Assembly (NCBI GenBank): GCA_029688905.1
Contig: JARULB010000003.1
Coordinates: 62,001-126,000, forward strand
Reading direction: 5' to 3'
Length of the DNA stretch: 64,000 nucleotides
Source: Balneolales bacterium ANBcel1
GTDB lineage: Bacteria > Bacteroidota > Rhodothermia > Balneolales > Natronogracilivirgulaceae
Part shown: positions 1 through 64,000 of the stretch, piece after piece
Numbering within the stretch: the stretch's first letter is position 1
Layout: every line of letters starts with the position of its first letter
The notes under the pieces: generated by a model
The model's database searches: none
Told to the model about the DNA's origin: nothing
What the model saw: the letters and a program-made list of their open reading frames with translations, nothing else
Position numbers and translations under genes: made by a program

Positions 1-773
<773 letters not shown>

Positions 774-825
774 ATTCTGTTCCCGTCGTTTATGCAAGAA
801 TAGGTATCAATATTTGTGCCGTTTG

Positions 826-1332
826 TCAGCGGCTGACGGCTGTTTTTCGAACAGGCTCCGTCACCATGGGGTTTTTGTTGATGGTTATAAGGCCGTCGGA
901 CATCCTCAGCAGCATGGTGCGAGACTTATTCCCTCCGACATCCTGGGCGTGAATCATGAGCCCGTTCTTCCAGAGCATTTTTCTAAGCACGGTGAAGTTC
1001 CTCTTACCGATTTTGAAGTAATCATTTCCGTTGCTCTGTTTCATGCTGGCGCCGCCTGCTACCGAAATCCTCATGTTCCTCTTGGTAGCTCCGAAATCGT
1101 AACACTGCTGCAGAAGCGAAAACACCCCGGTATCCACATACATGGCCGGGTTGCGTTTTGCCTTCTCCGGATCGGCAGACGAGAGCGGCATCATTACGTG
1201 CAACATTCCTCCCACCATGGCCACCGGGTCGTAAATAACCACCCCAAGGCAGCTGCCCAGGGCATAGGTGATGAGTTCCTCATGAGGACTGTCCGAAATC
1301 TTCAGGTCACTCACATTTACTATGATTTTCAT
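826..1332 (-). CDS. cheD: Chemoreceptor glutamine deamidase CheD
   Basis: The 168 aa protein deamidates (and can demethylate) specific Gln side chains of chemoreceptors, and in other bacteria binds CheC. The hallmark segment TYALGSCLGVVIYD gives the catalytic Cys at about residue 28, with Thr22 and His45 (GGMLHVMMP) completing the triad. The VAGGASM segment is also typical. Length matches the family. It lies 13 bases downstream of cheR and upstream of the second CheX-like gene, so CheD and its usual phosphatase-type partner are neighbours. Confidence 0.93.
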   Translation of the reverse strand: MKIIVNVSDLKISDSPHEELITYALGSCLGVVIYDPVAMVGGMLHVMMPLSSADPEKAKRNPAMYVDTGVFSLLQQCYDFGATKRNMRISVAGGASMKQSNGNDYFKIGKRNFTVLRKMLWKNGLMIHAQDVGGNKSRTMLLRMSDGLITINKNPMVTEPVRKTAVSR

Positions 1333-1345
1333 TCAAAAAACCCCG

Positions 1346-2185
1346 CTATTTTTTTCTGTAAACTGCCGGACGCACATTTTTCAACCCTGAATGGGTCCCG
1401 GAAATGGTTTCGGAGTGGCCCAGAAAAAGATATCCACCCGGTTCAAGCATGTTGACGAATCGGTCAATCAGTTTTTTTTGGGTGGGCTGGTCAAAATAGA
1501 TCATCACATTACGGCACATGATAATGTGAAAAGGCCCTTTCATGGGCCACTGCTCTTTCAGGTTAAGGCGCCCATAACGGATCATGGACCTGACCTCATC
1601 GGTAATTCTGCACGTAAGCGGATCCGCCGGGTTCTTTATGAAGTATCGTTTCCGGATATACTCAGGTATGCCTTTGATATGTTCCACCGGATAGATACCT
1701 GCCTTTGCCTTGTTAAGCACTATGCTGGATATGTCGGTGGCCAGAATGCGAGCGCTACCGCGGTGTCCGGCAACCCGTTCCTCCAGCCAGGTAATGGCCC
1801 AGGAAACCGGCTCTTCACCACTGGAACAGCCGGCCGACCACCACGTTACATGCCGGTCTCTGATCTCGGGGATCACCTCTTTGCGAATAAAATCGAAATG
1901 GGCGCTTTCCCGGAAGAAGCTGGTTTTATTGGTGGTGAGCACATCTACCAGGGAGAGGAATTCTGCTCCGGCATTGTCACTTTCCACATAGTCGAAGTAC
2001 TCCTTGAAGCTGCCCAGTCCCAGCTTTCGGATGCGTTTGAGCAGGCGGGCCCTTACCAGCGCCTCCTTGCCCTCGTGCATGTTGATCCCGCAGTAGTCGT
2101 ACAGCAGGGTCGATACTTTTTTAAATTCCGAGCTTTTCAGCTCCAGCCTGGTTAAATCAGCCGTTGGTGCGGTTTGAATTTTCAT
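1346..2185 (-). CDS. cheR: Chemotaxis protein methyltransferase CheR
   Basis: The 279 aa protein transfers methyl groups from S-adenosylmethionine to receptor glutamates. It has the helical N-terminal CheR domain (to about residue 85), then a Rossmann methyltransferase domain with WWSAGCSSGEEP as the SAM-binding loop and CRNVMIYFDQPTQ near the end, both CheR signatures. No C-terminal pentapeptide-binding extension or TPR is visible. It lies between cheW and cheD in the operon; the gap to cheW is about 111 bases, the largest inside the operon. Confidence 0.95.
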   Translation of the reverse strand: MKIQTAPTADLTRLELKSSEFKKVSTLLYDYCGINMHEGKEALVRARLLKRIRKLGLGSFKEYFDYVESDNAGAEFLSLVDVLTTNKTSFFRESAHFDFIRKEVIPEIRDRHVTWWSAGCSSGEEPVSWAITWLEERVAGHRGSARILATDISSIVLNKAKAGIYPVEHIKGIPEYIRKRYFIKNPADPLTCRITDEVRSMIRYGRLNLKEQWPMKGPFHIIMCRNVMIYFDQPTQKKLIDRFVNMLEPGGYLFLGHSETISGTHSGLKNVRPAVYRKK

Positions 2186-2296
2186 ACGAATGTCATGGTA
2201 TTCCCGCCTGAGGGAATTACACGGTTATGCGCCCGGTCACGGAACAGGAACCGATACGGTTCCCTGGTGACACGATGAATCGCGGTGAACTAATCG

Positions 2297-2821
2297 TTAA
2301 AAAGCATCCGGATCGTCGATCCCGCCTTCGCCCTGCTCTTCCATGACTTCACGGAAGTCGAACAGAACCTTGGATACGTCCAGAAGCAGTTTAACCGATT
2401 CTCCAACCTTTCCGATACCGGAGAGGTAGTCATCCGATACATTTGCTCCGAAGGAGGGTACTTCCTCGATCTGGGCACCATCGATATCGGCTACTTCCGA
2501 AACCTTGTCGACCACAACACCCATTCGAAAACGGGATTCCTGGACGACGATGATGCAGGTTTCCTCGGTATCTTCGACCGCCTCGAATCCGAAGCGAGAA
2601 CGCAGATCCATTACCGGTATGATTTTTCCGCGCAGGTTCAAAACACCGCGTATGTACATTGGCATACTGGGCACCGGAGTAATCGGCATCAGTCCGATGA
2701 TCTCCTGAACCTTGAGGATTTCGATGGCGTATTCCTCCTTGCCGAGGAAAAAGGTCAGGAATTTTCCGCCCTGTATTTTGGATTCGGTTTCCTTGACGGC
2801 TGTGCTTACTGTGTCACTCAT
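2297..2821 (-). CDS. cheW: Chemotaxis coupling protein CheW
   Basis: The 174 aa scaffold links chemoreceptors to the kinase CheA. The whole protein is one CheW-like SH3-type domain: FLTFFLGKEEYAIEILKVQEI, then PVPSMPMYIRGVLNLRGKI and PVMDLRSRFG, all typical. The open frame begins at a GTG at 2830, but AGGTGG sits just upstream of the ATG at 2819-2821, so that start is chosen. It lies directly after cheA, whose own C-terminus carries a related domain. Confidence 0.95.
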   Translation of the reverse strand: MSDTVSTAVKETESKIQGGKFLTFFLGKEEYAIEILKVQEIIGLMPITPVPSMPMYIRGVLNLRGKIIPVMDLRSRFGFEAVEDTEETCIIVVQESRFRMGVVVDKVSEVADIDGAQIEEVPSFGANVSDDYLSGIGKVGESVKLLLDVSKVLFDFREVMEEQGEGGIDDPDAF

Positions 2822-2859
2822 ACATTCCACCTGTTATTGTTACTTGGCTTTGTTTTTTC

Positions 2860-5800
2860 TCAGTTCAGCAGAGAGACGGTATCGAGAATCAATCCCACCT
2901 GACCGTCACCCAAAATTGCGCCGCCTGAAATACTGTTCATCTTGGACGGCATATCGATTGACTTGCCCACGAGCTGTTGCTGGCCGATCACCTCATCCAC
3001 CAGCAGGGCATACTTCTTCTTGTTATTGTTGATTACCAGCATGGTTCCCTCCAGGATGCTTTCAACAGCGTTCGGGATATTGAACAGCTGGTGCAGACGA
3101 ATGATCGGGATCGACTCACCCCGGAACATCACCTGCTCTCGCGTACCAAGCATGGTGAACAGATCACGCTCTTCGGCCCGGAAGGTCATGTCGATATTGA
3201 TCGTAGGCACAATAAACCGCTGCGCGCCTATGCGAATGAGCATCCCGTCGGTAATTGCCAGGGTGAACGGCAGCTCCAGGGAGATGGTCGTTCCCTTGCC
3301 CTGAACCGATGCGACATCCACTTTGCCCTGTAGCTTTTCAATGGAACGCCGAACCACATCCATGCCGACTCCGCGGCCGGACAGGTCGGTAACCTTGTCT
3401 GCAGTAGAGAAGCCGGGCAGGAAAATCAATTTGAAGATTTCGCTGTCCGTCAGCTTCTTGTTGGGTTCAATCAGCCCCTTGGAAATCGCCTTGTTGAGGA
3501 TTTTTTCCCGGTTCATTCCGCGGCCGTCATCTTCTATTTCAATTACAACCTTGCCACCGGCCTGAAAGGCACGCAAGCCGATGGTGGCAATGACCGGCTT
3601 GCCGCTTTGCTCCCGTTCGGCTTTTTCTTCGATACCGTGATCAATGGCATTCCTCAGCAGGTGAACCAACGGTTCGTTGATGATATCCACCATGTTACGG
3701 TCGATTTCGGTGTCCTCACCGCTGGTAGTAAGCCTGACGGTTTTGGATCCTTTTTTGCCGAGGTCGCGCACCAGCCGGTTCATTTTGTTGAACGTCGCCT
3801 TGAGCGGTACCATGCGCAGGGTCAGACTGGTATCCTGCAGTTCCCGGAGAATTTTGGTACTGTGATTCATTTTTCGGGACAGTTCTGGATCGGCGTTGAT
3901 GAAACGATCCTGGGCTACCACCGAATGGGCGATAACCAGCTCGCCCACCATATCGATGAGCCTGTCAAGACGATTCACATTCACCCGCACCGTTGATTCT
4001 GTATCCATCTTGGGAAGCTGAACCCCTGCTTTTTGTGCGGTGGTCTTGGCCTTTGCAGCACCGGAGGAGCTTCCGTTTGACCCCGGACGCGCAGAGCCGT
4101 TCCCGTTTTGTACGGGAGGTGCGGTATTTCCTTCTTGATCTGGTCCGGCGGCCGGCTCGCCCGCGCTTTCCGATGCTTCCGCAGGTATGGTTCCGGAACC
4201 GGCAGGACTTCCATCAGCACCATCGGCCTGGAAACCGTTTCCATCATCTGTGGCGGAAGCTGTTTCCGCCTGTTCGTTGTCATCGACACGCGATTCCACC
4301 CATTCATCTGCTGCTCCGTTCGCATCTCTGGAACCCGGAGCATCGCCTCTTCCCAGGTCATCGTGAAGCTTGACGGCATCTTCGGGCTTCTTGCCAAAAT
4401 CCGAAATACTCAGCAGCACCTTCATCAGCTTGCCGTAGCTTTCGGGGATATCAAGACGATCGCCGGCATTGGCGTTTTCGACCCCTTTCAGCAGGTTTTT
4501 GAGGATATCAATGGCTTCCAGGGTAATGTCGGCGCATGCCGAATCATATATAATCACATCATCCCGCACCATATCCAGCAGTGTTTCCACCGAGTGGGCG
4601 AATTCGGACAGGGGGGTGAGTCCCATAAAAGCCGACGTGCCCTTGATGGTGTGAAATGACCGGAACACCATGTTGATCAGTTCGTCATCGTCGGGAGAGG
4701 TTTCCAGATCCAGGAGGGCGCTTTCGGCCGCCTCGATCTGCTCTGTGCTCTCGGTAATGAATTCGACCATCAGATCCATATCTGAATCTTCCGGAATAAT
4801 GAACTCCTTAATACCGACTGTTCCCTCCTCTTCTTCCGGGAGTTCCGGAATTAGGTCGGCCGAGGGTGGTTCCAATGGATTCGGTGATTCTGCTCCGGTC
4901 CCCGGCTGATGGCCGCCAGATCCAGCAGCACCGGTGTTGGTTGATGGATTTTCCGTTTTTTCAACGACGGGTTTGGAATCCCCGGGGGCATCCATTGCAG
5001 CCGCGGCCTGATCCGCCTCTTGCATGGATTTCTCAATGCGTTTGGATACCGCTGAAACAACGCTCTTCCAGTCGGGGGCATTTTTTTCTTCTGTAGAGCT
5101 GGCCCGCAGGATGTTCAGGGCTTCCCTGAGAGGTTTCTGTATTTCTTTGGAGGAGGCCGTGTCATGACAGGATATGAGGAGACGCTCCAATTCTTGTGAC
5201 TTCTCAATGAAAGACGGTTCGCTTTCGATGGTCATGATAAGCGAGGCCAGATCATCAAGGCTCACTTCTCCTTCCGATGCTCCCGGTTCGTTACCGGCCG
5301 CGCGACTGCCCTCATCGCCATTCCGTTCACCTTCTGCGGAGGTGCTTCCGGTTGTTGATGTCGCCTTGTCGCCATTTTCCTGTTCTGTCTGCTCCGGTGT
5401 ATTTCCGGCATCTTGCTGCTGTACGGTTCTGTCTTTGTCTGATTCCGTCTCCTGCCTGGCTCCGTCCGCGCTTTCTGCGGAATCGTCGGAATTCGCCGGG
5501 GCCTCTTTTTCCGAAATGGTATCCATCATGGAAGCCACCGTCTCGCTCTCCCCTTTCATCGACTTTTCAAGGTCGTCACAGGCTTTTTCAAAAAGCTCGA
5601 CATCTATATCGCCGTCCGTTACCGCATACTCCCTGATGGTATTGATCGCATGCAATGTCGCGGATTTGACACTCTGGAAGTATTCATCCTTCTCGTAGAG
5701 ATGGATGAGTGCTTTCCAGGACAGGGAGATGAGCGTCCCCAGCTGGGTGCTGTTATGCTCCCAGCCTTCCATGGTGTCTTCCATGCGTGCTCCCGCAACC

Positions 5801-5892
5801 ATGATGTCTTCCCGGTCACCCGGCCAGACATCGGCAAGAATGCGCATGATTTCGGCAAGATCTTCGGTCTGCTTTTGAAATTTACTGTTCAT
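2860..5892 (-). CDS. cheA: Chemotaxis sensor histidine kinase CheA, unusually long (1010 aa)
   Basis: CheA autophosphorylates in response to receptors and passes phosphate to CheY and CheB. The HPt domain (about 365-470) holds the phospho-acceptor His414 in FHTIKGTSAFMG. The dimerisation helix starts near 640 (NRLDRLIDMVGELVIAHS), followed by a HATPase domain with NAIDHG, DDGRGM and GRGVGMDVV boxes, and a C-terminal CheW-like domain. The length exceeds classical CheA (about 650-750 aa) because about 360 residues precede the HPt: two helical segments (about 1-110 and 200-290) without His phosphorylation motifs, joined by acidic Glu/Ser/Thr-rich linkers. Another low-complexity Gly/Ala/Ser linker occupies the usual P2 position, and I see no clear P2 domain. 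Confidence 0.96.
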   Translation of the reverse strand: MNSKFQKQTEDLAEIMRILADVWPGDREDIMVAGARMEDTMEGWEHNSTQLGTLISLSWKALIHLYEKDEYFQSVKSATLHAINTIREYAVTDGDIDVELFEKACDDLEKSMKGESETVASMMDTISEKEAPANSDDSAESADGARQETESDKDRTVQQQDAGNTPEQTEQENGDKATSTTGSTSAEGERNGDEGSRAAGNEPGASEGEVSLDDLASLIMTIESEPSFIEKSQELERLLISCHDTASSKEIQKPLREALNILRASSTEEKNAPDWKSVVSAVSKRIEKSMQEADQAAAAMDAPGDSKPVVEKTENPSTNTGAAGSGGHQPGTGAESPNPLEPPSADLIPELPEEEEGTVGIKEFIIPEDSDMDLMVEFITESTEQIEAAESALLDLETSPDDDELINMVFRSFHTIKGTSAFMGLTPLSEFAHSVETLLDMVRDDVIIYDSACADITLEAIDILKNLLKGVENANAGDRLDIPESYGKLMKVLLSISDFGKKPEDAVKLHDDLGRGDAPGSRDANGAADEWVESRVDDNEQAETASATDDGNGFQADGADGSPAGSGTIPAEASESAGEPAAGPDQEGNTAPPVQNGNGSARPGSNGSSSGAAKAKTTAQKAGVQLPKMDTESTVRVNVNRLDRLIDMVGELVIAHSVVAQDRFINADPELSRKMNHSTKILRELQDTSLTLRMVPLKATFNKMNRLVRDLGKKGSKTVRLTTSGEDTEIDRNMVDIINEPLVHLLRNAIDHGIEEKAEREQSGKPVIATIGLRAFQAGGKVVIEIEDDGRGMNREKILNKAISKGLIEPNKKLTDSEIFKLIFLPGFSTADKVTDLSGRGVGMDVVRRSIEKLQGKVDVASVQGKGTTISLELPFTLAITDGMLIRIGAQRFIVPTINIDMTFRAEERDLFTMLGTREQVMFRGESIPIIRLHQLFNIPNAVESILEGTMLVINNNKKKYALLVDEVIGQQQLVGKSIDMPSKMNSISGGAILGDGQVGLILDTVSLLN

Positions 5893-5910
5893 AGCCAGAG
5901 GTTGTTAGCT

Positions 5911-6417
5911 TCATTTATGACGTCGCGATTCGCTCAGTGCCAGATTGATCCAGAATTCTCCACCGGATCCGGCAAACTTCAGCCTTGCCTTGGGCGGTTT
6001 GTTGGGGAGGAAAAGCGTCAGGTCGCTGCCGCGTGTGGCGGTCGGCAGGGACGACTGGCCGACAAAGCCGACATGCTCAATACTGGCGGCTACATCCCCG
6101 GCCAGAATATTTGATATCTCTCCCACCAGATCTCCCATGTCATCGCTATCAAAAGGCAGCTCCATGCCACAGAACACCTCCGAAAATGCGAGAGCGGTAT
6201 GTTTGGGGATGGCGATCATTATGGAGAGCGTGTGCTCGGTATTAAAAACCGCGATGGTACCGATGATGCCGTTCATGGGAGAACCGTCCTTGTCGCCCTC
6301 AACAAAATCGGGGCGTTCACCGGAAATGGATTCAAACGTATTTTTTACACACTCAATGACCGAGTCCACAATGGGCTCGGGAATTTTTTGAAGACCGTTC
6401 AGCTTTGTTGGCAACAT
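5911..6417 (-). CDS. CheX-like chemotaxis phosphatase, first copy
   Basis: A 168 aa CheC/CheX-family protein with the catalytic pattern E-I-S-N followed about 20 residues on by Pro (GEISNILAGD to SLPTA). Such proteins hydrolyse CheY-P to end the signal. It lies 5 bases after cheY and 18 bases before cheA, an arrangement suggesting CheY of this operon as its substrate. It differs clearly in sequence from the paralogue at 309-773. Confidence 0.78.
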   Translation of the reverse strand: MLPTKLNGLQKIPEPIVDSVIECVKNTFESISGERPDFVEGDKDGSPMNGIIGTIAVFNTEHTLSIMIAIPKHTALAFSEVFCGMELPFDSDDMGDLVGEISNILAGDVAASIEHVGFVGQSSLPTATRGSDLTLFLPNKPPKARLKFAGSGGEFWINLALSESRRHK

Positions 6418-6422
6418 CTGTA

Positions 6423-6878
6423 TTACCCCTTAAATTTTAACATGTCTTTGAAAAAGCTCTTCTTTTCGGACTCCTCGGTTTCGGTAAGCAGGTTACCGTC
6501 CTTGTCAATGAAGCGAGTCAGCACTTTGTACACCTGGTCGGCGGTAAAGGGTTTGGTTACATAGGCATTGGCGCCACCCTCATTCAGAGCCGTATCCACT
6601 TTACCCATAGATTTTTCGGCGGTGATCATGATGATCGGAATATGTTCGGTGTTCTCTTTCTTCCGGATGGCCTGGGAAAACTCCACGCCGGTCATGTTCG
6701 GCATGTTCCAGTCGAGAAAAATCATCTGAATCTCATCGTTGAACTTTTCCAGGGCATCCTGTCCGTCCATTGCCTCAATATATTCGAACTCCGCCACCAT
6801 CAACTGGTTCAGCGTCCGTTTCACCGCACTTCTCATAATTTTTGAGTCATCGACAACAAGGGCCTTTATTGTACTCAT
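6423..6878 (-). CDS. cheY: Chemotaxis response regulator CheY
   Basis: Single receiver domain of 151 aa. The acidic pocket is Asp10-Asp11, the phospho-acceptor Asp56 (IFLDWNMPN), the switch Thr in IMITAEK, and the conserved Lys in YVTKPF. A charged tail of about 25 residues after the receiver is longer than in E. coli CheY. As the first gene of the operon it presumably carries the kinase signal to the flagellar switch, but no motor genes lie in this window, so an output other than motility cannot be excluded. Confidence 0.9.
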   Translation of the reverse strand: MSTIKALVVDDSKIMRSAVKRTLNQLMVAEFEYIEAMDGQDALEKFNDEIQMIFLDWNMPNMTGVEFSQAIRKKENTEHIPIIMITAEKSMGKVDTALNEGGANAYVTKPFTADQVYKVLTRFIDKDGNLLTETEESEKKSFFKDMLKFKG

Positions 6879-6983
6879 ATATCGCTCCTAAGATTGATTT
6901 CTCGTAATTCTGTTAACTGTGGCAGCTGGCGGGCCCTCCTCAAAAGAGGAATAACCGGCAATCGTACGTACCGGCATTACTGT

Positions 6984-7012
6984 TTATCGCCGAATACATT
7001 TTTACCGGTTTA
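6984..7012 (-). promoter_or_regulatory. Possible sigma-28-like promoter of the che operon
   Basis: Reading on the minus strand, GGCGATAA (6991-6984) matches 7 of 8 bases of the flagellar sigma -10 box GCCGATAA. A TAAA lies upstream with a 17-base gap, longer than the usual 15. It would start transcription about 100 bases before cheY. Weak on its own; the better match before mcp makes it worth recording. Confidence 0.3.
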
Positions 7013-7126
7013 CCATCAAATACTGTACCAGTGCAGACAGGCTTTTTAAAAACAGCCTCATCGGAACCCGACAGTTCTATGTGGGTATTATCGCAGCTTT
7101 ACTGGATTTCTTAATTTTTTTTAAAC

Positions 7127-7168
7127 AAAAAAATCGGGCTTTCCGGGTTGCAGACCGGACCCGAAAGC
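7127..7168 (-). terminator. Rho-independent terminator, minus strand
   Basis: On the minus strand the arms GCTTTCGGGT and ACCCGGAAAGC (one bulged base) form a hairpin followed by a T run. No minus-strand gene immediately upstream is recognised, so it may insulate the che operon from transcription arriving from the right. The rest of 6879-7281 holds only the promoters and this hairpin. Confidence 0.55.
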
Positions 7169-7233
7169 AATTCTTGCCGAAGCGGGGATGAACAAACTCC
7201 CCGATTGCACAACTGCTGGAATAAAAAGGGGAC

Positions 7234-7265
7234 TTGCCTCTTGCGAAGTTATTTTCGTATATTTG
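7234..7265 (+). promoter_or_regulatory. Bacteroidota-type promoter of tRNA-Val
   Basis: TATATTTG (7258-7265) is a perfect TAnnTTTG -7 element and TTG at 7234-7236 is the -33 element, 21 bases apart. The predicted start lies a few bases before the mature tRNA. Confidence 0.65.
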
Positions 7266-7281
7266 AATTCTTGCGAAATTT

Positions 7282-7356
7282 GGGTGGTTAGCTCAGTTGG
7301 TTCAGAGCACCTGCCTTACAAGCAGGGGGTCACTGGTTCGAATCCAGTACCACCCA
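7282..7356 (+). tRNA. tRNA-Val (anticodon TAC)
   Basis: All four arms can be drawn. The acceptor GGGTGGT pairs with ACCACCC and the discriminator is A. The D-arm is GCTCAGTTGGTTCAGAGC. The anticodon stem CCTGC/GCAGG encloses loop CTTACAA with anticodon TAC. The T-arm is ACTGG-TTCGAAT-CCAGT. The 3' CCA is not encoded. Confidence 0.97.
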
Positions 7357-7365
7357 CACATTCAA

Positions 7366-7409
7366 AAGCCTTGTATCACAATATATTACAGTGATGCAGG
7401 GCTTTTTTT
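7366..7409 (+). terminator. Terminator of tRNA-Val
   Basis: The arms AAGCCTTGTATCAC and GTGATGCAGGGCTT form a long hairpin followed by seven T. Closely related hairpins occur at 9966-10009 and, on the minus strand, at 56158-56203. Confidence 0.85.
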
Positions 7410-7796
7410 ATTTTCGGCTATTTTTATCAACGACCCTTACTTGAATCGGCAAACGCATTTTTTTTTTGCAGTTTTGGCAGCCGACATTCCCCGCAAATGA
7501 CTTGCCATGCCAGCTGCCCGCATTGCGATGTGCGCCCAAACAACTGTTGAGATGCCGGTGTATTGCACCTCAACAGGTTGCAACGCCCGAAGCAGACCCG
7601 CCCCACCTGCGAAAAGTTTCCGAAAGTACTTAAGCTCCAGGCGGTTTCTCCGATAAAAAAATTAGGATTTGCTAACAAATGATTCTGAGGGTCTTTCGCC
7701 ACGGCCGCCAAGTATTCTGATGTAACGAAGTAGTGGGCCTCTGGGAAGCAATTCAGTCAAAATTCATTCAACCCAACCGGTACACGGAGGAAGAAC
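7410..7796. other. Intergenic leader of mcp
   Basis: No credible gene. It contains a sigma-28-like promoter at 7630-7656 and about 140 bases of untranslated leader. GGAGG lies 7 bases before the mcp start. I looked for a cyclic-di-GMP riboswitch in the leader and saw none. Confidence 0.6.
7630..7656 (+). promoter_or_regulatory. Sigma-28 (FliA)-like promoter of the chemoreceptor gene
   Basis: TTAA (7630-7633), exactly 15 bases, then TCCGATAA (7649-7656). The class consensus is TAAA-N15-GCCGATAA, so one base differs in each box and the spacing is exact. This ties the receptor to a flagellar-type regulon. Confidence 0.6.
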
Positions 7797-9893
7797 ATGA
7801 TAGAGAGCAAAAGAAAAACGGAAAAAGTGGGTGATACAGGCAACTGGACTCTGGGAAAAAAACTGATTGTTTCGTTTATGGGGGTGGCTGCTATTACCCT
7901 GGTTGTCGGCTTGATTGGATTTATCGGAGCCATGCTTAGCGACCGCTCCATGGAGGAAGTCGGCCAAGTACGGCTTCCAAGTGTTGCCAGCCTGCTTCAA
8001 ATTGAGTCCGAAGCCGAACATATCAGTACGGCCATGCGCACACTGGCTATTCCGGGAATACCTTTTGAAACGCGACGTACTTATTACGATCAGATTGATG
8101 AATCACGAACCCGCTATCAGCGTGCCTGGGACGTCTTTGAGCCGCTGCCTCAGACAGAAGAAGAAGCCGGACTGTGGAGTCAGTTTGTACCTGCATGGGA
8201 AAACTGGGCGGATGTAAATAACAGGGTTATGGAACTCACCACACGTTTTGATGAAATCGGAATTGAAGATCCCATGGAGCTCGATCGTCAACTTGAAATG
8301 TTCATGAAAGACCATTACATGGTCGTTCAGGATGTATTGCACATGATCTATGTTGACCAAGAGGCATTCCGTGGTGGTGATGACCACACAGCCTGTAATG
8401 CCGGACAATGGCTGCCGGATTATCAAACGGATAACCACCAGCTTGCAAATGTGATCAGCGGATTTGAAAATCCACACCGTGACTTCCATAATGCTGTAGC
8501 GAGAATGCAGGACCTGGTAAGTGCCGGCAACTATAACCAAGCCCGTAAGGTTTATGAAAATGAGTTTCTGGGTAATATGGAAGAAGTGTTCGGAGCAATT
8601 GAAAGAATGCTGGACATGTCCGGTAACGCACTGGCCGCAATGGAAGAAGCAAAAGATATGCTGCTCGGAGAGGTTTATGAAAACCAACAGGAGTCGATGG
8701 CTCTGCTGCAAGGAATGGTGGATATCAATCTGGATGTAGCCGACAATGAAGTTGCTACCGCCACCACGCAGTCCTTTTTCATAAGAACCGTTTCCCTGAT
8801 CGGGCTGGTACTTGGTGTGGCCCTTGCCATCGGCCTTGGAATCTTCATCAGCCGCAATATCAACAATACACTGCGTCGAATCATTGAAGGATTGAGCAGC
8901 GGGGCAGAACAAGTGAATGCATCCTCCACCCAACTGTCCAGCTCCAGCCAGGATCTATCGGAAGGAGCCAGTGAGCAGGCAGCCGGTTTGCAGCAAACCA
9001 CATCCTCACTGGAGCAGATGGCGGCACAGACCAAGCAAACCGCCGAAAATTCAGGTCAGGCTGAAAAAACCATGAACGAGACACAGCCCAGGGTTGAAAA
9101 AGGTATGGATGCCATGAAGCGCATGAACGAGCAGATGGATGGTATCCGAAAGGCTTCCGAGGAAACCTCAAAGATCATCAAAACAATTGATGACATCGCT
9201 TTTCAGACCAACTTGCTGGCCCTGAATGCCGCTGTGGAAGCAGCCCGTGCGGGAGAAGCAGGTAAGGGATTTGCCGTAGTAGCGGAGGAGGTCCGCAACC
9301 TTGCGCAGCGAAGTGCGGAAGCGGCACGCATCACTTCGGAGCTGATTGAGAATTCACAGAAAAACTCCGAGAGTGGATTTACCATGGCAGAAGAGGTTTC
9401 AGAACATCTCGAAGAGATTAAAGTCAGCGTAAACAACGGCAGTGAACTTGTCGTTGAAATTGCCGCGGCGGCAAAAGAGCAGTCCAGAGGCATCGATGAA
9501 CTGAACTCGGTAATGCGTGAAATGGATAAGGTGGTGCAGAACAACGCGTCCGGCTCGGAAGAAACCGCCAGTGCATCCGAAGAACTGTCTTCTCAGGCCA
9601 CCGAGCTCAAGCGCATGGTTGACGAGCTGACGGCCCTTATCGGAAGTGCCGAAAACGGGTACGGGCAGCAGAACCACAGCTATCTTTCCAGTGTTACCAG
9701 TCTGGTAAACAGACGTAAGAATGGAGGTCGCAATAACTCTAAACATGCAGAAAACGGCCACAGGGTTAATGGCAACGGATCAGCTGGAAGCAACAGGCAT
9801 GCAGAGAGTTCCCCTGGAAAAAGCAACGGCACAAACAGGAAAACGGCATCCGAAGCAATGGCTTTTCAAGAGGATGACGTAAGTGATTTTTGA
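7797..9893 (+). CDS. Methyl-accepting chemotaxis protein with extracytoplasmic CZB-like domain
   Basis: A 698 aa chemoreceptor. TM1 is about 21-46 and TM2 about 324-348. The region between them is helical and carries the CZB zinc-binding pattern: His173, Cys200 in CNAGQW, His227 and His231 in PH-x3-H. After TM2 a HAMP-like linker leads to the cytoplasmic coiled coil, with the kinase-contacting tip [14 protein letters not shown] near residue 500. The last 80 residues are Gly/Asn/Ser-rich, without a CheR-binding pentapeptide. The start is supported by GGAGG. CZB domains usually sit in the cytoplasm, so the topology here is unusual. The gene is monocistronic and probably signals to the CheA/CheW of this locus. 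Confidence 0.95.
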
Positions 9894-9965
9894 TGACTCC
9901 CAAACCTCCTCCCTGTTGACCGCAGCGAAGTAACGCTGTACCCGGGAAAGGAGCCTCTTATCTTG

Positions 9966-10009
9966 AAGCCCTGTATCACAGCTGACCAATGTGATGCAGG
10001 GCTTTTTTT
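9966..10009 (+). terminator. Terminator after mcp, related to the tRNA-Val terminator
   Basis: The arms AAGCCCTGTATCAC and GTGATGCAGGGCTT are followed by seven T. The right arm plus T run (GTGATGCAGGGCTTTTTTT) is identical to that at 7391-7409. Confidence 0.85.
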
Positions 10010-10247
10010 GTATATGCATCGCTGGTTCTGCATTCCGGCTTCCTTCTAACACGGCCAGACCATCACGCCTGTGCCGGTTTATGTTTCGCTTGAATTGTAA
10101 CCGGTTCGGAATGTGGCCAATCGATTCCACGATTAAATCCCCTTTCCCGACAAAGCCGGCAGAGTTGCTGCCATCGACTCCGGCACGATAAAGCCCCTGT
10201 TTGGTTTCGAAGTCATCACATGCAATCACAATGTGCCCCCTTTTTCG
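10010..10247. other. Intergenic region between mcp terminator and TonB-receptor gene
   Basis: A minus-strand frame stays open from about 10229 through here into the mcp 3' end, but I recognise no family in it and it runs through the terminator. I treat it as non-coding. It may hold the 3' end of the receptor transcript. Confidence 0.45.
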
Positions 10248-13200
10248 TCAGATCCTGACTTCTACCCGAAGCAGTGGATAAAAACCGGGCATGGTGCGAT
10301 TCCGTTTCTCGTACCCGATGATTCCGTAATCCTGCGAGGCCGATCCCGCGACTTCCGGCCCTGTACCTCCGAATTCCGGCGACAGGCTCCAGTCCAACAC
10401 ATTGCGGCGATTGAGCACATTGATTAGATCCAGCCGAAGGTCCAGATCCACGGATCCGATGGAAGGCCGGTACAGCAGCGACAGATCCAGCTGATGAAAC
10501 GCACTGAGACGGTCGTCTTCCGGCCGGGATAACGTGTGCCGGGCGAACCTCTGCACCCCGCTCACATGAAGATAGTCGTAATACGCTTTTCGAAAACCCC
10601 AGGCGCGTCCCAACACCGACTTCCAGTTGGCAATCACGGATACCGGTCCATTTACCCGCGCTACGGTACGAGCCTGGATACGGTGCGGTTCATTCCAGGG
10701 AGCCGGTACCGTTCGTCCGAATTGAGACATCCGCATTTCGGCATGACTGTAATCATATCCCAACATCCCCTTAATGCGCCCTCCCCCAATGTCCTGCTGC
10801 AAACGCGCCGAAACACCCCGCGACCGCAGTCTGGAGCTCTCGGAAAACGCGGCAGAACTGCCCCGGTCTGTTCCATCGAAACTCATCAGATTGGTGTGGG
10901 ATACCACATATCCCTCCGGCTCCCACTTATAATACCCCACCAGCTTGAGAGATGTACTGCTTGCCGGCTTGTAAATCCAGGATCCGCTAATGTGATATGC
11001 CCGGGGAGGAGTGGTGTCTGTTGAGTGCGACCATACCGTGAACGCCGGAATCAACGAAGTAGGACCGGCATTCGTTATTTCATACTGATGGACAAACTGG
11101 TGATACCTTCCTCCCGAAACTCTCGCTGTCCAGTATCCGATTCGGGAGTCGACACGGTCGTATTGCAGGGAAAACCGGGGCTCCGGAAACAGCCGTGAAT
11201 GGCCTTCGGCATAGGTAAATCTCGAACCGGCCGTAACCTGCCAGTACCGGTTGAACCGGCGGTTATAGTTGAAATAGAACGCGCTGAAGAACGACTCATC
11301 CGACGAGTGCACGGGCCGGTAGAAAAAATCACTGAAATCCACTTCGGTAGAGACCAGGTTCAGTTCAACTCCCGTTTCAAGTTGAACCTCCGGGGAGAGG
11401 CTGTAGGTCACATCCGTCCGCATGAGGCCATGATCGATCCGGTTGCTTCCGGTGTGTGAAGGGAGTTCCGGTACGGCCTGCTCAAATGCCAAGCGCACCA
11501 TCTCGGTCGATCCCACCCATCCCCCGCTTCTGCCATCTGTCAACCGGTTATTCATATGATAGTGATGGTCCATCCGGTTGGTACTGATTCCGGCCTGCGC
11601 AGAGATATCCCAGCGTGGACCCGGACGGACATCCCACCGCACCTGACCTGTGATGTGGGATCCGTCGTGCTCGTCCATCGTAAACAGATAATCGTTGCCT
11701 GTAGACCTGAAGCCTGATTCGAGACCTATTCCAAGATGCGTGGAATGGATCCTGTTCTGTCCGATGTACAGGGATGCCCGGAACGTGTTGTAATCATTCA
11801 AATCGTATTTCGCGGCAACATGTCCGTCGAGATACCGGATATCGGTACTATGCTGCAATGACTGGTATTCTGAAATCCGCCATTGCGGTTGCAGCAAAAA
11901 GTTGGAAAGCACCGGATCGATGAAGTCCCATTCCTGCAGGGTTTTTTCCATAACCGGCTCCCGGTACCAGTTCCAGAAATTGGTGCGGAAGCTTGCGGCG
12001 ACCAATAGCGGCGCTTCAGAAGATGTTTCCGGAGACTCCGAAGCCGGGGAAGAACGTCTTGAGGTACTTCCCTCCGAAGAAACCGGAATGGCCAAATCCC
12101 CCCGAACGTTGAAATCCAGCGGATCCACGTGTATTGTAAGTCCGCTTTTACGGTTATGTGGCAGATCGTGATGGAAGTCGATGATACCGGCAATCATACT
12201 TCCCTGTTCGGCACCAAAACCCGCCTTGTGCAGCTGGATGCCCCCGATGGCAAGTGGACTAAACGCGCTGTAAAAGTGTCCGGAGTGATGCGGGTTGTAC
12301 ACAGGCATGCCGTCGAGCCGGATGCGATGCTCCCCCTGCCGGCCGCCCTGGAGGTGAATATCCTGCATGGGAAGGCCGTACTGGAGCCCTGAAAACAGGC
12401 TCAGGCTCCGAATGGGAGCGATCCGGCCGCCGGAGATGTCACGGGTATCCACGGATTGAAAAGACATCCGGTTGTCGATTCCGGCTAGGTTGGAACGATG
12501 CGCTCTCACGATGACCGGACTGAATGTCAGGGTTGTCGGTTCCAGGGCAATTGCCGTATTCACCTGGCCGTTGAGCGGAACCTCAACCACCTGCTCAACC
12601 GGTTCATACCCGATGTAACTCACAATAATTCGATAGGAACCGCTCATCATGCGTCCGATGGTGAAGGAGCCCTGCCTGTTGGTGGAGGTACCGCCGGAGG
12701 CGGCCGCCAGCAGCACGGTGGCCCCGTGAAGCGGCTTGCCGGTCTGCCGGTCCCGTATCACCCCCGAGAGCGTGCCGTAAGCAGGGTCCGCCGCAACCTT
12801 TCTGACGATAACGACGGTACCGGACGACAGAACGATATAATCCAAACCGGTTTCGGCCAGCAAATCCGATAGCAGTCCGGGCATCGGCTGCTTCCGTATT
12901 CGTTTGTAAACGTTGTCGCCGCCAACCATTTCCGGGTCAAATACCATGTCGGTTTCTGTGACCCGCGCAACCATCTCCAGCGCTTTTTGCAACGGCTCTC
13001 CGCGAAACTCGAACGAATAGCGATTCTCATTCGGCGACTTCGGCGATTCCGGTGACGGCGTTTCCGGTAACGAACCGGGGGCATTACGCGCGGCGACCTC
13101 TTGCAATTCCGCCGCCAGAACCGGCAACGCCGGAAAAATCAGCCACAGCAGCAGAGCCAGTACAATGCCGATCGGGACAGCGTGTCTGGCAGCCAATACC

Positions 13201-13262
13201 GATGCCTGCGGTCCGCCAGACCGTACCCTTACCTCTTTATTATCCTGCCCTCTCTTTTTCAT
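10248..13262 (-). CDS. TonB-dependent outer-membrane receptor with STN signalling domain
   Basis: A 1004 aa receptor for energy-dependent uptake across the outer membrane. After a signal anchor (about 27-50) comes an STN/secretin-like domain (about 80-150) that talks to FecR. Next is a carboxypeptidase-regulatory-like beta domain (about 158-235: GTLSGVIRDRQTGKPLHGAT), then the plug (IRLDGMPVYNPHHSGHF near 320) and a beta-barrel ending in VEVRI. The start at 13262 is chosen because the upstream fecR stop and this ATG overlap as TAATG, implying coupled translation; a longer frame to 13322 is possible. The STN domain and upstream FecI/FecR pair point to substrate-induced transcription. The substrate is not evident. 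Confidence 0.9.
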   Translation of the reverse strand: MKKRGQDNKEVRVRSGGPQASVLAARHAVPIGIVLALLLWLIFPALPVLAAELQEVAARNAPGSLPETPSPESPKSPNENRYSFEFRGEPLQKALEMVARVTETDMVFDPEMVGGDNVYKRIRKQPMPGLLSDLLAETGLDYIVLSSGTVVIVRKVAADPAYGTLSGVIRDRQTGKPLHGATVLLAAASGGTSTNRQGSFTIGRMMSGSYRIIVSYIGYEPVEQVVEVPLNGQVNTAIALEPTTLTFSPVIVRAHRSNLAGIDNRMSFQSVDTRDISGGRIAPIRSLSLFSGLQYGLPMQDIHLQGGRQGEHRIRLDGMPVYNPHHSGHFYSAFSPLAIGGIQLHKAGFGAEQGSMIAGIIDFHHDLPHNRKSGLTIHVDPLDFNVRGDLAIPVSSEGSTSRRSSPASESPETSSEAPLLVAASFRTNFWNWYREPVMEKTLQEWDFIDPVLSNFLLQPQWRISEYQSLQHSTDIRYLDGHVAAKYDLNDYNTFRASLYIGQNRIHSTHLGIGLESGFRSTGNDYLFTMDEHDGSHITGQVRWDVRPGPRWDISAQAGISTNRMDHHYHMNNRLTDGRSGGWVGSTEMVRLAFEQAVPELPSHTGSNRIDHGLMRTDVTYSLSPEVQLETGVELNLVSTEVDFSDFFYRPVHSSDESFFSAFYFNYNRRFNRYWQVTAGSRFTYAEGHSRLFPEPRFSLQYDRVDSRIGYWTARVSGGRYHQFVHQYEITNAGPTSLIPAFTVWSHSTDTTPPRAYHISGSWIYKPASSTSLKLVGYYKWEPEGYVVSHTNLMSFDGTDRGSSAAFSESSRLRSRGVSARLQQDIGGGRIKGMLGYDYSHAEMRMSQFGRTVPAPWNEPHRIQARTVARVNGPVSVIANWKSVLGRAWGFRKAYYDYLHVSGVQRFARHTLSRPEDDRLSAFHQLDLSLLYRPSIGSVDLDLRLDLINVLNRRNVLDWSLSPEFGGTGPEVAGSASQDYGIIGYEKRNRTMPGFYPLLRVEVRI

Positions 13263-14293
13263 TACTGGAATACGCGAAATCCATTGGCGGTTCTGGCATA
13301 GCGCAAGCCTTTCACCTGGCACAGGTCTTCGACCATTTTTTCCGCATCGGGCGGATCGCTGTAGTGCGCAGTCAGGTGTTCGGTGGCATACTGTTCCGCT
13401 TCCAGGTGGATGGCGATGTCGAATCGCCGCTCGATCTCCCGGAAGATGGCTCCAAGCGGTTCATTTCTGAAGACAAACCGGTTCTCCCGCCAGGCCGCCA
13501 TCTCATCAAGGGCGGCGGGCTCGGGCGGTGTCGGTGTTTCCATGGCAGGATTCCATCGGCTCCAGCTTCCGGCGTTGACCTGTACGATTCTTTCAGGGAC
13601 ACCGGTCGGATAGAGCGATACACTGCCGGCATCCACATATACACGGGTTTCGGTACCCGGCTCGTCACTTCTGGACCGGATATTGAACCTCGTTCCGGTC
13701 ACTTCCACCACCGACCGGTTCGCATAAATCACAAACGGATGACGACCGCTGGAACCCTCACCCGGCCCGACCGTCACAAAAGCCTCCCCGTCGAGTGTCA
13801 CATCCCGGTTGAAATAGCCAAAAAAGCGACTGTAGCGTATCGTGGTACCGCTGTTCAACTCCAGCACCGAGCCGTCTCTCAGTTCGACAACAGCCTGCTC
13901 ACCATTCGGAACAGCAACCTTGACAGGCGTAAACAGGTATCCGGCACCCATTGAGATCAGGATAACAGCCGCCGCCGACCACCATATCCAGGTTTGCCGG
14001 ATGATCCGGCGGGAGGAATCTTGTGGTGAACGACGGTGAGAACCCGCCGCTTCCCGCTCTGCCTTCCCCTTCAGTTTCTGATGCACTGCTTCCAGCGCAG
14101 ACTCGGTCTCTTGTTCCGTCGGCATCCGCTCCTGCGATGCAGAAAGCCCGGCGCTCCTTTTCCAGAGAAACTCACAATCCCGGTGTTCACTTGCCGTCAG
14201 TCCGTCCGGGAGCGGTACCGTATCCCTGCCGCCGGTTTCCAAATCACCGGCACGCCGGCCGGATATATGCCGATGGTCGTTGCTCATATTCAT
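13262..14293 (-). CDS. FecR-family anti-sigma factor / transmembrane regulator
   Basis: A 343 aa single-pass inner-membrane regulator. The cytoplasmic N-terminal part (1-115) is followed by one TM helix (about 116-136, WWSAAAVILISMGAGYLF). The periplasmic FecR domain contains VELRDGSVLELNSGTTIRYS. A C-terminal DUF4974/STN-like domain (FVFRNEPLGAIFREIERRFD to the end) is presumed to contact the receptor. It lies between the sigma factor and the receptor in one operon. In this family the periplasmic signal from the receptor releases the ECF sigma factor. The start could also be Met3 (14287). Confidence 0.9.
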   Translation of the reverse strand: MNMSNDHRHISGRRAGDLETGGRDTVPLPDGLTASEHRDCEFLWKRSAGLSASQERMPTEQETESALEAVHQKLKGKAEREAAGSHRRSPQDSSRRIIRQTWIWWSAAAVILISMGAGYLFTPVKVAVPNGEQAVVELRDGSVLELNSGTTIRYSRFFGYFNRDVTLDGEAFVTVGPGEGSSGRHPFVIYANRSVVEVTGTRFNIRSRSDEPGTETRVYVDAGSVSLYPTGVPERIVQVNAGSWSRWNPAMETPTPPEPAALDEMAAWRENRFVFRNEPLGAIFREIERRFDIAIHLEAEQYATEHLTAHYSDPPDAEKMVEDLCQVKGLRYARTANGFRVFQ

Positions 14294-14355
14294 GTTTCTG
14301 TACCTGTTCTGTATCGTTGGACCATATCTGTTCCGGATAGGTGGTGTGCCGGCCG

Positions 14356-14934
14356 CTATCTGCCGGAGCCGCTCATCCTGAATTGCGCGTATTTTTCACG
14401 AATCTGTTTCAATGCGGCCGTCAGGTGGTTATTCACTGTTTTTGGAGAAACCTCCATAACGGCAGCAACCTCGTCATGGATTAATCCTTCGAAACGACTC
14501 AGCTCAAATGCTTCCCGTTGCCGTTCGGGCAGCTCCCGGATCCATTCCCGAAGTTTGGCATCCAGAAGGGCCGCCTCCCGGTCGCTGTGCGGGTCTCCGT
14601 CTACTGGAAACGAATCGTCCGGGACCGTGTCGATGACTTCCTGGCCGGCTGCATTTTTGCGGTCCCGAAGATAGTTAAACGACCGGTTTCGAACCGACCG
14701 GTAGAGCCATCCCCGTACGGATCGATCGGGGTCGATGGTATCCCGTTGCTGCCAGAGCATGACAAAAACATCCTGGGTGATGTCACAGGACGCGTTCCAG
14801 TCATGCGTGATTTTGCACGCAAAACGAACCAGCCGGGGATACATCGCCCGGAAGCATTCATCAAAAGCCTTCTTGTCGAACTCCAGGATCCCCGAGCTCA
14901 GCTTTGTCTGGTCTGTTACTGCATCATGTTTCAT
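14356..14934 (-). CDS. ECF (FecI-like) RNA polymerase sigma factor
   Basis: A 192 aa sigma-70 family protein of the extracytoplasmic-function type. Region 2 (FRAMYPRLVRFACKITHD, DITQDVFVMLWQQRD, RGWLYRSVRNRSFNYLRDRK) binds core polymerase and the -10 element. Region 4 (LPERQREAFELSRFEGL, then a helix-turn-helix with VSPKTVNNHL) binds -35. The first Met of the frame is at 14973; Met at 14934 (MKHDAVTD) is the more usual distance from region 2. It heads the sigma-FecR-receptor operon and likely drives it. Confidence 0.92.
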   Translation of the reverse strand: MKHDAVTDQTKLSSGILEFDKKAFDECFRAMYPRLVRFACKITHDWNASCDITQDVFVMLWQQRDTIDPDRSVRGWLYRSVRNRSFNYLRDRKNAAGQEVIDTVPDDSFPVDGDPHSDREAALLDAKLREWIRELPERQREAFELSRFEGLIHDEVAAVMEVSPKTVNNHLTAALKQIREKYAQFRMSGSGR

Positions 14935-15247
14935 TGTGTTGTAACCGCCATACACCTGTGAAATGCTATACACCTATACCAGGCCGGCAAACCGTCCCGC
15001 GTCCATAGCAATTCGTGTCGCATCGCTTCCGGTTATCCGATATAGCCCTGCATTATAACGAGTTAAGTTTCTAAGGAACATGGATAGTGCACGAGCCTTT
15101 ATTTTAATTTCGTTACAAAAGAACGCGCCTGCAATAGGCATCACGACACCATTAGGTGTAACCCCGATAGAAAGCAGGTCCGTCGCCGTGAAATGGCGGG
15201 CCGGATGGCATATATAATTTGAACGTAATCATACCAGGAGGCACAGC
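14935..15247. other. Divergent promoter region, sigma operon / serpin
   Basis: No gene. Upstream of the serpin, an AT-rich TATATAATTTG at about 15208-15222 may be its -7 element (imperfect spacing) and CAGGAGGCAC gives a strong Shine-Dalgarno site. I could not identify the ECF-dependent promoter. Confidence 0.4.
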
Positions 15248-16570
15248 ATGAGGATCATCAATCCACGGAAACAAGTATCGATGACCGAACCGCACACTGA
15301 CTACCATACCGGACATCCACGCTTCCGGACACTTACCCTCGCCGCGGCTGCCGTTTCACTAATTTTTATTGCCGGCTGTGATATCAGCGGGACCTCCTCC
15401 GATCCGGAACCCCCGGGCCAGCTGCGGGAATTATCCGCCCAGGAACAAGTACTGGTTGAAGGATCCAATGACTTTACTTTCCGGCTGCTTGAAGCCATTG
15501 CCGAAGGCACTCCGGAAGAAAGTTTTTTCGCGTCGCCCCTGAGTATCTCCATGGCGTTCGGAATGGCACTGAACGGTACCGACGGGGATACCTACACGCA
15601 GATGAGAGACTTTTTCGGTCATGACGGATTGTCGAATGAAGAGATCAACCGTGCCTTTCGCGACCTCATCGGGATACTGACCGACCTTGACCCGCAAGTG
15701 CGCATGGAGATCGCTAATTCAATCTGGTACCGCAAGGGCTTTGAGGTGCTACAAGAGTTTCTCAATACAAATGCAGAGTACTTCAACGCCGAAATTGCCG
15801 ATCTGGATTTCGGCGACCCGGCCGCGCCGGATATTATCAATGGCTGGATTGAGGAAGCCACCGAAGGCCTCATTGAAGAGATGATTGAAGCAATCGGTCC
15901 GGATGTCGTCATGTACCTGATCAACGCCATCTATTTCAAGGCCGACTGGACCGTGCAGTTTGATCCCGACGACACCCGTGACAGGCCCTTTACCACCGGT
16001 TCCGGCGACCTCGTTGAGGTACCCATGATGCGGGTTAAAGATGAATTCCGGTTCTATCAGAACGATCACTGGCAGGTTGTTGACCTCGGATATGGCGCAG
16101 GAGGCAGTTTTTCGTTCATTGCCATGCTTCCAAGAGATGAAGACGATCCGGGCAGTTTTTCCGGATCACTTACCCTCCAGCAATTTGAGTCCCTCACCTC
16201 CCGCCTGCAGAATGATACGGTGGAAGTGCACATGCCCCGGTTCGAAATAGATTTCGATTACGAAGATATCATGTTTGATCTGTATGACATGGGACTCACA
16301 ATACCATTCCATCCGGGTCAGGCCGACTTCAGCCGGATCAACCCCATGGAATCGCTGTTTATATCGAATGTTATGCACCTGGCGGTTATCAAAGTGGATG
16401 AGGAAGGCAGCGAAGCGGCGGCGGTAACGGTAATCGAGATAGTACGGACCTCCGCCGGCGGCCCTTCCCACAAGATTATTCGCCTTGACCGGCCGTTCCT
16501 CTTTTTCATCCGGGAAAACAGCAGCAACACGATTTTATTCATGGGGAAATACGCCGGTCCGGATGCCTGA
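15248..16570 (+). CDS. Serpin-family protease inhibitor, lipoprotein
   Basis: A 440 aa serpin. The signal sequence ends in a lipobox (IFIAGC), so the inhibitor should be lipid-anchored. The fold signatures are NDFTFRLLEAI, FASPLSISMAFGMALNGTDG, NAIYFKADWTVQFDP and the C-terminal DRPFLFFIRENSSNTILFMG. The hinge EEGSEAAAVTV has the small residues needed for loop insertion, so it should be inhibitory. Counting from the hinge puts the scissile bond near Arg-Thr-Ser, suggesting a trypsin-like target, but register is uncertain by a residue or two. The start is supported by GGAGG. It probably guards the cell surface against secreted proteases. Confidence 0.93.
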   Translation: MRIINPRKQVSMTEPHTDYHTGHPRFRTLTLAAAAVSLIFIAGCDISGTSSDPEPPGQLRELSAQEQVLVEGSNDFTFRLLEAIAEGTPEESFFASPLSISMAFGMALNGTDGDTYTQMRDFFGHDGLSNEEINRAFRDLIGILTDLDPQVRMEIANSIWYRKGFEVLQEFLNTNAEYFNAEIADLDFGDPAAPDIINGWIEEATEGLIEEMIEAIGPDVVMYLINAIYFKADWTVQFDPDDTRDRPFTTGSGDLVEVPMMRVKDEFRFYQNDHWQVVDLGYGAGGSFSFIAMLPRDEDDPGSFSGSLTLQQFESLTSRLQNDTVEVHMPRFEIDFDYEDIMFDLYDMGLTIPFHPGQADFSRINPMESLFISNVMHLAVIKVDEEGSEAAAVTVIEIVRTSAGGPSHKIIRLDRPFLFFIRENSSNTILFMGKYAGPDA

Positions 16571-16950
16571 CCACATACCTCCACCACCCTTTTCCCGGAG
16601 GGTATCATGTGGTACATGGCAGACACGCAATACGGCATGGTACCGGTACGCCCGGCCGAGCGCCTGCAGCAGCGTTTCCTGGTCGTGCCCGAGATCGAGC
16701 ATATTGAATCCGACACAAAAATTAACCATTTTCAATTCTGGATGAGTATGCAGGTGGGCTTGTGATGTTGCTCACCAAACCGGCCAATGCCGCTTATATG
16801 GCCGGAAAATAATAAGTGACAAAAATACACTTTTTCTGTACTTTGGTGGGTGAGGCAGAGGTGATATCTGCTAATAAAGCCGCAAACGTGACCTGCATGT
16901 GGCATACCGGCCTGTCTCGCAATTGTCCATTATTTAATTCTGTGAAACCC
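16571..16950. other. Intergenic region, serpin to GH43
   Basis: No supported gene. A minus-strand frame of 66 codons (16535-16735) overlaps the serpin end and has no recognisable features. TACTTTG at about 16839-16845 could be a -7 element for the glycosidase. Confidence 0.4.
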
Positions 16951-18696
16951 ATGAATAAAAATCCGCTTTCTTTTTTTCGAATACCGCTTGTGGCCGCAAT
17001 GGCTGCAATTATAACCCTGGCCGCTCTTTCGGAGAGCATCGGGAAAAACAACCCGGCCACAAACACTCCGCTCTTTTCACGTTTTGTATATGAAGGAGAC
17101 GACCAGGTGTACAAAGACTACCCTCTGGAAGAGGATGAGTTTTATACACCGATCCTGCAGGGCACCTATCCCGACCCCGCCATCGTGCGAAGAGGCGACG
17201 ATTACTTCATGGTACACTCCTCGTTTGCCATGTGGCCCGGCATTCCCATCTTCCACTCCAACGACCTGGTAAACTGGACACAAATCGGCCACGTACTCGA
17301 TCGCGAATCCCAGCTTTTTGTCCAGGACACGGGCATCAGCGCCGGCCTCTTTGCCCCGGCCATTAAATACAATCCGCATAATGAAACCTTCTACATGATT
17401 ACCACCCAGTTCGCCGGTGGTATCGGAAACATGGTCGTTACTACCAAGGACCCGTTTGAGGGCTGGAGCGATCCCTACCCGCTGAATTTCAACGGCATTG
17501 ACCCATCCCTGTTTTTTGACGACGACGGCAGCGCCTATGTCGTCCATAACGACGCGCCCGATCCGGGTGAAGAGCTTTATCAAGGCCACCGGGTCATCAA
17601 AATCTGGGATTTCGACCTGGAGGAGAACCAGGTGATCGAGGGCACCGACAAGATTATCGTCGATGGCGGTGTGGACATCACACAGGAACCCATCTGGATT
17701 GAAATGCCCCATATCTACAAGCGGGATGACGGCCGCTATTACCTCTCCTGCGCCGAAGGCGGAACCGGCGGATGGCACAGCCAGGTTGTTTTTGTTGCCG
17801 ACCATCCCCGCGGACCCTACAAGCCGGCACCGGGCAATCCCATCATGACCCAGCGCTACCTCAACCCCGACCGCCCCAACAAGGTTGACTGGGCCGGTCA
17901 TGCCGACATCACCAAAGGTCCCGACGGCGAACTGTACGCTGTTTTTCTGGGCATCCGCCCGAATGAAGAGGACCGGGTAACTACAGGCCGCGAAACGTTT
18001 ATCCTTCCGGTCGACTGGAGCGGTGAATTTCCGGTTTTCGTAAACGGACTCATTCCTCTGGAACCCAAACTCAAAATGCCGGAAGGCGTGGTTAACAAAA
18101 CCGGTCAGGATGGTTTCTTCCCCAACGGCAACTTTACCTTTGACGAAGATTTTTCCGCTGATAAACTGGACTACCGCTGGATCGGAATGAGAGGCCCCCG
18201 TGAGAATTTTATCTCCACATCGGGTGAAGGGCTGCGAGTCACCCCCTTCGAAACCAATATCAATGCGGTGGCACCGATTTCCTCCCTTTTCAAGCGCCAT
18301 ATGCACGATACCTTTACTGCAACGACGGTGCTGGAGTACACTCCGGGATCCGGAAGCGACCTTGCCGGGCTCGTCAACTACCAGAGCGAACGTTTTCATT
18401 ATGTGTTCGGTATCACGAAACACGGCGGCAACGACTATCTGCTGCTGCAGCGAACCGAAAATGGCGAAGCCACCACCATTGCAAGCACACGCATAGATAC
18501 CGGCAGCCCGGTCCATCTGCGCGTGCGTGCCGAAGGGGATAACTACCAATACAGCTACTCTACCAACGGCACGGATTTCATCCCGTTGGGCGGAACCGTA
18601 TCGGGTGATATTCTCTCGACTAATGTTGCCGGCGGATTCACCGGAGCTCTGATCGGCCTCTACGCCACCAGCTCCAACGAAGCACGGCCGCAATAA
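16951..18696 (+). CDS. Glycoside hydrolase family 43 (beta-xylosidase / arabinofuranosidase-like), secreted
   Basis: A 581 aa protein with signal peptide (about 1-30). The five-bladed GH43 catalytic domain carries the three expected carboxylates: Asp in TYPDPAIVRRGDDYF (base), Asp in FNGIDPSLFFDDDG (pKa modulator) and Glu in IWIEMPHIYKRDDGRYYL (acid). The C-terminal part (about 400-580) is a beta-sandwich like GH43 domain C2 (FDEDFSADKLDYRWIGMRGP). It likely removes xylosyl or arabinosyl units from plant or algal polysaccharides outside the cytoplasm. The frame is open from 16816, but Met at 16951 precedes a proper signal peptide, so it is chosen. No other polysaccharide genes are adjacent. 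Confidence 0.88.
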   Translation: MNKNPLSFFRIPLVAAMAAIITLAALSESIGKNNPATNTPLFSRFVYEGDDQVYKDYPLEEDEFYTPILQGTYPDPAIVRRGDDYFMVHSSFAMWPGIPIFHSNDLVNWTQIGHVLDRESQLFVQDTGISAGLFAPAIKYNPHNETFYMITTQFAGGIGNMVVTTKDPFEGWSDPYPLNFNGIDPSLFFDDDGSAYVVHNDAPDPGEELYQGHRVIKIWDFDLEENQVIEGTDKIIVDGGVDITQEPIWIEMPHIYKRDDGRYYLSCAEGGTGGWHSQVVFVADHPRGPYKPAPGNPIMTQRYLNPDRPNKVDWAGHADITKGPDGELYAVFLGIRPNEEDRVTTGRETFILPVDWSGEFPVFVNGLIPLEPKLKMPEGVVNKTGQDGFFPNGNFTFDEDFSADKLDYRWIGMRGPRENFISTSGEGLRVTPFETNINAVAPISSLFKRHMHDTFTATTVLEYTPGSGSDLAGLVNYQSERFHYVFGITKHGGNDYLLLQRTENGEATTIASTRIDTGSPVHLRVRAEGDNYQYSYSTNGTDFIPLGGTVSGDILSTNVAGGFTGALIGLYATSSNEARPQ

Positions 18697-18738
18697 CCGG
18701 AACGGACTGTCACATCCATCCTATCCGGCAAGTTTCAC

Positions 18739-18774
18739 AAAGCCATGCTGTTTTCGAACGGCATGGCTTTTTTT
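18739..18774 (+). terminator. Terminator of the GH43 gene
   Basis: Perfect arms AAAGCCATGC and GCATGGCTTT with a 12-base loop, followed by a T run. Confidence 0.85.
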
Positions 18775-19115
18775 ATGATATGATATCCGGTCCGGCGAAT
18801 CGAATCGCACCTCAAGGCGTTTTTTGTCTCAGAGCCGGAGCATCCAAACGCGCCCGCTGTCAGGAAGCGCCAATTATGAAGCATGCCGAATCATGAGGCC
18901 TGCTCAACAAATACGTTCCGATAACCGGCACCGGCTATGACGATGCCCCCAAACATCCCGATTCCACAGCCTTCTTCGCCATACCGGCAGTATGCCAACG
19001 GCAACCGCTCTGTGCACCTTGCTCCGCTTTTGTACACCCCCCCGAAAAGCCGTATATTTTCCCAATGTAAATAGATTTCTACAACCCACACTTATCCATT
19101 TAACTTCATTTTGTT
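18775..19115. other. Intergenic region before yajC
   Basis: I see no gene, repeat or clear promoter. Short minus-strand frames (18891-19091) lack features. Confidence 0.5.
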
Positions 19116-19424
19116 ATGAATTTCATGATCATGCTTTTTGCCGCGGATCCGGAAGGCGGCGGTGGCGGTTTCACCAGCCTAATTTTTCTTGCAGCCATTT
19201 TTCTTGTGTTTTATCTGTTCATCATCCGCCCGCAATCCAAAAAACAAAAAGAAATCCAGAACAAGGTTTCGGAAATGAAAAAGGGCGACAAAGTTGTTAC
19301 ATCCGGTGGAATCGTCGGCATCGTATCTGCCATCGAAGAAGATTCCGTCATGCTGGAGATTGACAAGGACGTGAAGGTAAAACTGCTCAAAAATGCCATT
19401 GTCGACGTAAATCCCCAGAAGTAG
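19116..19424 (+). CDS. yajC: Preprotein translocase accessory subunit YajC
   Basis: A 102 aa YajC, the small inner-membrane partner of SecDF. A short Gly-rich N-terminus precedes one TM helix (about 20-40) and the signature [34 protein letters not shown]. Length matches the family. secD/secF are not in the window. A terminator at 19451-19495 separates it from ribBA. Confidence 0.95.
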
Positions 19425-19450
19425 TCTTTCCCCACTTAACATCATGGAAC

Positions 19451-19495
19451 CGGGAACCCCGTTTGGAAATTTCTTTTCGGTGTTCCCGTTTTTTA
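19451..19495 (+). terminator. Terminator of yajC
   Basis: The arms CGGGAACCCCG and CGGTGTTCCCG (one mismatch) are followed by six T. It ends only a few bases before the ribBA start. Confidence 0.7.
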
Positions 19496-19498
19496 TTT

Positions 19499-20761
19499 AT
19501 GGCAAAGCCCGAAGAAAAAAATTTTGACTCCATCGAAGCGGCGATTGAAGACATCAAAGCCGGTAAGATGGTGATCGTCGTCGATGACGAAGACCGTGAG
19601 AACGAAGGCGATTTTGTGATGGCGGCCGAGAAAGTCACGCCGGAACATATCAACACCATGGTCACCTACGGCCGCGGCCTGGTCTGCGTGCCTGTGACCC
19701 GCCAGCGGGCATACGAGCTCAGTCTGGAGCCGATGGTTGTGAAGAACACCGACTCGATGGAGACCGCCTTCACCGTTTCGGTGGATCACCGCCCCGGAAC
19801 CACGACCGGTATATCGGCGGCCGACAGGGCCAGGACCATACAGGCTTTGATTGATCCGGAAGCCGGTGCGTCTGATTTCCGCAGACCGGGACACGTTTTT
19901 CCCCTCATCAGTCGCGAAGGCGGGGTGCTGCGCCGGGCCGGGCATACCGAAGCGGCCATCGATCTGGCCAAGCTGGCCGGCTGCCGGGAAGGCGGAGTCA
20001 TTTGCGAGATCATGAACGACGACGGCTCCATGGCACGGCTCGATGACCTGAAGAGCGTCGCCCGGAAATTTGACATGAAGCTGATCACGATCAAGGATCT
20101 GATCAGCTACCGCATGAAAAACGAAAGCCTGGTGCGGGAAGCCATCAACATTGAGCTGCCAACGATCTACGGTGATTTTCGCCTGCACGCCTTCGAGGAA
20201 AAACTCACGGGTGCCGTGCATCTCGCACTGGTCAAGGGCAAATGGAGTGAGAACGAGCCGGTGCTGGTGCGGGTTCACTCGCTGTGCATGACCGGTGATG
20301 TGTTCGGATCCAAACGGTGTGACTGCGGCGAGCAGCTGCATGCCGCGCTTCGCATGGTCGATGAAACCGGCGCAGGTGCAGTGCTATATATGAATCAGGA
20401 GGGGCGGGGCATCGGACTCGTTAACAAACTGCGGGCTTACAAGCTACAGGAAGAAGGGCTGGATACGGTGGAGGCCAACGAAGCGCTCGGGTTCAAATCC
20501 GATTTACGTGACTACGGCATCGGCGCGCAGATGCTGCGCTCTCTTGGCGTCCGAAAAATGCGGCTTATCACCAACAACCCCGCAAAGCGGGTCGGCCTGG
20601 TGGGGTACGGACTCGAAATCGTCGAGCGCGTACCTATTGAAACCGAAACCTATCCCGAAAATTTGCGCTATCTGAAGACGAAACGGGACCGTATGGGCCA
20701 CGACCTGCACAATATCGATCCCCACGATCAGCTGGATATTTTGAAAAGCATTCTGCACTGA
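19499..20761 (+). CDS. ribBA: Bifunctional riboflavin enzyme RibBA
   Basis: A 420 aa fusion catalysing both entry steps of riboflavin synthesis. The N-terminal 3,4-dihydroxy-2-butanone-4-phosphate synthase (about 5-205) has [20 protein letters not shown] and [13 protein letters not shown]. The C-terminal GTP cyclohydrolase II (about 210-415) has the zinc site in [12 protein letters not shown] and the GTP loop [14 protein letters not shown]. The frame is open from 19463, but the Met at 19499 (MAKPEEKNF) fits known N-termini. Confidence 0.97.
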
Positions 20762-20810
20762 CCTGACCGTTGGAGCTGGTCACTGGCCACAGGCACGGCG
20801 AATTCCCGTG

Positions 20811-21221
20811 CTATCCGTCACCGCCCGTTGTTTTCTCCAGCATCTCTTCCAGCCCCTTCCAGAAAAGATCCACACAGTCAATCCGCATCGGAAACTGCTT
20901 CACTTCACCGAGCGCGGCCCATTCCGGGCGCTTCGGCTCTTCGGCGCCGGACCGGTCACGCAGCCAACTGCGAAAAGATCCGGTATTGCGCCGTATTTCA
21001 TGAATGGATGAACCGCTCAGGGTTGAGCAGCCAACGGAAGCCGAGGCCAGACAATAGAAGCAACCGCTGCCTTCAAAGCGGATTTCGGGGAGATGATCGC
21101 CGGAACGCTTTGCGGTAATCAGAACCCGGTCACCGCATTTCCGGTTGACTGCTTCATGGCGAAGATCCGGCAGATCCACCACCCCGCGATTTCTCGGGTT
21201 TTTATAGTGGTCAATGAGCAT
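20811..21221 (-). CDS. SufU/IscU-like Fe-S cluster scaffold protein
   Basis: A 136 aa NifU-N family protein. The N-terminus LIDHYKNPRNRG is diagnostic. Three cysteines sit where scaffold ligands are expected: KCGDRV, GSGCFYCLASAS, and RIDCVDLFW near the C-terminus, as in SufU (RxxCxxLxW). Normal homologues have Pro-x-Cys-Gly-Asp and a single Cys in the middle motif, so the extra Cys (GCFYC) and Arg-Lys before CGD are departures. It overlaps the 3' end of lspA by 11 bases, so it is translationally coupled to it; no other suf genes are here. Confidence 0.8.
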   Translation of the reverse strand: MLIDHYKNPRNRGVVDLPDLRHEAVNRKCGDRVLITAKRSGDHLPEIRFEGSGCFYCLASASVGCSTLSGSSIHEIRRNTGSFRSWLRDRSGAEEPKRPEWAALGEVKQFPMRIDCVDLFWKGLEEMLEKTTGGDG

Positions 21222-21861
21222 CCCTGTCCGGACTCACGTCCGGTTTTTCCTCCGGGTCATGGTCAGGCCGGCCGACCTCATCCTGTTCCCCGCCGGATAT
21301 GACAGGCTCCTGCGGCGCATCCTGTTCCTGCTCTCGGGCCGTATACTCCGGCAACAACTTTCTATGAAACACGATCAGGGTTACGATGGCAACGGAAATA
21401 GCGCTGTCGGCGACATTGAAGATATACGGGAAAACATCGAACCCGCCGACATTCAGTTTGAAATGGATAAAATCAACGACATGTCCATCAAGAAAACTGC
21501 CATAACCGCCGATCCGTGCCTGAAAGAGCCGGTCGGTGATGTTACCCAGCGCTCCGCCTACAATCATCCCCATACAGATCAGATAACCGGTGCCTGCCGG
21601 TTTCAGCGTTTTCCAGACATAGGCCAGAATGATAAACATGGCCGCGATGGCAATCAGGCTGATGACCCAGGTCTCCGCCCAGTGTATCCCGAGCGCCATG
21701 CCGGGATTCTTTGTGAAATTAAACGCAAGCCACCCCTCTATCACTGTATAGTTATGCAGCTCCGGGGTAGTCCGAACCTGGAACTTGGTGATTTGATCGA
21801 TAATCAGAACGGCCAGCGCGACCCCTCCGAACAGAGTGAGCTTCCTCGCGGATGAATTCAA
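21211..21861 (-). CDS. lspA: Lipoprotein signal peptidase LspA
   Basis: A 216 aa aspartyl signal peptidase II that cleaves prolipoproteins in the inner membrane. There are four TM helices. The motifs are IIDQITKF, FNFTKNPGMALG, GGALGNITDRL (catalytic Asp) and VVDFIHF with FNVADSAI (second Asp). A charged tail of about 40 residues extends past the normal end. It is in the order ileS-dksA-lspA-sufU. The many lipoproteins in this window are its substrates. Confidence 0.96.
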   Translation of the reverse strand: MNSSARKLTLFGGVALAVLIIDQITKFQVRTTPELHNYTVIEGWLAFNFTKNPGMALGIHWAETWVISLIAIAAMFIILAYVWKTLKPAGTGYLICMGMIVGGALGNITDRLFQARIGGYGSFLDGHVVDFIHFKLNVGGFDVFPYIFNVADSAISVAIVTLIVFHRKLLPEYTAREQEQDAPQEPVISGGEQDEVGRPDHDPEEKPDVSPDRDAH

Positions 21862-21866
21862 AATAA

Positions 21867-22271
21867 TCAGCGCCGTTTCATTTTGGCTTCAATGCTAATC
21901 TGGGTATGGGGAACGGCTTCAAGGCGACCCTTTGAAATCTTTTTCCCGGTAACTTTGCAAACCCCGTAGGTTTTATTATCGATGCGCTGGATGGCATCAT
22001 CCAGATATTTGATAAATTTTTTGGTACGGTTGAAGAGCATATAGGTCTTCTCGCGCTCCTGGGCATCCGTGCCGGCATCCGCCATGTGGAAAGAGTATGC
22101 CGACTCATCCGATGAGTTTTCGGTACTCTCCTTCAGCGCATCCATCAGGATGTTCAAATCCTTCTCGGCATCATCACGCTTTTTCAGGATAATATTGCGG
22201 AAATGCTCCAGCTCTCCGTCGCTGTACGGGGATACGCGTTCTTCGATATTCTCGTTTTTTTCCTTGCTCAT
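21867..22271 (-). CDS. TraR/DksA-family transcription regulator
   Basis: A 134 aa protein with an N-terminal coiled-coil hairpin (about 15-90) and a C-terminal zinc-finger-like fold, TYGVCKVTGKKISKGRLEAVPHTQISIEAK. Only one of the four zinc Cys remains, as I recall for other Bacteroidota members, so zinc binding is unlikely. The family binds RNA polymerase through its secondary channel. The frame runs from 22376, but Met at 22271 (MSKEKNENIEE) is the natural start, 13 bases after the ileS stop. Confidence 0.88.
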   Translation of the reverse strand: MSKEKNENIEERVSPYSDGELEHFRNIILKKRDDAEKDLNILMDALKESTENSSDESAYSFHMADAGTDAQEREKTYMLFNRTKKFIKYLDDAIQRIDNKTYGVCKVTGKKISKGRLEAVPHTQISIEAKMKRR

Positions 22272-22284
22272 AGCTGCGAAGGAT

Positions 22285-25200
22285 TTAATAGTTACTGTTA
22301 CGTTGGATCGCAATGGTACACATTTTACCGCCAATTTCCCACTGCTTGGTAAAATCTGACTCATCGGCCGTTCCAAACTGAACGGATTCGGCCAGGGTTT
22401 CGCTTTTTACATACTCATTCATGAACTGAATCGATGACTTCAACTCTTCGTCACCGTCCAGGTACATATCAATGCGGTCGGTAAGCTCAAAATTGGCCTC
22501 CTTCCGCATATTCTGGATACGGTTGACCACTTCACGGGCAATCCCCTCACGGGTCAGTGCCTCGTCCAGTTCCGTATCCAGTGCGACCGTCACACCGTCC
22601 TCAGACTCAACGGACCAGCCTTCCAGTCCGTGACGTGTGACTTCCACATCTTCTTTTGATAACGTTATCGGCTCACCGTCCCCGAGATCAAGAACAATTA
22701 CGCCTTTTTGCTCGAATTCCGAGATTTCTTCGGTTGACCATTTCTGGACGGCAGCTGCAACCGCCTTCATCCGCTTGCCAAGCTTTTTGCCGAGTACCGG
22801 AAAGTTGGGTTTTGCGCTTTTCTGGACTATTCCCGAATCGTCATCTACATATTCGATGCCTTTAACGTTCACCTCATCCAATATAATATGTTTTACGGAT
22901 TCAATTGCCAAATGCTGCTCTTCGTTGCTGGCCGGAACTATAAGCCGTTTCAGGGGCTGCCTGACGTTGACGTTAATCTTGTTCCGAATCCGCAGGACGA
23001 TGGATGAGATCGTTCTCGCCAGATCCATCCGGTATTCGAGATCACGGTCAATGGCAGTTTCCTCGACCGTCGGGTAGAAAGTCAGGTGCACCGACTCCTC
23101 CTCAAACTCCGTAACCGTATTCAGGTTCCGGTACAGCCATTCGCTTATAAAGGGGGCGACGGGGCTTGCCACTTTGGCCAGGTTCACCAGGCACTCGTAC
23201 AGGGTCTGGTACGCCGCCGTCTTGTCGAGGCTTTTTCCTTCCCGCCAGAACCGGCGCCGGCTGCGCCGCACATACCAGTTGCTCAGGTCGTCGGCAAATC
23301 GCTCCACTTCCCGAACGGCCCGGGTCGGCTCATAATCGTCCATGAACGAGTCCACCTTCTTGATGGTGGTAAACTGCCGGGATATGATCCAGCGGTCCAT
23401 TTCGCTCCGTTCGGAGTACGGAATCGGAACCCCTGAAAAGGTCCATTTGTCGATATTGGCGTACATGGCCAGGAACGAGTAGGTGCTCACCAGTGTGTTG
23501 AAAAACTTGCGCTGGGTCTCCTGAAGGCCTTCTTCACTGAATTTGAGGTTATCCCATGGCGAAGAGTTGCTCATCATGTACCAGCGGGCGGTATCGGCGC
23601 CATACTTGCCGATCACATCGAACGGGTCCACGGAGTTACCCTTGGATTTGCTCATTTTCTCGCCTTTCGCATCCAGAACGAGGCCGTTCGAAACCACGTT
23701 GTGATAGGCCGGCGAATCGAACAGAATGGTGGATATGGCGTGCAGCGTATAGAACCAGCCGCGGGTCTGATCCACTCCTTCGGCGATAAAATCGGCGGGA
23801 AATGTCTCCTTGAACAGCGCTTTGTTCTCGAACGGGTAGTGACGCTGGGCAAAGGGCATGGCACCGGAATCGAACCAGACATCCAGCAGATCGGGAATGC
23901 GCCGCATGGTGCCGCCGTCTTTCGCCTTCCAGGTAATTTCATCAATATAGGGGCGATGCAGATCGATCTCCCTGTCGGAGTCGATACCGCCTTTTTCCCT
24001 CAATTCCTCAATACTGCCAATGCACACGACTTCGTCGGGGTTGTTATCGTTTACCCAGAGGGGGAGCGGAGTCCCCCAGTAGCGCTGGCGGGAAATGGCC
24101 CAGTCCACGTTATTCTCCAGCCAGACACCGAAGCGTCCGGAGCCGGTGCTGGGCGGCTTCCAGTTGATCTTGTTGTTGATCTCCACCATCCGATCGCGTA
24201 TCTGAGTGGTTTTGATAAACCATGACTCTACCGGATAGGACATCAGCGGGGTGCCCTTTCTCCAGTCGTGCGGATAATTGTGGACATACGTCTCGTGCCG
24301 GTACATCCTGCCGCGCTCCTTGATATCCCGGGCTATGTGCTTGTCGGCATCCTTGAACCACTGACCGGCATAATCATGAACCCGCTCATCGAAACGGCCT
24401 TCGCGCGTTACCGGGTTGAACATCGGAATGCCCTCCCGCTTGCAGACGTCATAGTCATCGGCACCAAACGCCGGGGCGATATGCACAATACCGGTTCCAT
24501 CTTCCAGAGTTACGAAATCGGCCGGCACGACTCGCCACGCCTGCTTTCTGTCGATTTCCTCAAGCGCATACGGAAACATCGGCTCGTAGGTTCGCCCGAC
24601 CAGGTCGGCCCCCTTCATCTCGGCTACAATTTCATATCCGTCCTTGATGACAGCCGGCAGCAATCCCTTTGCGAGATAATAGAAAACATCGGTGTCACCC
24701 TCACGCACCTTCACCTTGACATAATCCAGCTCCGGATGAACCGCCAGCACCATGTTGGAGATCAGCGTCCAGGGCGTGGTGGTCCATGCCATGAAGCTGG
24801 TGTTTTCCTCTCCATCCACCGGAAATGTGACAAATACCGACGGATCCTGTACCTCTTTGTACCCCAGACTCACTTCGTGGGAACTGAGAACGGTTCCGCT
24901 GCCGGGGGAGTACCACTGGATCTTGTACCCCTTGTAGATGAGGCCCTTGTCGAACATCTGGCGAAGCGCCCACCAGACAGACTCAATATATTTATTGTCG
25001 TAGGTGATGTAGGGATCCTCCAGATCCACCCAGTACCCCATCCGGTCGGTAAGGCGATTCCACTCGTCGGTGTACCGCAGCACACTTTCCCGGCATTTCT
25101 CATTGTATTTGGCAATACCGTAATCCTCGACCTGCGAACGGCCCTGAAGTCCGAGTTCCTTCTCAACTTCGATCTCGACGGGAAGTCCGTGGGTATCCCA

Positions 25201-25458
25201 TCCCCCCTTACGGTCCACTTTACACCCTTTCAGTGTCTTGTAGCGACAGAAAAGGTCCTTGACGGTACGGGACATCATGTGATGGATGCCGGGCCTGCCG
25301 TTGGCTGTGGGCGGCCCCTCGTAAAAGGTAAACGGAATTCCATCCTGGCGGGTGGACACACTCTTCCTGAATACACCGTTTTTCTTCCAGTACTCCAGAA
25401 CTTCCAACTCCGCTCTGGGGTATTGCAACTGTTTGACTTCCTTGAATTTCTTACTCAT
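22285..25458 (-). CDS. ileS: Isoleucyl-tRNA synthetase
   Basis: A 1057 aa class I synthetase that charges tRNA-Ile. The HIGH motif appears as GRPGIHHM near residue 55 and the KMSKS loop as KMSKSKGN near 605. An editing domain is inserted between them (WTTTPWTLISNMVLAV, HIAPAFGADDYDV). A C-terminal anticodon-binding domain follows (SDLSNWYVRRSRRRFWREG onward). The length and features resemble the longer eukaryote-like IleRS type, often linked to mupirocin resistance; this typing is from memory of the family. It is the first gene of ileS-dksA-lspA-sufU. Confidence 0.97.
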   Translation of the reverse strand: MSKKFKEVKQLQYPRAELEVLEYWKKNGVFRKSVSTRQDGIPFTFYEGPPTANGRPGIHHMMSRTVKDLFCRYKTLKGCKVDRKGGWDTHGLPVEIEVEKELGLQGRSQVEDYGIAKYNEKCRESVLRYTDEWNRLTDRMGYWVDLEDPYITYDNKYIESVWWALRQMFDKGLIYKGYKIQWYSPGSGTVLSSHEVSLGYKEVQDPSVFVTFPVDGEENTSFMAWTTTPWTLISNMVLAVHPELDYVKVKVREGDTDVFYYLAKGLLPAVIKDGYEIVAEMKGADLVGRTYEPMFPYALEEIDRKQAWRVVPADFVTLEDGTGIVHIAPAFGADDYDVCKREGIPMFNPVTREGRFDERVHDYAGQWFKDADKHIARDIKERGRMYRHETYVHNYPHDWRKGTPLMSYPVESWFIKTTQIRDRMVEINNKINWKPPSTGSGRFGVWLENNVDWAISRQRYWGTPLPLWVNDNNPDEVVCIGSIEELREKGGIDSDREIDLHRPYIDEITWKAKDGGTMRRIPDLLDVWFDSGAMPFAQRHYPFENKALFKETFPADFIAEGVDQTRGWFYTLHAISTILFDSPAYHNVVSNGLVLDAKGEKMSKSKGNSVDPFDVIGKYGADTARWYMMSNSSPWDNLKFSEEGLQETQRKFFNTLVSTYSFLAMYANIDKWTFSGVPIPYSERSEMDRWIISRQFTTIKKVDSFMDDYEPTRAVREVERFADDLSNWYVRRSRRRFWREGKSLDKTAAYQTLYECLVNLAKVASPVAPFISEWLYRNLNTVTEFEEESVHLTFYPTVEETAIDRDLEYRMDLARTISSIVLRIRNKINVNVRQPLKRLIVPASNEEQHLAIESVKHIILDEVNVKGIEYVDDDSGIVQKSAKPNFPVLGKKLGKRMKAVAAAVQKWSTEEISEFEQKGVIVLDLGDGEPITLSKEDVEVTRHGLEGWSVESEDGVTVALDTELDEALTREGIAREVVNRIQNMRKEANFELTDRIDMYLDGDEELKSSIQFMNEYVKSETLAESVQFGTADESDFTKQWEIGGKMCTIAIQRNSNY

Positions 25459-25671
25459 AAAAAGAGAAAAGGGTTCTCAAAAACACGGGAACTTCACAAG
25501 AGCGTTAATATACGAAATATTTTCCACAGACCGGAAACTACGCCTGGGCACAGAGAATCCCAAAACAATCCTGACTTGTAAAATTCGTTTTGACGATTCA
25601 GGAAAATTTTGAATTATGACGCTTGTTCAACACATTTACCCATCCCAACATCATTTTTAACGTTTTCTGTC

Positions 25672-26196
25672 ATGCAAATCGAAAAGTTACCGAAACTGCG
25701 GGACATCACCGCCGAAGATCCTCTGAAAGTCTGTTTTGTCTGTCTGGGCAACATCTGCAGGAGTCCAACGGCCGAGGGTGTTTTTCAGCATCTGGTTAAC
25801 CGCGAGGGACTTTCGCGCTTTTTTGAAATCGACTCGGCCGGTACCGGGGCCTATCATGTGGGCGAACCCGCGAACAGCAAAAGCCGCAAGGTGGCGGAAC
25901 AGTATGGTGTTACGCTCCAGTCAAGGGCCAGAAAATTCGAATCCTCCGATTATGATTACTTTGACCTGGTCCTGGCCATGGACAAGGAGAATCTTCGCGA
26001 TCTGAAGGGGATGGATCCCGCCCGGTTGCACCAGCAGAAACTGTTTCTCATGAGGGATTTTGACCCGACTCCGGACAACGGCGAGGTGCCGGATCCCTAT
26101 TACGGGGGAATCAACGGGTTTGAGATGGTTTTTGAAATTGTAAAACGCAGTTCTGAAAACCTGCTGAGTCTGATCAGGCCGAATATTCGTCAGTGA
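25672..26196 (+). CDS. Low-molecular-weight protein-tyrosine-phosphatase family
   Basis: A 174 aa phosphatase with the P-loop Cys-x5-Arg in CFVCLGNICRSPTAEG near the N-terminus and the general acid in VPDPYYGG. The start is Met at 25672 (MQIEKLPKL); the frame is open from 25609. It lies 63 bases upstream of a fructosamine-kinase-like gene. Some members of this family act on ribulosamine 5-phosphates rather than phosphotyrosine, and the neighbour makes that role plausible. Confidence 0.93.
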   Translation: MQIEKLPKLRDITAEDPLKVCFVCLGNICRSPTAEGVFQHLVNREGLSRFFEIDSAGTGAYHVGEPANSKSRKVAEQYGVTLQSRARKFESSDYDYFDLVLAMDKENLRDLKGMDPARLHQQKLFLMRDFDPTPDNGEVPDPYYGGINGFEMVFEIVKRSSENLLSLIRPNIRQ

Positions 26197-26259
26197 CCCG
26201 ATGGCCTGACGGAACAGTTCACCGGCCGGACACGCGTCTTTTCCTGCTCATAAATCGTC

Positions 26260-27141
26260 ATGTGTATGATTTCTTCCGACCCTCTTCAGACATACCTGCA
26301 GAAGCGTTTCAACAGCAACATCACCGATCAGCGGCCCGTTGGCGGCGGATGCATCAACGATACCACCCGCCTGAAGCTATCGGACGGCACCACTCTTTTC
26401 GTAAAACGGAACCGGCATTCCCTGCATGACATGTTTGTGAAGGAGGCCAAGGGCCTGCAGCTGCTGGCCGGCGCCACCTCCGGGTTGAGAGTTCCCGAGG
26501 TGGTCGGAATCCTGGAGGATCAACCGTCCGACAGCTCCTGGCTCCTGCTCTCCTTCATCGAGGAAGGCCGGAGTACCGGGGATTTTGACCAGCGATTCGG
26601 CCGCGCCCTGGCGGAGCTCCACCGGCATACCGCCGACAAATACGGCCTCGACCATGACAACTACATCGGCAGGCTCCCGCAAAAGAACGATTACCGGGAG
26701 GAGTGGATTCGCTTTTTTATCGAATGCCGCATTGAACCCCAGTTTGCCATGGCTCGACAGCACGGCTATTTCAGCGGAAATACCCGATCTTCCCTGGATC
26801 AACTTTTCAAGGCGCTGCCCGATTTGATTCCCGATGAGCCGCCTTCGCTGCTGCACGGCGATCTCTGGGGAGGCAATTACTTGTGCGACAACGAAAATCG
26901 TCCGGTTCTGATAGACCCGGCCGTCTACTATGGACACCGGGAAATGGAAATAGCCTTCACCAGAATGTTTGGCGGTTTCGGCAGAGGGTTCTACCAGGGA
27001 TATGAAGAAGCCTGGCCGATGGCGTCCGGTTTTTCACAGCGTCAGGATATCTACAATCTCTACCCGCTGCTGGTGCATGTAAATCTGTTCGGCGGCTCCT
27101 ATGCCTCTCAGGCTGAATCGGTTATCAGGCGTTTTTCTTAG
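26260..27141 (+). CDS. Fructosamine/ketosamine-3-kinase family protein
   Basis: A 293 aa kinase of the aminoglycoside-phosphotransferase-like fold. The N-lobe has GGGCINDTTRLKL and the ATP-binding Lys in LFVKRN. The catalytic loop is LLHGDLWGGNYL and the metal-binding Asp is in PVLIDPAVYYGHREMEIAF, both diagnostic of FN3K-type kinases. They phosphorylate sugar adducts on protein lysines so that the sugar falls off. A deglycation pair with the upstream phosphatase is likely. Met3 (26266) is an alternative start. Confidence 0.92.
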   Translation: MCMISSDPLQTYLQKRFNSNITDQRPVGGGCINDTTRLKLSDGTTLFVKRNRHSLHDMFVKEAKGLQLLAGATSGLRVPEVVGILEDQPSDSSWLLLSFIEEGRSTGDFDQRFGRALAELHRHTADKYGLDHDNYIGRLPQKNDYREEWIRFFIECRIEPQFAMARQHGYFSGNTRSSLDQLFKALPDLIPDEPPSLLHGDLWGGNYLCDNENRPVLIDPAVYYGHREMEIAFTRMFGGFGRGFYQGYEEAWPMASGFSQRQDIYNLYPLLVHVNLFGGSYASQAESVIRRFS

Positions 27142-27391
27142 CCGCGCAGGCCTTAGCCATATGGGCCCGACCATGCGGCCTCTTCCATACCTCACCAGCC
27201 GAACTTCCACCCGTTCCGCCATGATCCTGCCCTGCCGTACCTGGTTGTGCCGGGAATTCCGGCAGCAGGACAGGGATAATGTCTGCGCGCCCTCCGGCAG
27301 ATGACGTTTCCCTCGTACCATTGTTCCCGGCGATTCGTTACTTTAGAAGATTGCGCCTGTTCCGTGAAAAACAGTTCCACACCTACACCCA

Positions 27392-29146
27392 ATGTCTTTT
27401 TTTATCAATCCACACCATATACGGATAATTGCTGTGGCAGCTCTTGCCGCCAGCGTTTTTTCTGCCTGTTCCACAAGTGAGCCGGTAACCGAAACCGGCA
27501 ACGGGATAACCGAAGAGCAAACTGTCCGGGAGAGCGCCGAAATTGAGGCTCGTTCGCTTTTTATTCGCGGGATTACCGCCATGCAGCTGGACGATCTATA
27601 TGTCGCTGAAATCCATCTGAACAAAGCGCATGAGCTAAAACCCGGTGAGCCGGGAATCCTGTTTGCACTGGCGGACCTCTACTACGATCTGGGGGATATG
27701 GTCAACGGGATCCACTACAACCGGCAGGCGGTGGCGCTGGCGCCCGAAAACCGGTGGTATCGCATTCAGTTGGCCCGTGGCCATCACGCCGGCGGCAACT
27801 ACGAAGAGGCAATAAGCCAGCTCGACACCATCCTGCAACAGCGCCCTTCCGACATCGGCATTCTCCGCATGAAGGCCCGTATCCACAATGAGCAGGGCAA
27901 TTACGAAGCCTCGAACCAGACCTATCAGAGAATTCTGGACCTGACCGGTCCCGACCTTACCACCCACTATCAGCGCATCACCAATTTCAACCGGCTGGAT
28001 GACACCAGAGCCGTCATTGACGAGCTCCGGACCGTTCTGCAGCTGGATCCCGGAAATATGAACGCCCTGATGATGCTCAGTCAGCTTTACCTGGATGAAG
28101 GGGCGGATGAAGAAGCGCAAAATGCCCTTGAACAGGCGCTCAAGCGCAACCCCCGAAACCCGGAATTGCTGGTCAATCTGGCCGATATCCACATCGGCAA
28201 CGAGCAATGGGATCAAGCCGGGGCCCTGCTGAATGAGCTGATCAGCGACCCCTCGGTATCTCCGGGCAACAAATTTGAAATCATGCAATTCATCATCAGC
28301 CGGTTTGCAAGCGATCCCGATGACCTGCCGCTCAGGGAAACGGCCGAAACCCTGGTGACTTCACTGCTGGAAACCGAGCCCGACCACGGAATGTCGCACG
28401 CCATGGCGGCGGAATTCTATCTCACCGCGCGAAAGGAGGACAAAGCGCTCCTTCACCTCCGGAAAACCACGGAGCTGATGCCGGAGAATGATGCCGCATG
28501 GCGACAACTCATACAGACCCATTATGTCGCCGGAAATTACGAACAGGCTGTGGAAACCGGGAAGAAAGCCGACGAATACGTACCTGAGGACGCATTCATT
28601 CACTTCTTTGTCGGCGGCTCCTACTTTTTGAAAGCCCGCCTTGAAGAGGCTGCCGTCTGGCTGGCATCGGCCTCGGAGCTGCCGGCACGCCCGCAGTTCC
28701 GGTCGGTGATCCTGGGCACGCTGGCCGACACCTATGCCGCGCTGGAACGCTGGGACCAGGCCGATCTGAACTACGAAGAGGCCATTGCCCTGAACCCTGA
28801 AAACGACGTTGCCCTGAATAACTATGCCTTTTACCTGAGTGAAAGAAACGAACGCCTCGACCAGGCGAAAGAGATGGCTATCAGGGCGCTGGAAATCAAT
28901 CCGGATAACTCCGCCTTCCTGGATACCATGGGCTGGATCTATTTCAAGATGGGAGAGTATGAGAACGCCTACAAGTATATTCGGGCTTCCATCGAAACAG
29001 GCGACGCCAGCGCCGAAGTGTTGGAGCATATGGGAGATGTATACGACAAGCTGGGAGAGCCGGACCGGGCCCATTACTGGTGGCAAAAAGCGCTGGAAGA
29101 GGACGAATCGCGCACACATCTCAAAGAGCGCCTTCATATCAATTGA
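27392..29146 (+). CDS. Tetratricopeptide-repeat lipoprotein
   Basis: A 584 aa protein with a lipobox (SVFSAC) followed by about twelve TPR units from residue 55 to the end. Clear units include LFALADLYYDLGDMVNGIHY, LLVNLADIHIGNEQWDQA and FLDTMGWIYFKMGEYENAY. It is probably an outer-membrane-anchored scaffold for protein assembly. It is followed 4 bases later by a DUF4292 lipoprotein gene and then an EnvC-like gene, an order I recall from other Bacteroidota, suggesting a cell-envelope role. The exact partner is unknown. Confidence 0.9.
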   Translation: MSFFINPHHIRIIAVAALAASVFSACSTSEPVTETGNGITEEQTVRESAEIEARSLFIRGITAMQLDDLYVAEIHLNKAHELKPGEPGILFALADLYYDLGDMVNGIHYNRQAVALAPENRWYRIQLARGHHAGGNYEEAISQLDTILQQRPSDIGILRMKARIHNEQGNYEASNQTYQRILDLTGPDLTTHYQRITNFNRLDDTRAVIDELRTVLQLDPGNMNALMMLSQLYLDEGADEEAQNALEQALKRNPRNPELLVNLADIHIGNEQWDQAGALLNELISDPSVSPGNKFEIMQFIISRFASDPDDLPLRETAETLVTSLLETEPDHGMSHAMAAEFYLTARKEDKALLHLRKTTELMPENDAAWRQLIQTHYVAGNYEQAVETGKKADEYVPEDAFIHFFVGGSYFLKARLEEAAVWLASASELPARPQFRSVILGTLADTYAALERWDQADLNYEEAIALNPENDVALNNYAFYLSERNERLDQAKEMAIRALEINPDNSAFLDTMGWIYFKMGEYENAYKYIRASIETGDASAEVLEHMGDVYDKLGEPDRAHYWWQKALEEDESRTHLKERLHIN

Positions 29147-29150
29147 TGTC

Positions 29151-29936
29151 ATGAAAAACCGGATTGTGCCCTTTTCTGCTCATCGGCATCCGCTGATATC
29201 CCTCTTTTTTCTGGCCCTGGTGCTTGCCTCCTGCGCACCTCCGGAAATACTCAGGTTGGAACCCGGCACATTCGAACGATCTGAAATCGAAAAGGAAGAC
29301 TTTTTCAATGAGTACATCGCATCCGGAGATACCCTGTATGCAATCAGCGGCCGTGCCAGCGCCCAGGTGAGCGAACCCGGGCACAGCGAACGGCTGACCG
29401 TGCGGTTCCGGTCAAACCGAGACTACAGCCTGCTCTCCCTGCGTAACAATCTGGGGATTGAGGGCGGCCGCATCTACAGCGACCCCGATTCCGTGATCAT
29501 CTTCAACCGGCTGGAAGATGTTGCTCACAAAATGTCGCATGACACTGCCGCCTGGTTCTACCTGAACGGCATCGGTGCGATCAATTTGATCCGGATTCTC
29601 CACCCCGTCACCGGACCGGATCAGATTGCCGGGCTCTTTGAAAACCCGGACTATTATCTTGTCGAAACTACCGAAGGCGGCCGCCATTATATCGACAGGG
29701 AACACAGGCAGCTCAGGCGAACCGAGCTCCATTCCCGTCGCCCGGAAGAGTACAGCACATTTCATTTCGAAAACTACACCGAAATTGACGGACACCGGCT
29801 TCCGGCCCGGATCCAGATATTGAGTTATGATGAGAAATCGAATATTTTTTTCGTCATACGATCGCTGGAAATTAATCCGAGTGACCTCGATTTCGACATC
29901 GCCATTCCCCAGGATATCGAAATTATCCGGTTATGA
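29151..29936 (+). CDS. DUF4292-type (LolB-like) lipoprotein
   Basis: A 261 aa lipoprotein with lipobox LVLASC at about residue 25. The rest is an alternating beta pattern (LTVRFRSNRDYSLLSLRN, YYLVETTEGGRHYIDREH, FENYTEIDGHRLPARIQI) like the LolA/LolB half-barrel fold that carries lipoproteins. DUF4292 has been proposed as LolB-like in Bacteroidota. It ends overlapping the next gene by ATGA (29933-29936), implying coupled translation. The start is Met 29151, just after the TPR gene; an in-frame open stretch further upstream overlaps that gene and is not used. Confidence 0.82.
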   Translation: MKNRIVPFSAHRHPLISLFFLALVLASCAPPEILRLEPGTFERSEIEKEDFFNEYIASGDTLYAISGRASAQVSEPGHSERLTVRFRSNRDYSLLSLRNNLGIEGGRIYSDPDSVIIFNRLEDVAHKMSHDTAAWFYLNGIGAINLIRILHPVTGPDQIAGLFENPDYYLVETTEGGRHYIDREHRQLRRTELHSRRPEEYSTFHFENYTEIDGHRLPARIQILSYDEKSNIFFVIRSLEINPSDLDFDIAIPQDIEIIRL

Positions 29937-31282
29937 GCCGTTCCCAAATTCTCATATCGCTGTTGCTGCTGTCGCTGCTGCTGGCTGCCCCGCCTGCTCT
30001 CCACGGCCAGAATTACCAGAACCTCCGGATGCAACTGGAAGAGCAGCAGGAGAAGGCAAGGGCCGATATCCAGTCACTTCGCCGTCAAATCATCGGGTTT
30101 CAGGATCAGATTTCCAGCGCCGAGGATGAATACACCCGCAACTACGAACAGTTCCAGAATCTCCAGCGCGAAATATCGCTCCGCAACGCCGTCATTCGCA
30201 CCATGGAGCAGGAACGAGCCTCCATCCTCGAGGAATTGCGTCTCACTCAGAATCAGATCGATGACCTGAACCGGGACCTGCAAACCCTCATCGACAACTA
30301 CAAGTCCACCCTGACCTACATCTACAAACATGGCCGCATTCCCGAGGAAGTGCTGCTTCTCACCTCCGCGTCCCTGAACCAGATGCTGGTACGCTCCTAC
30401 TACCTCAACCGCTTTGAAGACCATCGCCAGAAGCAGGCGCAGCAAATTTATGACATGCAGGAGGAGCTGGAGACACGGGAACGAGAGCTGGAGGATGCGC
30501 GCAGCCGAAACCGGCAGAATATTGCCGAGACCGAGGAGGAACGGCAGCGGCTGGAACTGCGCAAGGAGGAGCAACAGCGCCAGATAGCCCGGCTGCAGCG
30601 TGACCGTGAACGGCTGGAGCAACGGCTCAGCGCCACCCGCAATGAGGCTGAAAACATGGAAAGCACGCTCTCCGAGCTGATTGAAGAGGAGGCCCGGATC
30701 CGGCAGGCGGAACAGGAACGCCTGAGACGCCTGGAACAGGAGCGCATGCGACGGCTGGCCAACGCCGAAAACATCCGGAGCCGCCGGGAACGGGAAGCGC
30801 AGATCGACCGGTTTTCAAGGCCTGTGGAACCTGCCGACAGGCCGACCGATGAGCAGCTCCGGGCGATTGAAAACTCGTTTGAGGAGCAAAAAGGCCGGCT
30901 TCCGTGGCCGGTTGCCTCCGGCGTGGTCTCAGCCCGGTTCGGAAACCGCGTGAATCCCGTCTACGGAACCAGCATCAACAATCCGGGCATCGAAATCCTT
31001 ACCGACGCCCGAAGCGAAGTCAGGTCGGTTCACGACGGCTATGTTTTTGCGGTTCAGCCGATTCCCGGCTTCGGAAACTGCATATTTGTGAAGCACGGCA
31101 GGTACATAACCGTTTACGGCAACCTGACCGAGATTCTTGTGGAACGAAATGCTTTTGTGGAGGAGGGGGATGTGATTGGCGCCTCCGGCGATGAAAACTC
31201 CCTGAAAGGCCCTTCGCTCTTCTTCATGATCCGGGAACAGAGCACCAACCTCGACCCTGAAACCTGGTTTTCTAGCAGATAA
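29933..31282 (+). CDS. EnvC-like murein hydrolase activator with degenerate LytM domain
   Basis: A 449 aa secreted protein with signal peptide (1-25), a long coiled coil (about 28-290, Gln/Glu/Arg-rich) and a C-terminal LytM/M23 fold (about 320-449: LPWPVASGVVSARFGNRVNP). The zinc residues are lost: the HxGxD site reads NPGIEI and the second site YGNL lacks His. The same is true of EnvC, which does not cut peptidoglycan itself but activates amidases at division, so that role is inferred. It is the third gene of the TPR-DUF4292-envC operon. Confidence 0.9.
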   Translation: MSRSQILISLLLLSLLLAAPPALHGQNYQNLRMQLEEQQEKARADIQSLRRQIIGFQDQISSAEDEYTRNYEQFQNLQREISLRNAVIRTMEQERASILEELRLTQNQIDDLNRDLQTLIDNYKSTLTYIYKHGRIPEEVLLLTSASLNQMLVRSYYLNRFEDHRQKQAQQIYDMQEELETRERELEDARSRNRQNIAETEEERQRLELRKEEQQRQIARLQRDRERLEQRLSATRNEAENMESTLSELIEEEARIRQAEQERLRRLEQERMRRLANAENIRSRREREAQIDRFSRPVEPADRPTDEQLRAIENSFEEQKGRLPWPVASGVVSARFGNRVNPVYGTSINNPGIEILTDARSEVRSVHDGYVFAVQPIPGFGNCIFVKHGRYITVYGNLTEILVERNAFVEEGDVIGASGDENSLKGPSLFFMIREQSTNLDPETWFSSR

Positions 31283-31318
31283 TATTTTACTGACCCCCTA
31301 TCCTTCCGGAGCATTTAC

Positions 31319-31759
31319 ATGTCCAATTTGCAACATCAGGCCGCACGCGCTTTTGCCTTCACCGGAGCAACCCTGCTCATCGGAGTGGTAATCTTTTTTT
31401 TCACACAGGGAGTGATCCCGCTGGTGCAGCTGCCTGATATCGCCGGACCCGTTTTCGCCCTCGGTTTTTTTCTGATCTTTTTGAATCTCAGTTTCGCCCT
31501 GGGCCGGAGGTTTTGCAGCCGTACGTTTGAAATGGAGCATTTCCCCTATATTCTCGCATTTGTACTGCTACTCCCCACCCTGGTACTGTCGGCAGTCACC
31601 GAGCGGCTGTCCGGTTTACCCGCGTACGCAACGTTTTCAGGAGTGCTGATTATTGCAGGGATGGCCGGCGCCTTTCTCGGCATCCGAAGCGGACGGCGCA
31701 AGCGGGAAAGGCTCGTTCGTGAAGCCATGGAAAGCGACGACACCGAAAACGAGTCGTAG
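31319..31759 (+). CDS. Small integral membrane protein, unknown function
   Basis: A 146 aa protein with about four hydrophobic helices (around 15-35, 40-60, 75-93 and 100-120) and a basic-then-acidic C-terminal tail (GRRKRERLVREAMESDDTE). No family recognised. It lies 36 bases after the EnvC-like gene on the same strand and may share its transcript. Confidence 0.7.
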   Translation: MSNLQHQAARAFAFTGATLLIGVVIFFFTQGVIPLVQLPDIAGPVFALGFFLIFLNLSFALGRRFCSRTFEMEHFPYILAFVLLLPTLVLSAVTERLSGLPAYATFSGVLIIAGMAGAFLGIRSGRRKRERLVREAMESDDTENES

Positions 31760-31852
31760 GGCCACGGTCGCGGCATCAAGCGCTCCTTGGGCACACCATC
31801 CCCCCACGATGCGAGGTGCAAAAATGCAGGCTACCGGTAAATCCGGATGGCA

Positions 31853-34459
31853 TCAGTGGATGATCGCCATTTGAAACAGCGCGTTGGACAACAGCAGTTC
31901 GCCATTTCTCCAAAACCCGCGAAACAGCGGATTGTCTGCGAAGAGCACTATTTGCCCACTGCCGTGACGCAGGTTGCCGATGGCCAGGGCTCCCTCCTGA
32001 AGCTCCAGCGCCTCGCTTCCGGCCCATCCGCCCAGTACCATGGAGTCCCCGGCATACATCCCGACATTCCAGCCGCCGGAAAGCGGATCGATCGCCAGCG
32101 ACCCCCGTTTCAGGGCTGCATAGTCGGAACCCAGTCCAAAGGCCAGCGGGTGACTGTCATCCAGGGTTACCCGGAACACGGCACCACTGATTTGCCGGGA
32201 CAAACCGGCACGCCGCCGATCTTCAAAACGGGCCTGCTCCCTCTCCATGTCGGTTCCCTCTTCCCAATCCCGGAGAATCAGTGCGGTCTCCTCCCGTCCG
32301 GCCAGTGCGCGAACCGCATCCGGAAACGCGATCACTCTTCCACCGGCGGCCACCCACTCCATGACAGCGTCCCAGTCAAAGCGATCCCCGCCGAGATAGC
32401 TCCCGTCCGGCAGTATCAGCACATCATAATCATCCAGTGGAAACGATGAAAGGCGCTCCAGGTTGAAAACTGCCAGAGGGTACTCCAGGCGATAATCAAA
32501 AAAGTGCCGGATTTCGCCCAGATTGGCGACATTGACCCCGGCTCCGGCCGGTACCGCAACAGCGGGCGCCCCGGCAAGGTGCAGTTGCGGCGAACCGAAA
32601 TCGGGTCCCGATGCAACACGACCGGATTCAAGCGCTGTAACCCGGCGATCATACCTTGCCGCATAATAATCCACAAGACGGTACAGCCGGTCGGATGAAA
32701 CCTGACGGTTTGCCCCCGAAACAATGACCATGGAACCGGGTTCGAAGGTCTCTCCGCCGGTGGTAAAACGTTTTTCTGCGAGCTGCACATGGATCCCCTC
32801 CTGCATCAACCCCGCCAGAAAAGCGGCGTCATTGACATCCCCCCAGGGGATGGCATAGGCATAGTGGCCGGCGACGTCGGTTTGCCCGGAATCATCGGCC
32901 GGTTCGTTCGGAGCTCCTTTCAACGGTCGATACCGGGGTTCCACCCGCACCGCCGCTTCATCCATGCGTACTCTGCCATCGGCCGCCCAGGCCTGCACCC
33001 CATAGGCGTAGGGCAGCGCCCATGCGGTAATGTCGTAGGTGTTGGAATCGGGCAGTTCGGGATTGGGCTCAAAAAGGATTCTGGTGAGCGCGGATTTCGG
33101 CTGAGCAAGGGGGATCACGATATCCTTTCCTGAGGTGCGGCGTGTCTCATCCCGGCCGGTCAGATAGTTCCGACCGCTCATACGGCGGCCGTCGACTGCG
33201 TGGAAATAGCGGATTTCCTGCCGATCCAGAAAATCCAGCAGCGCCTTCATGCGATCCGGGTGATTCTCACCCCCGATCACATAAAAATCATGATCACCGG
33301 CCGGCGCTTCAGCCCCCTTGCGGAAATATTCCGTAAACTCGTCCTTAAGCCGCTCACTGTTGGCGGCGGTAACTTCAACGGTGGAGAGTCCGACAACATG
33401 CTGGTTCATGAGGCGCTGTGCAAGCGTGAGCGTATCGCCATTGGCCCGGATCATGGCGGTGCCGGCCCGGCCATGGCCCATCTGCTCGTAGGTCATGCCA
33501 ATGGCACCGTTGAATGTCGGCCAGGTATCGCCATAGCCTGGATAGAACAGGTCGAAGATCTCCCGTGTAAAATAGCGTTCTCCGCGCCGGTCGAAATAGG
33601 CGGAGTGATTATCGCCGACTTTGTGCTGAAACTCCCGCTGCCACGGGGTGATGGCATTGTGAAACGGCTCCGCCGATGGCGGGAAGAAGTAGTCGTTGAC
33701 ATGCATCTCATGAAAATCGGCATGGACATGCGGCATCCACATATGATACAACGCCGCGCGTTGCTGCGACTCTTGCTGAACCTGCCAGGCCCAGTCGCGG
33801 TTCAGATCAAAATAATAGTGGTTGGAGCGTCCGCCCGGCCATGGTTCGTCATGTTCCCTGGTTTCCATACGCGGGTCGGGATGCCTTCCGACGGTCTGTT
33901 CGAACCAGGAGACGTAACGCTGCCGCCCGTCCGGGTTCAACACCGGATCCATGATCACCAGGGTGCGGTCCAGCCACTGGGCGACCTCCCCCGGTGTATG
34001 ACCGACGGATGTAATCTGCCCCGAAACCAGCTCATAAAGTGTCAGCATGGCCGCTTCCGGGCTGGATGACTCATTTCCGTGCAGTCCGTAGCTCATCCAG
34101 GCGATGGCGGCCGTGCGGCCCTCAACCATGCCGGACTCGAGTCCGGCTGCGCGGCGGTTGTTGATGCGGATGGTATCCCGGGCCCGGATGTTCTCCTCCG
34201 AACTCACGATCGCCACGAACAGCGGCCTTCCCTGGTAGCTCTCGCCGTACTGATACAGCTCCACCAGCGGGCTGGCCGCCGCGATATGCTTAAAATAGGC
34301 CTTGATCTCGTGGTGCCGTGTAAAGCGGTCGCCCGGCTCATAGCCAAGAAACTGCGCCGGTGACTGAATTCCGGATCCGGCGGCCAGGAACCCCGGGAAC
34401 AGACAGATGAACAGAATGACATACAACGGCGCAATGTGCCGCGGGAAAAAACGAGCCAT
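31853..34459 (-). CDS. Secreted M14-family zinc carboxypeptidase
   Basis: An 868 aa peptidase. The signal peptide (about 1-27) is followed by the M14 catalytic domain (about 45-370). The zinc site H-x2-E is in YGLHGNESSSPEAAM, with substrate-binding NPDGRQRY nearby and the catalytic Glu in GMTYEQMGHGRAG. About 500 more residues include a GATase-like/beta region (NLGEIRHFFDYRL, DVLILPDGSYLGGD). Large M14 proteins of this shape are common in Bacteroidota and their substrates are generally unknown. It starts 12 bases after the addA stop on the same strand, so it may be co-transcribed. Confidence 0.88.
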   Translation of the reverse strand: MARFFPRHIAPLYVILFICLFPGFLAAGSGIQSPAQFLGYEPGDRFTRHHEIKAYFKHIAAASPLVELYQYGESYQGRPLFVAIVSSEENIRARDTIRINNRRAAGLESGMVEGRTAAIAWMSYGLHGNESSSPEAAMLTLYELVSGQITSVGHTPGEVAQWLDRTLVIMDPVLNPDGRQRYVSWFEQTVGRHPDPRMETREHDEPWPGGRSNHYYFDLNRDWAWQVQQESQQRAALYHMWMPHVHADFHEMHVNDYFFPPSAEPFHNAITPWQREFQHKVGDNHSAYFDRRGERYFTREIFDLFYPGYGDTWPTFNGAIGMTYEQMGHGRAGTAMIRANGDTLTLAQRLMNQHVVGLSTVEVTAANSERLKDEFTEYFRKGAEAPAGDHDFYVIGGENHPDRMKALLDFLDRQEIRYFHAVDGRRMSGRNYLTGRDETRRTSGKDIVIPLAQPKSALTRILFEPNPELPDSNTYDITAWALPYAYGVQAWAADGRVRMDEAAVRVEPRYRPLKGAPNEPADDSGQTDVAGHYAYAIPWGDVNDAAFLAGLMQEGIHVQLAEKRFTTGGETFEPGSMVIVSGANRQVSSDRLYRLVDYYAARYDRRVTALESGRVASGPDFGSPQLHLAGAPAVAVPAGAGVNVANLGEIRHFFDYRLEYPLAVFNLERLSSFPLDDYDVLILPDGSYLGGDRFDWDAVMEWVAAGGRVIAFPDAVRALAGREETALILRDWEEGTDMEREQARFEDRRRAGLSRQISGAVFRVTLDDSHPLAFGLGSDYAALKRGSLAIDPLSGGWNVGMYAGDSMVLGGWAGSEALELQEGALAIGNLRHGSGQIVLFADNPLFRGFWRNGELLLSNALFQMAIIH

Positions 34460-34471
34460 GAATACAGAATG

Positions 34472-37400
34472 CTATGTGTGGTTGGAAATGTCCGGGAGGC
34501 TGACAGGCTCGGCCTCATCCGGGGCTGTAAACAGCAGCCAGACCTGCGATTCGGGAAGGTGTTTCCCGGTGAGCTGAATATACGCATTTCTGTATACAGC
34601 CACCTGCCGGTCATATCCGTTTTCCGCAACATGCCGGCTTATTTCGGCGGTGTCGACCGGACCCGTTTTAAAATCAACGATATGGTCGTTGCCGTCGCGG
34701 TCACGGAGTATCATGTCGATGCTGCCACGGATGGTAACGGTACGATCGTTTTCACGCGTCTGCAGATCAAAGGCCACCTCAAACCGCGTTTCCAGCGGCT
34801 CACTGAATCGGCTTTTCAGCCACGCAACGGCATTTCGACAATGGCGCATCAGCTCGTCGCTGTTATCGCGGGCCACACCATCCGGGTTGGCGTATCCCAT
34901 CCTGAGCAACTCCCGTTGCCAGAAAGCACGCGCAATATCCGGCGCGGCATCAACCAGTCCCATTTCAAGGGTTCGGTGCACGAGGGTTCCGGCGTCGGCC
35001 GGTGAGAGGGCGATCCATTGAGCAGGACTTTCAGCGTTCTCCGGACCACTTTGGGGGGCCTCCGGATCTGCTCGGTCATCAGGTTTGCGGGTGAAGTCCG
35101 GGGCCGATCCTTCATCAGGTTTGCTGGTGAGGTCCCGGTCTGCTCGATCACCAGATTTACGGGACGGGTCAGAGGCCGCTTTATCGTCTGGTTTGCTGGA
35201 TGAGTCCGGCTTCCCGGCCGGGGCACCCTCCGAAGCGGTTTTGATTTCCGAAGAAACGGCTTGATCCACCTGCCGGAACCGTTCGTTGTCACGGTCGATC
35301 ACCACCGGCATGGCCTCCGCTCCCGATGCCGAATACGCGGAGTCCGGCTCCGGGACACCATCGGAATCCGGTTCAAAAGCATCTCCTGAACGCTCCGGCA
35401 TCGCCTCCGCTCCTCCTCCGGCCGTCTTTTCAGGTTGATGATCGGAAGCTTTTTCCGTATCGCCGCCTGATGGAGCCTTGCCTGCCTTATCACGATACCC
35501 CATCATGGCGAGCATCTCCAGTTCGTCGGGGGTAAGGTCACAGATAACCACCTGCCCGGCATCCAAATCCGCATGCGGTGTTCCTGAAGCAGACGGTGAA
35601 GAAGGGGGTCCGTCCGGCACTGGCTTATCCGGTTCAGGAAGGCCGGCTCCAGTCCTTCTGGCATCCGGCGCAGCCTCCTCTTCCCTTCGGAGCCAGGGCT
35701 TAATCAGTTCCGCGAAGGTTCCGCCCTCTCCGATATTTGCGGGCTTTGCCAGGCTCAGCATCAGATGGGTTTCGGCGCGGGTTACGGCCACATAGAGCAA
35801 CCGTTTCATCTCCGCTGCGTTCCGTTTCCGGGCCTCGGACCTCAATACTATGTTTATGAATGAGTCCTCCGTGTCATTGCCGGATTCGCGATCGCCTTGT
35901 TTATACGCCAGCGACGGCCAGGCGCTGCTGTCGCCATCCGAGGGGGCGATATTCAGCTTAACCCCTCCCTCCGGACTGCCTGCATACATATCCGGAATCA
36001 CCACCATGGGAAACTGGAGCCCTTTTGATCCGTGGATCGTCATCAAACGGATCGGTGCCGGATCGGGAAGCTCTGCCTCCGGTTCGGAGGCTTCCTCCTC
36101 GATTCGATCGGACAGAAAACCGGTGATTTCAAAAAGAGTCCCGCGGCCGCCGCTCTCCAGGCTCCGGATCACATCCAGCAGCTTCATCAGGTTTTCCCTG
36201 GTCCGGGAATCATCTGCATAGGCGCCAAGCCAGGGCCCATCGGTGAAAAACGCCTGTTCGACCAGCTCCGACACCCGCCGCACCGGCACCTGTTTCCTGA
36301 GGTTTTCCAAAAAGGGCACGCCACGACTCAGCGCAAACAGATCATCGGCATCCAGGTCATCGCCAGCCCAATCCCTGAAACCGGCCACGGCACTCCAGAA
36401 ATTGGGATAATCGTGCTCGGGGGCATCCATCGCCATGCGTACCGCAAGCAGCCCCTCATCCGAAAGAGAAACCATGGGGGATCGCAACAGTCCCGTTAGC
36501 GACACATCATCGTAGGCATCCAGCAGAAAGGCGAGCAGCAGACGCACATCATTAATTTCGCTTCTGGCAAAGAAACCGGCACCTTTGCCCACCGTGCAGG
36601 TGAGTCCCACCTCCTGAAGTGCCTGTTCCATGGCGCCGAAGTGCTTCCTGCGCCGATACAGGATGCCGACGGCATTCTCTCCTGCGCGCATTTTTCCGGT
36701 AATCCGTTGGTATTTATCGACTTTCCCATCGTGGATTTGCCGCAGGAACCGGGCGATGCGGCGAGCCTCCAGCAATTCCATGCGTTCGGCAAGCGCTTCG
36801 GCCTCAACCGACCATTCCACCTTATGCCCCTTCAGTGTCTTGTAGTCGGTGCGCAGAACTCTCACTTCGCCATCGGCACCGGCATTTTTCGAGAGTTTCG
36901 GATCCGGAGTTTTGAGCGGTTGATGGGGTGCTTCGTAGGATGCGGCCCCTGACGGGGTCTCAAACACCTGCCGGAACAGCCGGTTGGCAAAACCGATGAT
37001 CGCCGGGTTCGAGCGAAATGACCAGTCGAGAGGAACCACCGCCGGATCGGTGCCCGAATGAGCGGCCAGATCCCGGTGCGCCTTGTGCATCATGGCGACA
37101 TCCCCGCCCCGAAACGCGTAAATGGCCTGTTTGACATCCCCCACAATCAGCACTTCCCGTTTCGGAACCTGTCCGGTCTCTGCCGGAGTGTCGTCAAACC
37201 CGATTTTTCGGATGATGTCCCATTGCCTGCTGTCGGTATCCTGAAACTCATCCACCAGAATCTGGTCAAATCGCTGCCGCACCTGACCGGCCACATCGGG
37301 GTTGTTCTCAAAAAGCGTGTGAGTGAGCCAGATCATATCATCGTAGTTGAAACACCCCGCGTCGAACCGCATATAGCGTATCAGCCGATGCCAGCGCAGT

Positions 37401-38641
37401 GCCAGCTCCGCCAGGTCGCGCATATTCCAGTACGCCTCCATATCGGGATCGAAGTCACCCTGATCCGTATAACCGGCAAGGGATTGCGCCAGACCGGGCC
37501 GGGCGAGCGTTCTGGCGACTTTTTCCAGCACAGCGGTACTTTCGAACATCCGCTTCCCGCGCTCGACAACCTCATCCAGCACCTCGGGGTCGACAGCGTC
37601 CTTGTCGAAATGCCTTCTGTGAAATCCGCTCTTTGTTCTAATGGCAAGCATTTCATCATAGGAAAGCGGACGCTTATCCGGTTTTCTGAACCACTGCGGG
37701 TTTGCACGGAAATCCTCGATAAGTGACCGCTCCATCTGTTCCTTCTCGGCCTGCCACTCACCGGCGAGCACCGTCAGTTTGGAGATATACCGCTCCGGAC
37801 TCAGTTCCGCCAGTTCACGGAGCACCTCCTCCCCGAGACCCGCCAGCAATCTCATGAACTTCTCAAAATCCGCTACCGACAGACGTGACAATTGACGCTG
37901 AAGTCCCGGATGTGCTTTGTACTTCCGGTAAAACTCCTTGCGCCACTCCTGCATCCACAACACTTCATCGTACTCCCCAAGCAGCTCAAAAGAGCCTTCC
38001 ACATTCCGGGTGTTCGGCTTGCCGTAATGCCGGTCCAGCCACTCCGGCTGATCCCATATTTCGATGCCGGCCAGCTCGTCCGGGAAGTAATGCAGGATCC
38101 GATTGCAGAATGAGTGGAACGTCGAGATGTAGTTCTTTGAAAACCGGCGCCGTGTCTGCTGCAAGTGCTCCAGTTCGGGATTCAACGGGGATGCTCCTTC
38201 CGGTATCTGCTCTTCGTCGCTCCCGGCATTACCCGAATTCACGGCTTCGGCATGCTGCTTCCCGGTTTCCTGCGGATTGAATTGGTGTGAAGCCGCCGAA
38301 TCCTGCTCGGTGTCAGGCTGTTCCGTGTCACCCTGCTTCCCGCGATCCCGAAGATTGGTCATGTCGGCTTCCCGAACCTGTTCCGGCCCGGCGAGCTGTC
38401 TCTGCTTCTCATTCACGGCCTTGTAGATTCGAGCGCGCATTTCCGCCGCGGCAAAATCGGTAAAAGTGAGCGCGAGCATCCGCTCCAGCGGCACGTTACG
38501 CTCCACCAGCTGATGGATGACCCGTTCGGTGAGGCTGTAGGTTTTGCCCGTTCCTGCACCGGCTTCCAGAATCATATGGCCGCGATGTTTCCGGATCTGT
38601 TCCGTGCGTTCTGCCGGACTCCTGCTATCGCCTTTAGTCAT
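34472..38641 (-). CDS. addA: AddA-like ATP-dependent helicase/nuclease
   Basis: A 1389 aa UvrD-like superfamily 1 helicase fused to a PD-(D/E)XK nuclease. The helicase motifs are Walker A LEAGAGTGKTYS, Walker B LVDEFQDTDSRQWD, GDVKQAIYAFRGGD, TIHGSKGLQFPMVV and YVAVTRAETHLML. The C-terminal nuclease motif is GSIDMILRDRDG then HIVDFKTG. Between them lies a Pro/Glu/Ser-rich region with a 12-residue tandem repeat. It processes double-strand breaks for recombination with AddB. The start is Met 38641 (MTKGDSRSP), 8 bases inside the addB end; a longer open frame to 38761 would overlap addB further. Confidence 0.88.
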   Translation of the reverse strand: MTKGDSRSPAERTEQIRKHRGHMILEAGAGTGKTYSLTERVIHQLVERNVPLERMLALTFTDFAAAEMRARIYKAVNEKQRQLAGPEQVREADMTNLRDRGKQGDTEQPDTEQDSAASHQFNPQETGKQHAEAVNSGNAGSDEEQIPEGASPLNPELEHLQQTRRRFSKNYISTFHSFCNRILHYFPDELAGIEIWDQPEWLDRHYGKPNTRNVEGSFELLGEYDEVLWMQEWRKEFYRKYKAHPGLQRQLSRLSVADFEKFMRLLAGLGEEVLRELAELSPERYISKLTVLAGEWQAEKEQMERSLIEDFRANPQWFRKPDKRPLSYDEMLAIRTKSGFHRRHFDKDAVDPEVLDEVVERGKRMFESTAVLEKVARTLARPGLAQSLAGYTDQGDFDPDMEAYWNMRDLAELALRWHRLIRYMRFDAGCFNYDDMIWLTHTLFENNPDVAGQVRQRFDQILVDEFQDTDSRQWDIIRKIGFDDTPAETGQVPKREVLIVGDVKQAIYAFRGGDVAMMHKAHRDLAAHSGTDPAVVPLDWSFRSNPAIIGFANRLFRQVFETPSGAASYEAPHQPLKTPDPKLSKNAGADGEVRVLRTDYKTLKGHKVEWSVEAEALAERMELLEARRIARFLRQIHDGKVDKYQRITGKMRAGENAVGILYRRRKHFGAMEQALQEVGLTCTVGKGAGFFARSEINDVRLLLAFLLDAYDDVSLTGLLRSPMVSLSDEGLLAVRMAMDAPEHDYPNFWSAVAGFRDWAGDDLDADDLFALSRGVPFLENLRKQVPVRRVSELVEQAFFTDGPWLGAYADDSRTRENLMKLLDVIRSLESGGRGTLFEITGFLSDRIEEEASEPEAELPDPAPIRLMTIHGSKGLQFPMVVIPDMYAGSPEGGVKLNIAPSDGDSSAWPSLAYKQGDRESGNDTEDSFINIVLRSEARKRNAAEMKRLLYVAVTRAETHLMLSLAKPANIGEGGTFAELIKPWLRREEEAAPDARRTGAGLPEPDKPVPDGPPSSPSASGTPHADLDAGQVVICDLTPDELEMLAMMGYRDKAGKAPSGGDTEKASDHQPEKTAGGGAEAMPERSGDAFEPDSDGVPEPDSAYSASGAEAMPVVIDRDNERFRQVDQAVSSEIKTASEGAPAGKPDSSSKPDDKAASDPSRKSGDRADRDLTSKPDEGSAPDFTRKPDDRADPEAPQSGPENAESPAQWIALSPADAGTLVHRTLEMGLVDAAPDIARAFWQRELLRMGYANPDGVARDNSDELMRHCRNAVAWLKSRFSEPLETRFEVAFDLQTRENDRTVTIRGSIDMILRDRDGNDHIVDFKTGPVDTAEISRHVAENGYDRQVAVYRNAYIQLTGKHLPESQVWLLFTAPDEAEPVSLPDISNHT
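35063..35206 (-). repeat. 36-bp in-frame tandem repeat, four units, inside addA
   Basis: Four consecutive 12-codon units read (S/T/P)-S-(S/R/T)-K-(P/S)-(D/G)-(D/E) and vary from one another. The first begins DSSSKPDDKAAS and the last DFTRKPDDRADP. They sit in the linker between helicase and nuclease, so copy number could change without breaking the frame. Confidence 0.75.
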
Positions 38642-41600
38642 TTTTTCCATCCTCCCAGAACGGTTCATCGAGATAGTAACGATCCAGTTCGAACCGAAGT
38701 CCCGTTTCCATCCTCCGTGACAACTCGACATTCTTACGCTGGCGCTGCACCCTCTCGTCATACCTGCTAATGTGACGATAATCCGACCATTTGGGTTGGC
38801 CCGTCAATGAAACATGAAACCGGCCTTCGCGAATGGTCTTCAAAATCCACGAAACCCTCAGGGTTCGGATCGCTTCAAGAAACGCGTCCAGTTCGTCGGC
38901 CATTTTATAATGCAAATATTTGCCGTTTCTGGTCCCCTTGCCGGTGTACACCTTCTCATATATCATCATTTCGGCAGAACCCATCGTGCAGATGCGCTGC
39001 ACATCTTTCTTTTTTCCGTTGATGGGAAGTTTGTAGTAGCCGGCCAGAAAGTGCGGAATTCCCCTTTTCCGTAGGTACATTCCGTACACCGGAAGCTGGA
39101 AACTCAACCCCTTGCAGATACGGCCCTTATAGCTCTGCACACCTGATCCGCCGGATTTGTAATCGTAAATCAGTGCGGCTTTCCCGTCGCCGGAGAGGTC
39201 GATGCGGTCGATCATTCCGCGAAAAACGACATCCACCCCATCCAACCGCTCTTCAAATTCCCAGCTGTGCTCCATGGAAAAGCCGGAACCGGGGTAGAAC
39301 ACCGCGGGCTTGAGATCTGACAGATCCTCATTTATATCAGGATGCGCCTCCTTTTCGACTTCCAAAAACCAGCGTGTAACGCGCTCCAGGTTTTTTTTCA
39401 AAATATCGGGGAACGGGCTTTCGGGATTGCCCATCTGATGCCGGTAATCGCCGACAAGCCGCTCCCGGATGCGTTCCATGCGCTTTTCGGCGGTGCCGGG
39501 ATCCTCCGCAGGCCAAACGGGCGGACCCTCCTGCTCCGTCTCAGTGTAAAATTCCTGCAAAATGTGATGCAGCAGAGAGCCCTTGATATTTGATTCGGCA
39601 TCGTCCTGATACTCATGAAGCGGTTGCAGGCGCAGCATGTACTTGAAAAAAAACTCCTGTGGAGAGGCTGCAAACGAATCCAGACGGCTGATGCTCATCT
39701 TCATCGGGCCGGTATTGTCCCGCTGGGTCCACCACCGTGACATCCACCCGGACCGGATCACCCCGTCGTACCGCCCCATCCGCTCAAAATCCCGGCGCTC
39801 TTGCTGAACGGCAGCGGCCAGCTTCATCTGCCGGATAAACGGCCGGATCTGCTCCCTGAGCTCCGGACCGACCTTTTCCATCACAGAGTTCTCCTCCGGA
39901 ACCTCCGTATGCATCTCAAATAGTGAGGGCTGCCGATTTTTTTCGGATGTCCTTGTTGCGGCATCAGTATCCGGCGCGCCACGACCTGCTCCATCGGCAC
40001 GATGGTTCAGTATCCACAGGGCGATATCCTGCCGGGTGACAAGCGGCGCCCCGGCACCGCCGGTTCGCGGAGTGCGGTCAGGCAGCCGGCTCATGGAACG
40101 GAGTCGGTGACCGGCAAGGCGAACCTGGTCCTCCAGATCCAGCCACAATGGTGAAGGCATGACCGGCTTCTGAGCAACATGGGCCGGGCGGCTGAGGAAA
40201 CGCGGGCGCCCTGATGCCAGCAAGCGTTCAAGCTGACGCCTTGCAATATCATACTCCTCCGTGCCCTCACGGCCCGTAAGCTTGCGAAGCGCCTTCTCAT
40301 AGCGAAACTGCAGAAAGTCGGCACGATCCGGCTTCGGAAATCCTTCCTCATGGAGACCAAGCACATAGACCACCTTGTCATGCACCTCCGGCAGGTGACG
40401 AATTTCCGTAACCAGCACCCCGCCCGGTTTTTCTTCGGGACGCTCCCTGGTCTCTTTCAGCCGAAGCTCCAGCAGCCTGAAAAAATCATTGCGACTGATA
40501 CTTTCTCCAAGGCCGAGGCGCTGCCCGGCGGCCGACAGCTTCTCAAGAATAACTTCCAGAAGCTGGCGCGCTTCGTTTGCTTCCCGGCTCATGAGGTCCC
40601 TTTGCAGGTCCAGGAGTCCGCGGGTCCATTGCACCCAATCGCCCAGCCGCTGCCGGGTTTCGGTCTTATACTGCTCCCGCAACGCTTCCAGATGGCGGAT
40701 GACCTCCCGGTAGAACTCGCGGTCGCGGCGAAGGCCCTCCCTCCGGCGCGTTTCCTTCTCCTCATCCTCTTCCCAGGCAATATGTTCAAGCAGACCGTCG
40801 AATACACGGCCCATCCCCTCCGACACCTCCCGCAAGGTTCGAAAGTTGTAGGCCCGGCAAAACTGTGAAAAATGGCGGATGTTCGGCGCTTTCTGTTCGT
40901 CATGATCCTGCAACTCCGGCAGCACCAGCCTGTTATCGGCAAAAACCCGGAATACGTCATCCACCTGGAAATCGTTGTGATCCAGCTTGAGATAGGTCAG
41001 TATCCTGCGCACAAAAGGATGGCTGATCAGAGAGGGTCCGCGGCTGGTGTACAGCGGCACCCGGAACCGTTCTGAGAGCACCGGAAGCAGCTCTTCGTAC
41101 AGGGAGAGGTCACCGGTGAGAATCACGAAATCGTCGAATCGGGTGGCGGTGCTGTCGGCCGGTGGCGCGTTATCCGGCTGCCCCGACCCGGAGGGCGGCG
41201 ACTCCGATGCCCTGTCATCCACCGCCTGCCCGGATCTGGCTCCGGCGACATCCTCCCGGGAAACCGATGCCAGAATATGGCGCACCGCCTGTTCCAGCTC
41301 TTCGCGGGGATGGTGGAATACATCCATGCCGAGCCTGCCACCCCCGGTATCAGATAACGAATCCTGACGGGGAAGCTCAGTGTGCGGCTTCTCAACCGGT
41401 CGTTCCTCACCGGCATGCGGTACACCGGTTTCGGTTTTTTCGGTGGATGACCCAGCACCCCGACCTCCGGCCGCAACGCCTTTCTTTCCGTACCGGATAT
41501 GAACCATCCGTGGGCCGCCATCTCCGCCATCATCCAGGATGCGGTCAAGTACCTGCTCCTGCAGGGGTGAAAGCTCGTCAATCTGATAGAGCACCAGTTT

Positions 41601-42218
41601 TTCATGGCGGATCAGGTCGGTTCGGAAACGTTTCACACCGGCTGCCAGCTGTTCCCGGTCGACCCAGTTGTTTTCGGTCAGTTTGCGCTCGTAATCGGCG
41701 AGTAATTCCGTTATGAGCACCCGTGACGACGGTCCTTTATCCGGCCGGACGGTCACTCCCCTGCGCACCGGCGCATCCTCCGCTCCCTGAAGCATCGTGT
41801 ACAATGCCCCCGGATGCCGGTTCTCCCGGTACAGCTCCCCGATGATATTGGACAAGGCGGTTACCGATCTCATCCCCGCAAAACGACGGAACTCTTTCCG
41901 GGGATGGCCTGCCAGCCACTGCTCCAGCCACAGGGAACGCTCTTCGGCGGTAAGAATCACTGCGGGGATGCGGCTCTCTTCCAGGCTGTGCAAGGCCAGC
42001 TCTTCCATCCACGATTCGAGAGTGCGGATATCCGGTGCAAACCCGCGCCGGTCACGCTGCCATTTTCGGCGAACCTCCCGCTCCATGAGCAGGTTGTTCA
42101 CCAGAATCAATGATCCGGAACCGGAAGCCTCATCCAGCAAATACCTCCACAGCGCCGATGGATTCCTGTCTATGATTTCCTGTTTGCGCATGTCTCGTTT
42201 TTTCAATCTGCCGCTCAC
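38634..42218 (-). CDS. addB: AddB-like helicase/nuclease subunit
   Basis: About 1190 aa. The N-terminus resembles AddB/RexB inactive helicase folds (SGSLILVNNLLMEREVRRKW, FVILTGDLSLYEELLPVLSERF). The C-terminal PD-(D/E)XK nuclease of the RecB type begins at SNIKGSLLHHILQEFY and has FRGMIDRIDLSGD, LIYDYKSGG and FQLPVYGMYL. I do not see the four-cysteine iron-sulfur clamp of Bacillus AddB. The start is uncertain: GTG at 42218 has AGGAG 6 bases upstream and is used here; Met at 42233 or 42191 are alternatives. It overlaps addA by 8 bases. Confidence 0.82.
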   Translation of the reverse strand: MSGRLKKRDMRKQEIIDRNPSALWRYLLDEASGSGSLILVNNLLMEREVRRKWQRDRRGFAPDIRTLESWMEELALHSLEESRIPAVILTAEERSLWLEQWLAGHPRKEFRRFAGMRSVTALSNIIGELYRENRHPGALYTMLQGAEDAPVRRGVTVRPDKGPSSRVLITELLADYERKLTENNWVDREQLAAGVKRFRTDLIRHEKLVLYQIDELSPLQEQVLDRILDDGGDGGPRMVHIRYGKKGVAAGGRGAGSSTEKTETGVPHAGEERPVEKPHTELPRQDSLSDTGGGRLGMDVFHHPREELEQAVRHILASVSREDVAGARSGQAVDDRASESPPSGSGQPDNAPPADSTATRFDDFVILTGDLSLYEELLPVLSERFRVPLYTSRGPSLISHPFVRRILTYLKLDHNDFQVDDVFRVFADNRLVLPELQDHDEQKAPNIRHFSQFCRAYNFRTLREVSEGMGRVFDGLLEHIAWEEDEEKETRRREGLRRDREFYREVIRHLEALREQYKTETRQRLGDWVQWTRGLLDLQRDLMSREANEARQLLEVILEKLSAAGQRLGLGESISRNDFFRLLELRLKETRERPEEKPGGVLVTEIRHLPEVHDKVVYVLGLHEEGFPKPDRADFLQFRYEKALRKLTGREGTEEYDIARRQLERLLASGRPRFLSRPAHVAQKPVMPSPLWLDLEDQVRLAGHRLRSMSRLPDRTPRTGGAGAPLVTRQDIALWILNHRADGAGRGAPDTDAATRTSEKNRQPSLFEMHTEVPEENSVMEKVGPELREQIRPFIRQMKLAAAVQQERRDFERMGRYDGVIRSGWMSRWWTQRDNTGPMKMSISRLDSFAASPQEFFFKYMLRLQPLHEYQDDAESNIKGSLLHHILQEFYTETEQEGPPVWPAEDPGTAEKRMERIRERLVGDYRHQMGNPESPFPDILKKNLERVTRWFLEVEKEAHPDINEDLSDLKPAVFYPGSGFSMEHSWEFEERLDGVDVVFRGMIDRIDLSGDGKAALIYDYKSGGSGVQSYKGRICKGLSFQLPVYGMYLRKRGIPHFLAGYYKLPINGKKKDVQRICTMGSAEMMIYEKVYTGKGTRNGKYLHYKMADELDAFLEAIRTLRVSWILKTIREGRFHVSLTGQPKWSDYRHISRYDERVQRQRKNVELSRRMETGLRFELDRYYLDEPFWEDGKND

Positions 42219-42512
42219 GGGCCTCTCCTTCATGGAAACTGCCACTCGCCCCGGTTCCGCACGCAACCGCCGGCACCGCCTGACGCGGTCAGGCTGCCCA
42301 CAGATTAGCAAAAACGGTGATCAGATAAAATGATGAATTGAAAAGATGGCTTTTGGGGAGCGTTCCAGTACCTTAATTTGTTACGATTCATGCCTGCCGC
42401 GGCACCGTTTTTCCGTTGCCGGGACAGCCCGACGGTGGATGCTTCCGTTTTTTTTCCGCCGGGAAACGTTGTCCGTACACCAATCACCCACTCTGATAAC
42501 CGATATATCGTT
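42219..42512. other. Divergent region, addB / polX
   Basis: No gene recognised. Frames extending polX upstream to 42378 lack conserved sequence. Confidence 0.45.
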
Positions 42513-44282
42513 ATGCCCGACCCTGTTAAAAAGGATGAAGTTGTCGCACTGCTCGAGGAAATCGGTACGCTCATGCGCCTCTCCGGCGAAAATGAGTTCC
42601 GCGCCATGGCGTTCGACCGCGCCGCCCGTTCCATAGAAAACATGGACGATGACATCAATCTACTTATTGAGGAGCATCGTCTTACAGACTTAAAAGGCGT
42701 AGGGAAGTCCATAGCAGATGACATTTATGCGTTTGCGGAAATCGGGCAGGTACCGGTGCGGGAAAAGCTTCGCAAGCAGGTGCCGCAGGGCCTTTTTCGG
42801 TGGCTGGATATCTCAGGTATGGGTCCCAAGAAAATCTACAAGATCCACAAGGAGCTGGGCATTACCGAATTGTCGGAGTTGAAAGAGCGCTGCGAGGACG
42901 GGTCGGTGGCCGCCTTGCCGGGCATGGGAAAAAAATCCGCCGAGAAGATCCTCACATCGATCGACTGGATGGAGCAGTTTGCCGAGCGCTGCCGGATAGA
43001 TGAAGCGGCGGTGATTGCCGAAAGTTTTCTTGAGAATTTGAAACACGCCGACGGGGTGGAGCAGATCTCCATAGCGGGATCCCTCAGGCGGGCGGGCGAA
43101 ACCATAGGCGACATCGACATCCTCGTCGCCGCCGGGGAAGACGCCTCAGAGCGGATCATGGAACAATTTGTAACGGACGAGCGGGTGGTCGAGGTACTGG
43201 GACACGGTTCCACGAAAAGCTCGGTGCGCACACGGGAAGGCCGCCAGGTGGACCTGCGCATTGTCGCACCCGCACATTTCGCCCCCGCGCTGATGTATTT
43301 TACCGGCAGCAAAGAGCATAACGTGGCTATGCGCCGGCGCGCCCGCGAACGAGACCTGCAGCTCAATGAGTATGGCCTGTTCCATCAGAATTCGGAAAAA
43401 CAGGCCGACTTTGAGCGGCCTCTGAGTACCGGCAGCGAAGCTGATCTATACCGGCACCTCGGGCTCGGCTTTATTCCGCCCGAGCTCCGGGAGGATCACG
43501 GCGAATTTGAACTCGCCGACGGCGGCAAGGAGCCGGATCTTGTTGCCGAATCGGATATCATGGGCATCCTCCATGCCCACTCCACCTGGAGCGACGGCCG
43601 GGCATCAATTCGCGAAATGGCCGAGGCCTGCATCGAACGCGGATACCGCTATCTTTCGATCACCGACCATTCCCGTTCGGCTGCCTATGCCGGGGGACTC
43701 TCCATCGATCGCGTCCATGAACAGTGGAAGGAAATCGACCTGCTCAACGACGAGTTCGATAAAAGCGGCACCGGGTTTCGTGTTCTGAAGGGCATTGAAT
43801 CGGACATCCTCTCTGACGGGAGCCTGGATTATCCGAATGATGTTCTCAGTGGCTTTGACGTGGTGATCGGAAGCGTGCACTCCGGTCTGGATCAGCCGCC
43901 GGAGAAAATGCTCGACCGGCTGAAACGGGCCGCGGCTCATCCGCTGATCCACATAATCGGACATCCTACCGGCAGGTTGCTGCTCCAGCGCGACGGCAAC
44001 AAGGCCGACCTCAACCAACTCATCCCGTTTGCCGCCGAACACCATACGGCGATAGAGATCAATGCCAACCCCAGGCGCCTTGACCTCGACTGGCGCTATG
44101 GCCGAAAAGCGAGAGAAGCGGGCATGATGAGCGCGATTTGTCCGGATGCCCATACCATTGAAGGGCTGGACCATGTCCGATACGGAATCGGCACCGCACG
44201 GAAAGCCGGCTTCCCGGCCCGGCAGATTCTCAATGCCATGCCTCTTGATGGGCTGATGAACTGGCTTGGACGAAAAAAGTAG
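42513..44282 (+). CDS. polX: DNA polymerase X family protein with PHP domain
   Basis: A 589 aa DNA repair polymerase. The N-terminal helix-hairpin-helix 8-kDa-like region (1-135: LKGVGKSIADDIYAF, ISGMGPKKIYKI, LPGMGKKSAEKIL) is followed by the polymerase-beta nucleotidyltransferase core with catalytic Asps in GSLRRAGETIGDIDILVA and QVDLRIV. The C-terminal PHP phosphoesterase (about 350-589: GILHAHSTWSDGRAS, SITDHSRSAAY, GHPTGRLLL, CPDAHTIEGLDHVRYG) likely gives 3'-5' exonuclease activity. The frame opens at 42378; the start at 42513 (MPDPVKKDEV) is chosen by similarity of N-termini. Confidence 0.95.
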   Translation: MPDPVKKDEVVALLEEIGTLMRLSGENEFRAMAFDRAARSIENMDDDINLLIEEHRLTDLKGVGKSIADDIYAFAEIGQVPVREKLRKQVPQGLFRWLDISGMGPKKIYKIHKELGITELSELKERCEDGSVAALPGMGKKSAEKILTSIDWMEQFAERCRIDEAAVIAESFLENLKHADGVEQISIAGSLRRAGETIGDIDILVAAGEDASERIMEQFVTDERVVEVLGHGSTKSSVRTREGRQVDLRIVAPAHFAPALMYFTGSKEHNVAMRRRARERDLQLNEYGLFHQNSEKQADFERPLSTGSEADLYRHLGLGFIPPELREDHGEFELADGGKEPDLVAESDIMGILHAHSTWSDGRASIREMAEACIERGYRYLSITDHSRSAAYAGGLSIDRVHEQWKEIDLLNDEFDKSGTGFRVLKGIESDILSDGSLDYPNDVLSGFDVVIGSVHSGLDQPPEKMLDRLKRAAAHPLIHIIGHPTGRLLLQRDGNKADLNQLIPFAAEHHTAIEINANPRRLDLDWRYGRKAREAGMMSAICPDAHTIEGLDHVRYGIGTARKAGFPARQILNAMPLDGLMNWLGRKK

Positions 44283-44321
44283 CCGTGCTGCAAGCCAAAT
44301 GACGGAATCCCCGGTCTGCTG

Positions 44322-45314
44322 CTACTCCTCCTCCCGGTACATTTCGTAGTGCTTTTCACCCGCGCGGATGGCAACATTCAGCCGGTTTTGCGGCGGCGGC
44401 AGCGGACAAGTCGTATGCGGGTTGATGGCGCATGGCGGATTATAGGAGACGTTGAAGTCAATGACTGCCGGCTCTCCCGGGGATGGACGGTCGATATAGA
44501 CAAAACGGCCGCCGGGATAGGTCTCGTCGCCCGTCGTGGCATCGGCAAACGGAATAAAAAGCCGGTCGCCCGTACCCAGGGCCACCATGGAGATCTCCTG
44601 ATCATCCAGGGAGAACATCAGCGTTCCGGCCACATCCCACTCGATCATCTGTCCCAGCACATTCTCGATCATCATGGTCGCGCCCTCCTCGTGCGGATCA
44701 AAATCGGCCTCGACCCGGTACTTGCGATCGACTTCGAACCGGTCGATTCCATCAAAATGGCGGAGATGCGGACTATTATCATCATACAGGCGGATACCGA
44801 ATTTATCATCGCGCTGCACCACGAACCAGGTCAGTGTCCGGTACTGCAGCTCCTTCCGCTCATCGGAAGGATATATCAGCTCTTCGCGGACCCCTCGCCC
44901 GCGGTTGTCGCGAATATCGACATTTCCAACCACCCGGATGAACACCGAGTCACTCCTGAGTTCAAATATTCCGGCATACTCCGGAATAGAACCCTCGGGA
45001 AAACGGACGCGCGCCCGTTCGCCACTACCGAAAAGCTGTTCGCCCTCATCCAGCCAGTAAAGGCCCGCCAGGCGAAGCCACCCCTGGTCATCATTGAGCC
45101 TTTCAATGCGGTTACTGTGCCACTCTTCAACCCATGCGAGATACTCCTCGTCCTGTTCCTCCGGCAAAGAAGACTCTCCCGCATTTTCCGCAGCGCCAAG
45201 TTCGGTTACCGTCCCAAATTTCAGGGGATAGGATATGACGGCCAGCAGACAGACCAACAGCGCGGCAACCCGTAAAAATTGACGTAAAATCACATTCATC
45301 AGACCCGTATCCAT
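44322..45314 (-). CDS. DUF1684 protein, exported or membrane-anchored
   Basis: A 330 aa protein with one N-terminal hydrophobic segment (about 10-30) and the DUF1684 domain: WLRLAGLYWLDEGEQLFGSG, YRVEADFDPHEE, FVYIDRPS and the characteristic YNPPCAINPHTTCPLPPPQN. The biochemical function is unknown. Met6 (45299) is an alternative start. A structured RNA ending in a terminator lies about 60 bases upstream on the same strand and may belong to its leader. Confidence 0.85.
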   Translation of the reverse strand: MDTGLMNVILRQFLRVAALLVCLLAVISYPLKFGTVTELGAAENAGESSLPEEQDEEYLAWVEEWHSNRIERLNDDQGWLRLAGLYWLDEGEQLFGSGERARVRFPEGSIPEYAGIFELRSDSVFIRVVGNVDIRDNRGRGVREELIYPSDERKELQYRTLTWFVVQRDDKFGIRLYDDNSPHLRHFDGIDRFEVDRKYRVEADFDPHEEGATMMIENVLGQMIEWDVAGTLMFSLDDQEISMVALGTGDRLFIPFADATTGDETYPGGRFVYIDRPSPGEPAVIDFNVSYNPPCAINPHTTCPLPPPQNRLNVAIRAGEKHYEMYREEE

Positions 45315-45372
45315 TGTTTATGGCAAAAAAAAATCAGACCCCGTTACAACGCCAAAGGTAATTAATTATGCG

Positions 45373-45461
45373 AAAAAAAGAAGGGCCGAATGTATCAACA
45401 TCCGGCCCACTTTCAGGTCTGTTAGCAAAGAATCTTCCCAAACGGGAATAATTCCAGGCCT
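45373..45461 (-). ncRNA. Candidate structured RNA ending in a terminator (leader or small RNA)
   Basis: On the minus strand, an outer stem AGGCCTG/CAGACCT (45461-45455 with 45421-45415) encloses a hairpin GAAT..TTCCC-GTTT-GGGAA..ATTC. A strong terminator follows: GGGCCGGATGT-TGAT-ACATTCGGCCC (45408-45383) plus a T run. The terminator ends about 60 bases before the DUF1684 gene. The layout fits an aptamer plus terminator or a free small RNA of about 100 bases. I do not recognise a known family and no convincing promoter is visible. Confidence 0.45.
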
Positions 45462-45571
45462 TCATAGAGATAGAGCACAAATAGGTACTTTCCTTACACA
45501 TTTTTTTATTTTTTTTTAGACGCTCCAATAAACGCTCTCTGTTAGGGCGGCGAATGATCCGGACCGATCGG

Positions 45572-45603
45572 TTGTTACATGGGACAACTAACGAGCATAT
45601 TTG
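45572..45603 (+). promoter_or_regulatory. Bacteroidota-type promoter of doxX
   Basis: TTG (45572-45574), 21 bases, then CATATTTG (45596-45603), one base off TAnnTTTG. The spacing equals that of the tRNA-Val promoter. The start would be about 35 bases before the ATG. Confidence 0.5.
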
Positions 45604-45643
45604 TACTTACAGCAACCTAAACAGAAAAAAAACGGGGAAAATC

Positions 45644-46042
45644 ATGACCAATACGACTTCCGATCAAAACAAGGATATTGCTCTTTTGCTTTTGCGTCTG
45701 GGCGTGGGTCTCATTTTTGTAGTTGCCGGATGGGGCAAAATAACCGGCATCGAGGGTGTGCAAGGCTTCTTCGGTGACATAGGTATCCCGATGGCTGGTT
45801 TCATGGCCTGGGTAGTTGCCATCGTTGAGTTTGTTGGCGGACTAATGGTGCTTGCCGGTGCCTATATCCGTATTCCGGCCATACTCCTGGCTGTAATTAT
45901 GGTGGTCGCCATCCTCACAACCAAACTGGGTCAGGATTTCTCGGCATATCGACTTGACCTGATGCTGCTTGTTGCCAGCGCCGCGCTCGCACTGATGGGC
46001 AGCGGTGGATACTCGGTTGACAAGAAAGTTCAGGGCACCTGA
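45644..46042 (+). CDS. DoxX-family membrane protein
   Basis: A 132 aa protein with four TM helices and the DoxX opening LLLLRLGVGLIFVVAGWGKITGIEG, then FFGDIGIPMAGFMAWVVAIVEFVGG. The family is linked to redox or detoxification in the membrane, with poorly defined chemistry. The start is Met 45644 (MTNTTSDQN); the frame is open from 45554. Single gene with its own promoter. Confidence 0.9.
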   Translation: MTNTTSDQNKDIALLLLRLGVGLIFVVAGWGKITGIEGVQGFFGDIGIPMAGFMAWVVAIVEFVGGLMVLAGAYIRIPAILLAVIMVVAILTTKLGQDFSAYRLDLMLLVASAALALMGSGGYSVDKKVQGT

Positions 46043-46197
46043 TCCGCCGCAACAGACGGCACCTTTCGGCGATCGGGTGCGAAGCCTTTCCGGCCGGGCA
46101 CCCCACATCTGCTTCGGGATCCCGGCCGGAGACCTGCTTCGTCTTCAATTGAAAACCAGGATAGCCCTGGCACGGAACTGTCCTGCAGTCACAACCT

Positions 46198-47202
46198 ATG
46201 GATCCGATTACGCACGGCCTGACCGGCGCCGCAGCCGCTCAGCTGGCATCCGACAAAGAGAAGCAAAGGCCTGCCGCGTTGACCGGCCTGGTCGCAGCGA
46301 TGCTCCCCGACCTGGAGACGTTTATTCATCATCCTGCCGATCCTCTTTTCAATATTGAAATACACCGGCAGTTCACGCACGCCCTCCTGTTCATACCGGT
46401 GGGAGCCCTCCTGACCGCAGGACTCCTCTGGTGGCTGATGCGAAACCACCTCTCTTTCCGTGAGCTTTTTTTCTTCAGCCTGCTGGGCTTCGCCACTCAT
46501 GGCTTCATGGATGCCGTGACCAGCTACGGCACCGAGCTGCTTTGGCCTTTTTCCGACACCCGAGTCGCCTGGCATCTGCTGCCCATCGTGGATCCGCTGC
46601 TGACCATAGTGATGGGCGTTCTGGCAGGAGCCGCCTTCTACTATCGCAAAAAAAGGTTCGCCTGGCTCTTCTTTGCCTGGCTGGCGATCTATCTTCTGGC
46701 CGGATTTATCCAGCGTGAGCGGGGTACCGCAGCTATGGAAGCCGTAGCGCAGCAAAGAGGTCACACGGTCGAGCGGATGGTAGTAAAGCCCACGATCGGA
46801 AATCTGGTGCTTTGGCGGAGCACCTACCAATCCGGCGATTCCATTCATGTGGATGCTGTTCGTTCCGGATTCTTTGCACCACCGGTGGTTTATCCTGGGG
46901 ATGTAACCCCGCTTGTCACGCCATCCCGCCATTTCTCACACATGAAAGGAACCGTTCTGTACGATGATCTGCGCAGGTTTCAGCGTTTCTCGGACGGCTA
47001 CCTGATTTTCCATCCGGACGATGACCAGATCATTGGTGATGCCCGCTATTCCATGGTACCCAACGAGCTTGTCCCGTTGTGGGGAATTGAGGCGGATACG
47101 ACCAAACCGGATCGGCATGTCCCTTTCCTCTATTTTCGTGATACCGGTGAAGAGGTCAGGAATACGTTTCTGGAAATGGTGCTGGGAAAAAAACAGCCCT
47201 GA
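46198..47202 (+). CDS. YdjM/DUF457-type membrane-bound metal-dependent hydrolase homologue
   Basis: A 334 aa protein. It begins MDPITHGLTGAAAAQLASDK, with LPDLETFIHHPADPLFNIEIHRQFTHALLF and ATHGFMDAVTSYGTELLWPFSD, the His/Asp-rich signature of this family, in the first of about four to five TM helices (to about residue 170). The C-terminal 165 residues are soluble beta-rich sequence. The activity has not been settled for the family. Confidence 0.85.
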   Translation: MDPITHGLTGAAAAQLASDKEKQRPAALTGLVAAMLPDLETFIHHPADPLFNIEIHRQFTHALLFIPVGALLTAGLLWWLMRNHLSFRELFFFSLLGFATHGFMDAVTSYGTELLWPFSDTRVAWHLLPIVDPLLTIVMGVLAGAAFYYRKKRFAWLFFAWLAIYLLAGFIQRERGTAAMEAVAQQRGHTVERMVVKPTIGNLVLWRSTYQSGDSIHVDAVRSGFFAPPVVYPGDVTPLVTPSRHFSHMKGTVLYDDLRRFQRFSDGYLIFHPDDDQIIGDARYSMVPNELVPLWGIEADTTKPDRHVPFLYFRDTGEEVRNTFLEMVLGKKQP

Positions 47203-47232
47203 CGAAACGGGTCCGCCAGGGCTGTACTCTTG
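47191..47232 (-). terminator. Terminator, minus strand (DUF4168 gene)
   Basis: On the minus strand the arms ACAGCCCTG and CAGGGCTGT are followed by seven T. It overlaps the 3' end of the convergent 46198-47202 gene. Confidence 0.7.
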
Positions 47233-47292
47233 TTGCGCTCAGGATAATTGTCTTACATGCTCAATACTCCGGCGCTAAACCGGCTCAACGGA

Positions 47293-47811
47293 TTAATACT
47301 GCTGTCCGCCCGGCTCTCCCTCTTGCATTTGCTCTTCCTGGATCATTTGCTGAACTCTTTGCTGCAGCTCGGGATCCTGCTGAACCGCCATGTTGATCTC
47401 CTGAAAACGGTCCATGTCGATGCCTTCCTGCTCTACCGCCGCCTCAAGCTGCACATTCATCTCTTCCTCAATTACCTGAATCTGCTCGAAGGCACTCTCA
47501 AATTTGGCCATATCCTCCGCTGAAACGTCAAGCTCTTCGGGAGATTCTCCCATCTGCTCGGCGCGCATGATATTGTTGTAGGTCTGGACATCGATGCCCT
47601 CTTCATTTACAACCTCAACCATCTCCTGCTGCGACTGAGCCTGCACCGTCTGAGCATTCATGGACGCATCCACAAAAGCTTCCAGTTCATCGTCGGAAAC
47701 TTCGATTTGCGGCGCCTCCGGCTGGGGCTGTTCAAACTGCGCCTGTGCCGGCACTGCGAAACAAGCAAATGCGATAGCGGTGAGTGCGATGATAAGGGAC
47801 TGAAATTTCAT
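47293..47811 (-). CDS. Secreted DUF4168 protein
   Basis: A 172 aa protein with a signal peptide ending at AQAQ (about residue 25), then a very acidic, Gln-rich helical domain (ISVDDELEAFVDA-like opening; FEQIQVIEEEMNVQLEAAV; RFQEINMAVQQDPELQQRV). This matches DUF4168, a periplasmic helical domain of unknown role. It ends in a Glu/Gln/Met/Gly-rich tail. Single gene with its own terminator. Confidence 0.82.
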   Translation of the reverse strand: MKFQSLIIALTAIAFACFAVPAQAQFEQPQPEAPQIEVSDDELEAFVDASMNAQTVQAQSQQEMVEVVNEEGIDVQTYNNIMRAEQMGESPEELDVSAEDMAKFESAFEQIQVIEEEMNVQLEAAVEQEGIDMDRFQEINMAVQQDPELQQRVQQMIQEEQMQEGEPGGQQY

Positions 47812-48065
47812 ATAGGAACCTCGTTACTTTGGTGTTCTTTTGTTGCGTTTTTTATTTGTTCAGTGTCCCTACAACTCACCGGAATGCGCTGTATTACCCT
47901 CTTAATTTTTTTTAGCACCCTTTTTCAGGATACAATAGTTGTAAAATTTCGTAAACATAGAGCTTGTTCACCGATTCTCAGCTTTATACCGGGGTGGCGG
48001 CGATATTGGCGTCATGTGTCCACAGGATGGCAAGAATTTCTCTTCCGGGAGGCAGGCGAAACCGT
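47812..48065. other. Intergenic, DUF4168 gene / carotenoid operon end
   Basis: AT-rich in the middle (47900-47960). It holds the 5' side of the DUF4168 gene; no other feature seen. Confidence 0.4.
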
Positions 48066-48716
48066 TTAAAGCTTGACAGCCAGCAGAATGGCAAAAAACA
48101 GGGCCAGTGCAAAGAAATAATGGATGACTACCGGCATGGTATGACGGATCGGTATCCGGAACAGCGGCCATGAAAGCACAAAGGAGGCGACCGCCCACAT
48201 CCCGTAATTCTGAAGCGGAATATCTCCGTTTCCACCCCAGCTCCAGTATCCCAGCTGAATTGCCACCGGTTCCATAATGAAATCGAATGCTACCGCCAGG
48301 ACGGCCGTTGCCAGGGCGGCGGGCAGGGGCCTTTTCAGGAAACGGCCCGCAATTCCGGCCGCGCCAAGAACCACCATCACCCAGTTCAGCCCAATGATGG
48401 GAGGCACGCCAAGAATAGTACTACCAAGAACATCCCCGTACTCATACGTACCGAACAGCAATCCGGTATAAACCCCGGCGGCTTCGAGCAGGAAAGTGGC
48501 CGCAAACACGACGGCACCCCAAACCATCAGAACCGGACCGGCTTCTCTCATAGCAAACCACAACACGTACGAACTCATCACAAGCAGGGTGTATGGCGTC
48601 ATTGCAAGCATCAGCGGCCGCACGGCTTCAATCAGGTGTCCGGCCACCCCCACCAAAAAAATGATGTAGATGACTCCGTATTTTCCGTATCGGGCAAGGA
48701 TATTCATTTTCTCCAT
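48066..48716 (-). CDS. cruF: Carotenoid 1',2'-hydratase CruF (DUF422)
   Basis: A 216 aa membrane protein with about seven helices. The signatures of the DUF422/CruF family are the Glu-containing helix TFLLEAAGVYTGLLFGTYEYGD, then GVPPIIGLNWVM and AFDFIMEPVAIQLGYWSW. CruF hydrates the psi end of gamma-carotene or lycopene to give a 1'-hydroxyl, the later site of glycosylation. It is the last gene of the carotenoid operon. Related hydratases of bacterioruberin synthesis share the fold, but cruC and cruD nearby favour CruF. Confidence 0.85.
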   Translation of the reverse strand: MEKMNILARYGKYGVIYIIFLVGVAGHLIEAVRPLMLAMTPYTLLVMSSYVLWFAMREAGPVLMVWGAVVFAATFLLEAAGVYTGLLFGTYEYGDVLGSTILGVPPIIGLNWVMVVLGAAGIAGRFLKRPLPAALATAVLAVAFDFIMEPVAIQLGYWSWGGNGDIPLQNYGMWAVASFVLSWPLFRIPIRHTMPVVIHYFFALALFFAILLAVKL

Positions 48717-48824
48717 GGATAATCGCAGGTTAACGGTCCCCGGGAAGCTCCGCCGGCCGCTATAAACTTTTCTTTATGGTGATGATTTTGGATGTTGCAC
48801 CGGGGCCGTATCGCAAATCCCGGG

Positions 48825-50003
48825 TTACACCCTTCTGTCTTTCCAGATGATGCTTCCCTGCTTGGCAGCACGCACAGAACGAATACCAACAATCACGAGA
48901 AACACCATCTGCAGGGGATGCAACAAAACGTTAATCACGGGATTCTGCCGCGATGCTACCGAAGTGAAAAATCGATTCAAAGCGATCGGTACCAGGGCCA
49001 GAAGGAATCCCTGATGATGGAACAACAGAAACAGCGGCAGTGTGAACAGCAGGAAAACGACCGCAAGCATCATCAGAAAACGAAACGGAGTGCTGTTGAA
49101 TCCCGGGAAAAAATTCTTGGTGAACCCGTCGAGTGAGGCGCGCAAACCGGGGTACATGCGGCATGAAACCACTCCGCCGTCGGGTCGCGTGATTACCCGC
49201 TTTCCGTTTTGCTTAAAAATACGAGCCAGCGCCATATCCTCAACAACTTCTCTACGTACGGATTCATGACCCCCAAGCGCTCTGTATGCCCCGGCCCGGA
49301 ATAGCATGAACTGGCCGTTGGCCGCAACAAATGACGGGTCGGAAGAGCGGTAAACCAGTTCCATCGGCAGAAAAGAGAGCAGGATCCAGTTCATGAGGGG
49401 AACAACCAGCCACTCTCCGGCAGTTTGCATCCGCTGTGTAGGGAACAGCGACAGCAGATCGGCGGGATGATCATCCTGGTGCTTTAGCATGGTGGCCAGG
49501 GCATCCGGCTCCAGATGGACGTCAGCGTCGATAAACAGCAGCCGGCGGCCCAGCGCTTTCTGAGAAAGCTGATGGCACGCCCAGTTCTTGCCCAGCCATC
49601 CGTCCGGCAGCGGTCTGCCCTTGAGAAGCACGATTCGATTGTCTTTCGATGCCATTTCCTCCACCACGGAAGCCGTGGCATCTTCAGATTGGTCATCAAG
49701 CACCAAAATTTCGATAGGGCGGACCGACTGCCGGCTGACGCTTTCCAGGCACGCCGCGATGTTATTCTCTTCGTTGCGGGCCGGAATCAGCACTGAAACC
49801 AGCGGCGCGTTATCCGCACTTGCCGGATCGGGGTCACCTTCGGTGGCTAACGCGGAAATACCGGACGGGGACCTGGCTCCGGCAAATTGCTTGATCAACC
49901 GGCTGAACGACAGCGCCCGGACCATATTAATCAAACCCACCACTGCGGGGACAGCCGTAAAAAACAGAAAAAGGATAAGGATCAGGGTAAGGGCCATGTT
50001 CAC
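48825..50003 (-). CDS. cruC: Carotenoid glycosyltransferase, GT2 family (CruC-like)
   Basis: A 392 aa processive-type GT2 enzyme with an N-terminal TM (about 1-25). The GT-A domain has VSVLIPARNEENNIAACLES, VLDDQSEDAT, LFIDADVHLEPDAL (DxD-like) and VVEDMALARIFK. There are two or three C-terminal TM helices. Together with the acyltransferase gene it overlaps (ATGA, 50000-50003) and the CruF gene downstream, it most likely attaches a sugar to the 1'-hydroxyl. Diapocarotenoid glycosyltransferases are the alternative. Confidence 0.8.
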   Translation of the reverse strand: MNMALTLILILFLFFTAVPAVVGLINMVRALSFSRLIKQFAGARSPSGISALATEGDPDPASADNAPLVSVLIPARNEENNIAACLESVSRQSVRPIEILVLDDQSEDATASVVEEMASKDNRIVLLKGRPLPDGWLGKNWACHQLSQKALGRRLLFIDADVHLEPDALATMLKHQDDHPADLLSLFPTQRMQTAGEWLVVPLMNWILLSFLPMELVYRSSDPSFVAANGQFMLFRAGAYRALGGHESVRREVVEDMALARIFKQNGKRVITRPDGGVVSCRMYPGLRASLDGFTKNFFPGFNSTPFRFLMMLAVVFLLFTLPLFLLFHHQGFLLALVPIALNRFFTSVASRQNPVINVLLHPLQMVFLVIVGIRSVRAAKQGSIIWKDRRV

Positions 50004-50659
50004 CGGGCGAGCAGGTCTTGCATGGATGCGGCGGAACGGGAAGCCTCATCCAGCCGATCCAGGTTTTCGTTGAAGGCATGTTCGAAAACACGAAAATCTT
50101 CCACCACGTTTCGGGCGGGAATCAAGGCACCGGAGCGGAAATAGACGGAGGGGAGGCGCTCATTCTCATACTGAATTTTTGTCGCCGCTACCAGCACCTG
50201 CACATGCTCCGGGGCATCGCCGAGAAACAGGCGGAGCCCTTTTTTGACGTTCGGCGGCCTTTTGTCATACGGCTCAATCTCTCCCTGCGGGTAGATCACC
50301 GTAAGGAGGCGGGGATCCGCAATTTGCTTGCGGGTGTACCGGACGGCCTGCAACAAGCTCGCCGGTTTGTCGGGATTAATAGAAAAAGCGCCCAGATAGC
50401 GGAAGAAAGAGTAGCGAGCAAGCTGCCGTTCGAGCATCATAAGCCGAATGCCCCGGTTGGTATATCGGCGCATGACGAAATCCACAAAAAAACCGTCCCA
50501 CCAGGAGTAGTGATTGGGCGTTACGACCAGGCCCGCCTTGCGATCCCATTCCGGCAGCGCGTTCACCATATGGAAACGGGAAAAATGCCTCCGCATCAGA
50601 AAAGAGAGGTAGGGGTTGAAAACACGACGTGCCCACCGGTTGTTAACTGCCTGGATCAT
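50000..50659 (-). CDS. cruD: Acyltransferase, PlsC-like (CruD-like carotenoid glycoside acyltransferase)
   Basis: A 219 aa protein of the lysophosphatidate-acyltransferase fold with the catalytic NHxxxxD motif in TPNHYSWWDGFFVD and the second motif in VIYPQGEIEPYDKRP (canonical FPEGT is altered). It is translationally coupled to the glycosyltransferase gene. In Chlorobaculum the pair CruC/CruD adds glucose and then a fatty acid to the carotenoid, and the same order is inferred here. Confidence 0.78.
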   Translation of the reverse strand: MIQAVNNRWARRVFNPYLSFLMRRHFSRFHMVNALPEWDRKAGLVVTPNHYSWWDGFFVDFVMRRYTNRGIRLMMLERQLARYSFFRYLGAFSINPDKPASLLQAVRYTRKQIADPRLLTVIYPQGEIEPYDKRPPNVKKGLRLFLGDAPEHVQVLVAATKIQYENERLPSVYFRSGALIPARNVVEDFRVFEHAFNENLDRLDEASRSAASMQDLLAR

Positions 50660-50777
50660 ACGGTTTATCTAATGCTGCTTCATGGATTTATGATTTCGGG
50701 ATCGTGTTTGGCTTTTGTTCGCATAGCGGAGCCGATTCCCGGCTCAACCACCCTTCCGGCAGCCCTCTGTCCGGTGC

Positions 50778-52271
50778 TCAGGTATTCATCCGGCCACCAA
50801 GATACCGTTCTGCGGCGTGTTTTCCGGAAAGCAGCACCAGCGGGATTCCGCCACCGGGATGAACGCTTCCTCCGCAGAAAAAGAGTCCGTTCACGTCTTT
50901 CGACCGGGCAGACTGACGAAGAAACGCTGCGTCCCTGGAATTGGACGAAATGCCGTACAATCTACCATTCAGGCTGCCTGTCTGCCGCTCAATATCGGAG
51001 GGCGTCATCACCTGCTCACTGACAATGCGGCCGGAGATATCCTCCCCGAGCATGGATGAGATTTTCTTCTGCACGATCCCGCGCATGCGATCGGTGCCGG
51101 GATAACGGCCTTCGGCGCTGTTTGCCGGGCTGTTGACCATCACGTACCAGTTTTCATGATCCGGTGGCGCATCATCCGATTTATATCTCGAGGAGATGTG
51201 AATATAGACCGTCGGGTCATCGGGACAGCGGCGGTGCCGGAACATGTCGTCAAACTCTTTCCGGTAATCGGAGGAGAACAGGATGTTGTGGCTGCCGAGC
51301 CGCTCTTCGTTACCGCGCATTCCCCAGTAAAACACCGTTGCCGAGGAGGAGCCTTCCTGTCTGAAATAGCGGCGCGCTTCCTTGCCTTCCGGGTTCTTAA
51401 GCAGTTTGGTGAAGGTGGTTCCCGCATCCACGTTGGAGAAAACGGCATCATACGAAGCGATTTCACCGTTCACTTTGAGTCCGGTTACTTTTCCGTCACG
51501 GTGGATGATCTCCTCCACCCCGGTATTGTAGTGAATCGACACCCCCTGCGAAGCGGCAATGGAAGCCAGTGCCTTGGGCAGCATGTGGACTCCTTCACGG
51601 ATGTAATAACCGCCCATGCGGTATTCCACGTGGGATATGATATTCAGGGTTGCCGGTGCGGTATACGGGTTGGATCCGTTGTAGGTGGCGTAGCGGTCGA
51701 ACAGCTGGACAATCCTCGGATCGCGGAAAAAGGAGGCGTTGGCCTGATGCATGGTGCGAAACGGATCAATTCGCCGGATCTTCAGAAGTGTCTTAAAAGC
51801 CTGGAGATTCACAAAAGATGACCAGTGCCGGAAATCGTTGAACAGAAAGAGGTCCGCGGTAAGGTCGTAGATAGTCTTGCAATGATCCAGGAAGCGGGTT
51901 ACCGCCTCGGCGGGTTCACCGGTCACCCGTTCGATCTCGGCCGCCAGGGCATCGCTATCGGAATGGGCGTCCAGGCGGGTTCCGTCTGGATAGAAATAGC
52001 GGCAGAGGGTGTCGAGCCGTTCCAGGGTAAGGTGCCGGTCTGCCTTCTCTCCGGCCAGTTCAAAAAGGGACGTAGCGACTTCAGGGAGGGTCAGGAGCGA
52101 CGGACCCGAGTCGAACCGAAATGGTCCGTCTACGATCTCACCGGCCTTGCCGCCGGGCACGGATCCTTTTTCGAAAATATCGACCGGGATGCCTCTTGCG
52201 GCCAGATGCAGCGCCGCGGATAGCCCTCCAAGTCCGGCTCCTATGATTGCAACGGGGTTTTTCCGGGCCAT
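50778..52271 (-). CDS. crtD: CrtI-family carotenoid desaturase, CrtD-like (3',4'-desaturase)
   Basis: A 497 aa FAD enzyme. The dinucleotide-binding motif VAIIGAGLGGLSAALHLAARG is at the N-terminus and the C-terminal FAD motif FFCGGSVHPGGGIPLVLLSGK near 475. The GGSVHPGxGIP form is closer to CrtD than to CrtI, and the operon has a separate CrtI. With CruF it would insert a 3',4' double bond next to the 1'-hydroxyl, lengthening the chromophore. Its start overlaps the cyclase gene by 31 bases. Confidence 0.78.
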   Translation of the reverse strand: MARKNPVAIIGAGLGGLSAALHLAARGIPVDIFEKGSVPGGKAGEIVDGPFRFDSGPSLLTLPEVATSLFELAGEKADRHLTLERLDTLCRYFYPDGTRLDAHSDSDALAAEIERVTGEPAEAVTRFLDHCKTIYDLTADLFLFNDFRHWSSFVNLQAFKTLLKIRRIDPFRTMHQANASFFRDPRIVQLFDRYATYNGSNPYTAPATLNIISHVEYRMGGYYIREGVHMLPKALASIAASQGVSIHYNTGVEEIIHRDGKVTGLKVNGEIASYDAVFSNVDAGTTFTKLLKNPEGKEARRYFRQEGSSSATVFYWGMRGNEERLGSHNILFSSDYRKEFDDMFRHRRCPDDPTVYIHISSRYKSDDAPPDHENWYVMVNSPANSAEGRYPGTDRMRGIVQKKISSMLGEDISGRIVSEQVMTPSDIERQTGSLNGRLYGISSNSRDAAFLRQSARSKDVNGLFFCGGSVHPGGGIPLVLLSGKHAAERYLGGRMNT

Positions 52272-52933
52272 TTTTCGGATATCAGATGGTATATGAGCAC
52301 GTGAAATGAGAGCATGGAGATGGAGTAGGCAAAGTCCTCCAGGGGTATGGTGGTGACACGAATGCCTGAAAACGCCTCCGGATTGTAGGTAACGACCGGC
52401 GTTGAGGTGAGCACGTAATTGACTGCCAGAAACGGCACCAGGGTAAACACGATAAAGCTCCAGAAGACACCCGAGTAGAGCAGTGATTCACGCACGAGCA
52501 GCGCGGCTGCGATGAATGCCGCCCAGGCAAAAAGAACGGTGGCCGTGTAATGCTGCCCAAGGTTCAGTATTGCATTGATTACCAGAACGACAAGCAGTGT
52601 GACAAATACGATCCGGGAAACCGGCAGGCGAAATTCCGGCATAAACGTTCGAAAATTTTCGTAGATAAACAGGCAGGCGAAGGGGATGGTGATGAAAAAC
52701 ATCACCTCTTCGAGAGGCAGGCCAAACAGCGACACACCCAGGATATAATCCGGGTTGAATGCCCAGTCGCCGCGCCGGGTGGCGATCACATCCCAAATCA
52801 CATACACGGTGCCTACGATCAGTATGGAACCCAGCACCGCGGGAAACTTCCTGTAGAACTGAACTTTGCGTTCAAAAGAAAACGCAAGAGGTACGGCGAT
52901 AACAAGAATGTTAATCAGAAGATAGAGACTCAT
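52241..52933 (-). CDS. crtY: Lycopene cyclase, CrtYcd (two-domain membrane type)
   Basis: A 230 aa protein with about seven TM helices and two copies of the membrane lycopene-cyclase domain. The acidic active-site motif is FGLPLEEVMFFITIPFA in the first half and TTIPLEDFAYSISMLS in the second. This is the archaeal/fungal/Bacteroidota type, unrelated to the flavin CrtY. It forms the beta ring of gamma-carotene. It overlaps genes on both sides, so the operon is tightly coupled. Confidence 0.88.
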   Translation of the reverse strand: MSLYLLINILVIAVPLAFSFERKVQFYRKFPAVLGSILIVGTVYVIWDVIATRRGDWAFNPDYILGVSLFGLPLEEVMFFITIPFACLFIYENFRTFMPEFRLPVSRIVFVTLLVVLVINAILNLGQHYTATVLFAWAAFIAAALLVRESLLYSGVFWSFIVFTLVPFLAVNYVLTSTPVVTYNPEAFSGIRVTTIPLEDFAYSISMLSFHVLIYHLISEKWPGKTPLQS

Positions 52934-53594
52934 GCGCTTTCAATTTTTCGTGCAGCTGTATCATTTCCTTTTGCTGCGAGTCGTCAAGCCGGCCTGATTC
53001 GATGATAAACTCCATAAGGTTACATGCCATTTGCACATCCATATGCTGGAACTGTTCCTGATTGACCAGCAGTTCAAAAACAGCCTGTGTGTCCTCATCC
53101 AGCTGGTCTCCGTATCCCAGAAACGAAGGCAGGTGATGGAGTACGGAAAAACGCAGAAAACGGATTTCGAATTCCCCCGGGCTCCTGTCGGTGGCTTCAT
53201 CGAGTGTCTGCAATCCGCTGCGAAGATTGGAAAGCCTGGCGAACGGGTTTCTTCCATGTTTTGCCAGGAGCGTCTTGGTGGCTCCATGGTAGGCCAGAAT
53301 TACCGGGTAGGTTGACAATACCTCCTGGTCCAGCTGATTTTCAAAAAAGTCGGTCAGCCTCTGGGTCACCGCCCGGCTCTCCACGGCATCATAAAACGTG
53401 TCCCTGATATACGTCATCATGTGAGGGTAAATGAAGTGGATAAAAGAGTCCCCCAGCCCGGAAACAACCATACCGGCATCGGCATCAGGCACCTCCTTGC
53501 CGACTTCGGTTGCAGAACCGCTTTCCGTTCCGGCAGCGCTTCCCGTGGCAGTCACCACCGTGAGCAATAATATGACAAAAACAGTTCTGGTCAT
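52911..53594 (-). CDS. Secreted protein of unknown function inside the carotenoid operon
   Basis: A 227 aa protein with a signal peptide (about 1-20) and an otherwise mostly helical, soluble sequence (FIHFIYPHMMTYIRDTFYDAV, LSTYPVILAYHGATKTLLAKH, FLRFSVLHHLPSFLGYGDQL). No enzyme motif recognised. It is 12 bases after crtB and overlaps crtY by 23 bases, so it is co-translated with the pathway. As a periplasmic helper it could bind or transport the pigment, but that is only an inference from position. Confidence 0.75.
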   Translation of the reverse strand: MTRTVFVILLLTVVTATGSAAGTESGSATEVGKEVPDADAGMVVSGLGDSFIHFIYPHMMTYIRDTFYDAVESRAVTQRLTDFFENQLDQEVLSTYPVILAYHGATKTLLAKHGRNPFARLSNLRSGLQTLDEATDRSPGEFEIRFLRFSVLHHLPSFLGYGDQLDEDTQAVFELLVNQEQFQHMDVQMACNLMEFIIESGRLDDSQQKEMIQLHEKLKAHESLSSD

Positions 53595-53606
53595 GGGTTA
53601 CTCTCT

Positions 53607-54440
53607 CTATCGCAGAAACCGAACGGTGACCAGCGAGCGGATCAGCATCACCATTTTCCGGATGTTGGAAAGGCGAACGCGACGTGCCATCAGTTCGTTA
53701 ATCGATTTTTTGCGGATCTTGGAAAAAAGGCTGCTGTAAAATACGTACGCCAGGTAAACTCCCAAACGGGAACTTGCCGGCAGCGCCTTGATTCCGGGCA
53801 GCGCCTGTCTAAAATCCTCCTCTATTTCGGATTCAAACTTTCGCTTTTCTTCTTCATCGAGCGACATCGGGTCCGGCACATCCGGCAGATAAATCCGTTT
53901 TCGTTCGTTCAGATCGCTTTGAATATCACGAAGGAAATTGACTTTCTGGAAGGCCGCGCCAAGAGCTCGGGCATGGGGCTTGAGCCGGGTGTACAGCGCA
54001 TCGTCATCCTCGCAAAAAATCCTGAGGCACATCAGGCCCACCACCTCCGCGGATCCATAGACATACCGGTCAAACAATTCCCGTCCGTAGGTCTGCTCTG
54101 TGAGGTCCAGCTCCATGCTGAAAAAAAACGCGTCGATATGCTCCCTTTCGATCCCGTACCGATTCACCGTTTTCTGAAAGGAATGGAGGATGGGATTCAC
54201 GGCGATCTTCCGTTCGATCGCATCGGAGGTATCCGCCCTGAACCGCTCGATAAGCTCTTTCTTGTCGTGACCGTGAAACGTATCCACAATTTCGTCGGCC
54301 AACCTGACAAATCCGTACAGGGCATAAACCGGTTCGCGAAACTTTCGGGCAAACAACCGTATCCCCATGCTGAATGAGGTGCTGTACCGGTTGGTGACCA
54401 GTCTGCTTACCTCAAAGCTTGTCTTCGAATAGAGATCCAT
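53607..54440 (-). CDS. crtB: Phytoene synthase CrtB
   Basis: A 277 aa head-to-head prenyl synthase that joins two geranylgeranyl diphosphates. The first Asp-rich site is in YGFVRLADEIVDTFHGHDK and the second in ALGAAFQKVNFLRDIQSDLNERKRIYLP. Start MDLYSKTSFEVS. It overlaps crtI by 29 bases. GGPP synthase (crtE) is not in the window. Confidence 0.96.
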   Translation of the reverse strand: MDLYSKTSFEVSRLVTNRYSTSFSMGIRLFARKFREPVYALYGFVRLADEIVDTFHGHDKKELIERFRADTSDAIERKIAVNPILHSFQKTVNRYGIEREHIDAFFFSMELDLTEQTYGRELFDRYVYGSAEVVGLMCLRIFCEDDDALYTRLKPHARALGAAFQKVNFLRDIQSDLNERKRIYLPDVPDPMSLDEEEKRKFESEIEEDFRQALPGIKALPASSRLGVYLAYVFYSSLFSKIRKKSINELMARRVRLSNIRKMVMLIRSLVTVRFLR

Positions 54441-55956
54441 GATCCTCGGATATACGTTCCAATACCAGTTTTGAACTGATGATTACCATCGGCAGCCCGG
54501 TTCCAGGAACCGTTGAAGCGCCTACATAATACAAATTGTCGAACTTTTCGTCTTTGTTCCGGGGCCGGAAGCCTCCGACCTGGTTCATGCCGTGTGCCAG
54601 ACCGAGTCCGGAGCCTTTGTACAGGTTCAGCTGGTCGGCCCAGTCGTCCGGCCCGAGCGTTATCTGGAGGCGCTTGTTCTTCTGGATGTCGAACCCGACG
54701 CGGCTTGACAGATCGTCGATGATTCGCTCGGCCAGAACCTCCTTGTCGGACCAGTCTTCCTTGAACCTCAGATCCGGCACCGGACAGAGAACAAACACGT
54801 TTTCGCAGCCCGGCGGGGCGCTGCCCTCGTAGGATTTGGACGGCACATTGACATAGTAGTAGGGTTGCCGCGGACTCTCCGACGAGGTGAACAGGGTATT
54901 GGCATAATCTCGGTAGTTGCTGCCCAGGAAGTAATTATGGTGCATGAGCCGTTCGATTTTCCCCTCCACACCCAGGTAGATGGTAAACGGTGCCAGGGTC
55001 CAGTCCATCTTGTCGAGCCGCTCCTCGCTGTACCGGGGGCGCTTCAGCACCTCACCCCTGAAGGCGGCGGCATCGGCATTGGCGACGACCAGGTCGGCAT
55101 CCCACCGTTTGCCGTTTTTATCTACAACTGCCTGCAAACGGCCATTGGAAGAAACTGTCTCCGTAATTTCGGTATTGCAGACGATTTCCACATTGCGCTG
55201 TTTCAGAATGCGCACAATCTCTTCGACGAGCCGGTACATCCCCCCTTCGATGATCCAGTAGCCGTCATGTTTCAGCTCCGTATAATTCAGGATGGAGTAG
55301 ATGGCGGGTGTACGGAACGGGGTTGAGCCAAGAAAAAAGGCGATCAATGAGAAAATGATACGAACCTCCTCTGAGCGGAAGGTGCGTTCCAGCTCCTGCC
55401 AGATGTTTCTGAAAAGATAGGGAATATGGCGGGGCGGCACTTTGGTCAGTCCGGCCAGATATTCAAAATTATTGCGGAAGTTCCGTTTGACGATACGGTG
55501 TTCTGTGTCGTGAAAGATCTGGCCTGCGCGCTTAAGGTATCGCTCGGCTTTTTCGGCGAAGCCCGGTTCCAGATCACCGAACTCCTTTTCCAGCTCTCTG
55601 AGATCGTATTTTATGAGAAACGGATCTTTGCGCCCTTCAAAAAACACCTGGTAGAGCGGATCGAGTTGTTTCAGAGTAACGGGGAGATCCAGTCCGCAGC
55701 TGTCGAACAGCTCCTTCATTTCGTAGGTCATGCTCATGAAAGAGGGACCCATATCGAACGTAAACCCGTCCTGTTTGATCTGGTTCAAGCGACCGCCGGG
55801 AGTCGCGTGTTTTTCCAGGATGGTAATTTGGTGCCCGGTTGATGACAGGCGGAGGGCGGTGGAGAGTCCGCCAAGCCCGGAACCGATGATTACAATTTTT
55901 TTCTTTTCCAATGTCAGGCCGATTTGGTTGTCGTGAAATAGTCTGTTTTCAAACAC
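54412..55956 (-). CDS. crtI: Phytoene desaturase CrtI
   Basis: A 514 aa FAD-dependent desaturase that converts phytoene to lycopene. The N-terminal FAD site is KIVIIGSGLGGLSTALRLSS and the C-terminal signature YYVGASTVPGTGLPMVIISSK. The frame opens at a GTG (55956); a TTG at 55911 would start the protein just before KKKIVIIG, which is nearer to homologues, so the N-terminus is uncertain. It heads the eight-gene carotenoid operon. Confidence 0.95.
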   Translation of the reverse strand: MFENRLFHDNQIGLTLEKKKIVIIGSGLGGLSTALRLSSTGHQITILEKHATPGGRLNQIKQDGFTFDMGPSFMSMTYEMKELFDSCGLDLPVTLKQLDPLYQVFFEGRKDPFLIKYDLRELEKEFGDLEPGFAEKAERYLKRAGQIFHDTEHRIVKRNFRNNFEYLAGLTKVPPRHIPYLFRNIWQELERTFRSEEVRIIFSLIAFFLGSTPFRTPAIYSILNYTELKHDGYWIIEGGMYRLVEEIVRILKQRNVEIVCNTEITETVSSNGRLQAVVDKNGKRWDADLVVANADAAAFRGEVLKRPRYSEERLDKMDWTLAPFTIYLGVEGKIERLMHHNYFLGSNYRDYANTLFTSSESPRQPYYYVNVPSKSYEGSAPPGCENVFVLCPVPDLRFKEDWSDKEVLAERIIDDLSSRVGFDIQKNKRLQITLGPDDWADQLNLYKGSGLGLAHGMNQVGGFRPRNKDEKFDNLYYVGASTVPGTGLPMVIISSKLVLERISEDHGSLFEDKL

Positions 55957-56157
55957 GGCCTTGGCGGCCGGGTACTGCTTGTGCTGCTAATAAATTGAGC
56001 TTCGGGGATTTTCGTTCCAACCTGAATCAGTAGTTATATAATACAACCATGCGGCATCCTCTGTTGTTCCTGCGAACCGGGATCATTGAAATGAACAAGA
56101 TGTCCGCCCCGGATAATGATACTTGGTGCTGCTGTTCAAAGCAAGATTCCGCCAAAC

Positions 56158-56203
56158 AAAAAAGGCTTTGTACCGCTGACATATAACAGTGATACAAAGC
56201 CTT
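56158..56203 (-). terminator. Terminator of the ancestral tRNA-Pro
   Basis: On the minus strand the arms AAGGCTTTGTATCAC and GTACAAAGCCTT are followed by a T run. It is of the same family as the tRNA-Val terminator and lies just past the tRNA-Pro 3' fragment, so it is probably the original tRNA terminator. The surrounding 55957-56207 has no gene. Confidence 0.75.
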
Positions 56204-56207
56204 CTGT

Positions 56208-56256
56208 TCGTCGGGGCGACAGGATTTGAACCTGCGACCCCTTGCACCCCATGCAA
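56208..56256 (-). repeat. Attachment-site repeat, left copy (tRNA-Pro 3' fragment)
   Basis: 49 bp identical to 63939-63987. On the minus strand it reads the anticodon arm, variable loop, T-arm and acceptor 3' strand of tRNA-Pro(GGG). The 5' half is missing: the sequence departs from tRNA immediately after TTGCAT in the anticodon stem. Confidence 0.9.
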
Positions 56257-56306
56257 TGACTATCGTGCTCGTCGATACCTATGTAATATGGATCTATCGT
56301 GTTCAT

Positions 56307-56350
56307 AAAGGCTCCTTGAGTTTGGTTTCAGGTTTACTCGGGGAGCCTTT
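56307..56350 (-). terminator. Hairpin after the pseudo-subtilase gene
   Basis: The perfect arms AAAGGCTCC and GGAGCCTTT are 26 bases apart, with only short T runs on either side. A likely transcript end for the gene at 56390-59971. Confidence 0.45.
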
Positions 56351-56389
56351 AGTTTATTAAAAAAAGGAACGCGATTTAAACATAACACC

Positions 56390-59300
56390 TTATTTGATTA
56401 CGGTCATCCGCCGGGTTTTACTGAACTCCGGGGTGGTCATGCGGTAGATGTAGACACCACTGGCCAGGTTCGAGGCATCAAATTGCACCGTGTGGGTACC
56501 GGCCGTCATCTTATCGCTAACCAGTACTGCCACCCGGCGGCCCAGTATGTCGTAGACCGTCAGGCGCACATCGACCTGCTCGGGCAACTCAAACTGGATG
56601 GTGGTAACCGGGTTGTAAGGATTCGGATAGTTGCGGTGCAACGTCAACTTGTCGGGTGTTTCTTCTGCCAACTTCTTCCGGGCCCGTTCTACCCCCTCGG
56701 CGATTTGCTTTCCGTACATGTGGTCAATATGTTTGGCCAGTTCGAAATCAGGGTAACGTACCATGAGTTCCCCGAAATAACGGGCGCCTTGATGAACGCT
56801 TCCCAAGCGATTGAAGTGTATATAACCCAAACCAAAAAGTGCATTTTGGTGTAACATCGAATCTTCAGAAAAAAACTCATTGATATATTCATAATTCTTC
56901 ACAGCCTGTTTATAATTCCCACCACGTATCAAAAATTGGCTTTCAAGGTCCATAATGACCGCATACAGGCGATCTGTGTTGGAAAGACTGCTTCGAATCT
57001 GACGATCCATGTAGTTGGAAAAGTCCTGAACCCGACCTTGCTGCTGCCAGGCCTTGGCCATCACATGCAAAATAGTACTGCGCAGTTTAAATGATTCTGC
57101 CTCTTTATATAAACGTTCCAAATGAACAAGAGCTTCTTCAGTTTCCTTTTCTGCTAATAAGACAAGTACCTCATATAAATCCTGTTCATTTATTTCAGAT
57201 TCTGCTTCAGTCTGATACCCACCTGCTACTTTAGGAGATACAGGGTCACACTGCAAATTCGATGGAGTCCATATATGACAGGCATTTTGTGATGTTGATG
57301 CGGGATTGTATGAAATAAAGCCACCAGATGATGTTGTGAAATTGGAGGCACTTGGTGAAGAACTCCCATACCAATTATTTTGACCATATACCCAGGCATT
57401 ATTTGCAGCAGATATATGAAAACCCGGGTCATGGTAAGTCCAAAAATCATTATTCGAAAAACTGACCACTCCGGGACTCAAAGCATTAATTCCGGTTGGA
57501 TTATTGGCAAGCACATTAAAATACATCGTATTCACTGTAGCACCGACCATTTGAATACCCCGCAGTGAATTCCCAAAAATTTCATTTCCAACTAAATGTA
57601 TATCAGAATATATGGAAGCGATACCGGTCGAATTATTATTTAGTTTGCTGTACTCAATCGACATGGATGCATAGCCAAAATATACACCAGTATTATTATT
57701 CTTGATTTTTGAATTTGTTATTTCTGGTGAGGCACCATTGGCATATACGCCATTATTAGCATGGCGGATATCACAATAATTAAGATATCCCGAAGAGCCA
57801 GGCTGAAATTGGACTCCTGACCACCCCCCGGAAGAACCGGTTTGTTGTAAATAAATATAACCGAATCCTGATCCACCATTAAAATATGCGTGTCCATATA
57901 TGGTAAAACCCTGATCAGGGTCAAAACGCAAATCTGCTCCGGGACGGATTTCAATTTCCCCGCCACTGTCCACCAAAAACCGGGTAGCGTCGGAGGTGGT
58001 GCCTTCGAGAATAATGACCTTTCCGCCATCGCGTACCCGGATGCGGCCGCCTTCGATATTGGTTCCACTATCAATGGTTAGCGTGCCGTCTACCCGAAGC
58101 TCCCCGTAGACAGTAGTATTAGACCAGAAAGCCTCATGCATTACGATCTCATCAGACATGGCTACCGAGGCACCGCTTTGGATGGTTACGGTGCGGCTGG
58201 GATTTATCGTGGTGGTGCCGGTGTATGTGCTGGTGTTAATGGTTTCACTGGAAGTGAAGGTGTGGTCTTGGTGAAAATGAGACAACGGACTACCCACTAT
58301 CGAAAAAGCGATTGTTATGGCTCCATCTTGATTGATATTTGGGTAGTAACCGGCTTGGTCTAATTTCTTGGGTACATAATCATACTGTTGATAATCCCAA
58401 ATGTACATTTCAACATCAAAACCCTCGTTATCCACATTTGTAATTTCCACCGATTTGGCATAGCGATCATAATTATTAACAGGATATTTACTGAAACTTA
58501 CTCTTTCAAGGGAAATTGGTGCCCCGGAAGTACCATTGTAGCGTAACCATACATCCGGTTGCGATATTAACTCCTCATTAAAATCCACTCTCAGCACAGC
58601 TTTCTTTAACTGCGCTGATGTTATTTGCATCTGAGGATGAATAGGCATTGAGCTTTGATCATATCCTTTTAATTCCACGGTTGTATTTTCATTAGGAAAA
58701 ACCGGCTGTACATCAATGACCTCTACATTATTGGCGGTGCTTACTTCATAATGATGGATATCATTGGTGCTCACAAAATCAAGGGCTGCCTCAGCGTTGA
58801 TATATCCCGCGCCTAATGCGGAGTCGTGACCTGGAGCTACATCACCCGCTGTTAATTTCAGAACTTTCTGGATGTCTTCGGGTTTTAAATCCGGGTTCAC
58901 ATCCAGCATTAAACTGGCCACACCAGCCCCGATCGCGGCCGCGGCGTATCCACCACCAAAACTCGTGGTATAACTGTCTGTCGCCTATCCGGTTGTAGCC
59001 GCCACATTTTTTCCATAGGCCGCCACATCGATATAGTCGGCTTCGTGGCCGTTATTAAATGATATGAAATTTTGACTATCATCCATATACCCGCCGGCAA
59101 CCGTAAGCGTGGATTTGTCCATGGAACCAGGGATCAGATAGTATTTTTGATCGGTGCCCGGAGCAATCTCCCCGGCCGCCGCCACCTTTAGCTGATCGGC
59201 CATATACGCATCGATAAGCCTTTCCCGAAACTGGACATGGGCGGCCGGCGGTGTATAACCGGAATAAAACAGGCCTTCGAATGCCTGGGACAGTATGCTA

Positions 59301-59971
59301 CGTATCATGTCCAGCATTCTCTCCTCTGGTGTTGGTGGAAGTTCCGGATAGAATAAGTCATCCATTGAGGGCAAATCTGCCATTTCATAAATCCCTAATT
59401 CCAAAACCGGCAAAGACTCAATATCATCTATACGGGAGGTTGGCAGACCGAATCCAAAAAGATGTATGTCGTTTTCATCATCGATGGCCTGTTGCACCAT
59501 TGTCGTGGCTTCTTCAAAGCCGGCATAGTAGTCGGTATTATCCCACGAAAATATAAAATCCGAATCATCACCCGAAGCCGCCTCCCGAAGGAAACTGTAA
59601 GAGCGCATATTTGCCGCCCAGTTGATCCCGGCAATACCGATACCGTTATCGACATTTGCCCCCAAAATTCCGGCCATTTCGGTGCTGTAATCCTGTTCTG
59701 GCATAAACAGCCCGGCATGATACGGATTGGCATAAAAACGACCCTGCATATCTTCATGCACCGCTGAAGCCCCCAGAAGAGAATGTATGGCAATGCGTTG
59801 ATCGCTATGGCCTGTCGTAAAATTCCAGGCCTGGTCAATGTTATGCACTTCGAATAAATAATCCTGCGAGCCATCCATGACATAGGGATCATTCGTTTGC
59901 CCATGCGCGTTGTGGGCATTTGCAAACCAGTATATGGTTACTGCTGCTAACCAAAAGTATATTGTTTTCAT
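56390..59971 (-). pseudogene. Subtilase-fold protein with lost catalytic triad, beta-helix and T9SS sorting domain; interrupted by an in-frame TAG
   Basis: One 1193-codon frame is broken only by TAG at 58987-58985. The N-terminal part (59971-58988) has a signal peptide ending near AHGQ and a subtilase-like domain. The His loop HGTHVAG reads YSTEMAG, the Ser loop GTSMAAPH reads GGYAAAAI, and the Asp strand IAIHSLLGAS lacks Asp. After the stop come the rest of the subtilase core, a right-handed beta-helix-like repeat region (about codons 560-860), a helical TPR-like part, and a T9SS type A domain (NYPNPYNPVTTIQFELP to the end). The peptidase was inactive before the stop arose, or the stop is read through. 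Confidence 0.8.
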
Positions 59972-60022
59972 GATCTTTCACCATTAGTTTGTATTTCATT
60001 GAATACTCTCGTAATGCATGAC

Positions 60023-61132
60023 CTACCTCTCTATGGATACCGGGATAGGGTCTTGTGTGGATAAATCGGGAAATTCGGGTAGATAGCCGGGCAGGTCCGG
60101 CCAGAGCGGTTCGGTCTGGCCGGTTTCCAGGTTATGGCGAAAAGGCACATACTGCGTGCGGCCATAGCCGTATATATCCCGCAGAAAAATGAGCTCTGTG
60201 CTGTCATGGTTCCAGCTGACGGCCCCGGAACCTCCCGTGGTGATTTGTACCGGGTCGTTATCCCCATCGTATAAAAAAAGCTGCATGGAGTTATCCCAAT
60301 GTTTGTTAACCGCGATGCGCTCCGAGCGGGGATCGGCACTAAAGGTACGAAGCACCCCGCCTGTACTATTTCCCGCTCCCAACTGATACATGGTCACCCA
60401 CTGCCAGTCGCCGGTAGTTCGGTCGTACCGTACCATATTCATAGCAATATCATTTTCCGGATCTGCATGCTGACCCCAAATTATTTGTTCATGATTACCG
60501 AACATATTGCTGGATCTCCAATCCGTCACCGGGCCTTCAAATTCTCCGGTTTCTATATCCAGAAAGTATCCGCCCAAATCATACTCTTGCTGGTAGGAAA
60601 TAGTGTTCACCGTAAACAATATCTTTTCATCATTGGCAAACCACTTGGGAAAAACCTCACTCTGTTTGTTAAATATCGGATGATCGGGCTGGCCCGTCCA
60701 CTGCTTATAGCTGTTTTCTTCCAGGTTTAAGGTGACTATATACGAGCTTATTCCCAGGGATAAGCCGACGGCCAACTCCCGGTTATCCATCGACCAGTCG
60801 GCATTGTAGATCTGGGAGGTGATATAGCGGGGATTTTCTCCGTTTTTATCCACGATCCAAAGCTGATGATACGGAGCAAACGGTTCATCGGCCGGCCTGT
60901 GCCGTACAACATAATAGTGTTGCCCATCATTACTTTGGCCGATATTAAACAAAGATTCCACTCCTTCCGGCGCGCTTCCCCATCCATACTCGCCCGGCTC
61001 AAACGGGTCTTCCCACTGGAAGGGGTCATCCCAGGGGCTTTCCTCCTCCACGCCATCATTATGATCCACGGTATCACAGGCCGAAAACAAAAACAGAAGG
61101 GGTATTATATGGGGTGGTAATTTTAACATCAT
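60023..61132 (-). CDS. Beta-propeller (PD40/TolB-like) lipoprotein
   Basis: A 369 aa protein with lipobox LFSAC at about residue 19 and an acidic Trp/Pro-rich linker (EEESPWDDPFQWEDPFEPGEYGW). Repeated blades of the TolB/PD40 kind follow: QLWIVDKNGENPRYIT, SQIYNADWSMDNRELAVG, SEVFPKWFANDEKILFTV, TFSADPRSERIAVN, GAVSWNHDSTELIFLRD. Such propellers usually bind proteins or peptides. It lies 51 bases upstream of the pseudo-subtilase on the same strand, so they may be co-expressed. Confidence 0.82.
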   Translation of the reverse strand: MMLKLPPHIIPLLFLFSACDTVDHNDGVEEESPWDDPFQWEDPFEPGEYGWGSAPEGVESLFNIGQSNDGQHYYVVRHRPADEPFAPYHQLWIVDKNGENPRYITSQIYNADWSMDNRELAVGLSLGISSYIVTLNLEENSYKQWTGQPDHPIFNKQSEVFPKWFANDEKILFTVNTISYQQEYDLGGYFLDIETGEFEGPVTDWRSSNMFGNHEQIIWGQHADPENDIAMNMVRYDRTTGDWQWVTMYQLGAGNSTGGVLRTFSADPRSERIAVNKHWDNSMQLFLYDGDNDPVQITTGGSGAVSWNHDSTELIFLRDIYGYGRTQYVPFRHNLETGQTEPLWPDLPGYLPEFPDLSTQDPIPVSIER

Positions 61133-61254
61133 AGAGATATGTAATCTAATTTAATCAGATGATTCACAGGTTCCCGGCGGTTTATCCCGCTAAACTCGTT
61201 GTTGTCTGAACGATATGGCCCAGGTCCGGTCATGATCATTTTTACTGCCTGCTT

Positions 61255-61656
61255 TTATTGCGTTTGTAAACTCTGCTCTTCCCTTATATCAGCTACAAGC
61301 ACGCTTGTGCACAAGAATTTCAGGTCTGGTTCTCTAACCGACATCACTATTGAAGGATAATGACTCATGGGATTGACACCCGAATATTCCAGATTCAGAT
61401 CATCCATCAAATGTAACAGTTGCTCATGCCTGGCTTCGATTTGCTCACGTTGTTCAGCAGCCTCTTCTTCGCTTAGCAAGCCTTCCCGGGAGTATTCCAT
61501 ATCATGAGTTACCCATATCCGAAGTGAACCCTTATCCCGAATCTTTTCAAACAACTCCTCATCGCAATGATTGAAGCCTTCATTGTTTTGCGAAAGTATG
61601 CTGTCGCAACTGTTGGAAAGCAGCATTGATATTATTATCAGTGATACTTTTTTCAT
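61255..61656 (-). CDS. Small exported protein resembling a stand-alone subtilase propeptide (I9-like inhibitor)
   Basis: A 133 aa protein. The hydrophobic signal sequence has a weak lipobox (LLSNSC). The remainder follows the beta-alpha-beta-beta-alpha-beta order of subtilase propeptides: strand LRIWVTHDM, helix SEEEAAEQREQIEARHEQLL, strand LEYSGVNPMSHYPSIVMSV, short helix REPDLKFLCTS, strand VLVADIREE. Spacing and small motifs (EGLLS, AAEQR, P-SIVM-V, VLVADIRE) agree with I9 domains fused to bacterial subtilases. The pseudo-subtilase nearby has no propeptide of its own. The assignment is by eye only. Confidence 0.6.
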   Translation of the reverse strand: MKKVSLIIISMLLSNSCDSILSQNNEGFNHCDEELFEKIRDKGSLRIWVTHDMEYSREGLLSEEEAAEQREQIEARHEQLLHLMDDLNLEYSGVNPMSHYPSIVMSVREPDLKFLCTSVLVADIREEQSLQTQ

Positions 61657-61784
61657 GTGCTAAAAAATTTAGATTAAGCGGACACATGCAATTACATGAC
61701 CGGTTTTATTCATGCTCCTGTGTGTCGGGACTTTTGCCCGGTCATGTTCATTTCATCATATTTACTCCCTTTTTATTAATGAGG

Positions 61785-62330
61785 TTATTTTTGATCAGTA
61801 GCTTCGGGCATGTTGCGCTCTTCAAAATGGAACGTAATCAGATAACCGCGTCCGGCACCGATCACCAAGCCACCTACAACACCGGGTATTGCAACCACCG
61901 AACCTATTAATAACGCGGAACCATCGGCGCCAAAATCAATCATCGAACCTTCTGCCGCCTCTTCGCTATAAGAAAAGTATCCATAAGCAGCACCGGCAAC
62001 TGCTGCTGCCAATCCATAAATCAATCCACGCCTTGCCCCCTTATTGCGGTCAATAATTTGGATCTGCGCTACCTCATCAAGGGGTAACTCTTTTGCTTGT
62101 TCGGTGTCCATCTCGTTCCAACGAACAGTGTCCTTTCTGATCGATAGATCTGTACCCATGAACAGAGTTCTGTCTGTCTTTCTAATCCGGGCTTCACGGG
62201 TTTGTGACAATTCATTGATTTCATCAATAGCGCTTGCCGGTGAGTCTCGGTGCACCGTATTCGTAGTACTGCAACCTGTGATTAACCAAAGGAGAAGGAA
62301 AAAAGCTATGCAATTCAAGTTCTTAAACAT
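61785..62330 (-). CDS. Lipoprotein with Gly/Ala-rich membrane segments, unknown function
   Basis: A 181 aa protein with lipobox LITGC at about residue 20. The soluble part (30-105) has a beta pattern (LFMGTDLSIRKDTVRWNEMD, LPLDEVAQIQIIDRNKGARRG). Two Gly/Ala-rich hydrophobic stretches follow (GLIYGLAAAVAGAAYGYFSY and ALLIGSVVAIPGVVGGLVIGAG), then a short beta end. This layout is common in uncharacterised Bacteroidota lipoproteins. No family named. Confidence 0.7.
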   Translation of the reverse strand: MFKNLNCIAFFLLLWLITGCSTTNTVHRDSPASAIDEINELSQTREARIRKTDRTLFMGTDLSIRKDTVRWNEMDTEQAKELPLDEVAQIQIIDRNKGARRGLIYGLAAAVAGAAYGYFSYSEEAAEGSMIDFGADGSALLIGSVVAIPGVVGGLVIGAGRGYLITFHFEERNMPEATDQK

Positions 62331-62476
62331 GTTTTTGAGATTTTTTGAATAACAGTTTAGGGCCTTTCCCGGACTTTGTAATACTACTGACTATTATCGC
62401 TTTATAAATAACGATCTATGTATTGTTTGCACTAGTCACTAACCAGGTATAACTATGGCTATGATTGACAAAGAAT

Positions 62477-62688
62477 AGTACGTTCGTTCCGAAAATCTAC
62501 CAGGAGCAGAGCTCAGCCAAAATTGCTGATAATGAAAGTTTTGAGATTTTCCTTTTTGGTGTTGATGAATCAGAAGAATTAAAGAACCCTTGTAAGTAAG
62601 AGATTTTTACTACCGGATTGTTACAGCAGATTTTGAGTTATTAGGCAAACTTTATTATTGTAACGGTATGGTTTGGCTCCCGCCATAA
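62477..62688 (+). pseudogene. Remnant of an unidentified gene, two frames
   Basis: A 40-codon coding-like stretch (STFVPKIYQEQSSAKIADNE then SFEIFLFGVDESEEL) ends in TAA at 62597. The protein-like reading continues in another frame as RDFYYRIVTADFELLGKLYY to a stop at 62688. No start codon belongs to it. I cannot name the family. The flanking 62331-62476 and 62689-62932 show nothing recognisable. Confidence 0.35.
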
Positions 62689-62932
62689 CCACGCTATGAC
62701 AGGCTATTGGCGCACAATCAGTTCGGTTGATAGTTAACACCCAAAACCCATGATATGTTACCGGGGTTCAGGTCATTTAACAAGAGTCATGGCTCGACTT
62801 CCGAAGCCGACCTCTCGGGTAGTAACGCTCGTTGAGTATCACTTACTTACCATCAATACGTTTCACCATTACCAAGGCACTTCCTGTGCGTTTAAGGATT
62901 GCGTATGGCCCGACAATGCGACAACAAGTATG

Positions 62933-63121
62933 TTATACTCCGGGAAACGGGTATTCTAGCAAGTTTAAATCAGGAAGAAATTGGTAATGCTTTTGATTCT
63001 TACTGATAAGTTTTGTTTCTAAAGAAAAAGCAGTGGCCGCGATGAGCATATCATTGATTTCCACTCAATGGCTAGATCGGAATTGCTTCATCCACTCAAA
63101 GGCTTTTTGATGAAAAGAATG
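62933..63121 (-). pseudogene. PIN-domain (VapC-like) toxin remnant
   Basis: The 3' end of a PIN domain is plain: EINDMLIAATAFSLETKLIS and NQKHYQFLPDLNLLEYP, with the acidic residue of INDMLIAATA. An in-frame TGA breaks it just before VEINDM, where homologues have Gly; upstream KAFEWMKQFRSSH still reads. The first half, with the other acidic residues, is gone. It is inactive as a toxin. Confidence 0.65.
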
Positions 63122-63152
63122 TCATATCTGGAGAGAAGGTTGTCAACATGCT

Positions 63153-63215
63153 TTAAATCCTTTTTGCATCGGCAGGTAATTCCTGGAACTGTTTTATGAG
63201 CCCTTTTTCGGACAT
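63153..63215 (-). pseudogene. VapB/DUF2281-like antitoxin N-terminal remnant
   Basis: A 20-codon frame (MSEKGLIKQFQELPADAKRI) stopped by TAA. It resembles the opening of small antitoxins that precede PIN toxins, and it lies about 30 bases upstream of the PIN remnant on the same strand. Between it and 63407 nothing else is recognised. Confidence 0.5.
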
Positions 63216-63407
63216 AGAAACAAGTCACTTAATCTGTATCAATTTAAAACGACTTAATAGAAACCGGAGTATTATCATATTCTTGTCCTCAAGTGTTACG
63301 TAAACGTTTTAACGAATAAAGCTTGCCTGTGCCGCACGGGTTTCGCCAAGGCTATCAAGATACATGCCCATTGTTATCGGGTCTTTCCGGGTGTTTCTTG
63401 TAAGGAT

Positions 63408-63840
63408 CTAATTATACCAGTTGAGGTCTGAACCGGGATTGAAGTTACTGTATTCCAAGTTATTGGCTATGACTATGCTGTCAATCACAGCTTTTTCAAG
63501 GTCGATTTCAAACGCAGTCATGACCACATTGATGGGGGTGATTTGTGAATCATTACCGGTTAGGAAAATGGGATGGGCAAACGCGATAAAACTACTGTCG
63601 CTTGACGATTCACGATAGTTCTCTGCTCCCCAATAACTTGTAAAGACTTCATTGATCGCGTATATAGGTATGATATGCGAGCTTCGTTTTCCATGCACTA
63701 TAGAAACATACTGGGTGAGATCCTTACAGAAGGAATTGGTACCATTTTGTACTATCTCACAATAGTCTCCATAAAAGTGATTTTCTGAATAACAGAGGAC
63801 AAATAGTAATAGAAAAACAACCCGATTTTTTTTATCCCAT
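63408..63840 (-). CDS. Small exported protein, probable lipoprotein, with doubtful start
   Basis: The frame is open from about 63836 to a stop at 63408. Upstream of the GTG at 63698, in frame, are a hydrophobic export-type stretch (VVFLLLFVLCYSE) and FYGDYCEIVQNGTNSFCKDL, so the gene starts earlier than 63698. No start codon is in frame there: the ATG at 63840 is one base out, and removing one G of its GGG would give MDKKNRVVFLLL. Either a frameshift has inactivated it or an unusual start is used. Function unknown; it ends with an Asp/Asn/Tyr-rich tail. Confidence 0.5.
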
Positions 63841-63899
63841 TATTATCCCAATTCCATGTACAACTATACCCAGATATGACTTTTTCACATGCTCTCCAT

Positions 63900-63934
63900 A
63901 AAAAAATAGCCTTCATATTCGTCATATGAAGGCC
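63900..63934 (-). terminator. Terminator of tRNA-Pro, island-borne
   Basis: On the minus strand the arms GGCCTTCATAT and ATATGAAGGCT are 5 bases apart, followed by a T run. It is unrelated to the hairpin at 56158-56203, as expected if it arrived with the island. Confidence 0.8.
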
Positions 63935-63938
63935 ATTC

Positions 63939-63987
63939 TCGTCGGGGCGACAGGATTTGAACCTGCGACCCCTTGCACCCCATGCAA
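63939..63987 (-). repeat. Attachment-site repeat, right copy
   Basis: 49 bp identical to 56208-56256, spanning the 3' part of tRNA-Pro from the anticodon stem to three bases past the discriminator. Confidence 0.9.
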
Positions 63988-64000
63988 GTGCGCTACCGGA
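63942..64000 (-). tRNA. tRNA-Pro (anticodon GGG), 5' end beyond the window
   Basis: Visible from the D-loop (TCCGGTAGCGCAC) through the anticodon arm CTTGC-ATGGGGT-GCAAG (anticodon GGG), the T-arm GCAGG-TTCAAAT-CCTGT and the acceptor 3' strand CGCCCCG plus discriminator A. CCA is not encoded. About 17 bases of the 5' end are cut off. Confidence 0.92.

Follow-up and report, generated by a model that had tools for sequence, protein, structure and literature searches.

A triad-less subtilase-fold protein, predicted to be exported by type IX secretion, encoded beside a propeller-type lipoprotein in a Balneolales genome

Results

Gene organization of the locus

The stretch of DNA analyzed (64,000 nucleotides of Balneolales bacterium ANBcel1, referred to here as the window) carries on its minus strand a subtilase-like gene with a single in-frame stop codon, preceded by two lipoprotein genes in the same orientation. 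Residue positions are given in subtilisin numbering (Asp32, His64, Asn155, Ser221), and the roles of these residues are presumed to be those generally accepted. The features are as follows.

56390..59971, minus strand: pseudo-subtilase gene, approximately 1193 codons if the in-frame TAG is read through; PF00082 match of 48 bits for the joined core
59900..59971, minus strand: N-terminal signal peptide of approximately 24 residues, from the translation read by eye
58769..59893, minus strand: subtilase-fold domain of 375 residues (predicted structure below)
59780..59782, minus strand: Ser at the Asp32 position (alignment A5)
59687..59689, minus strand: Tyr at the His64 position (alignment A5)
59168..59170, minus strand: Glu at the oxyanion Asn155 position (alignment A5)
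58985..58987, minus strand: in-frame TAG stop, codon 329, cutting the frame ahead of the Ser loop with no frameshift needed
58946..58948, minus strand: Tyr at the Ser221 position (alignment A5)
57383..57787, minus strand: NosD-type beta-helix region (PF05048, 31.3 bits, cut-off 23.6)
56402..56629, minus strand: type IX secretion (T9SS) sorting tail (TIGR04183, 46 bits, cut-off 23; also PF18962)
60023..61132, minus strand: partner gene for a PD40-propeller-type lipoprotein, 51 bases upstream; lipobox FSAC by pattern, no Pfam match of its own
61255..61656, minus strand: small lipoprotein resembling the propeptide of active subtilases, one gene further upstream in the same direction as the pair

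The frame of the pseudo-subtilase gene runs from an ATG at 59971 to the TAG and then stays open to a TAA at 56390, the TAG being the sole stop in the joined frame. The read-through protein would consist, in order, of the signal peptide, the subtilase-fold domain, the beta-helix and the sorting tail. The PF00082 score of the joined core lies well above the cut-off of 21.8, whilst the part ahead of the stop falls under the Pfam cut-off when taken alone. A mature subtilase-like N-terminus follows directly after the signal peptide and there is therefore no space for a prodomain. The C-terminal sorting domain, together with a SprA protein encoded in the same genome (TIGR04189, 1582 bits, cut-off 200; SprA was the T9SS component searched for), places the protein among type IX cargo (type A). 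Its C-terminal end reads RRMTVIK and lacks a KLIKK motif. The genome contains two PF00082 matches, the pseudo-subtilase and one subtilase with an intact triad on another contig. Separately, a run of genes at 48066-55956 on the minus strand resembles a carotenoid cluster by eye, with two CrtI-like desaturases, a CrtB-like synthase, cyclase and CruF-like proteins, a glycosyltransferase and an acyltransferase.

Loss of the catalytic residues and predicted fold

The first-pass annotation of this DNA had described a subtilase core in which the His loop reads YSTEMAG, the Ser loop reads GGYAAAAI and the Asp strand has no Asp. All three segments were located, with the Asp strand IAIHSLLG at 59771-59794, the His loop at 59669-59689 and the Ser loop at 58931-58954, the last lying beyond the TAG and just outside the interval of 58960-59971 that the annotation had covered. 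Alignment A5 comprised the joined window domain, two relatives and 56 other subtilases, the latter being 56 of 60 listed references (L085, L072:4817, L101 and L071 were omitted). At the four positions the other subtilases had D in 55/56, H in 55/56, N in 56/56 and S in 56/56, and the window domain had S/Y/E/Y. Since these columns are near-invariant in the 56 other proteins, chance or misalignment is excluded as the source of the difference, and the alignment showed no complete triad elsewhere in the window domain. These data indicate that loss of the triad is real, complete and, by comparison with the relatives described below, ancient. The sole exception row in A5, L077, had G and Y at the Asp and His positions and retained Ser; this Lachnospiraceae subtilase domain (L077:7959-8765) appears to be another partial pseudo-subtilase.

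The joined domain, with the TAG read as Gln, was modeled by AlphaFold2 with a pLDDT of 84.1 and a pTM of 0.85 from an input alignment dominated by active subtilases, so that the input itself partly determines the fold. The best structural match was mirolase (8ehe_A; VIA-align Z 36.6, 2.6 A over 290 residues), with thermitase at Z 35.2, and no different fold emerged. A model built from three family rows alone was unusable (pLDDT 32.5). A family-specific insert at model residues 157-183 was modeled at low confidence. The window domain is thus predicted to have the subtilase fold, and the PF00082 match and the similarity to mirolase both bear out the core proposed in the first-pass annotation.

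A family of triad-less relatives

A class-wide search for homologues with the same triad loss, which the first-pass annotation had suggested, identified relatives in 9/244 class genomes (the window genome, G042, G144, G129, G189, G202, G175, G077 and G192). All nine matched PF00082. In a quick tree of 57 rows a single branch (SH-aLRT 98) separated them from the other rows, and the window copy paired with that of G042 (86). For this tree, domains of poor coverage or odd length were filtered out, loci already representing family members were skipped and the first 48 rows passing were kept.

The catalytic positions of the nine proteins were changed in a largely common manner. The Asp position held Ser in 8/9 and Gly in the remaining one, with Asp in none, and no member had His at the His position. 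Ser was kept at the Ser221 position in G077 only. An acidic residue occupied the Asn155 position in 8/9, with Asn retained in G202, and Glu stood at the second His of HGTH in six of the seven closest members. In all nine, as read by eye from translations, the mature-type domain starts within approximately 54 residues of the start codon, signal peptide included, so the family has no prodomain. A sorting tail was detected by model in 8/9, the exception being G077. Identity of the window copy to any relative in the core was 39% or less.

Further searches defined the range of the family. A single-protein scan of genome contigs found no relative, whilst an alignment-based scan of contigs returned two true family members (L033 and L034) among general subtilases. 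A plasmid search gave no match. In a phylum-wide sample, 7/395 genomes matched at 1e-25, no triad-less member was found outside the class, and the two new matches, G210 and G493, had intact triads. Among open-licence PubMed Central papers, none was found that reports a triad-less subtilase for Bacteroidetes or as T9SS cargo. The window gene appears from these comparisons to belong to an old clade of non-cutting, T9SS-exported subtilase-fold proteins, in which the loss is shared by distant relatives. Loss of the oxyanion Asn and absence of the prodomain are further losses that the first-pass annotation did not contain, nor did it contain the propeller partner.

The propeller lipoprotein partner and neighboring genes

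Relatives of the partner protein were present in 16/244 class genomes (1e-8). A propeller gene adjoins the pseudo-subtilase gene on the same strand in all nine family genomes, and no family member lacking an adjacent propeller gene was found among the nine. In seven of these genomes the adjacent gene encodes a close relative of the window partner, and in G077 and G192 a divergent PD40 protein. PD40 scored above the Pfam cut-off in the partners of G144, G129, G042, G077 and G192, with no match in the window partner. The partner lies downstream rather than upstream of the pseudo-subtilase in G042. Most of the 16 partners tested had a lipobox pattern close to the start, with none in G144 and doubtful early matches in G129a and G042. 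The partner itself is broken or fragmentary at a second locus in G192 and in G193 and G133. In G189 and G202, two tandem copies of the propeller lipoprotein gene (L125, L126) stand ahead of the pseudo-subtilase.

Subtilases with an intact Asp-His-Ser triad and a PD40 gene upstream were found in G210, G493, G081 and G024. In G210, G493 and G024 the mature domain is preceded by a long N-terminal stretch, as a prodomain would need, and the open frame of G081 begins inside this stretch. In G210 a second propeller protein, a close relative of the window partner, is encoded one gene further upstream. The partners of three of these four active relatives, like those of G077 and G192, are remote PD40 matches only to the family of the window partner. 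Holding the pseudo-clade together with the four active proteins gave a likelihood gain of 9.09 (p-AU 0.695), so that descent from propeller-subtilase pairs is compatible with the data and not proven by them. A Zixibacteria locus (L042, approximately 6550-8950) has, by eye, a PD40-like lipoprotein gene upstream of a subtilase, and the pair may therefore exist beyond the phylum; the subtilase of this locus has an in-frame stop between its prodomain and protease domain.

The small lipoprotein at 61255-61656 has no Pfam family. It is related to the N-terminal propeptide region of the G010 and G028 subtilases and to stand-alone copies in G003, G059, G069 and G008. Relatives were not found in the other family genomes and it is therefore not counted within the pair. 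It was considered as the family's own lost prodomain and rejected, as it resembles propeptides of other subtilases (G010 and G028) and was not found elsewhere in the family. Its position as a free-standing propeptide-like lipoprotein next to a dead subtilase hints at an inhibitor.

Interruption, loss and constraint of the pseudo-subtilase gene

Three of the nine family genes carry a single in-frame stop, TAG in the window and TGA in both G175 and G042. The first-pass annotation had not recognized the window stop as one of three independent nonsense changes. The TGA of G175 lies inside the domain and that of G042 between the domain and the sorting tail. Six further loci keep an open partner gene together with remnants of the pseudo-subtilase or nothing. 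Approximately 49 N-terminal codons are left at second loci in G129 and G131, both gene ends in G136 and the tail end in G135 and G198. Comparison of G131 with G129 (96% identity, same genus) showed the gene to be cleanly missing with the flanks otherwise continuous; the clean absence (L124 8815-11154 versus L142 6788-6790) leaves the gene start after an intact partner. G046 has a partner gene and no trace of the pseudo-subtilase. These observations indicate that the pseudo-subtilase gene is loss-prone and, judged from its genomic distribution, dispensable in several lineages.

The window TAG may be a sequencing or assembly error in an intact gene, which we consider a real possibility, short of an even chance. 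It is an isolated change, and the lack of a second stop limits neutral change since the first to approximately 92 substitutions or 2.6% per site (95% bound, indels ignored); moreover, all three interrupted copies come from multi-contig assemblies. However, two other lineages have the same kind of interruption at other places in the gene, which makes a real nonsense change plausible, and the window showed no further long gene with a clear interruption. A same-frame pair of reading frames at 31853-38803 split by a TAG was examined as a second interrupted gene and rejected, since the two frames read as distinct genes. As it stands, the window copy would yield no more than a truncated, unsorted fragment, so it represents either a recently inactivated allele or an error in the sequence.

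Selection was estimated from Nei-Gojobori pN/pS counts on the three closest intact pairs. These gave pN 0.278, pS 0.617 and omega 0.27 for G144-G189, pN 0.289, pS 0.670 and omega 0.22 for G144-G202, and pN 0.290, pS 0.739 and omega 0.12 for G189-G202. Omega for the partner gene in two of the same pairs was 0.24 and 0.16, the third pair being saturated. Other pairs without an interrupted copy were saturated or nearly so (several with pS > 0.72), and the evidence for constraint is consequently limited to the closest intact subclade. The dN/dS analysis that had been proposed thus gave pN well under pS in three pairs but is impossible on the window copy itself, its relatives being at most 39% identical in the core with synonymous sites saturated or nearly saturated. 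The closest intact members are shown by these counts to be under purifying selection, over three pairs whose synonymous sites are near saturation.

These values bear on whether the family is a decaying relic, functionless everywhere since activity was lost, with its intact copies not yet broken by chance. The interrupted members and the six loci with remnants or nothing are what such decay would produce. Internal stops within the matched core were present in 2/9 family members and in 0/150 of the best subtilase matches listed for the class (Fisher p 0.003), a control that leans to healthy genes, being drawn only from the best-scoring subtilases among the matches listed; stops inside matches outside the family occurred at three places (G028 twice, G090). 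However, six members are fully open in very distant genomes at 27-61% identity, where neutral genes would not stay open, and the closest three are about as constrained as their partner. General decay is therefore disfavored and we regard it as unlikely. The earlier description of a pseudoprotease that has been kept consequently holds for the family as regards the pseudoprotease; retention holds for some lineages, where the closest intact members are under purifying selection, but not for others, where the gene is interrupted or deleted and its neighbor stays.

Discussion

The reading that we consider reasonably probable is that the window gene represents a clade of dead, type IX-secreted subtilase-fold proteins derived from an active propeller-linked subtilase and serving as the surface binding module of a propeller-subtilase pair. 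The clade most likely arose from a working subtilase with a prodomain, whose gene stood next to that of a PD40-propeller lipoprotein. From this state the prodomain, the oxyanion Asn and the whole Asp-His-Ser triad would have disappeared, whilst the fold persisted along with the sorting tail and the neighboring partner gene. The protein is presumably delivered to the cell surface, where a fold that no longer cuts would still present a cleft and a surface and could act through binding, with a peptide, a protease, an inhibitor and the partner propeller as conceivable ligands. The propeller lipoprotein is the first binding candidate since it is the stable neighbor. As an accessory module, the pseudo-subtilase could be dropped by a lineage that keeps the partner.

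Three other proposals are less probable, in decreasing order. The first, which is distinctly doubtful, takes the propeller lipoprotein and the exported subtilase as a surface pair genetically resembling an effector and its guard. Catalysis and prodomain would have been lost first, and a conserved pocket, with Ser for Asp and an acid for the oxyanion Asn, would bind a ligand, a competitor protease or an inhibitor, the pseudo-subtilase being gained and lost under changing pressure as the guard lipoprotein stays. The second, that the protein has remained an enzyme by way of a new active site, built for example from the conserved Ser in place of Asp32 together with acids (Asp68, Glu72, Asp/Glu242) around the old center, draws on the same substitutions and on the Glu in the HGTH segment; however, a nucleophile-base pair is not recognizable, and Asp68 and Glu72 are missing from G175 and are not retained by G077 or G192, so that we judge it very improbable. 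Suppression or recoding of the stop to give full-length protein is scarcely credible: the frame is open for 864 codons beyond the TAG, but TAG is an ordinary stop that ends 8/27 long ORFs in the window, including the pseudo-subtilase and partner genes, which lends no support to a changed genetic code, and the family's three stops vary in both codon and position.

The surface binding module that we favor allows the function of a dead protease on the cell surface to be asked of a defined family, with its stable propeller neighbor as a concrete candidate for binding. In this separate clade a secreted protein has lost its full set of catalytic residues along with the prodomain, and the triad-keeping propeller-linked relatives of the clade, along with the Ser-only intermediate G077, make the order in which the protease parts were lost testable. 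Turning of a bacterial protease fold to ligand binding has a reported counterpart in MamO, said to be a repurposed serine protease that binds metal in magnetite formation.

In the papers found, what is known of bacterial pseudo-subtilases comes mainly from a single spore former and its Csp proteins. CspA and CspC of Clostridioides difficile are described as subtilase-fold pseudoproteases that signal by interaction, without cutting, beside an active sibling (PMC6636752). Both systems have a bacterial subtilase fold with catalytic residues lost. According to the same text, two of the three residues are replaced in the Csp proteins, which retain their prodomain, contain a jelly-roll insert and function in spore germination (PMC6636752), whereas the window family has lost all three residues and the prodomain and has a T9SS tail and a propeller-lipoprotein partner.

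A second parallel is provided by Tannerella mirolase and the other KLIKK proteases, for which a potempin lipoprotein gene is reported directly ahead of the subtilase gene and, for miropsin/potB2, the protease gene is reported to vary more in sequence than the inhibitor gene (PMC7296668). A lipoprotein gene adjoining a T9SS subtilase gene is common to both arrangements, but mirolase is active, whilst the partner described here is of PD40 type and the KLIKK end is missing. The T9SS subtilases of Bergeyella are described as normal active enzymes with a propeptide-inhibited state (PMC11982257). The NCBIfam entry NF052323 (T9SS-dependent M6-like inactivated metalloprotease) also denotes, by its name, an inactivated protease as T9SS cargo; it has another protease fold, however, and the family proteins match this model only via the sorting tail. 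The active propeller-linked subtilases of G210, G493, G081 and G024 share with the family the upstream PD40 gene, the T9SS-type tail and the homologous domain, and differ from it by their intact Asp, His and Ser.

Follow-up and report, generated by a model that had tools for sequence, protein, structure and literature searches.

A stand-alone, subtilase propeptide-like lipoprotein and candidate protease inhibitor in a member of the Balneolales

A small gene on the minus strand of the Balneolales bacterium ANBcel1 genome (positions 61255–61656 of the window, i.e. the whole 64,000-nucleotide stretch analysed) raises the question of what role a subtilase propeptide may have when no protease is attached to it. 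An earlier note on this DNA had described here an exported 133-aa protein, resembling an I9 (subtilase propeptide) domain, with no protease of its own and located beside a pseudo-subtilase devoid of a propeptide. Position and frame were confirmed exactly: the ORF has an ATG start and 133 codons plus a stop (included in the coordinates), is intact and is bounded by stop codons. Since the frame contains no S8 motif, its product is a separate protein lacking the protease domain. Residues 1–17 (61606–61656, minus strand) constitute the N-terminal signal sequence, which is hydrophobic and terminates at a putative lipid-modified cysteine, Cys17. Because this residue is placed at the signal end and is identical in all 6 members of the closest group of stand-alone proteins, the sequence indicates that the protein is probably a lipoprotein anchored via Cys17 and not simply exported; its lipobox (S-N-S-C) is weaker than those of the relatives (e.g. 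V-S-G-C and I-T-G-C). Compared with a 58% identical copy in genome G003, 26% of the nonsynonymous but 80% of the synonymous sites differ (pN 0.26, pS 0.80; no ratio is given, the synonymous sites being saturated), which indicates constraint on the protein. The gene is flanked, at 61226–61241 and 61738–61753, by a 16-base direct repeat (94%), the core of which, CCGGTCATG, is present 7 times in the window (0.7 expected), with 3 of these copies around the gene.

The relationship to propeptides was revealed by comparison with other genomes of the order. A single-sequence search of the whole genomes of relatives gave matches to the N-terminal ends of two long frames, one in G010 (E-value 2e-9) and one in G028 (3e-9), both being subtilases with intact Asp, His and Ser motifs in which the homologous segment occupies the propeptide position; the G010 frame terminates in a T9SS-type tail. 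The same search detected stand-alone homologues in G003 (58% identity) and, at 31–38%, in G003, G060, G070 and G008. When two separately built profiles were compared, one of 6 Cys-type stand-alone proteins (see below) and the other of 10 attached propeptides, they matched with 98.4% probability (E-value 4.4e-15) over 94 columns. A profile search located the domain in 15 of 129 genomes of the order, where reading of the frames gave 11 intact stand-alone copies and 12 protease-attached copies with S8 motifs in their frames; outside the order, one genome in a sample of 395 from the phylum matched, within a 950-residue frame. On this sequence evidence, residues 33–133 (61258–61560, minus strand) are homologous to protease-attached subtilase propeptides, in agreement with the I9-like identity proposed earlier.

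Database models were far less sensitive. Searches of Pfam, NCBIfam and PDB sequences with the single protein gave no I9 match (in Pfam none at an E-value of 10), and the Pfam I9 model (PF05922) matched 0 of the 12 relatives tested. As the latter included attached propeptides of intact subtilases, this silence reflects a limit of the model; the window protein does not reach the gathering score and is not filed as a member of PF05922. A profile search of the PDB gave a weak row for the subtilisin E prosegment (E-value 0.2), as well as designed pentatricopeptide repeats, which were matched via one short helix and judged spurious. The sole Pfam I9 match in the source genome (window positions 16340–16456, E-value 0.08) was rejected, being antisense within a serpin gene. 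This gene (15248–16570, plus strand), recognised by eye, encodes a 440-aa lipoprotein serpin, and the window thus likely holds a second lipid-anchored protease inhibitor.

An AlphaFold prediction for the window protein, built on an alignment of 22 sequences, had a mean pLDDT of 91 and a pTM of 0.80, with secondary structure elements in the order H-E-H-E-E-H-E. The best structural matches were subtilase propeptides (3afg, Z 8.5; 3cnq_P, Z 7.1; 1scj, Z 6.9; 1spb, Z 6.6), and the stand-alone inhibitor POIA1 (1v5i_B) matched the model at Z 7.1. Z scores of 6–8.5 are not decisive alone; because unrelated ferredoxin-like folds also score near Z 7 and Foldseek E-values are weak (best 0.04), the fold supports the assignment while sequence homology carries it. 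The protein is predicted by this model to have the subtilase propeptide fold, similar to that of MEROPS I9 (clan JC); the earlier note had singled out the fold as the check, and no alternative fold was seen.

The model also agrees with known propeptides at its C-terminus. Its last residue (residue 110 of the model) aligns with residue 77 of 3cnq_P and 1spb_P and with residue 76 of POIA1, and the last propeptide residue of 1scj_B likewise meets the last residue of the window protein, an alignment that serves as a test of length and register and says nothing on binding. The tail (residues 125–133, REEQSLQTQ; 61258–61284, minus strand) thereby ends in Gln133, the equivalent of the terminal P1 residue of subtilisin propeptides. 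The C-terminal tail is the part of the propeptide reported to insert into the cleft of the active site and to modulate potency (PMC10580911). Folding of an attached propeptide together with its catalytic domain gave a pLDDT of 54; the propeptide part of this model was usable, with helices and strands in the same order as in the window protein, and the model was uninformative on docking.

The 11 intact stand-alone copies share this end point closely but differ in their cysteines. The residue equivalent to P1 is the exact end of 6 of them, and the other 5 end 2–4 residues later (a few tails trimmed in the alignment were read from the frames instead). Apart from the lipobox cysteine, the window protein has two cysteines, Cys31 (codon at 61564–61566, minus strand) and Cys116 (61309–61311, minus strand), which may form a disulfide. 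All 6 members of one stand-alone group, the window protein among them, have both, and neither occurs in any of the 16 other rows of the alignment (in G003:C149 the first cysteine is shifted by a gap in one alignment and in register in another). The pair is thus absent from all the attached propeptides, as well as from the other 5 stand-alone proteins. Within the group, the lipobox and the two cysteines are common to several genera of two families.

We consider it fairly probable that the window protein is a subtilase propeptide which has no protease and acts as a membrane-anchored lipoprotein inhibitor of subtilases. The anatomy fits such a role, with the chain ending at the active-site position of a propeptide and a cysteine pair found in stand-alone forms only. 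In the mechanism that we propose, the lipoprotein would be located in the periplasm or at the cell surface, where its helix-sheet face would dock onto the catalytic domain of a subtilase, and its last residues would occupy the active-site cleft in a product-like manner, inhibiting the enzyme in trans. The Cys31-Cys116 pair would lock the fold in the absence of a templating protease. Eukaryotic stand-alone propeptide mimics, and SUB1-ProM, inhibit or regulate a subtilase (PMC6993865). Against this reading are the slightly atypical lipobox of the protein itself, the silence of Pfam I9 and the weak Foldseek values; in addition, the truncated relatives (G003:C371 and the second copy in G003:C13) are consistent with decay.

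As for the target, the source genome encodes, in the region of C5:108822–109703, one intact S8 protease, which has an N-terminal extension of another type, in addition to the dead one in the window, and no protease with a propeptide of the window type was detected in it. Similarly, G003, G008, G060 and G070, which have stand-alone proteins of the Cys type, gave 2 to 8 S8 matches each, none with this propeptide (the G003 and G008 genomes are about 80% complete). Canonical Pfam I9 propeptides were found on subtilases in G008, G060 and G070, with none above the cut-off in the source genome or G003. In view of this lack of a matching protease, the target may be another subtilase of the organism itself, perhaps the one intact subtilase of the source genome, or a foreign one from outside; it is probably not the adjacent dead subtilase.

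The evolutionary data bear on both the inhibitor reading and its strongest rival, that the gene is a remnant of a decayed subtilase which lost its protease domain and persists without function. In an unrooted tree of 23 domains, well-supported branches force at least 3 changes, in either direction, between the stand-alone and attached states; for example, the stand-alone domain of G008 and the attached domain of G010 are sisters with support of 100/98. At one syntenic place, G028 has two barrel genes followed by a full subtilase, whereas in G031 two similar barrel genes are followed by a stand-alone domain only. Additional copies of the stand-alone form, truncated or partial (L017 2818–3069, L065 2419–2724 and L021 3–173), adjoin intact ones in G003:C13 and in G008:C315, the latter being cut by the contig start, while the partial copy in G003:C371 stands alone; truncated copies are present in G047, too. 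These extra copies suggest local duplication. The repeated switches of state, the G028/G031 pair and the truncated copies in G003 and G047 would all be expected of remnants. In contrast, the window gene is intact, its frame stops cleanly at the propeptide boundary and its protein sequence is conserved relative to the G003 copy, and the occurrence of the lipobox and two cysteines across genera and two families indicates features added or kept after the separation from the protease. We therefore regard loss of function as unlikely, although it retains more weight than the possibilities considered below.

The remaining explanations concern the neighbouring genes. A beta-propeller-like lipoprotein (369 aa, with a weak match to the TolB propeller; 60023–61132) and a T9SS-tailed subtilase (56390–59971) are encoded on the same minus strand as the I9-like protein, with gaps of 122 and 51 bases separating the three genes; no promoter or terminator signals were found between them, which is uninformative either way. 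As the earlier note had stated, the subtilase has no propeptide, its S8 domain beginning right after the signal peptide, and it is catalytically dead, the Asp, His and Ser positions all being replaced (3 of 3 catalytic residues lost). In-frame stops occur at different places in the pseudo-subtilase genes of the window (TAG at 58985–58987, minus strand) and of G043 (TGA, L070 3912–3914), and these stops may reflect read-through, errors in sequencing or genes that have become pseudogenes. In G043 (L070 5963–6745) and G047 (L071 3274–4017), the gene for the propeller lipoprotein is followed by an outer-membrane barrel-like gene that is absent in the window. In G078, one strand (L084 5396–10633) encodes an intact lipoprotein subtilase with a canonical I9 domain and, downstream of it, a propeller lipoprotein and a pseudo-subtilase retaining Ser.

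Because related pseudo-subtilases adjoin related or similar propeller lipoproteins in G043 and G078, which represent two other genera, the pseudo-subtilase and the propeller lipoprotein form a unit of their own. A profile search of the order detected no relative of the I9-like protein in G043 or G078, and no relative of the pseudo-subtilase was detectable in G060, G070, G008 and G003, which have the stand-alone protein; in G060, G070, G008 and G003:C149 the latter is flanked by unrelated genes. Subtilase neighbours of the stand-alone copies were also sought; the only one detected was an S8 gene in G060, at a distance of about 4 kb. A conserved neighbourhood of I9-like protein, pseudo-subtilase and propeller was thus not found across the relatives, and the dead subtilase is probably not a dedicated partner of the I9-like protein. 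There is a small chance that an I9-bearing lipoprotein, the propeller and the dead subtilase assemble at the surface into one complex, with the dead subtilase retaining the inhibitor or letting it go. If so, a pseudo-enzyme would switch protease inhibition, with the I9 domain being free in the window and, in G078, fused to an active lipoprotein subtilase. The proposal of the earlier note, that the free propeptide, dead subtilase and propeller lipoprotein constitute a protease-control or decoy unit, draws on the closely spaced window genes and on the gene order in G078, but it was not supported by the comparison, given that each part occurs without the other in the genomes above and that a stop codon interrupts the window pseudo-subtilase gene; we now consider it very improbable. 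We give equally little credence to the idea that the protein is a split-off propeptide which helps a separately encoded subtilase to fold without lasting inhibition: propeptides attached to a subtilase not only inhibit it but also act as intramolecular chaperones (PMC6993865, PMC10580911), and an intact subtilase is kept in the source genome, but that enzyme carries its own, different N-terminal extension, a lipid anchor is ill-suited to a one-use helper of a T9SS-secreted enzyme, and no propeptide-less intact subtilase lies beside the stand-alone copies examined, save for the S8 gene in G060, which encodes a lipoprotein.

Among known systems, the inhibitor that we propose resembles the stand-alone I9 inhibitors POIA1, YIB2, SPI-1, TgMIC5 and SUB1-ProM in being a separate protein without a protease domain. 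POIA1 is, like the window protein, a small stand-alone subtilase-propeptide fold (residues 20–110 of the model correspond to residues 1–76 of POIA1), but it is eukaryotic, and it is the window protein that has a lipobox and a cysteine pair. TgMIC5 and SUB1-ProM, of apicomplexan parasites, are also propeptide-like proteins outside the enzyme; they are protist proteins whose target is known, whereas the window protein adjoins a dead subtilase. Bacterial subtilase propeptides (those of subtilisin BPN' and E, Tk-SP and Tk-subtilisin) have the same fold, length and end point, but the window protein differs from them in having no protease in the chain, in being a signal-anchored lipoprotein and in its cysteine pair. 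The propeptide of SpBcA from Bergeyella cardium, likewise a member of the Bacteroidota in the wider sense, belongs to an S8 enzyme of T9SS type and reportedly resembles I9 in neither sequence nor structure (PMC11982257), unlike the window protein with its predicted I9-like fold.

Stand-alone propeptide inhibitors are known from fungi, plants and protists and may reflect convergent evolution, while protein peptidase inhibitors are relatively sparse in prokaryotes (PMC6993865). No description of a bacterial lipoprotein version was found in the literature searched, the coverage of which excludes most subscription journals. The characterised stand-alone propeptide inhibitors that we found are eukaryotic, and the window protein would be a bacterial, lipoprotein variant of them. 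With free and attached forms of one family present in a single bacterial order, the transition from propeptide to inhibitor is open to direct test, including whether the added cysteine pair enables the domain to fold alone.
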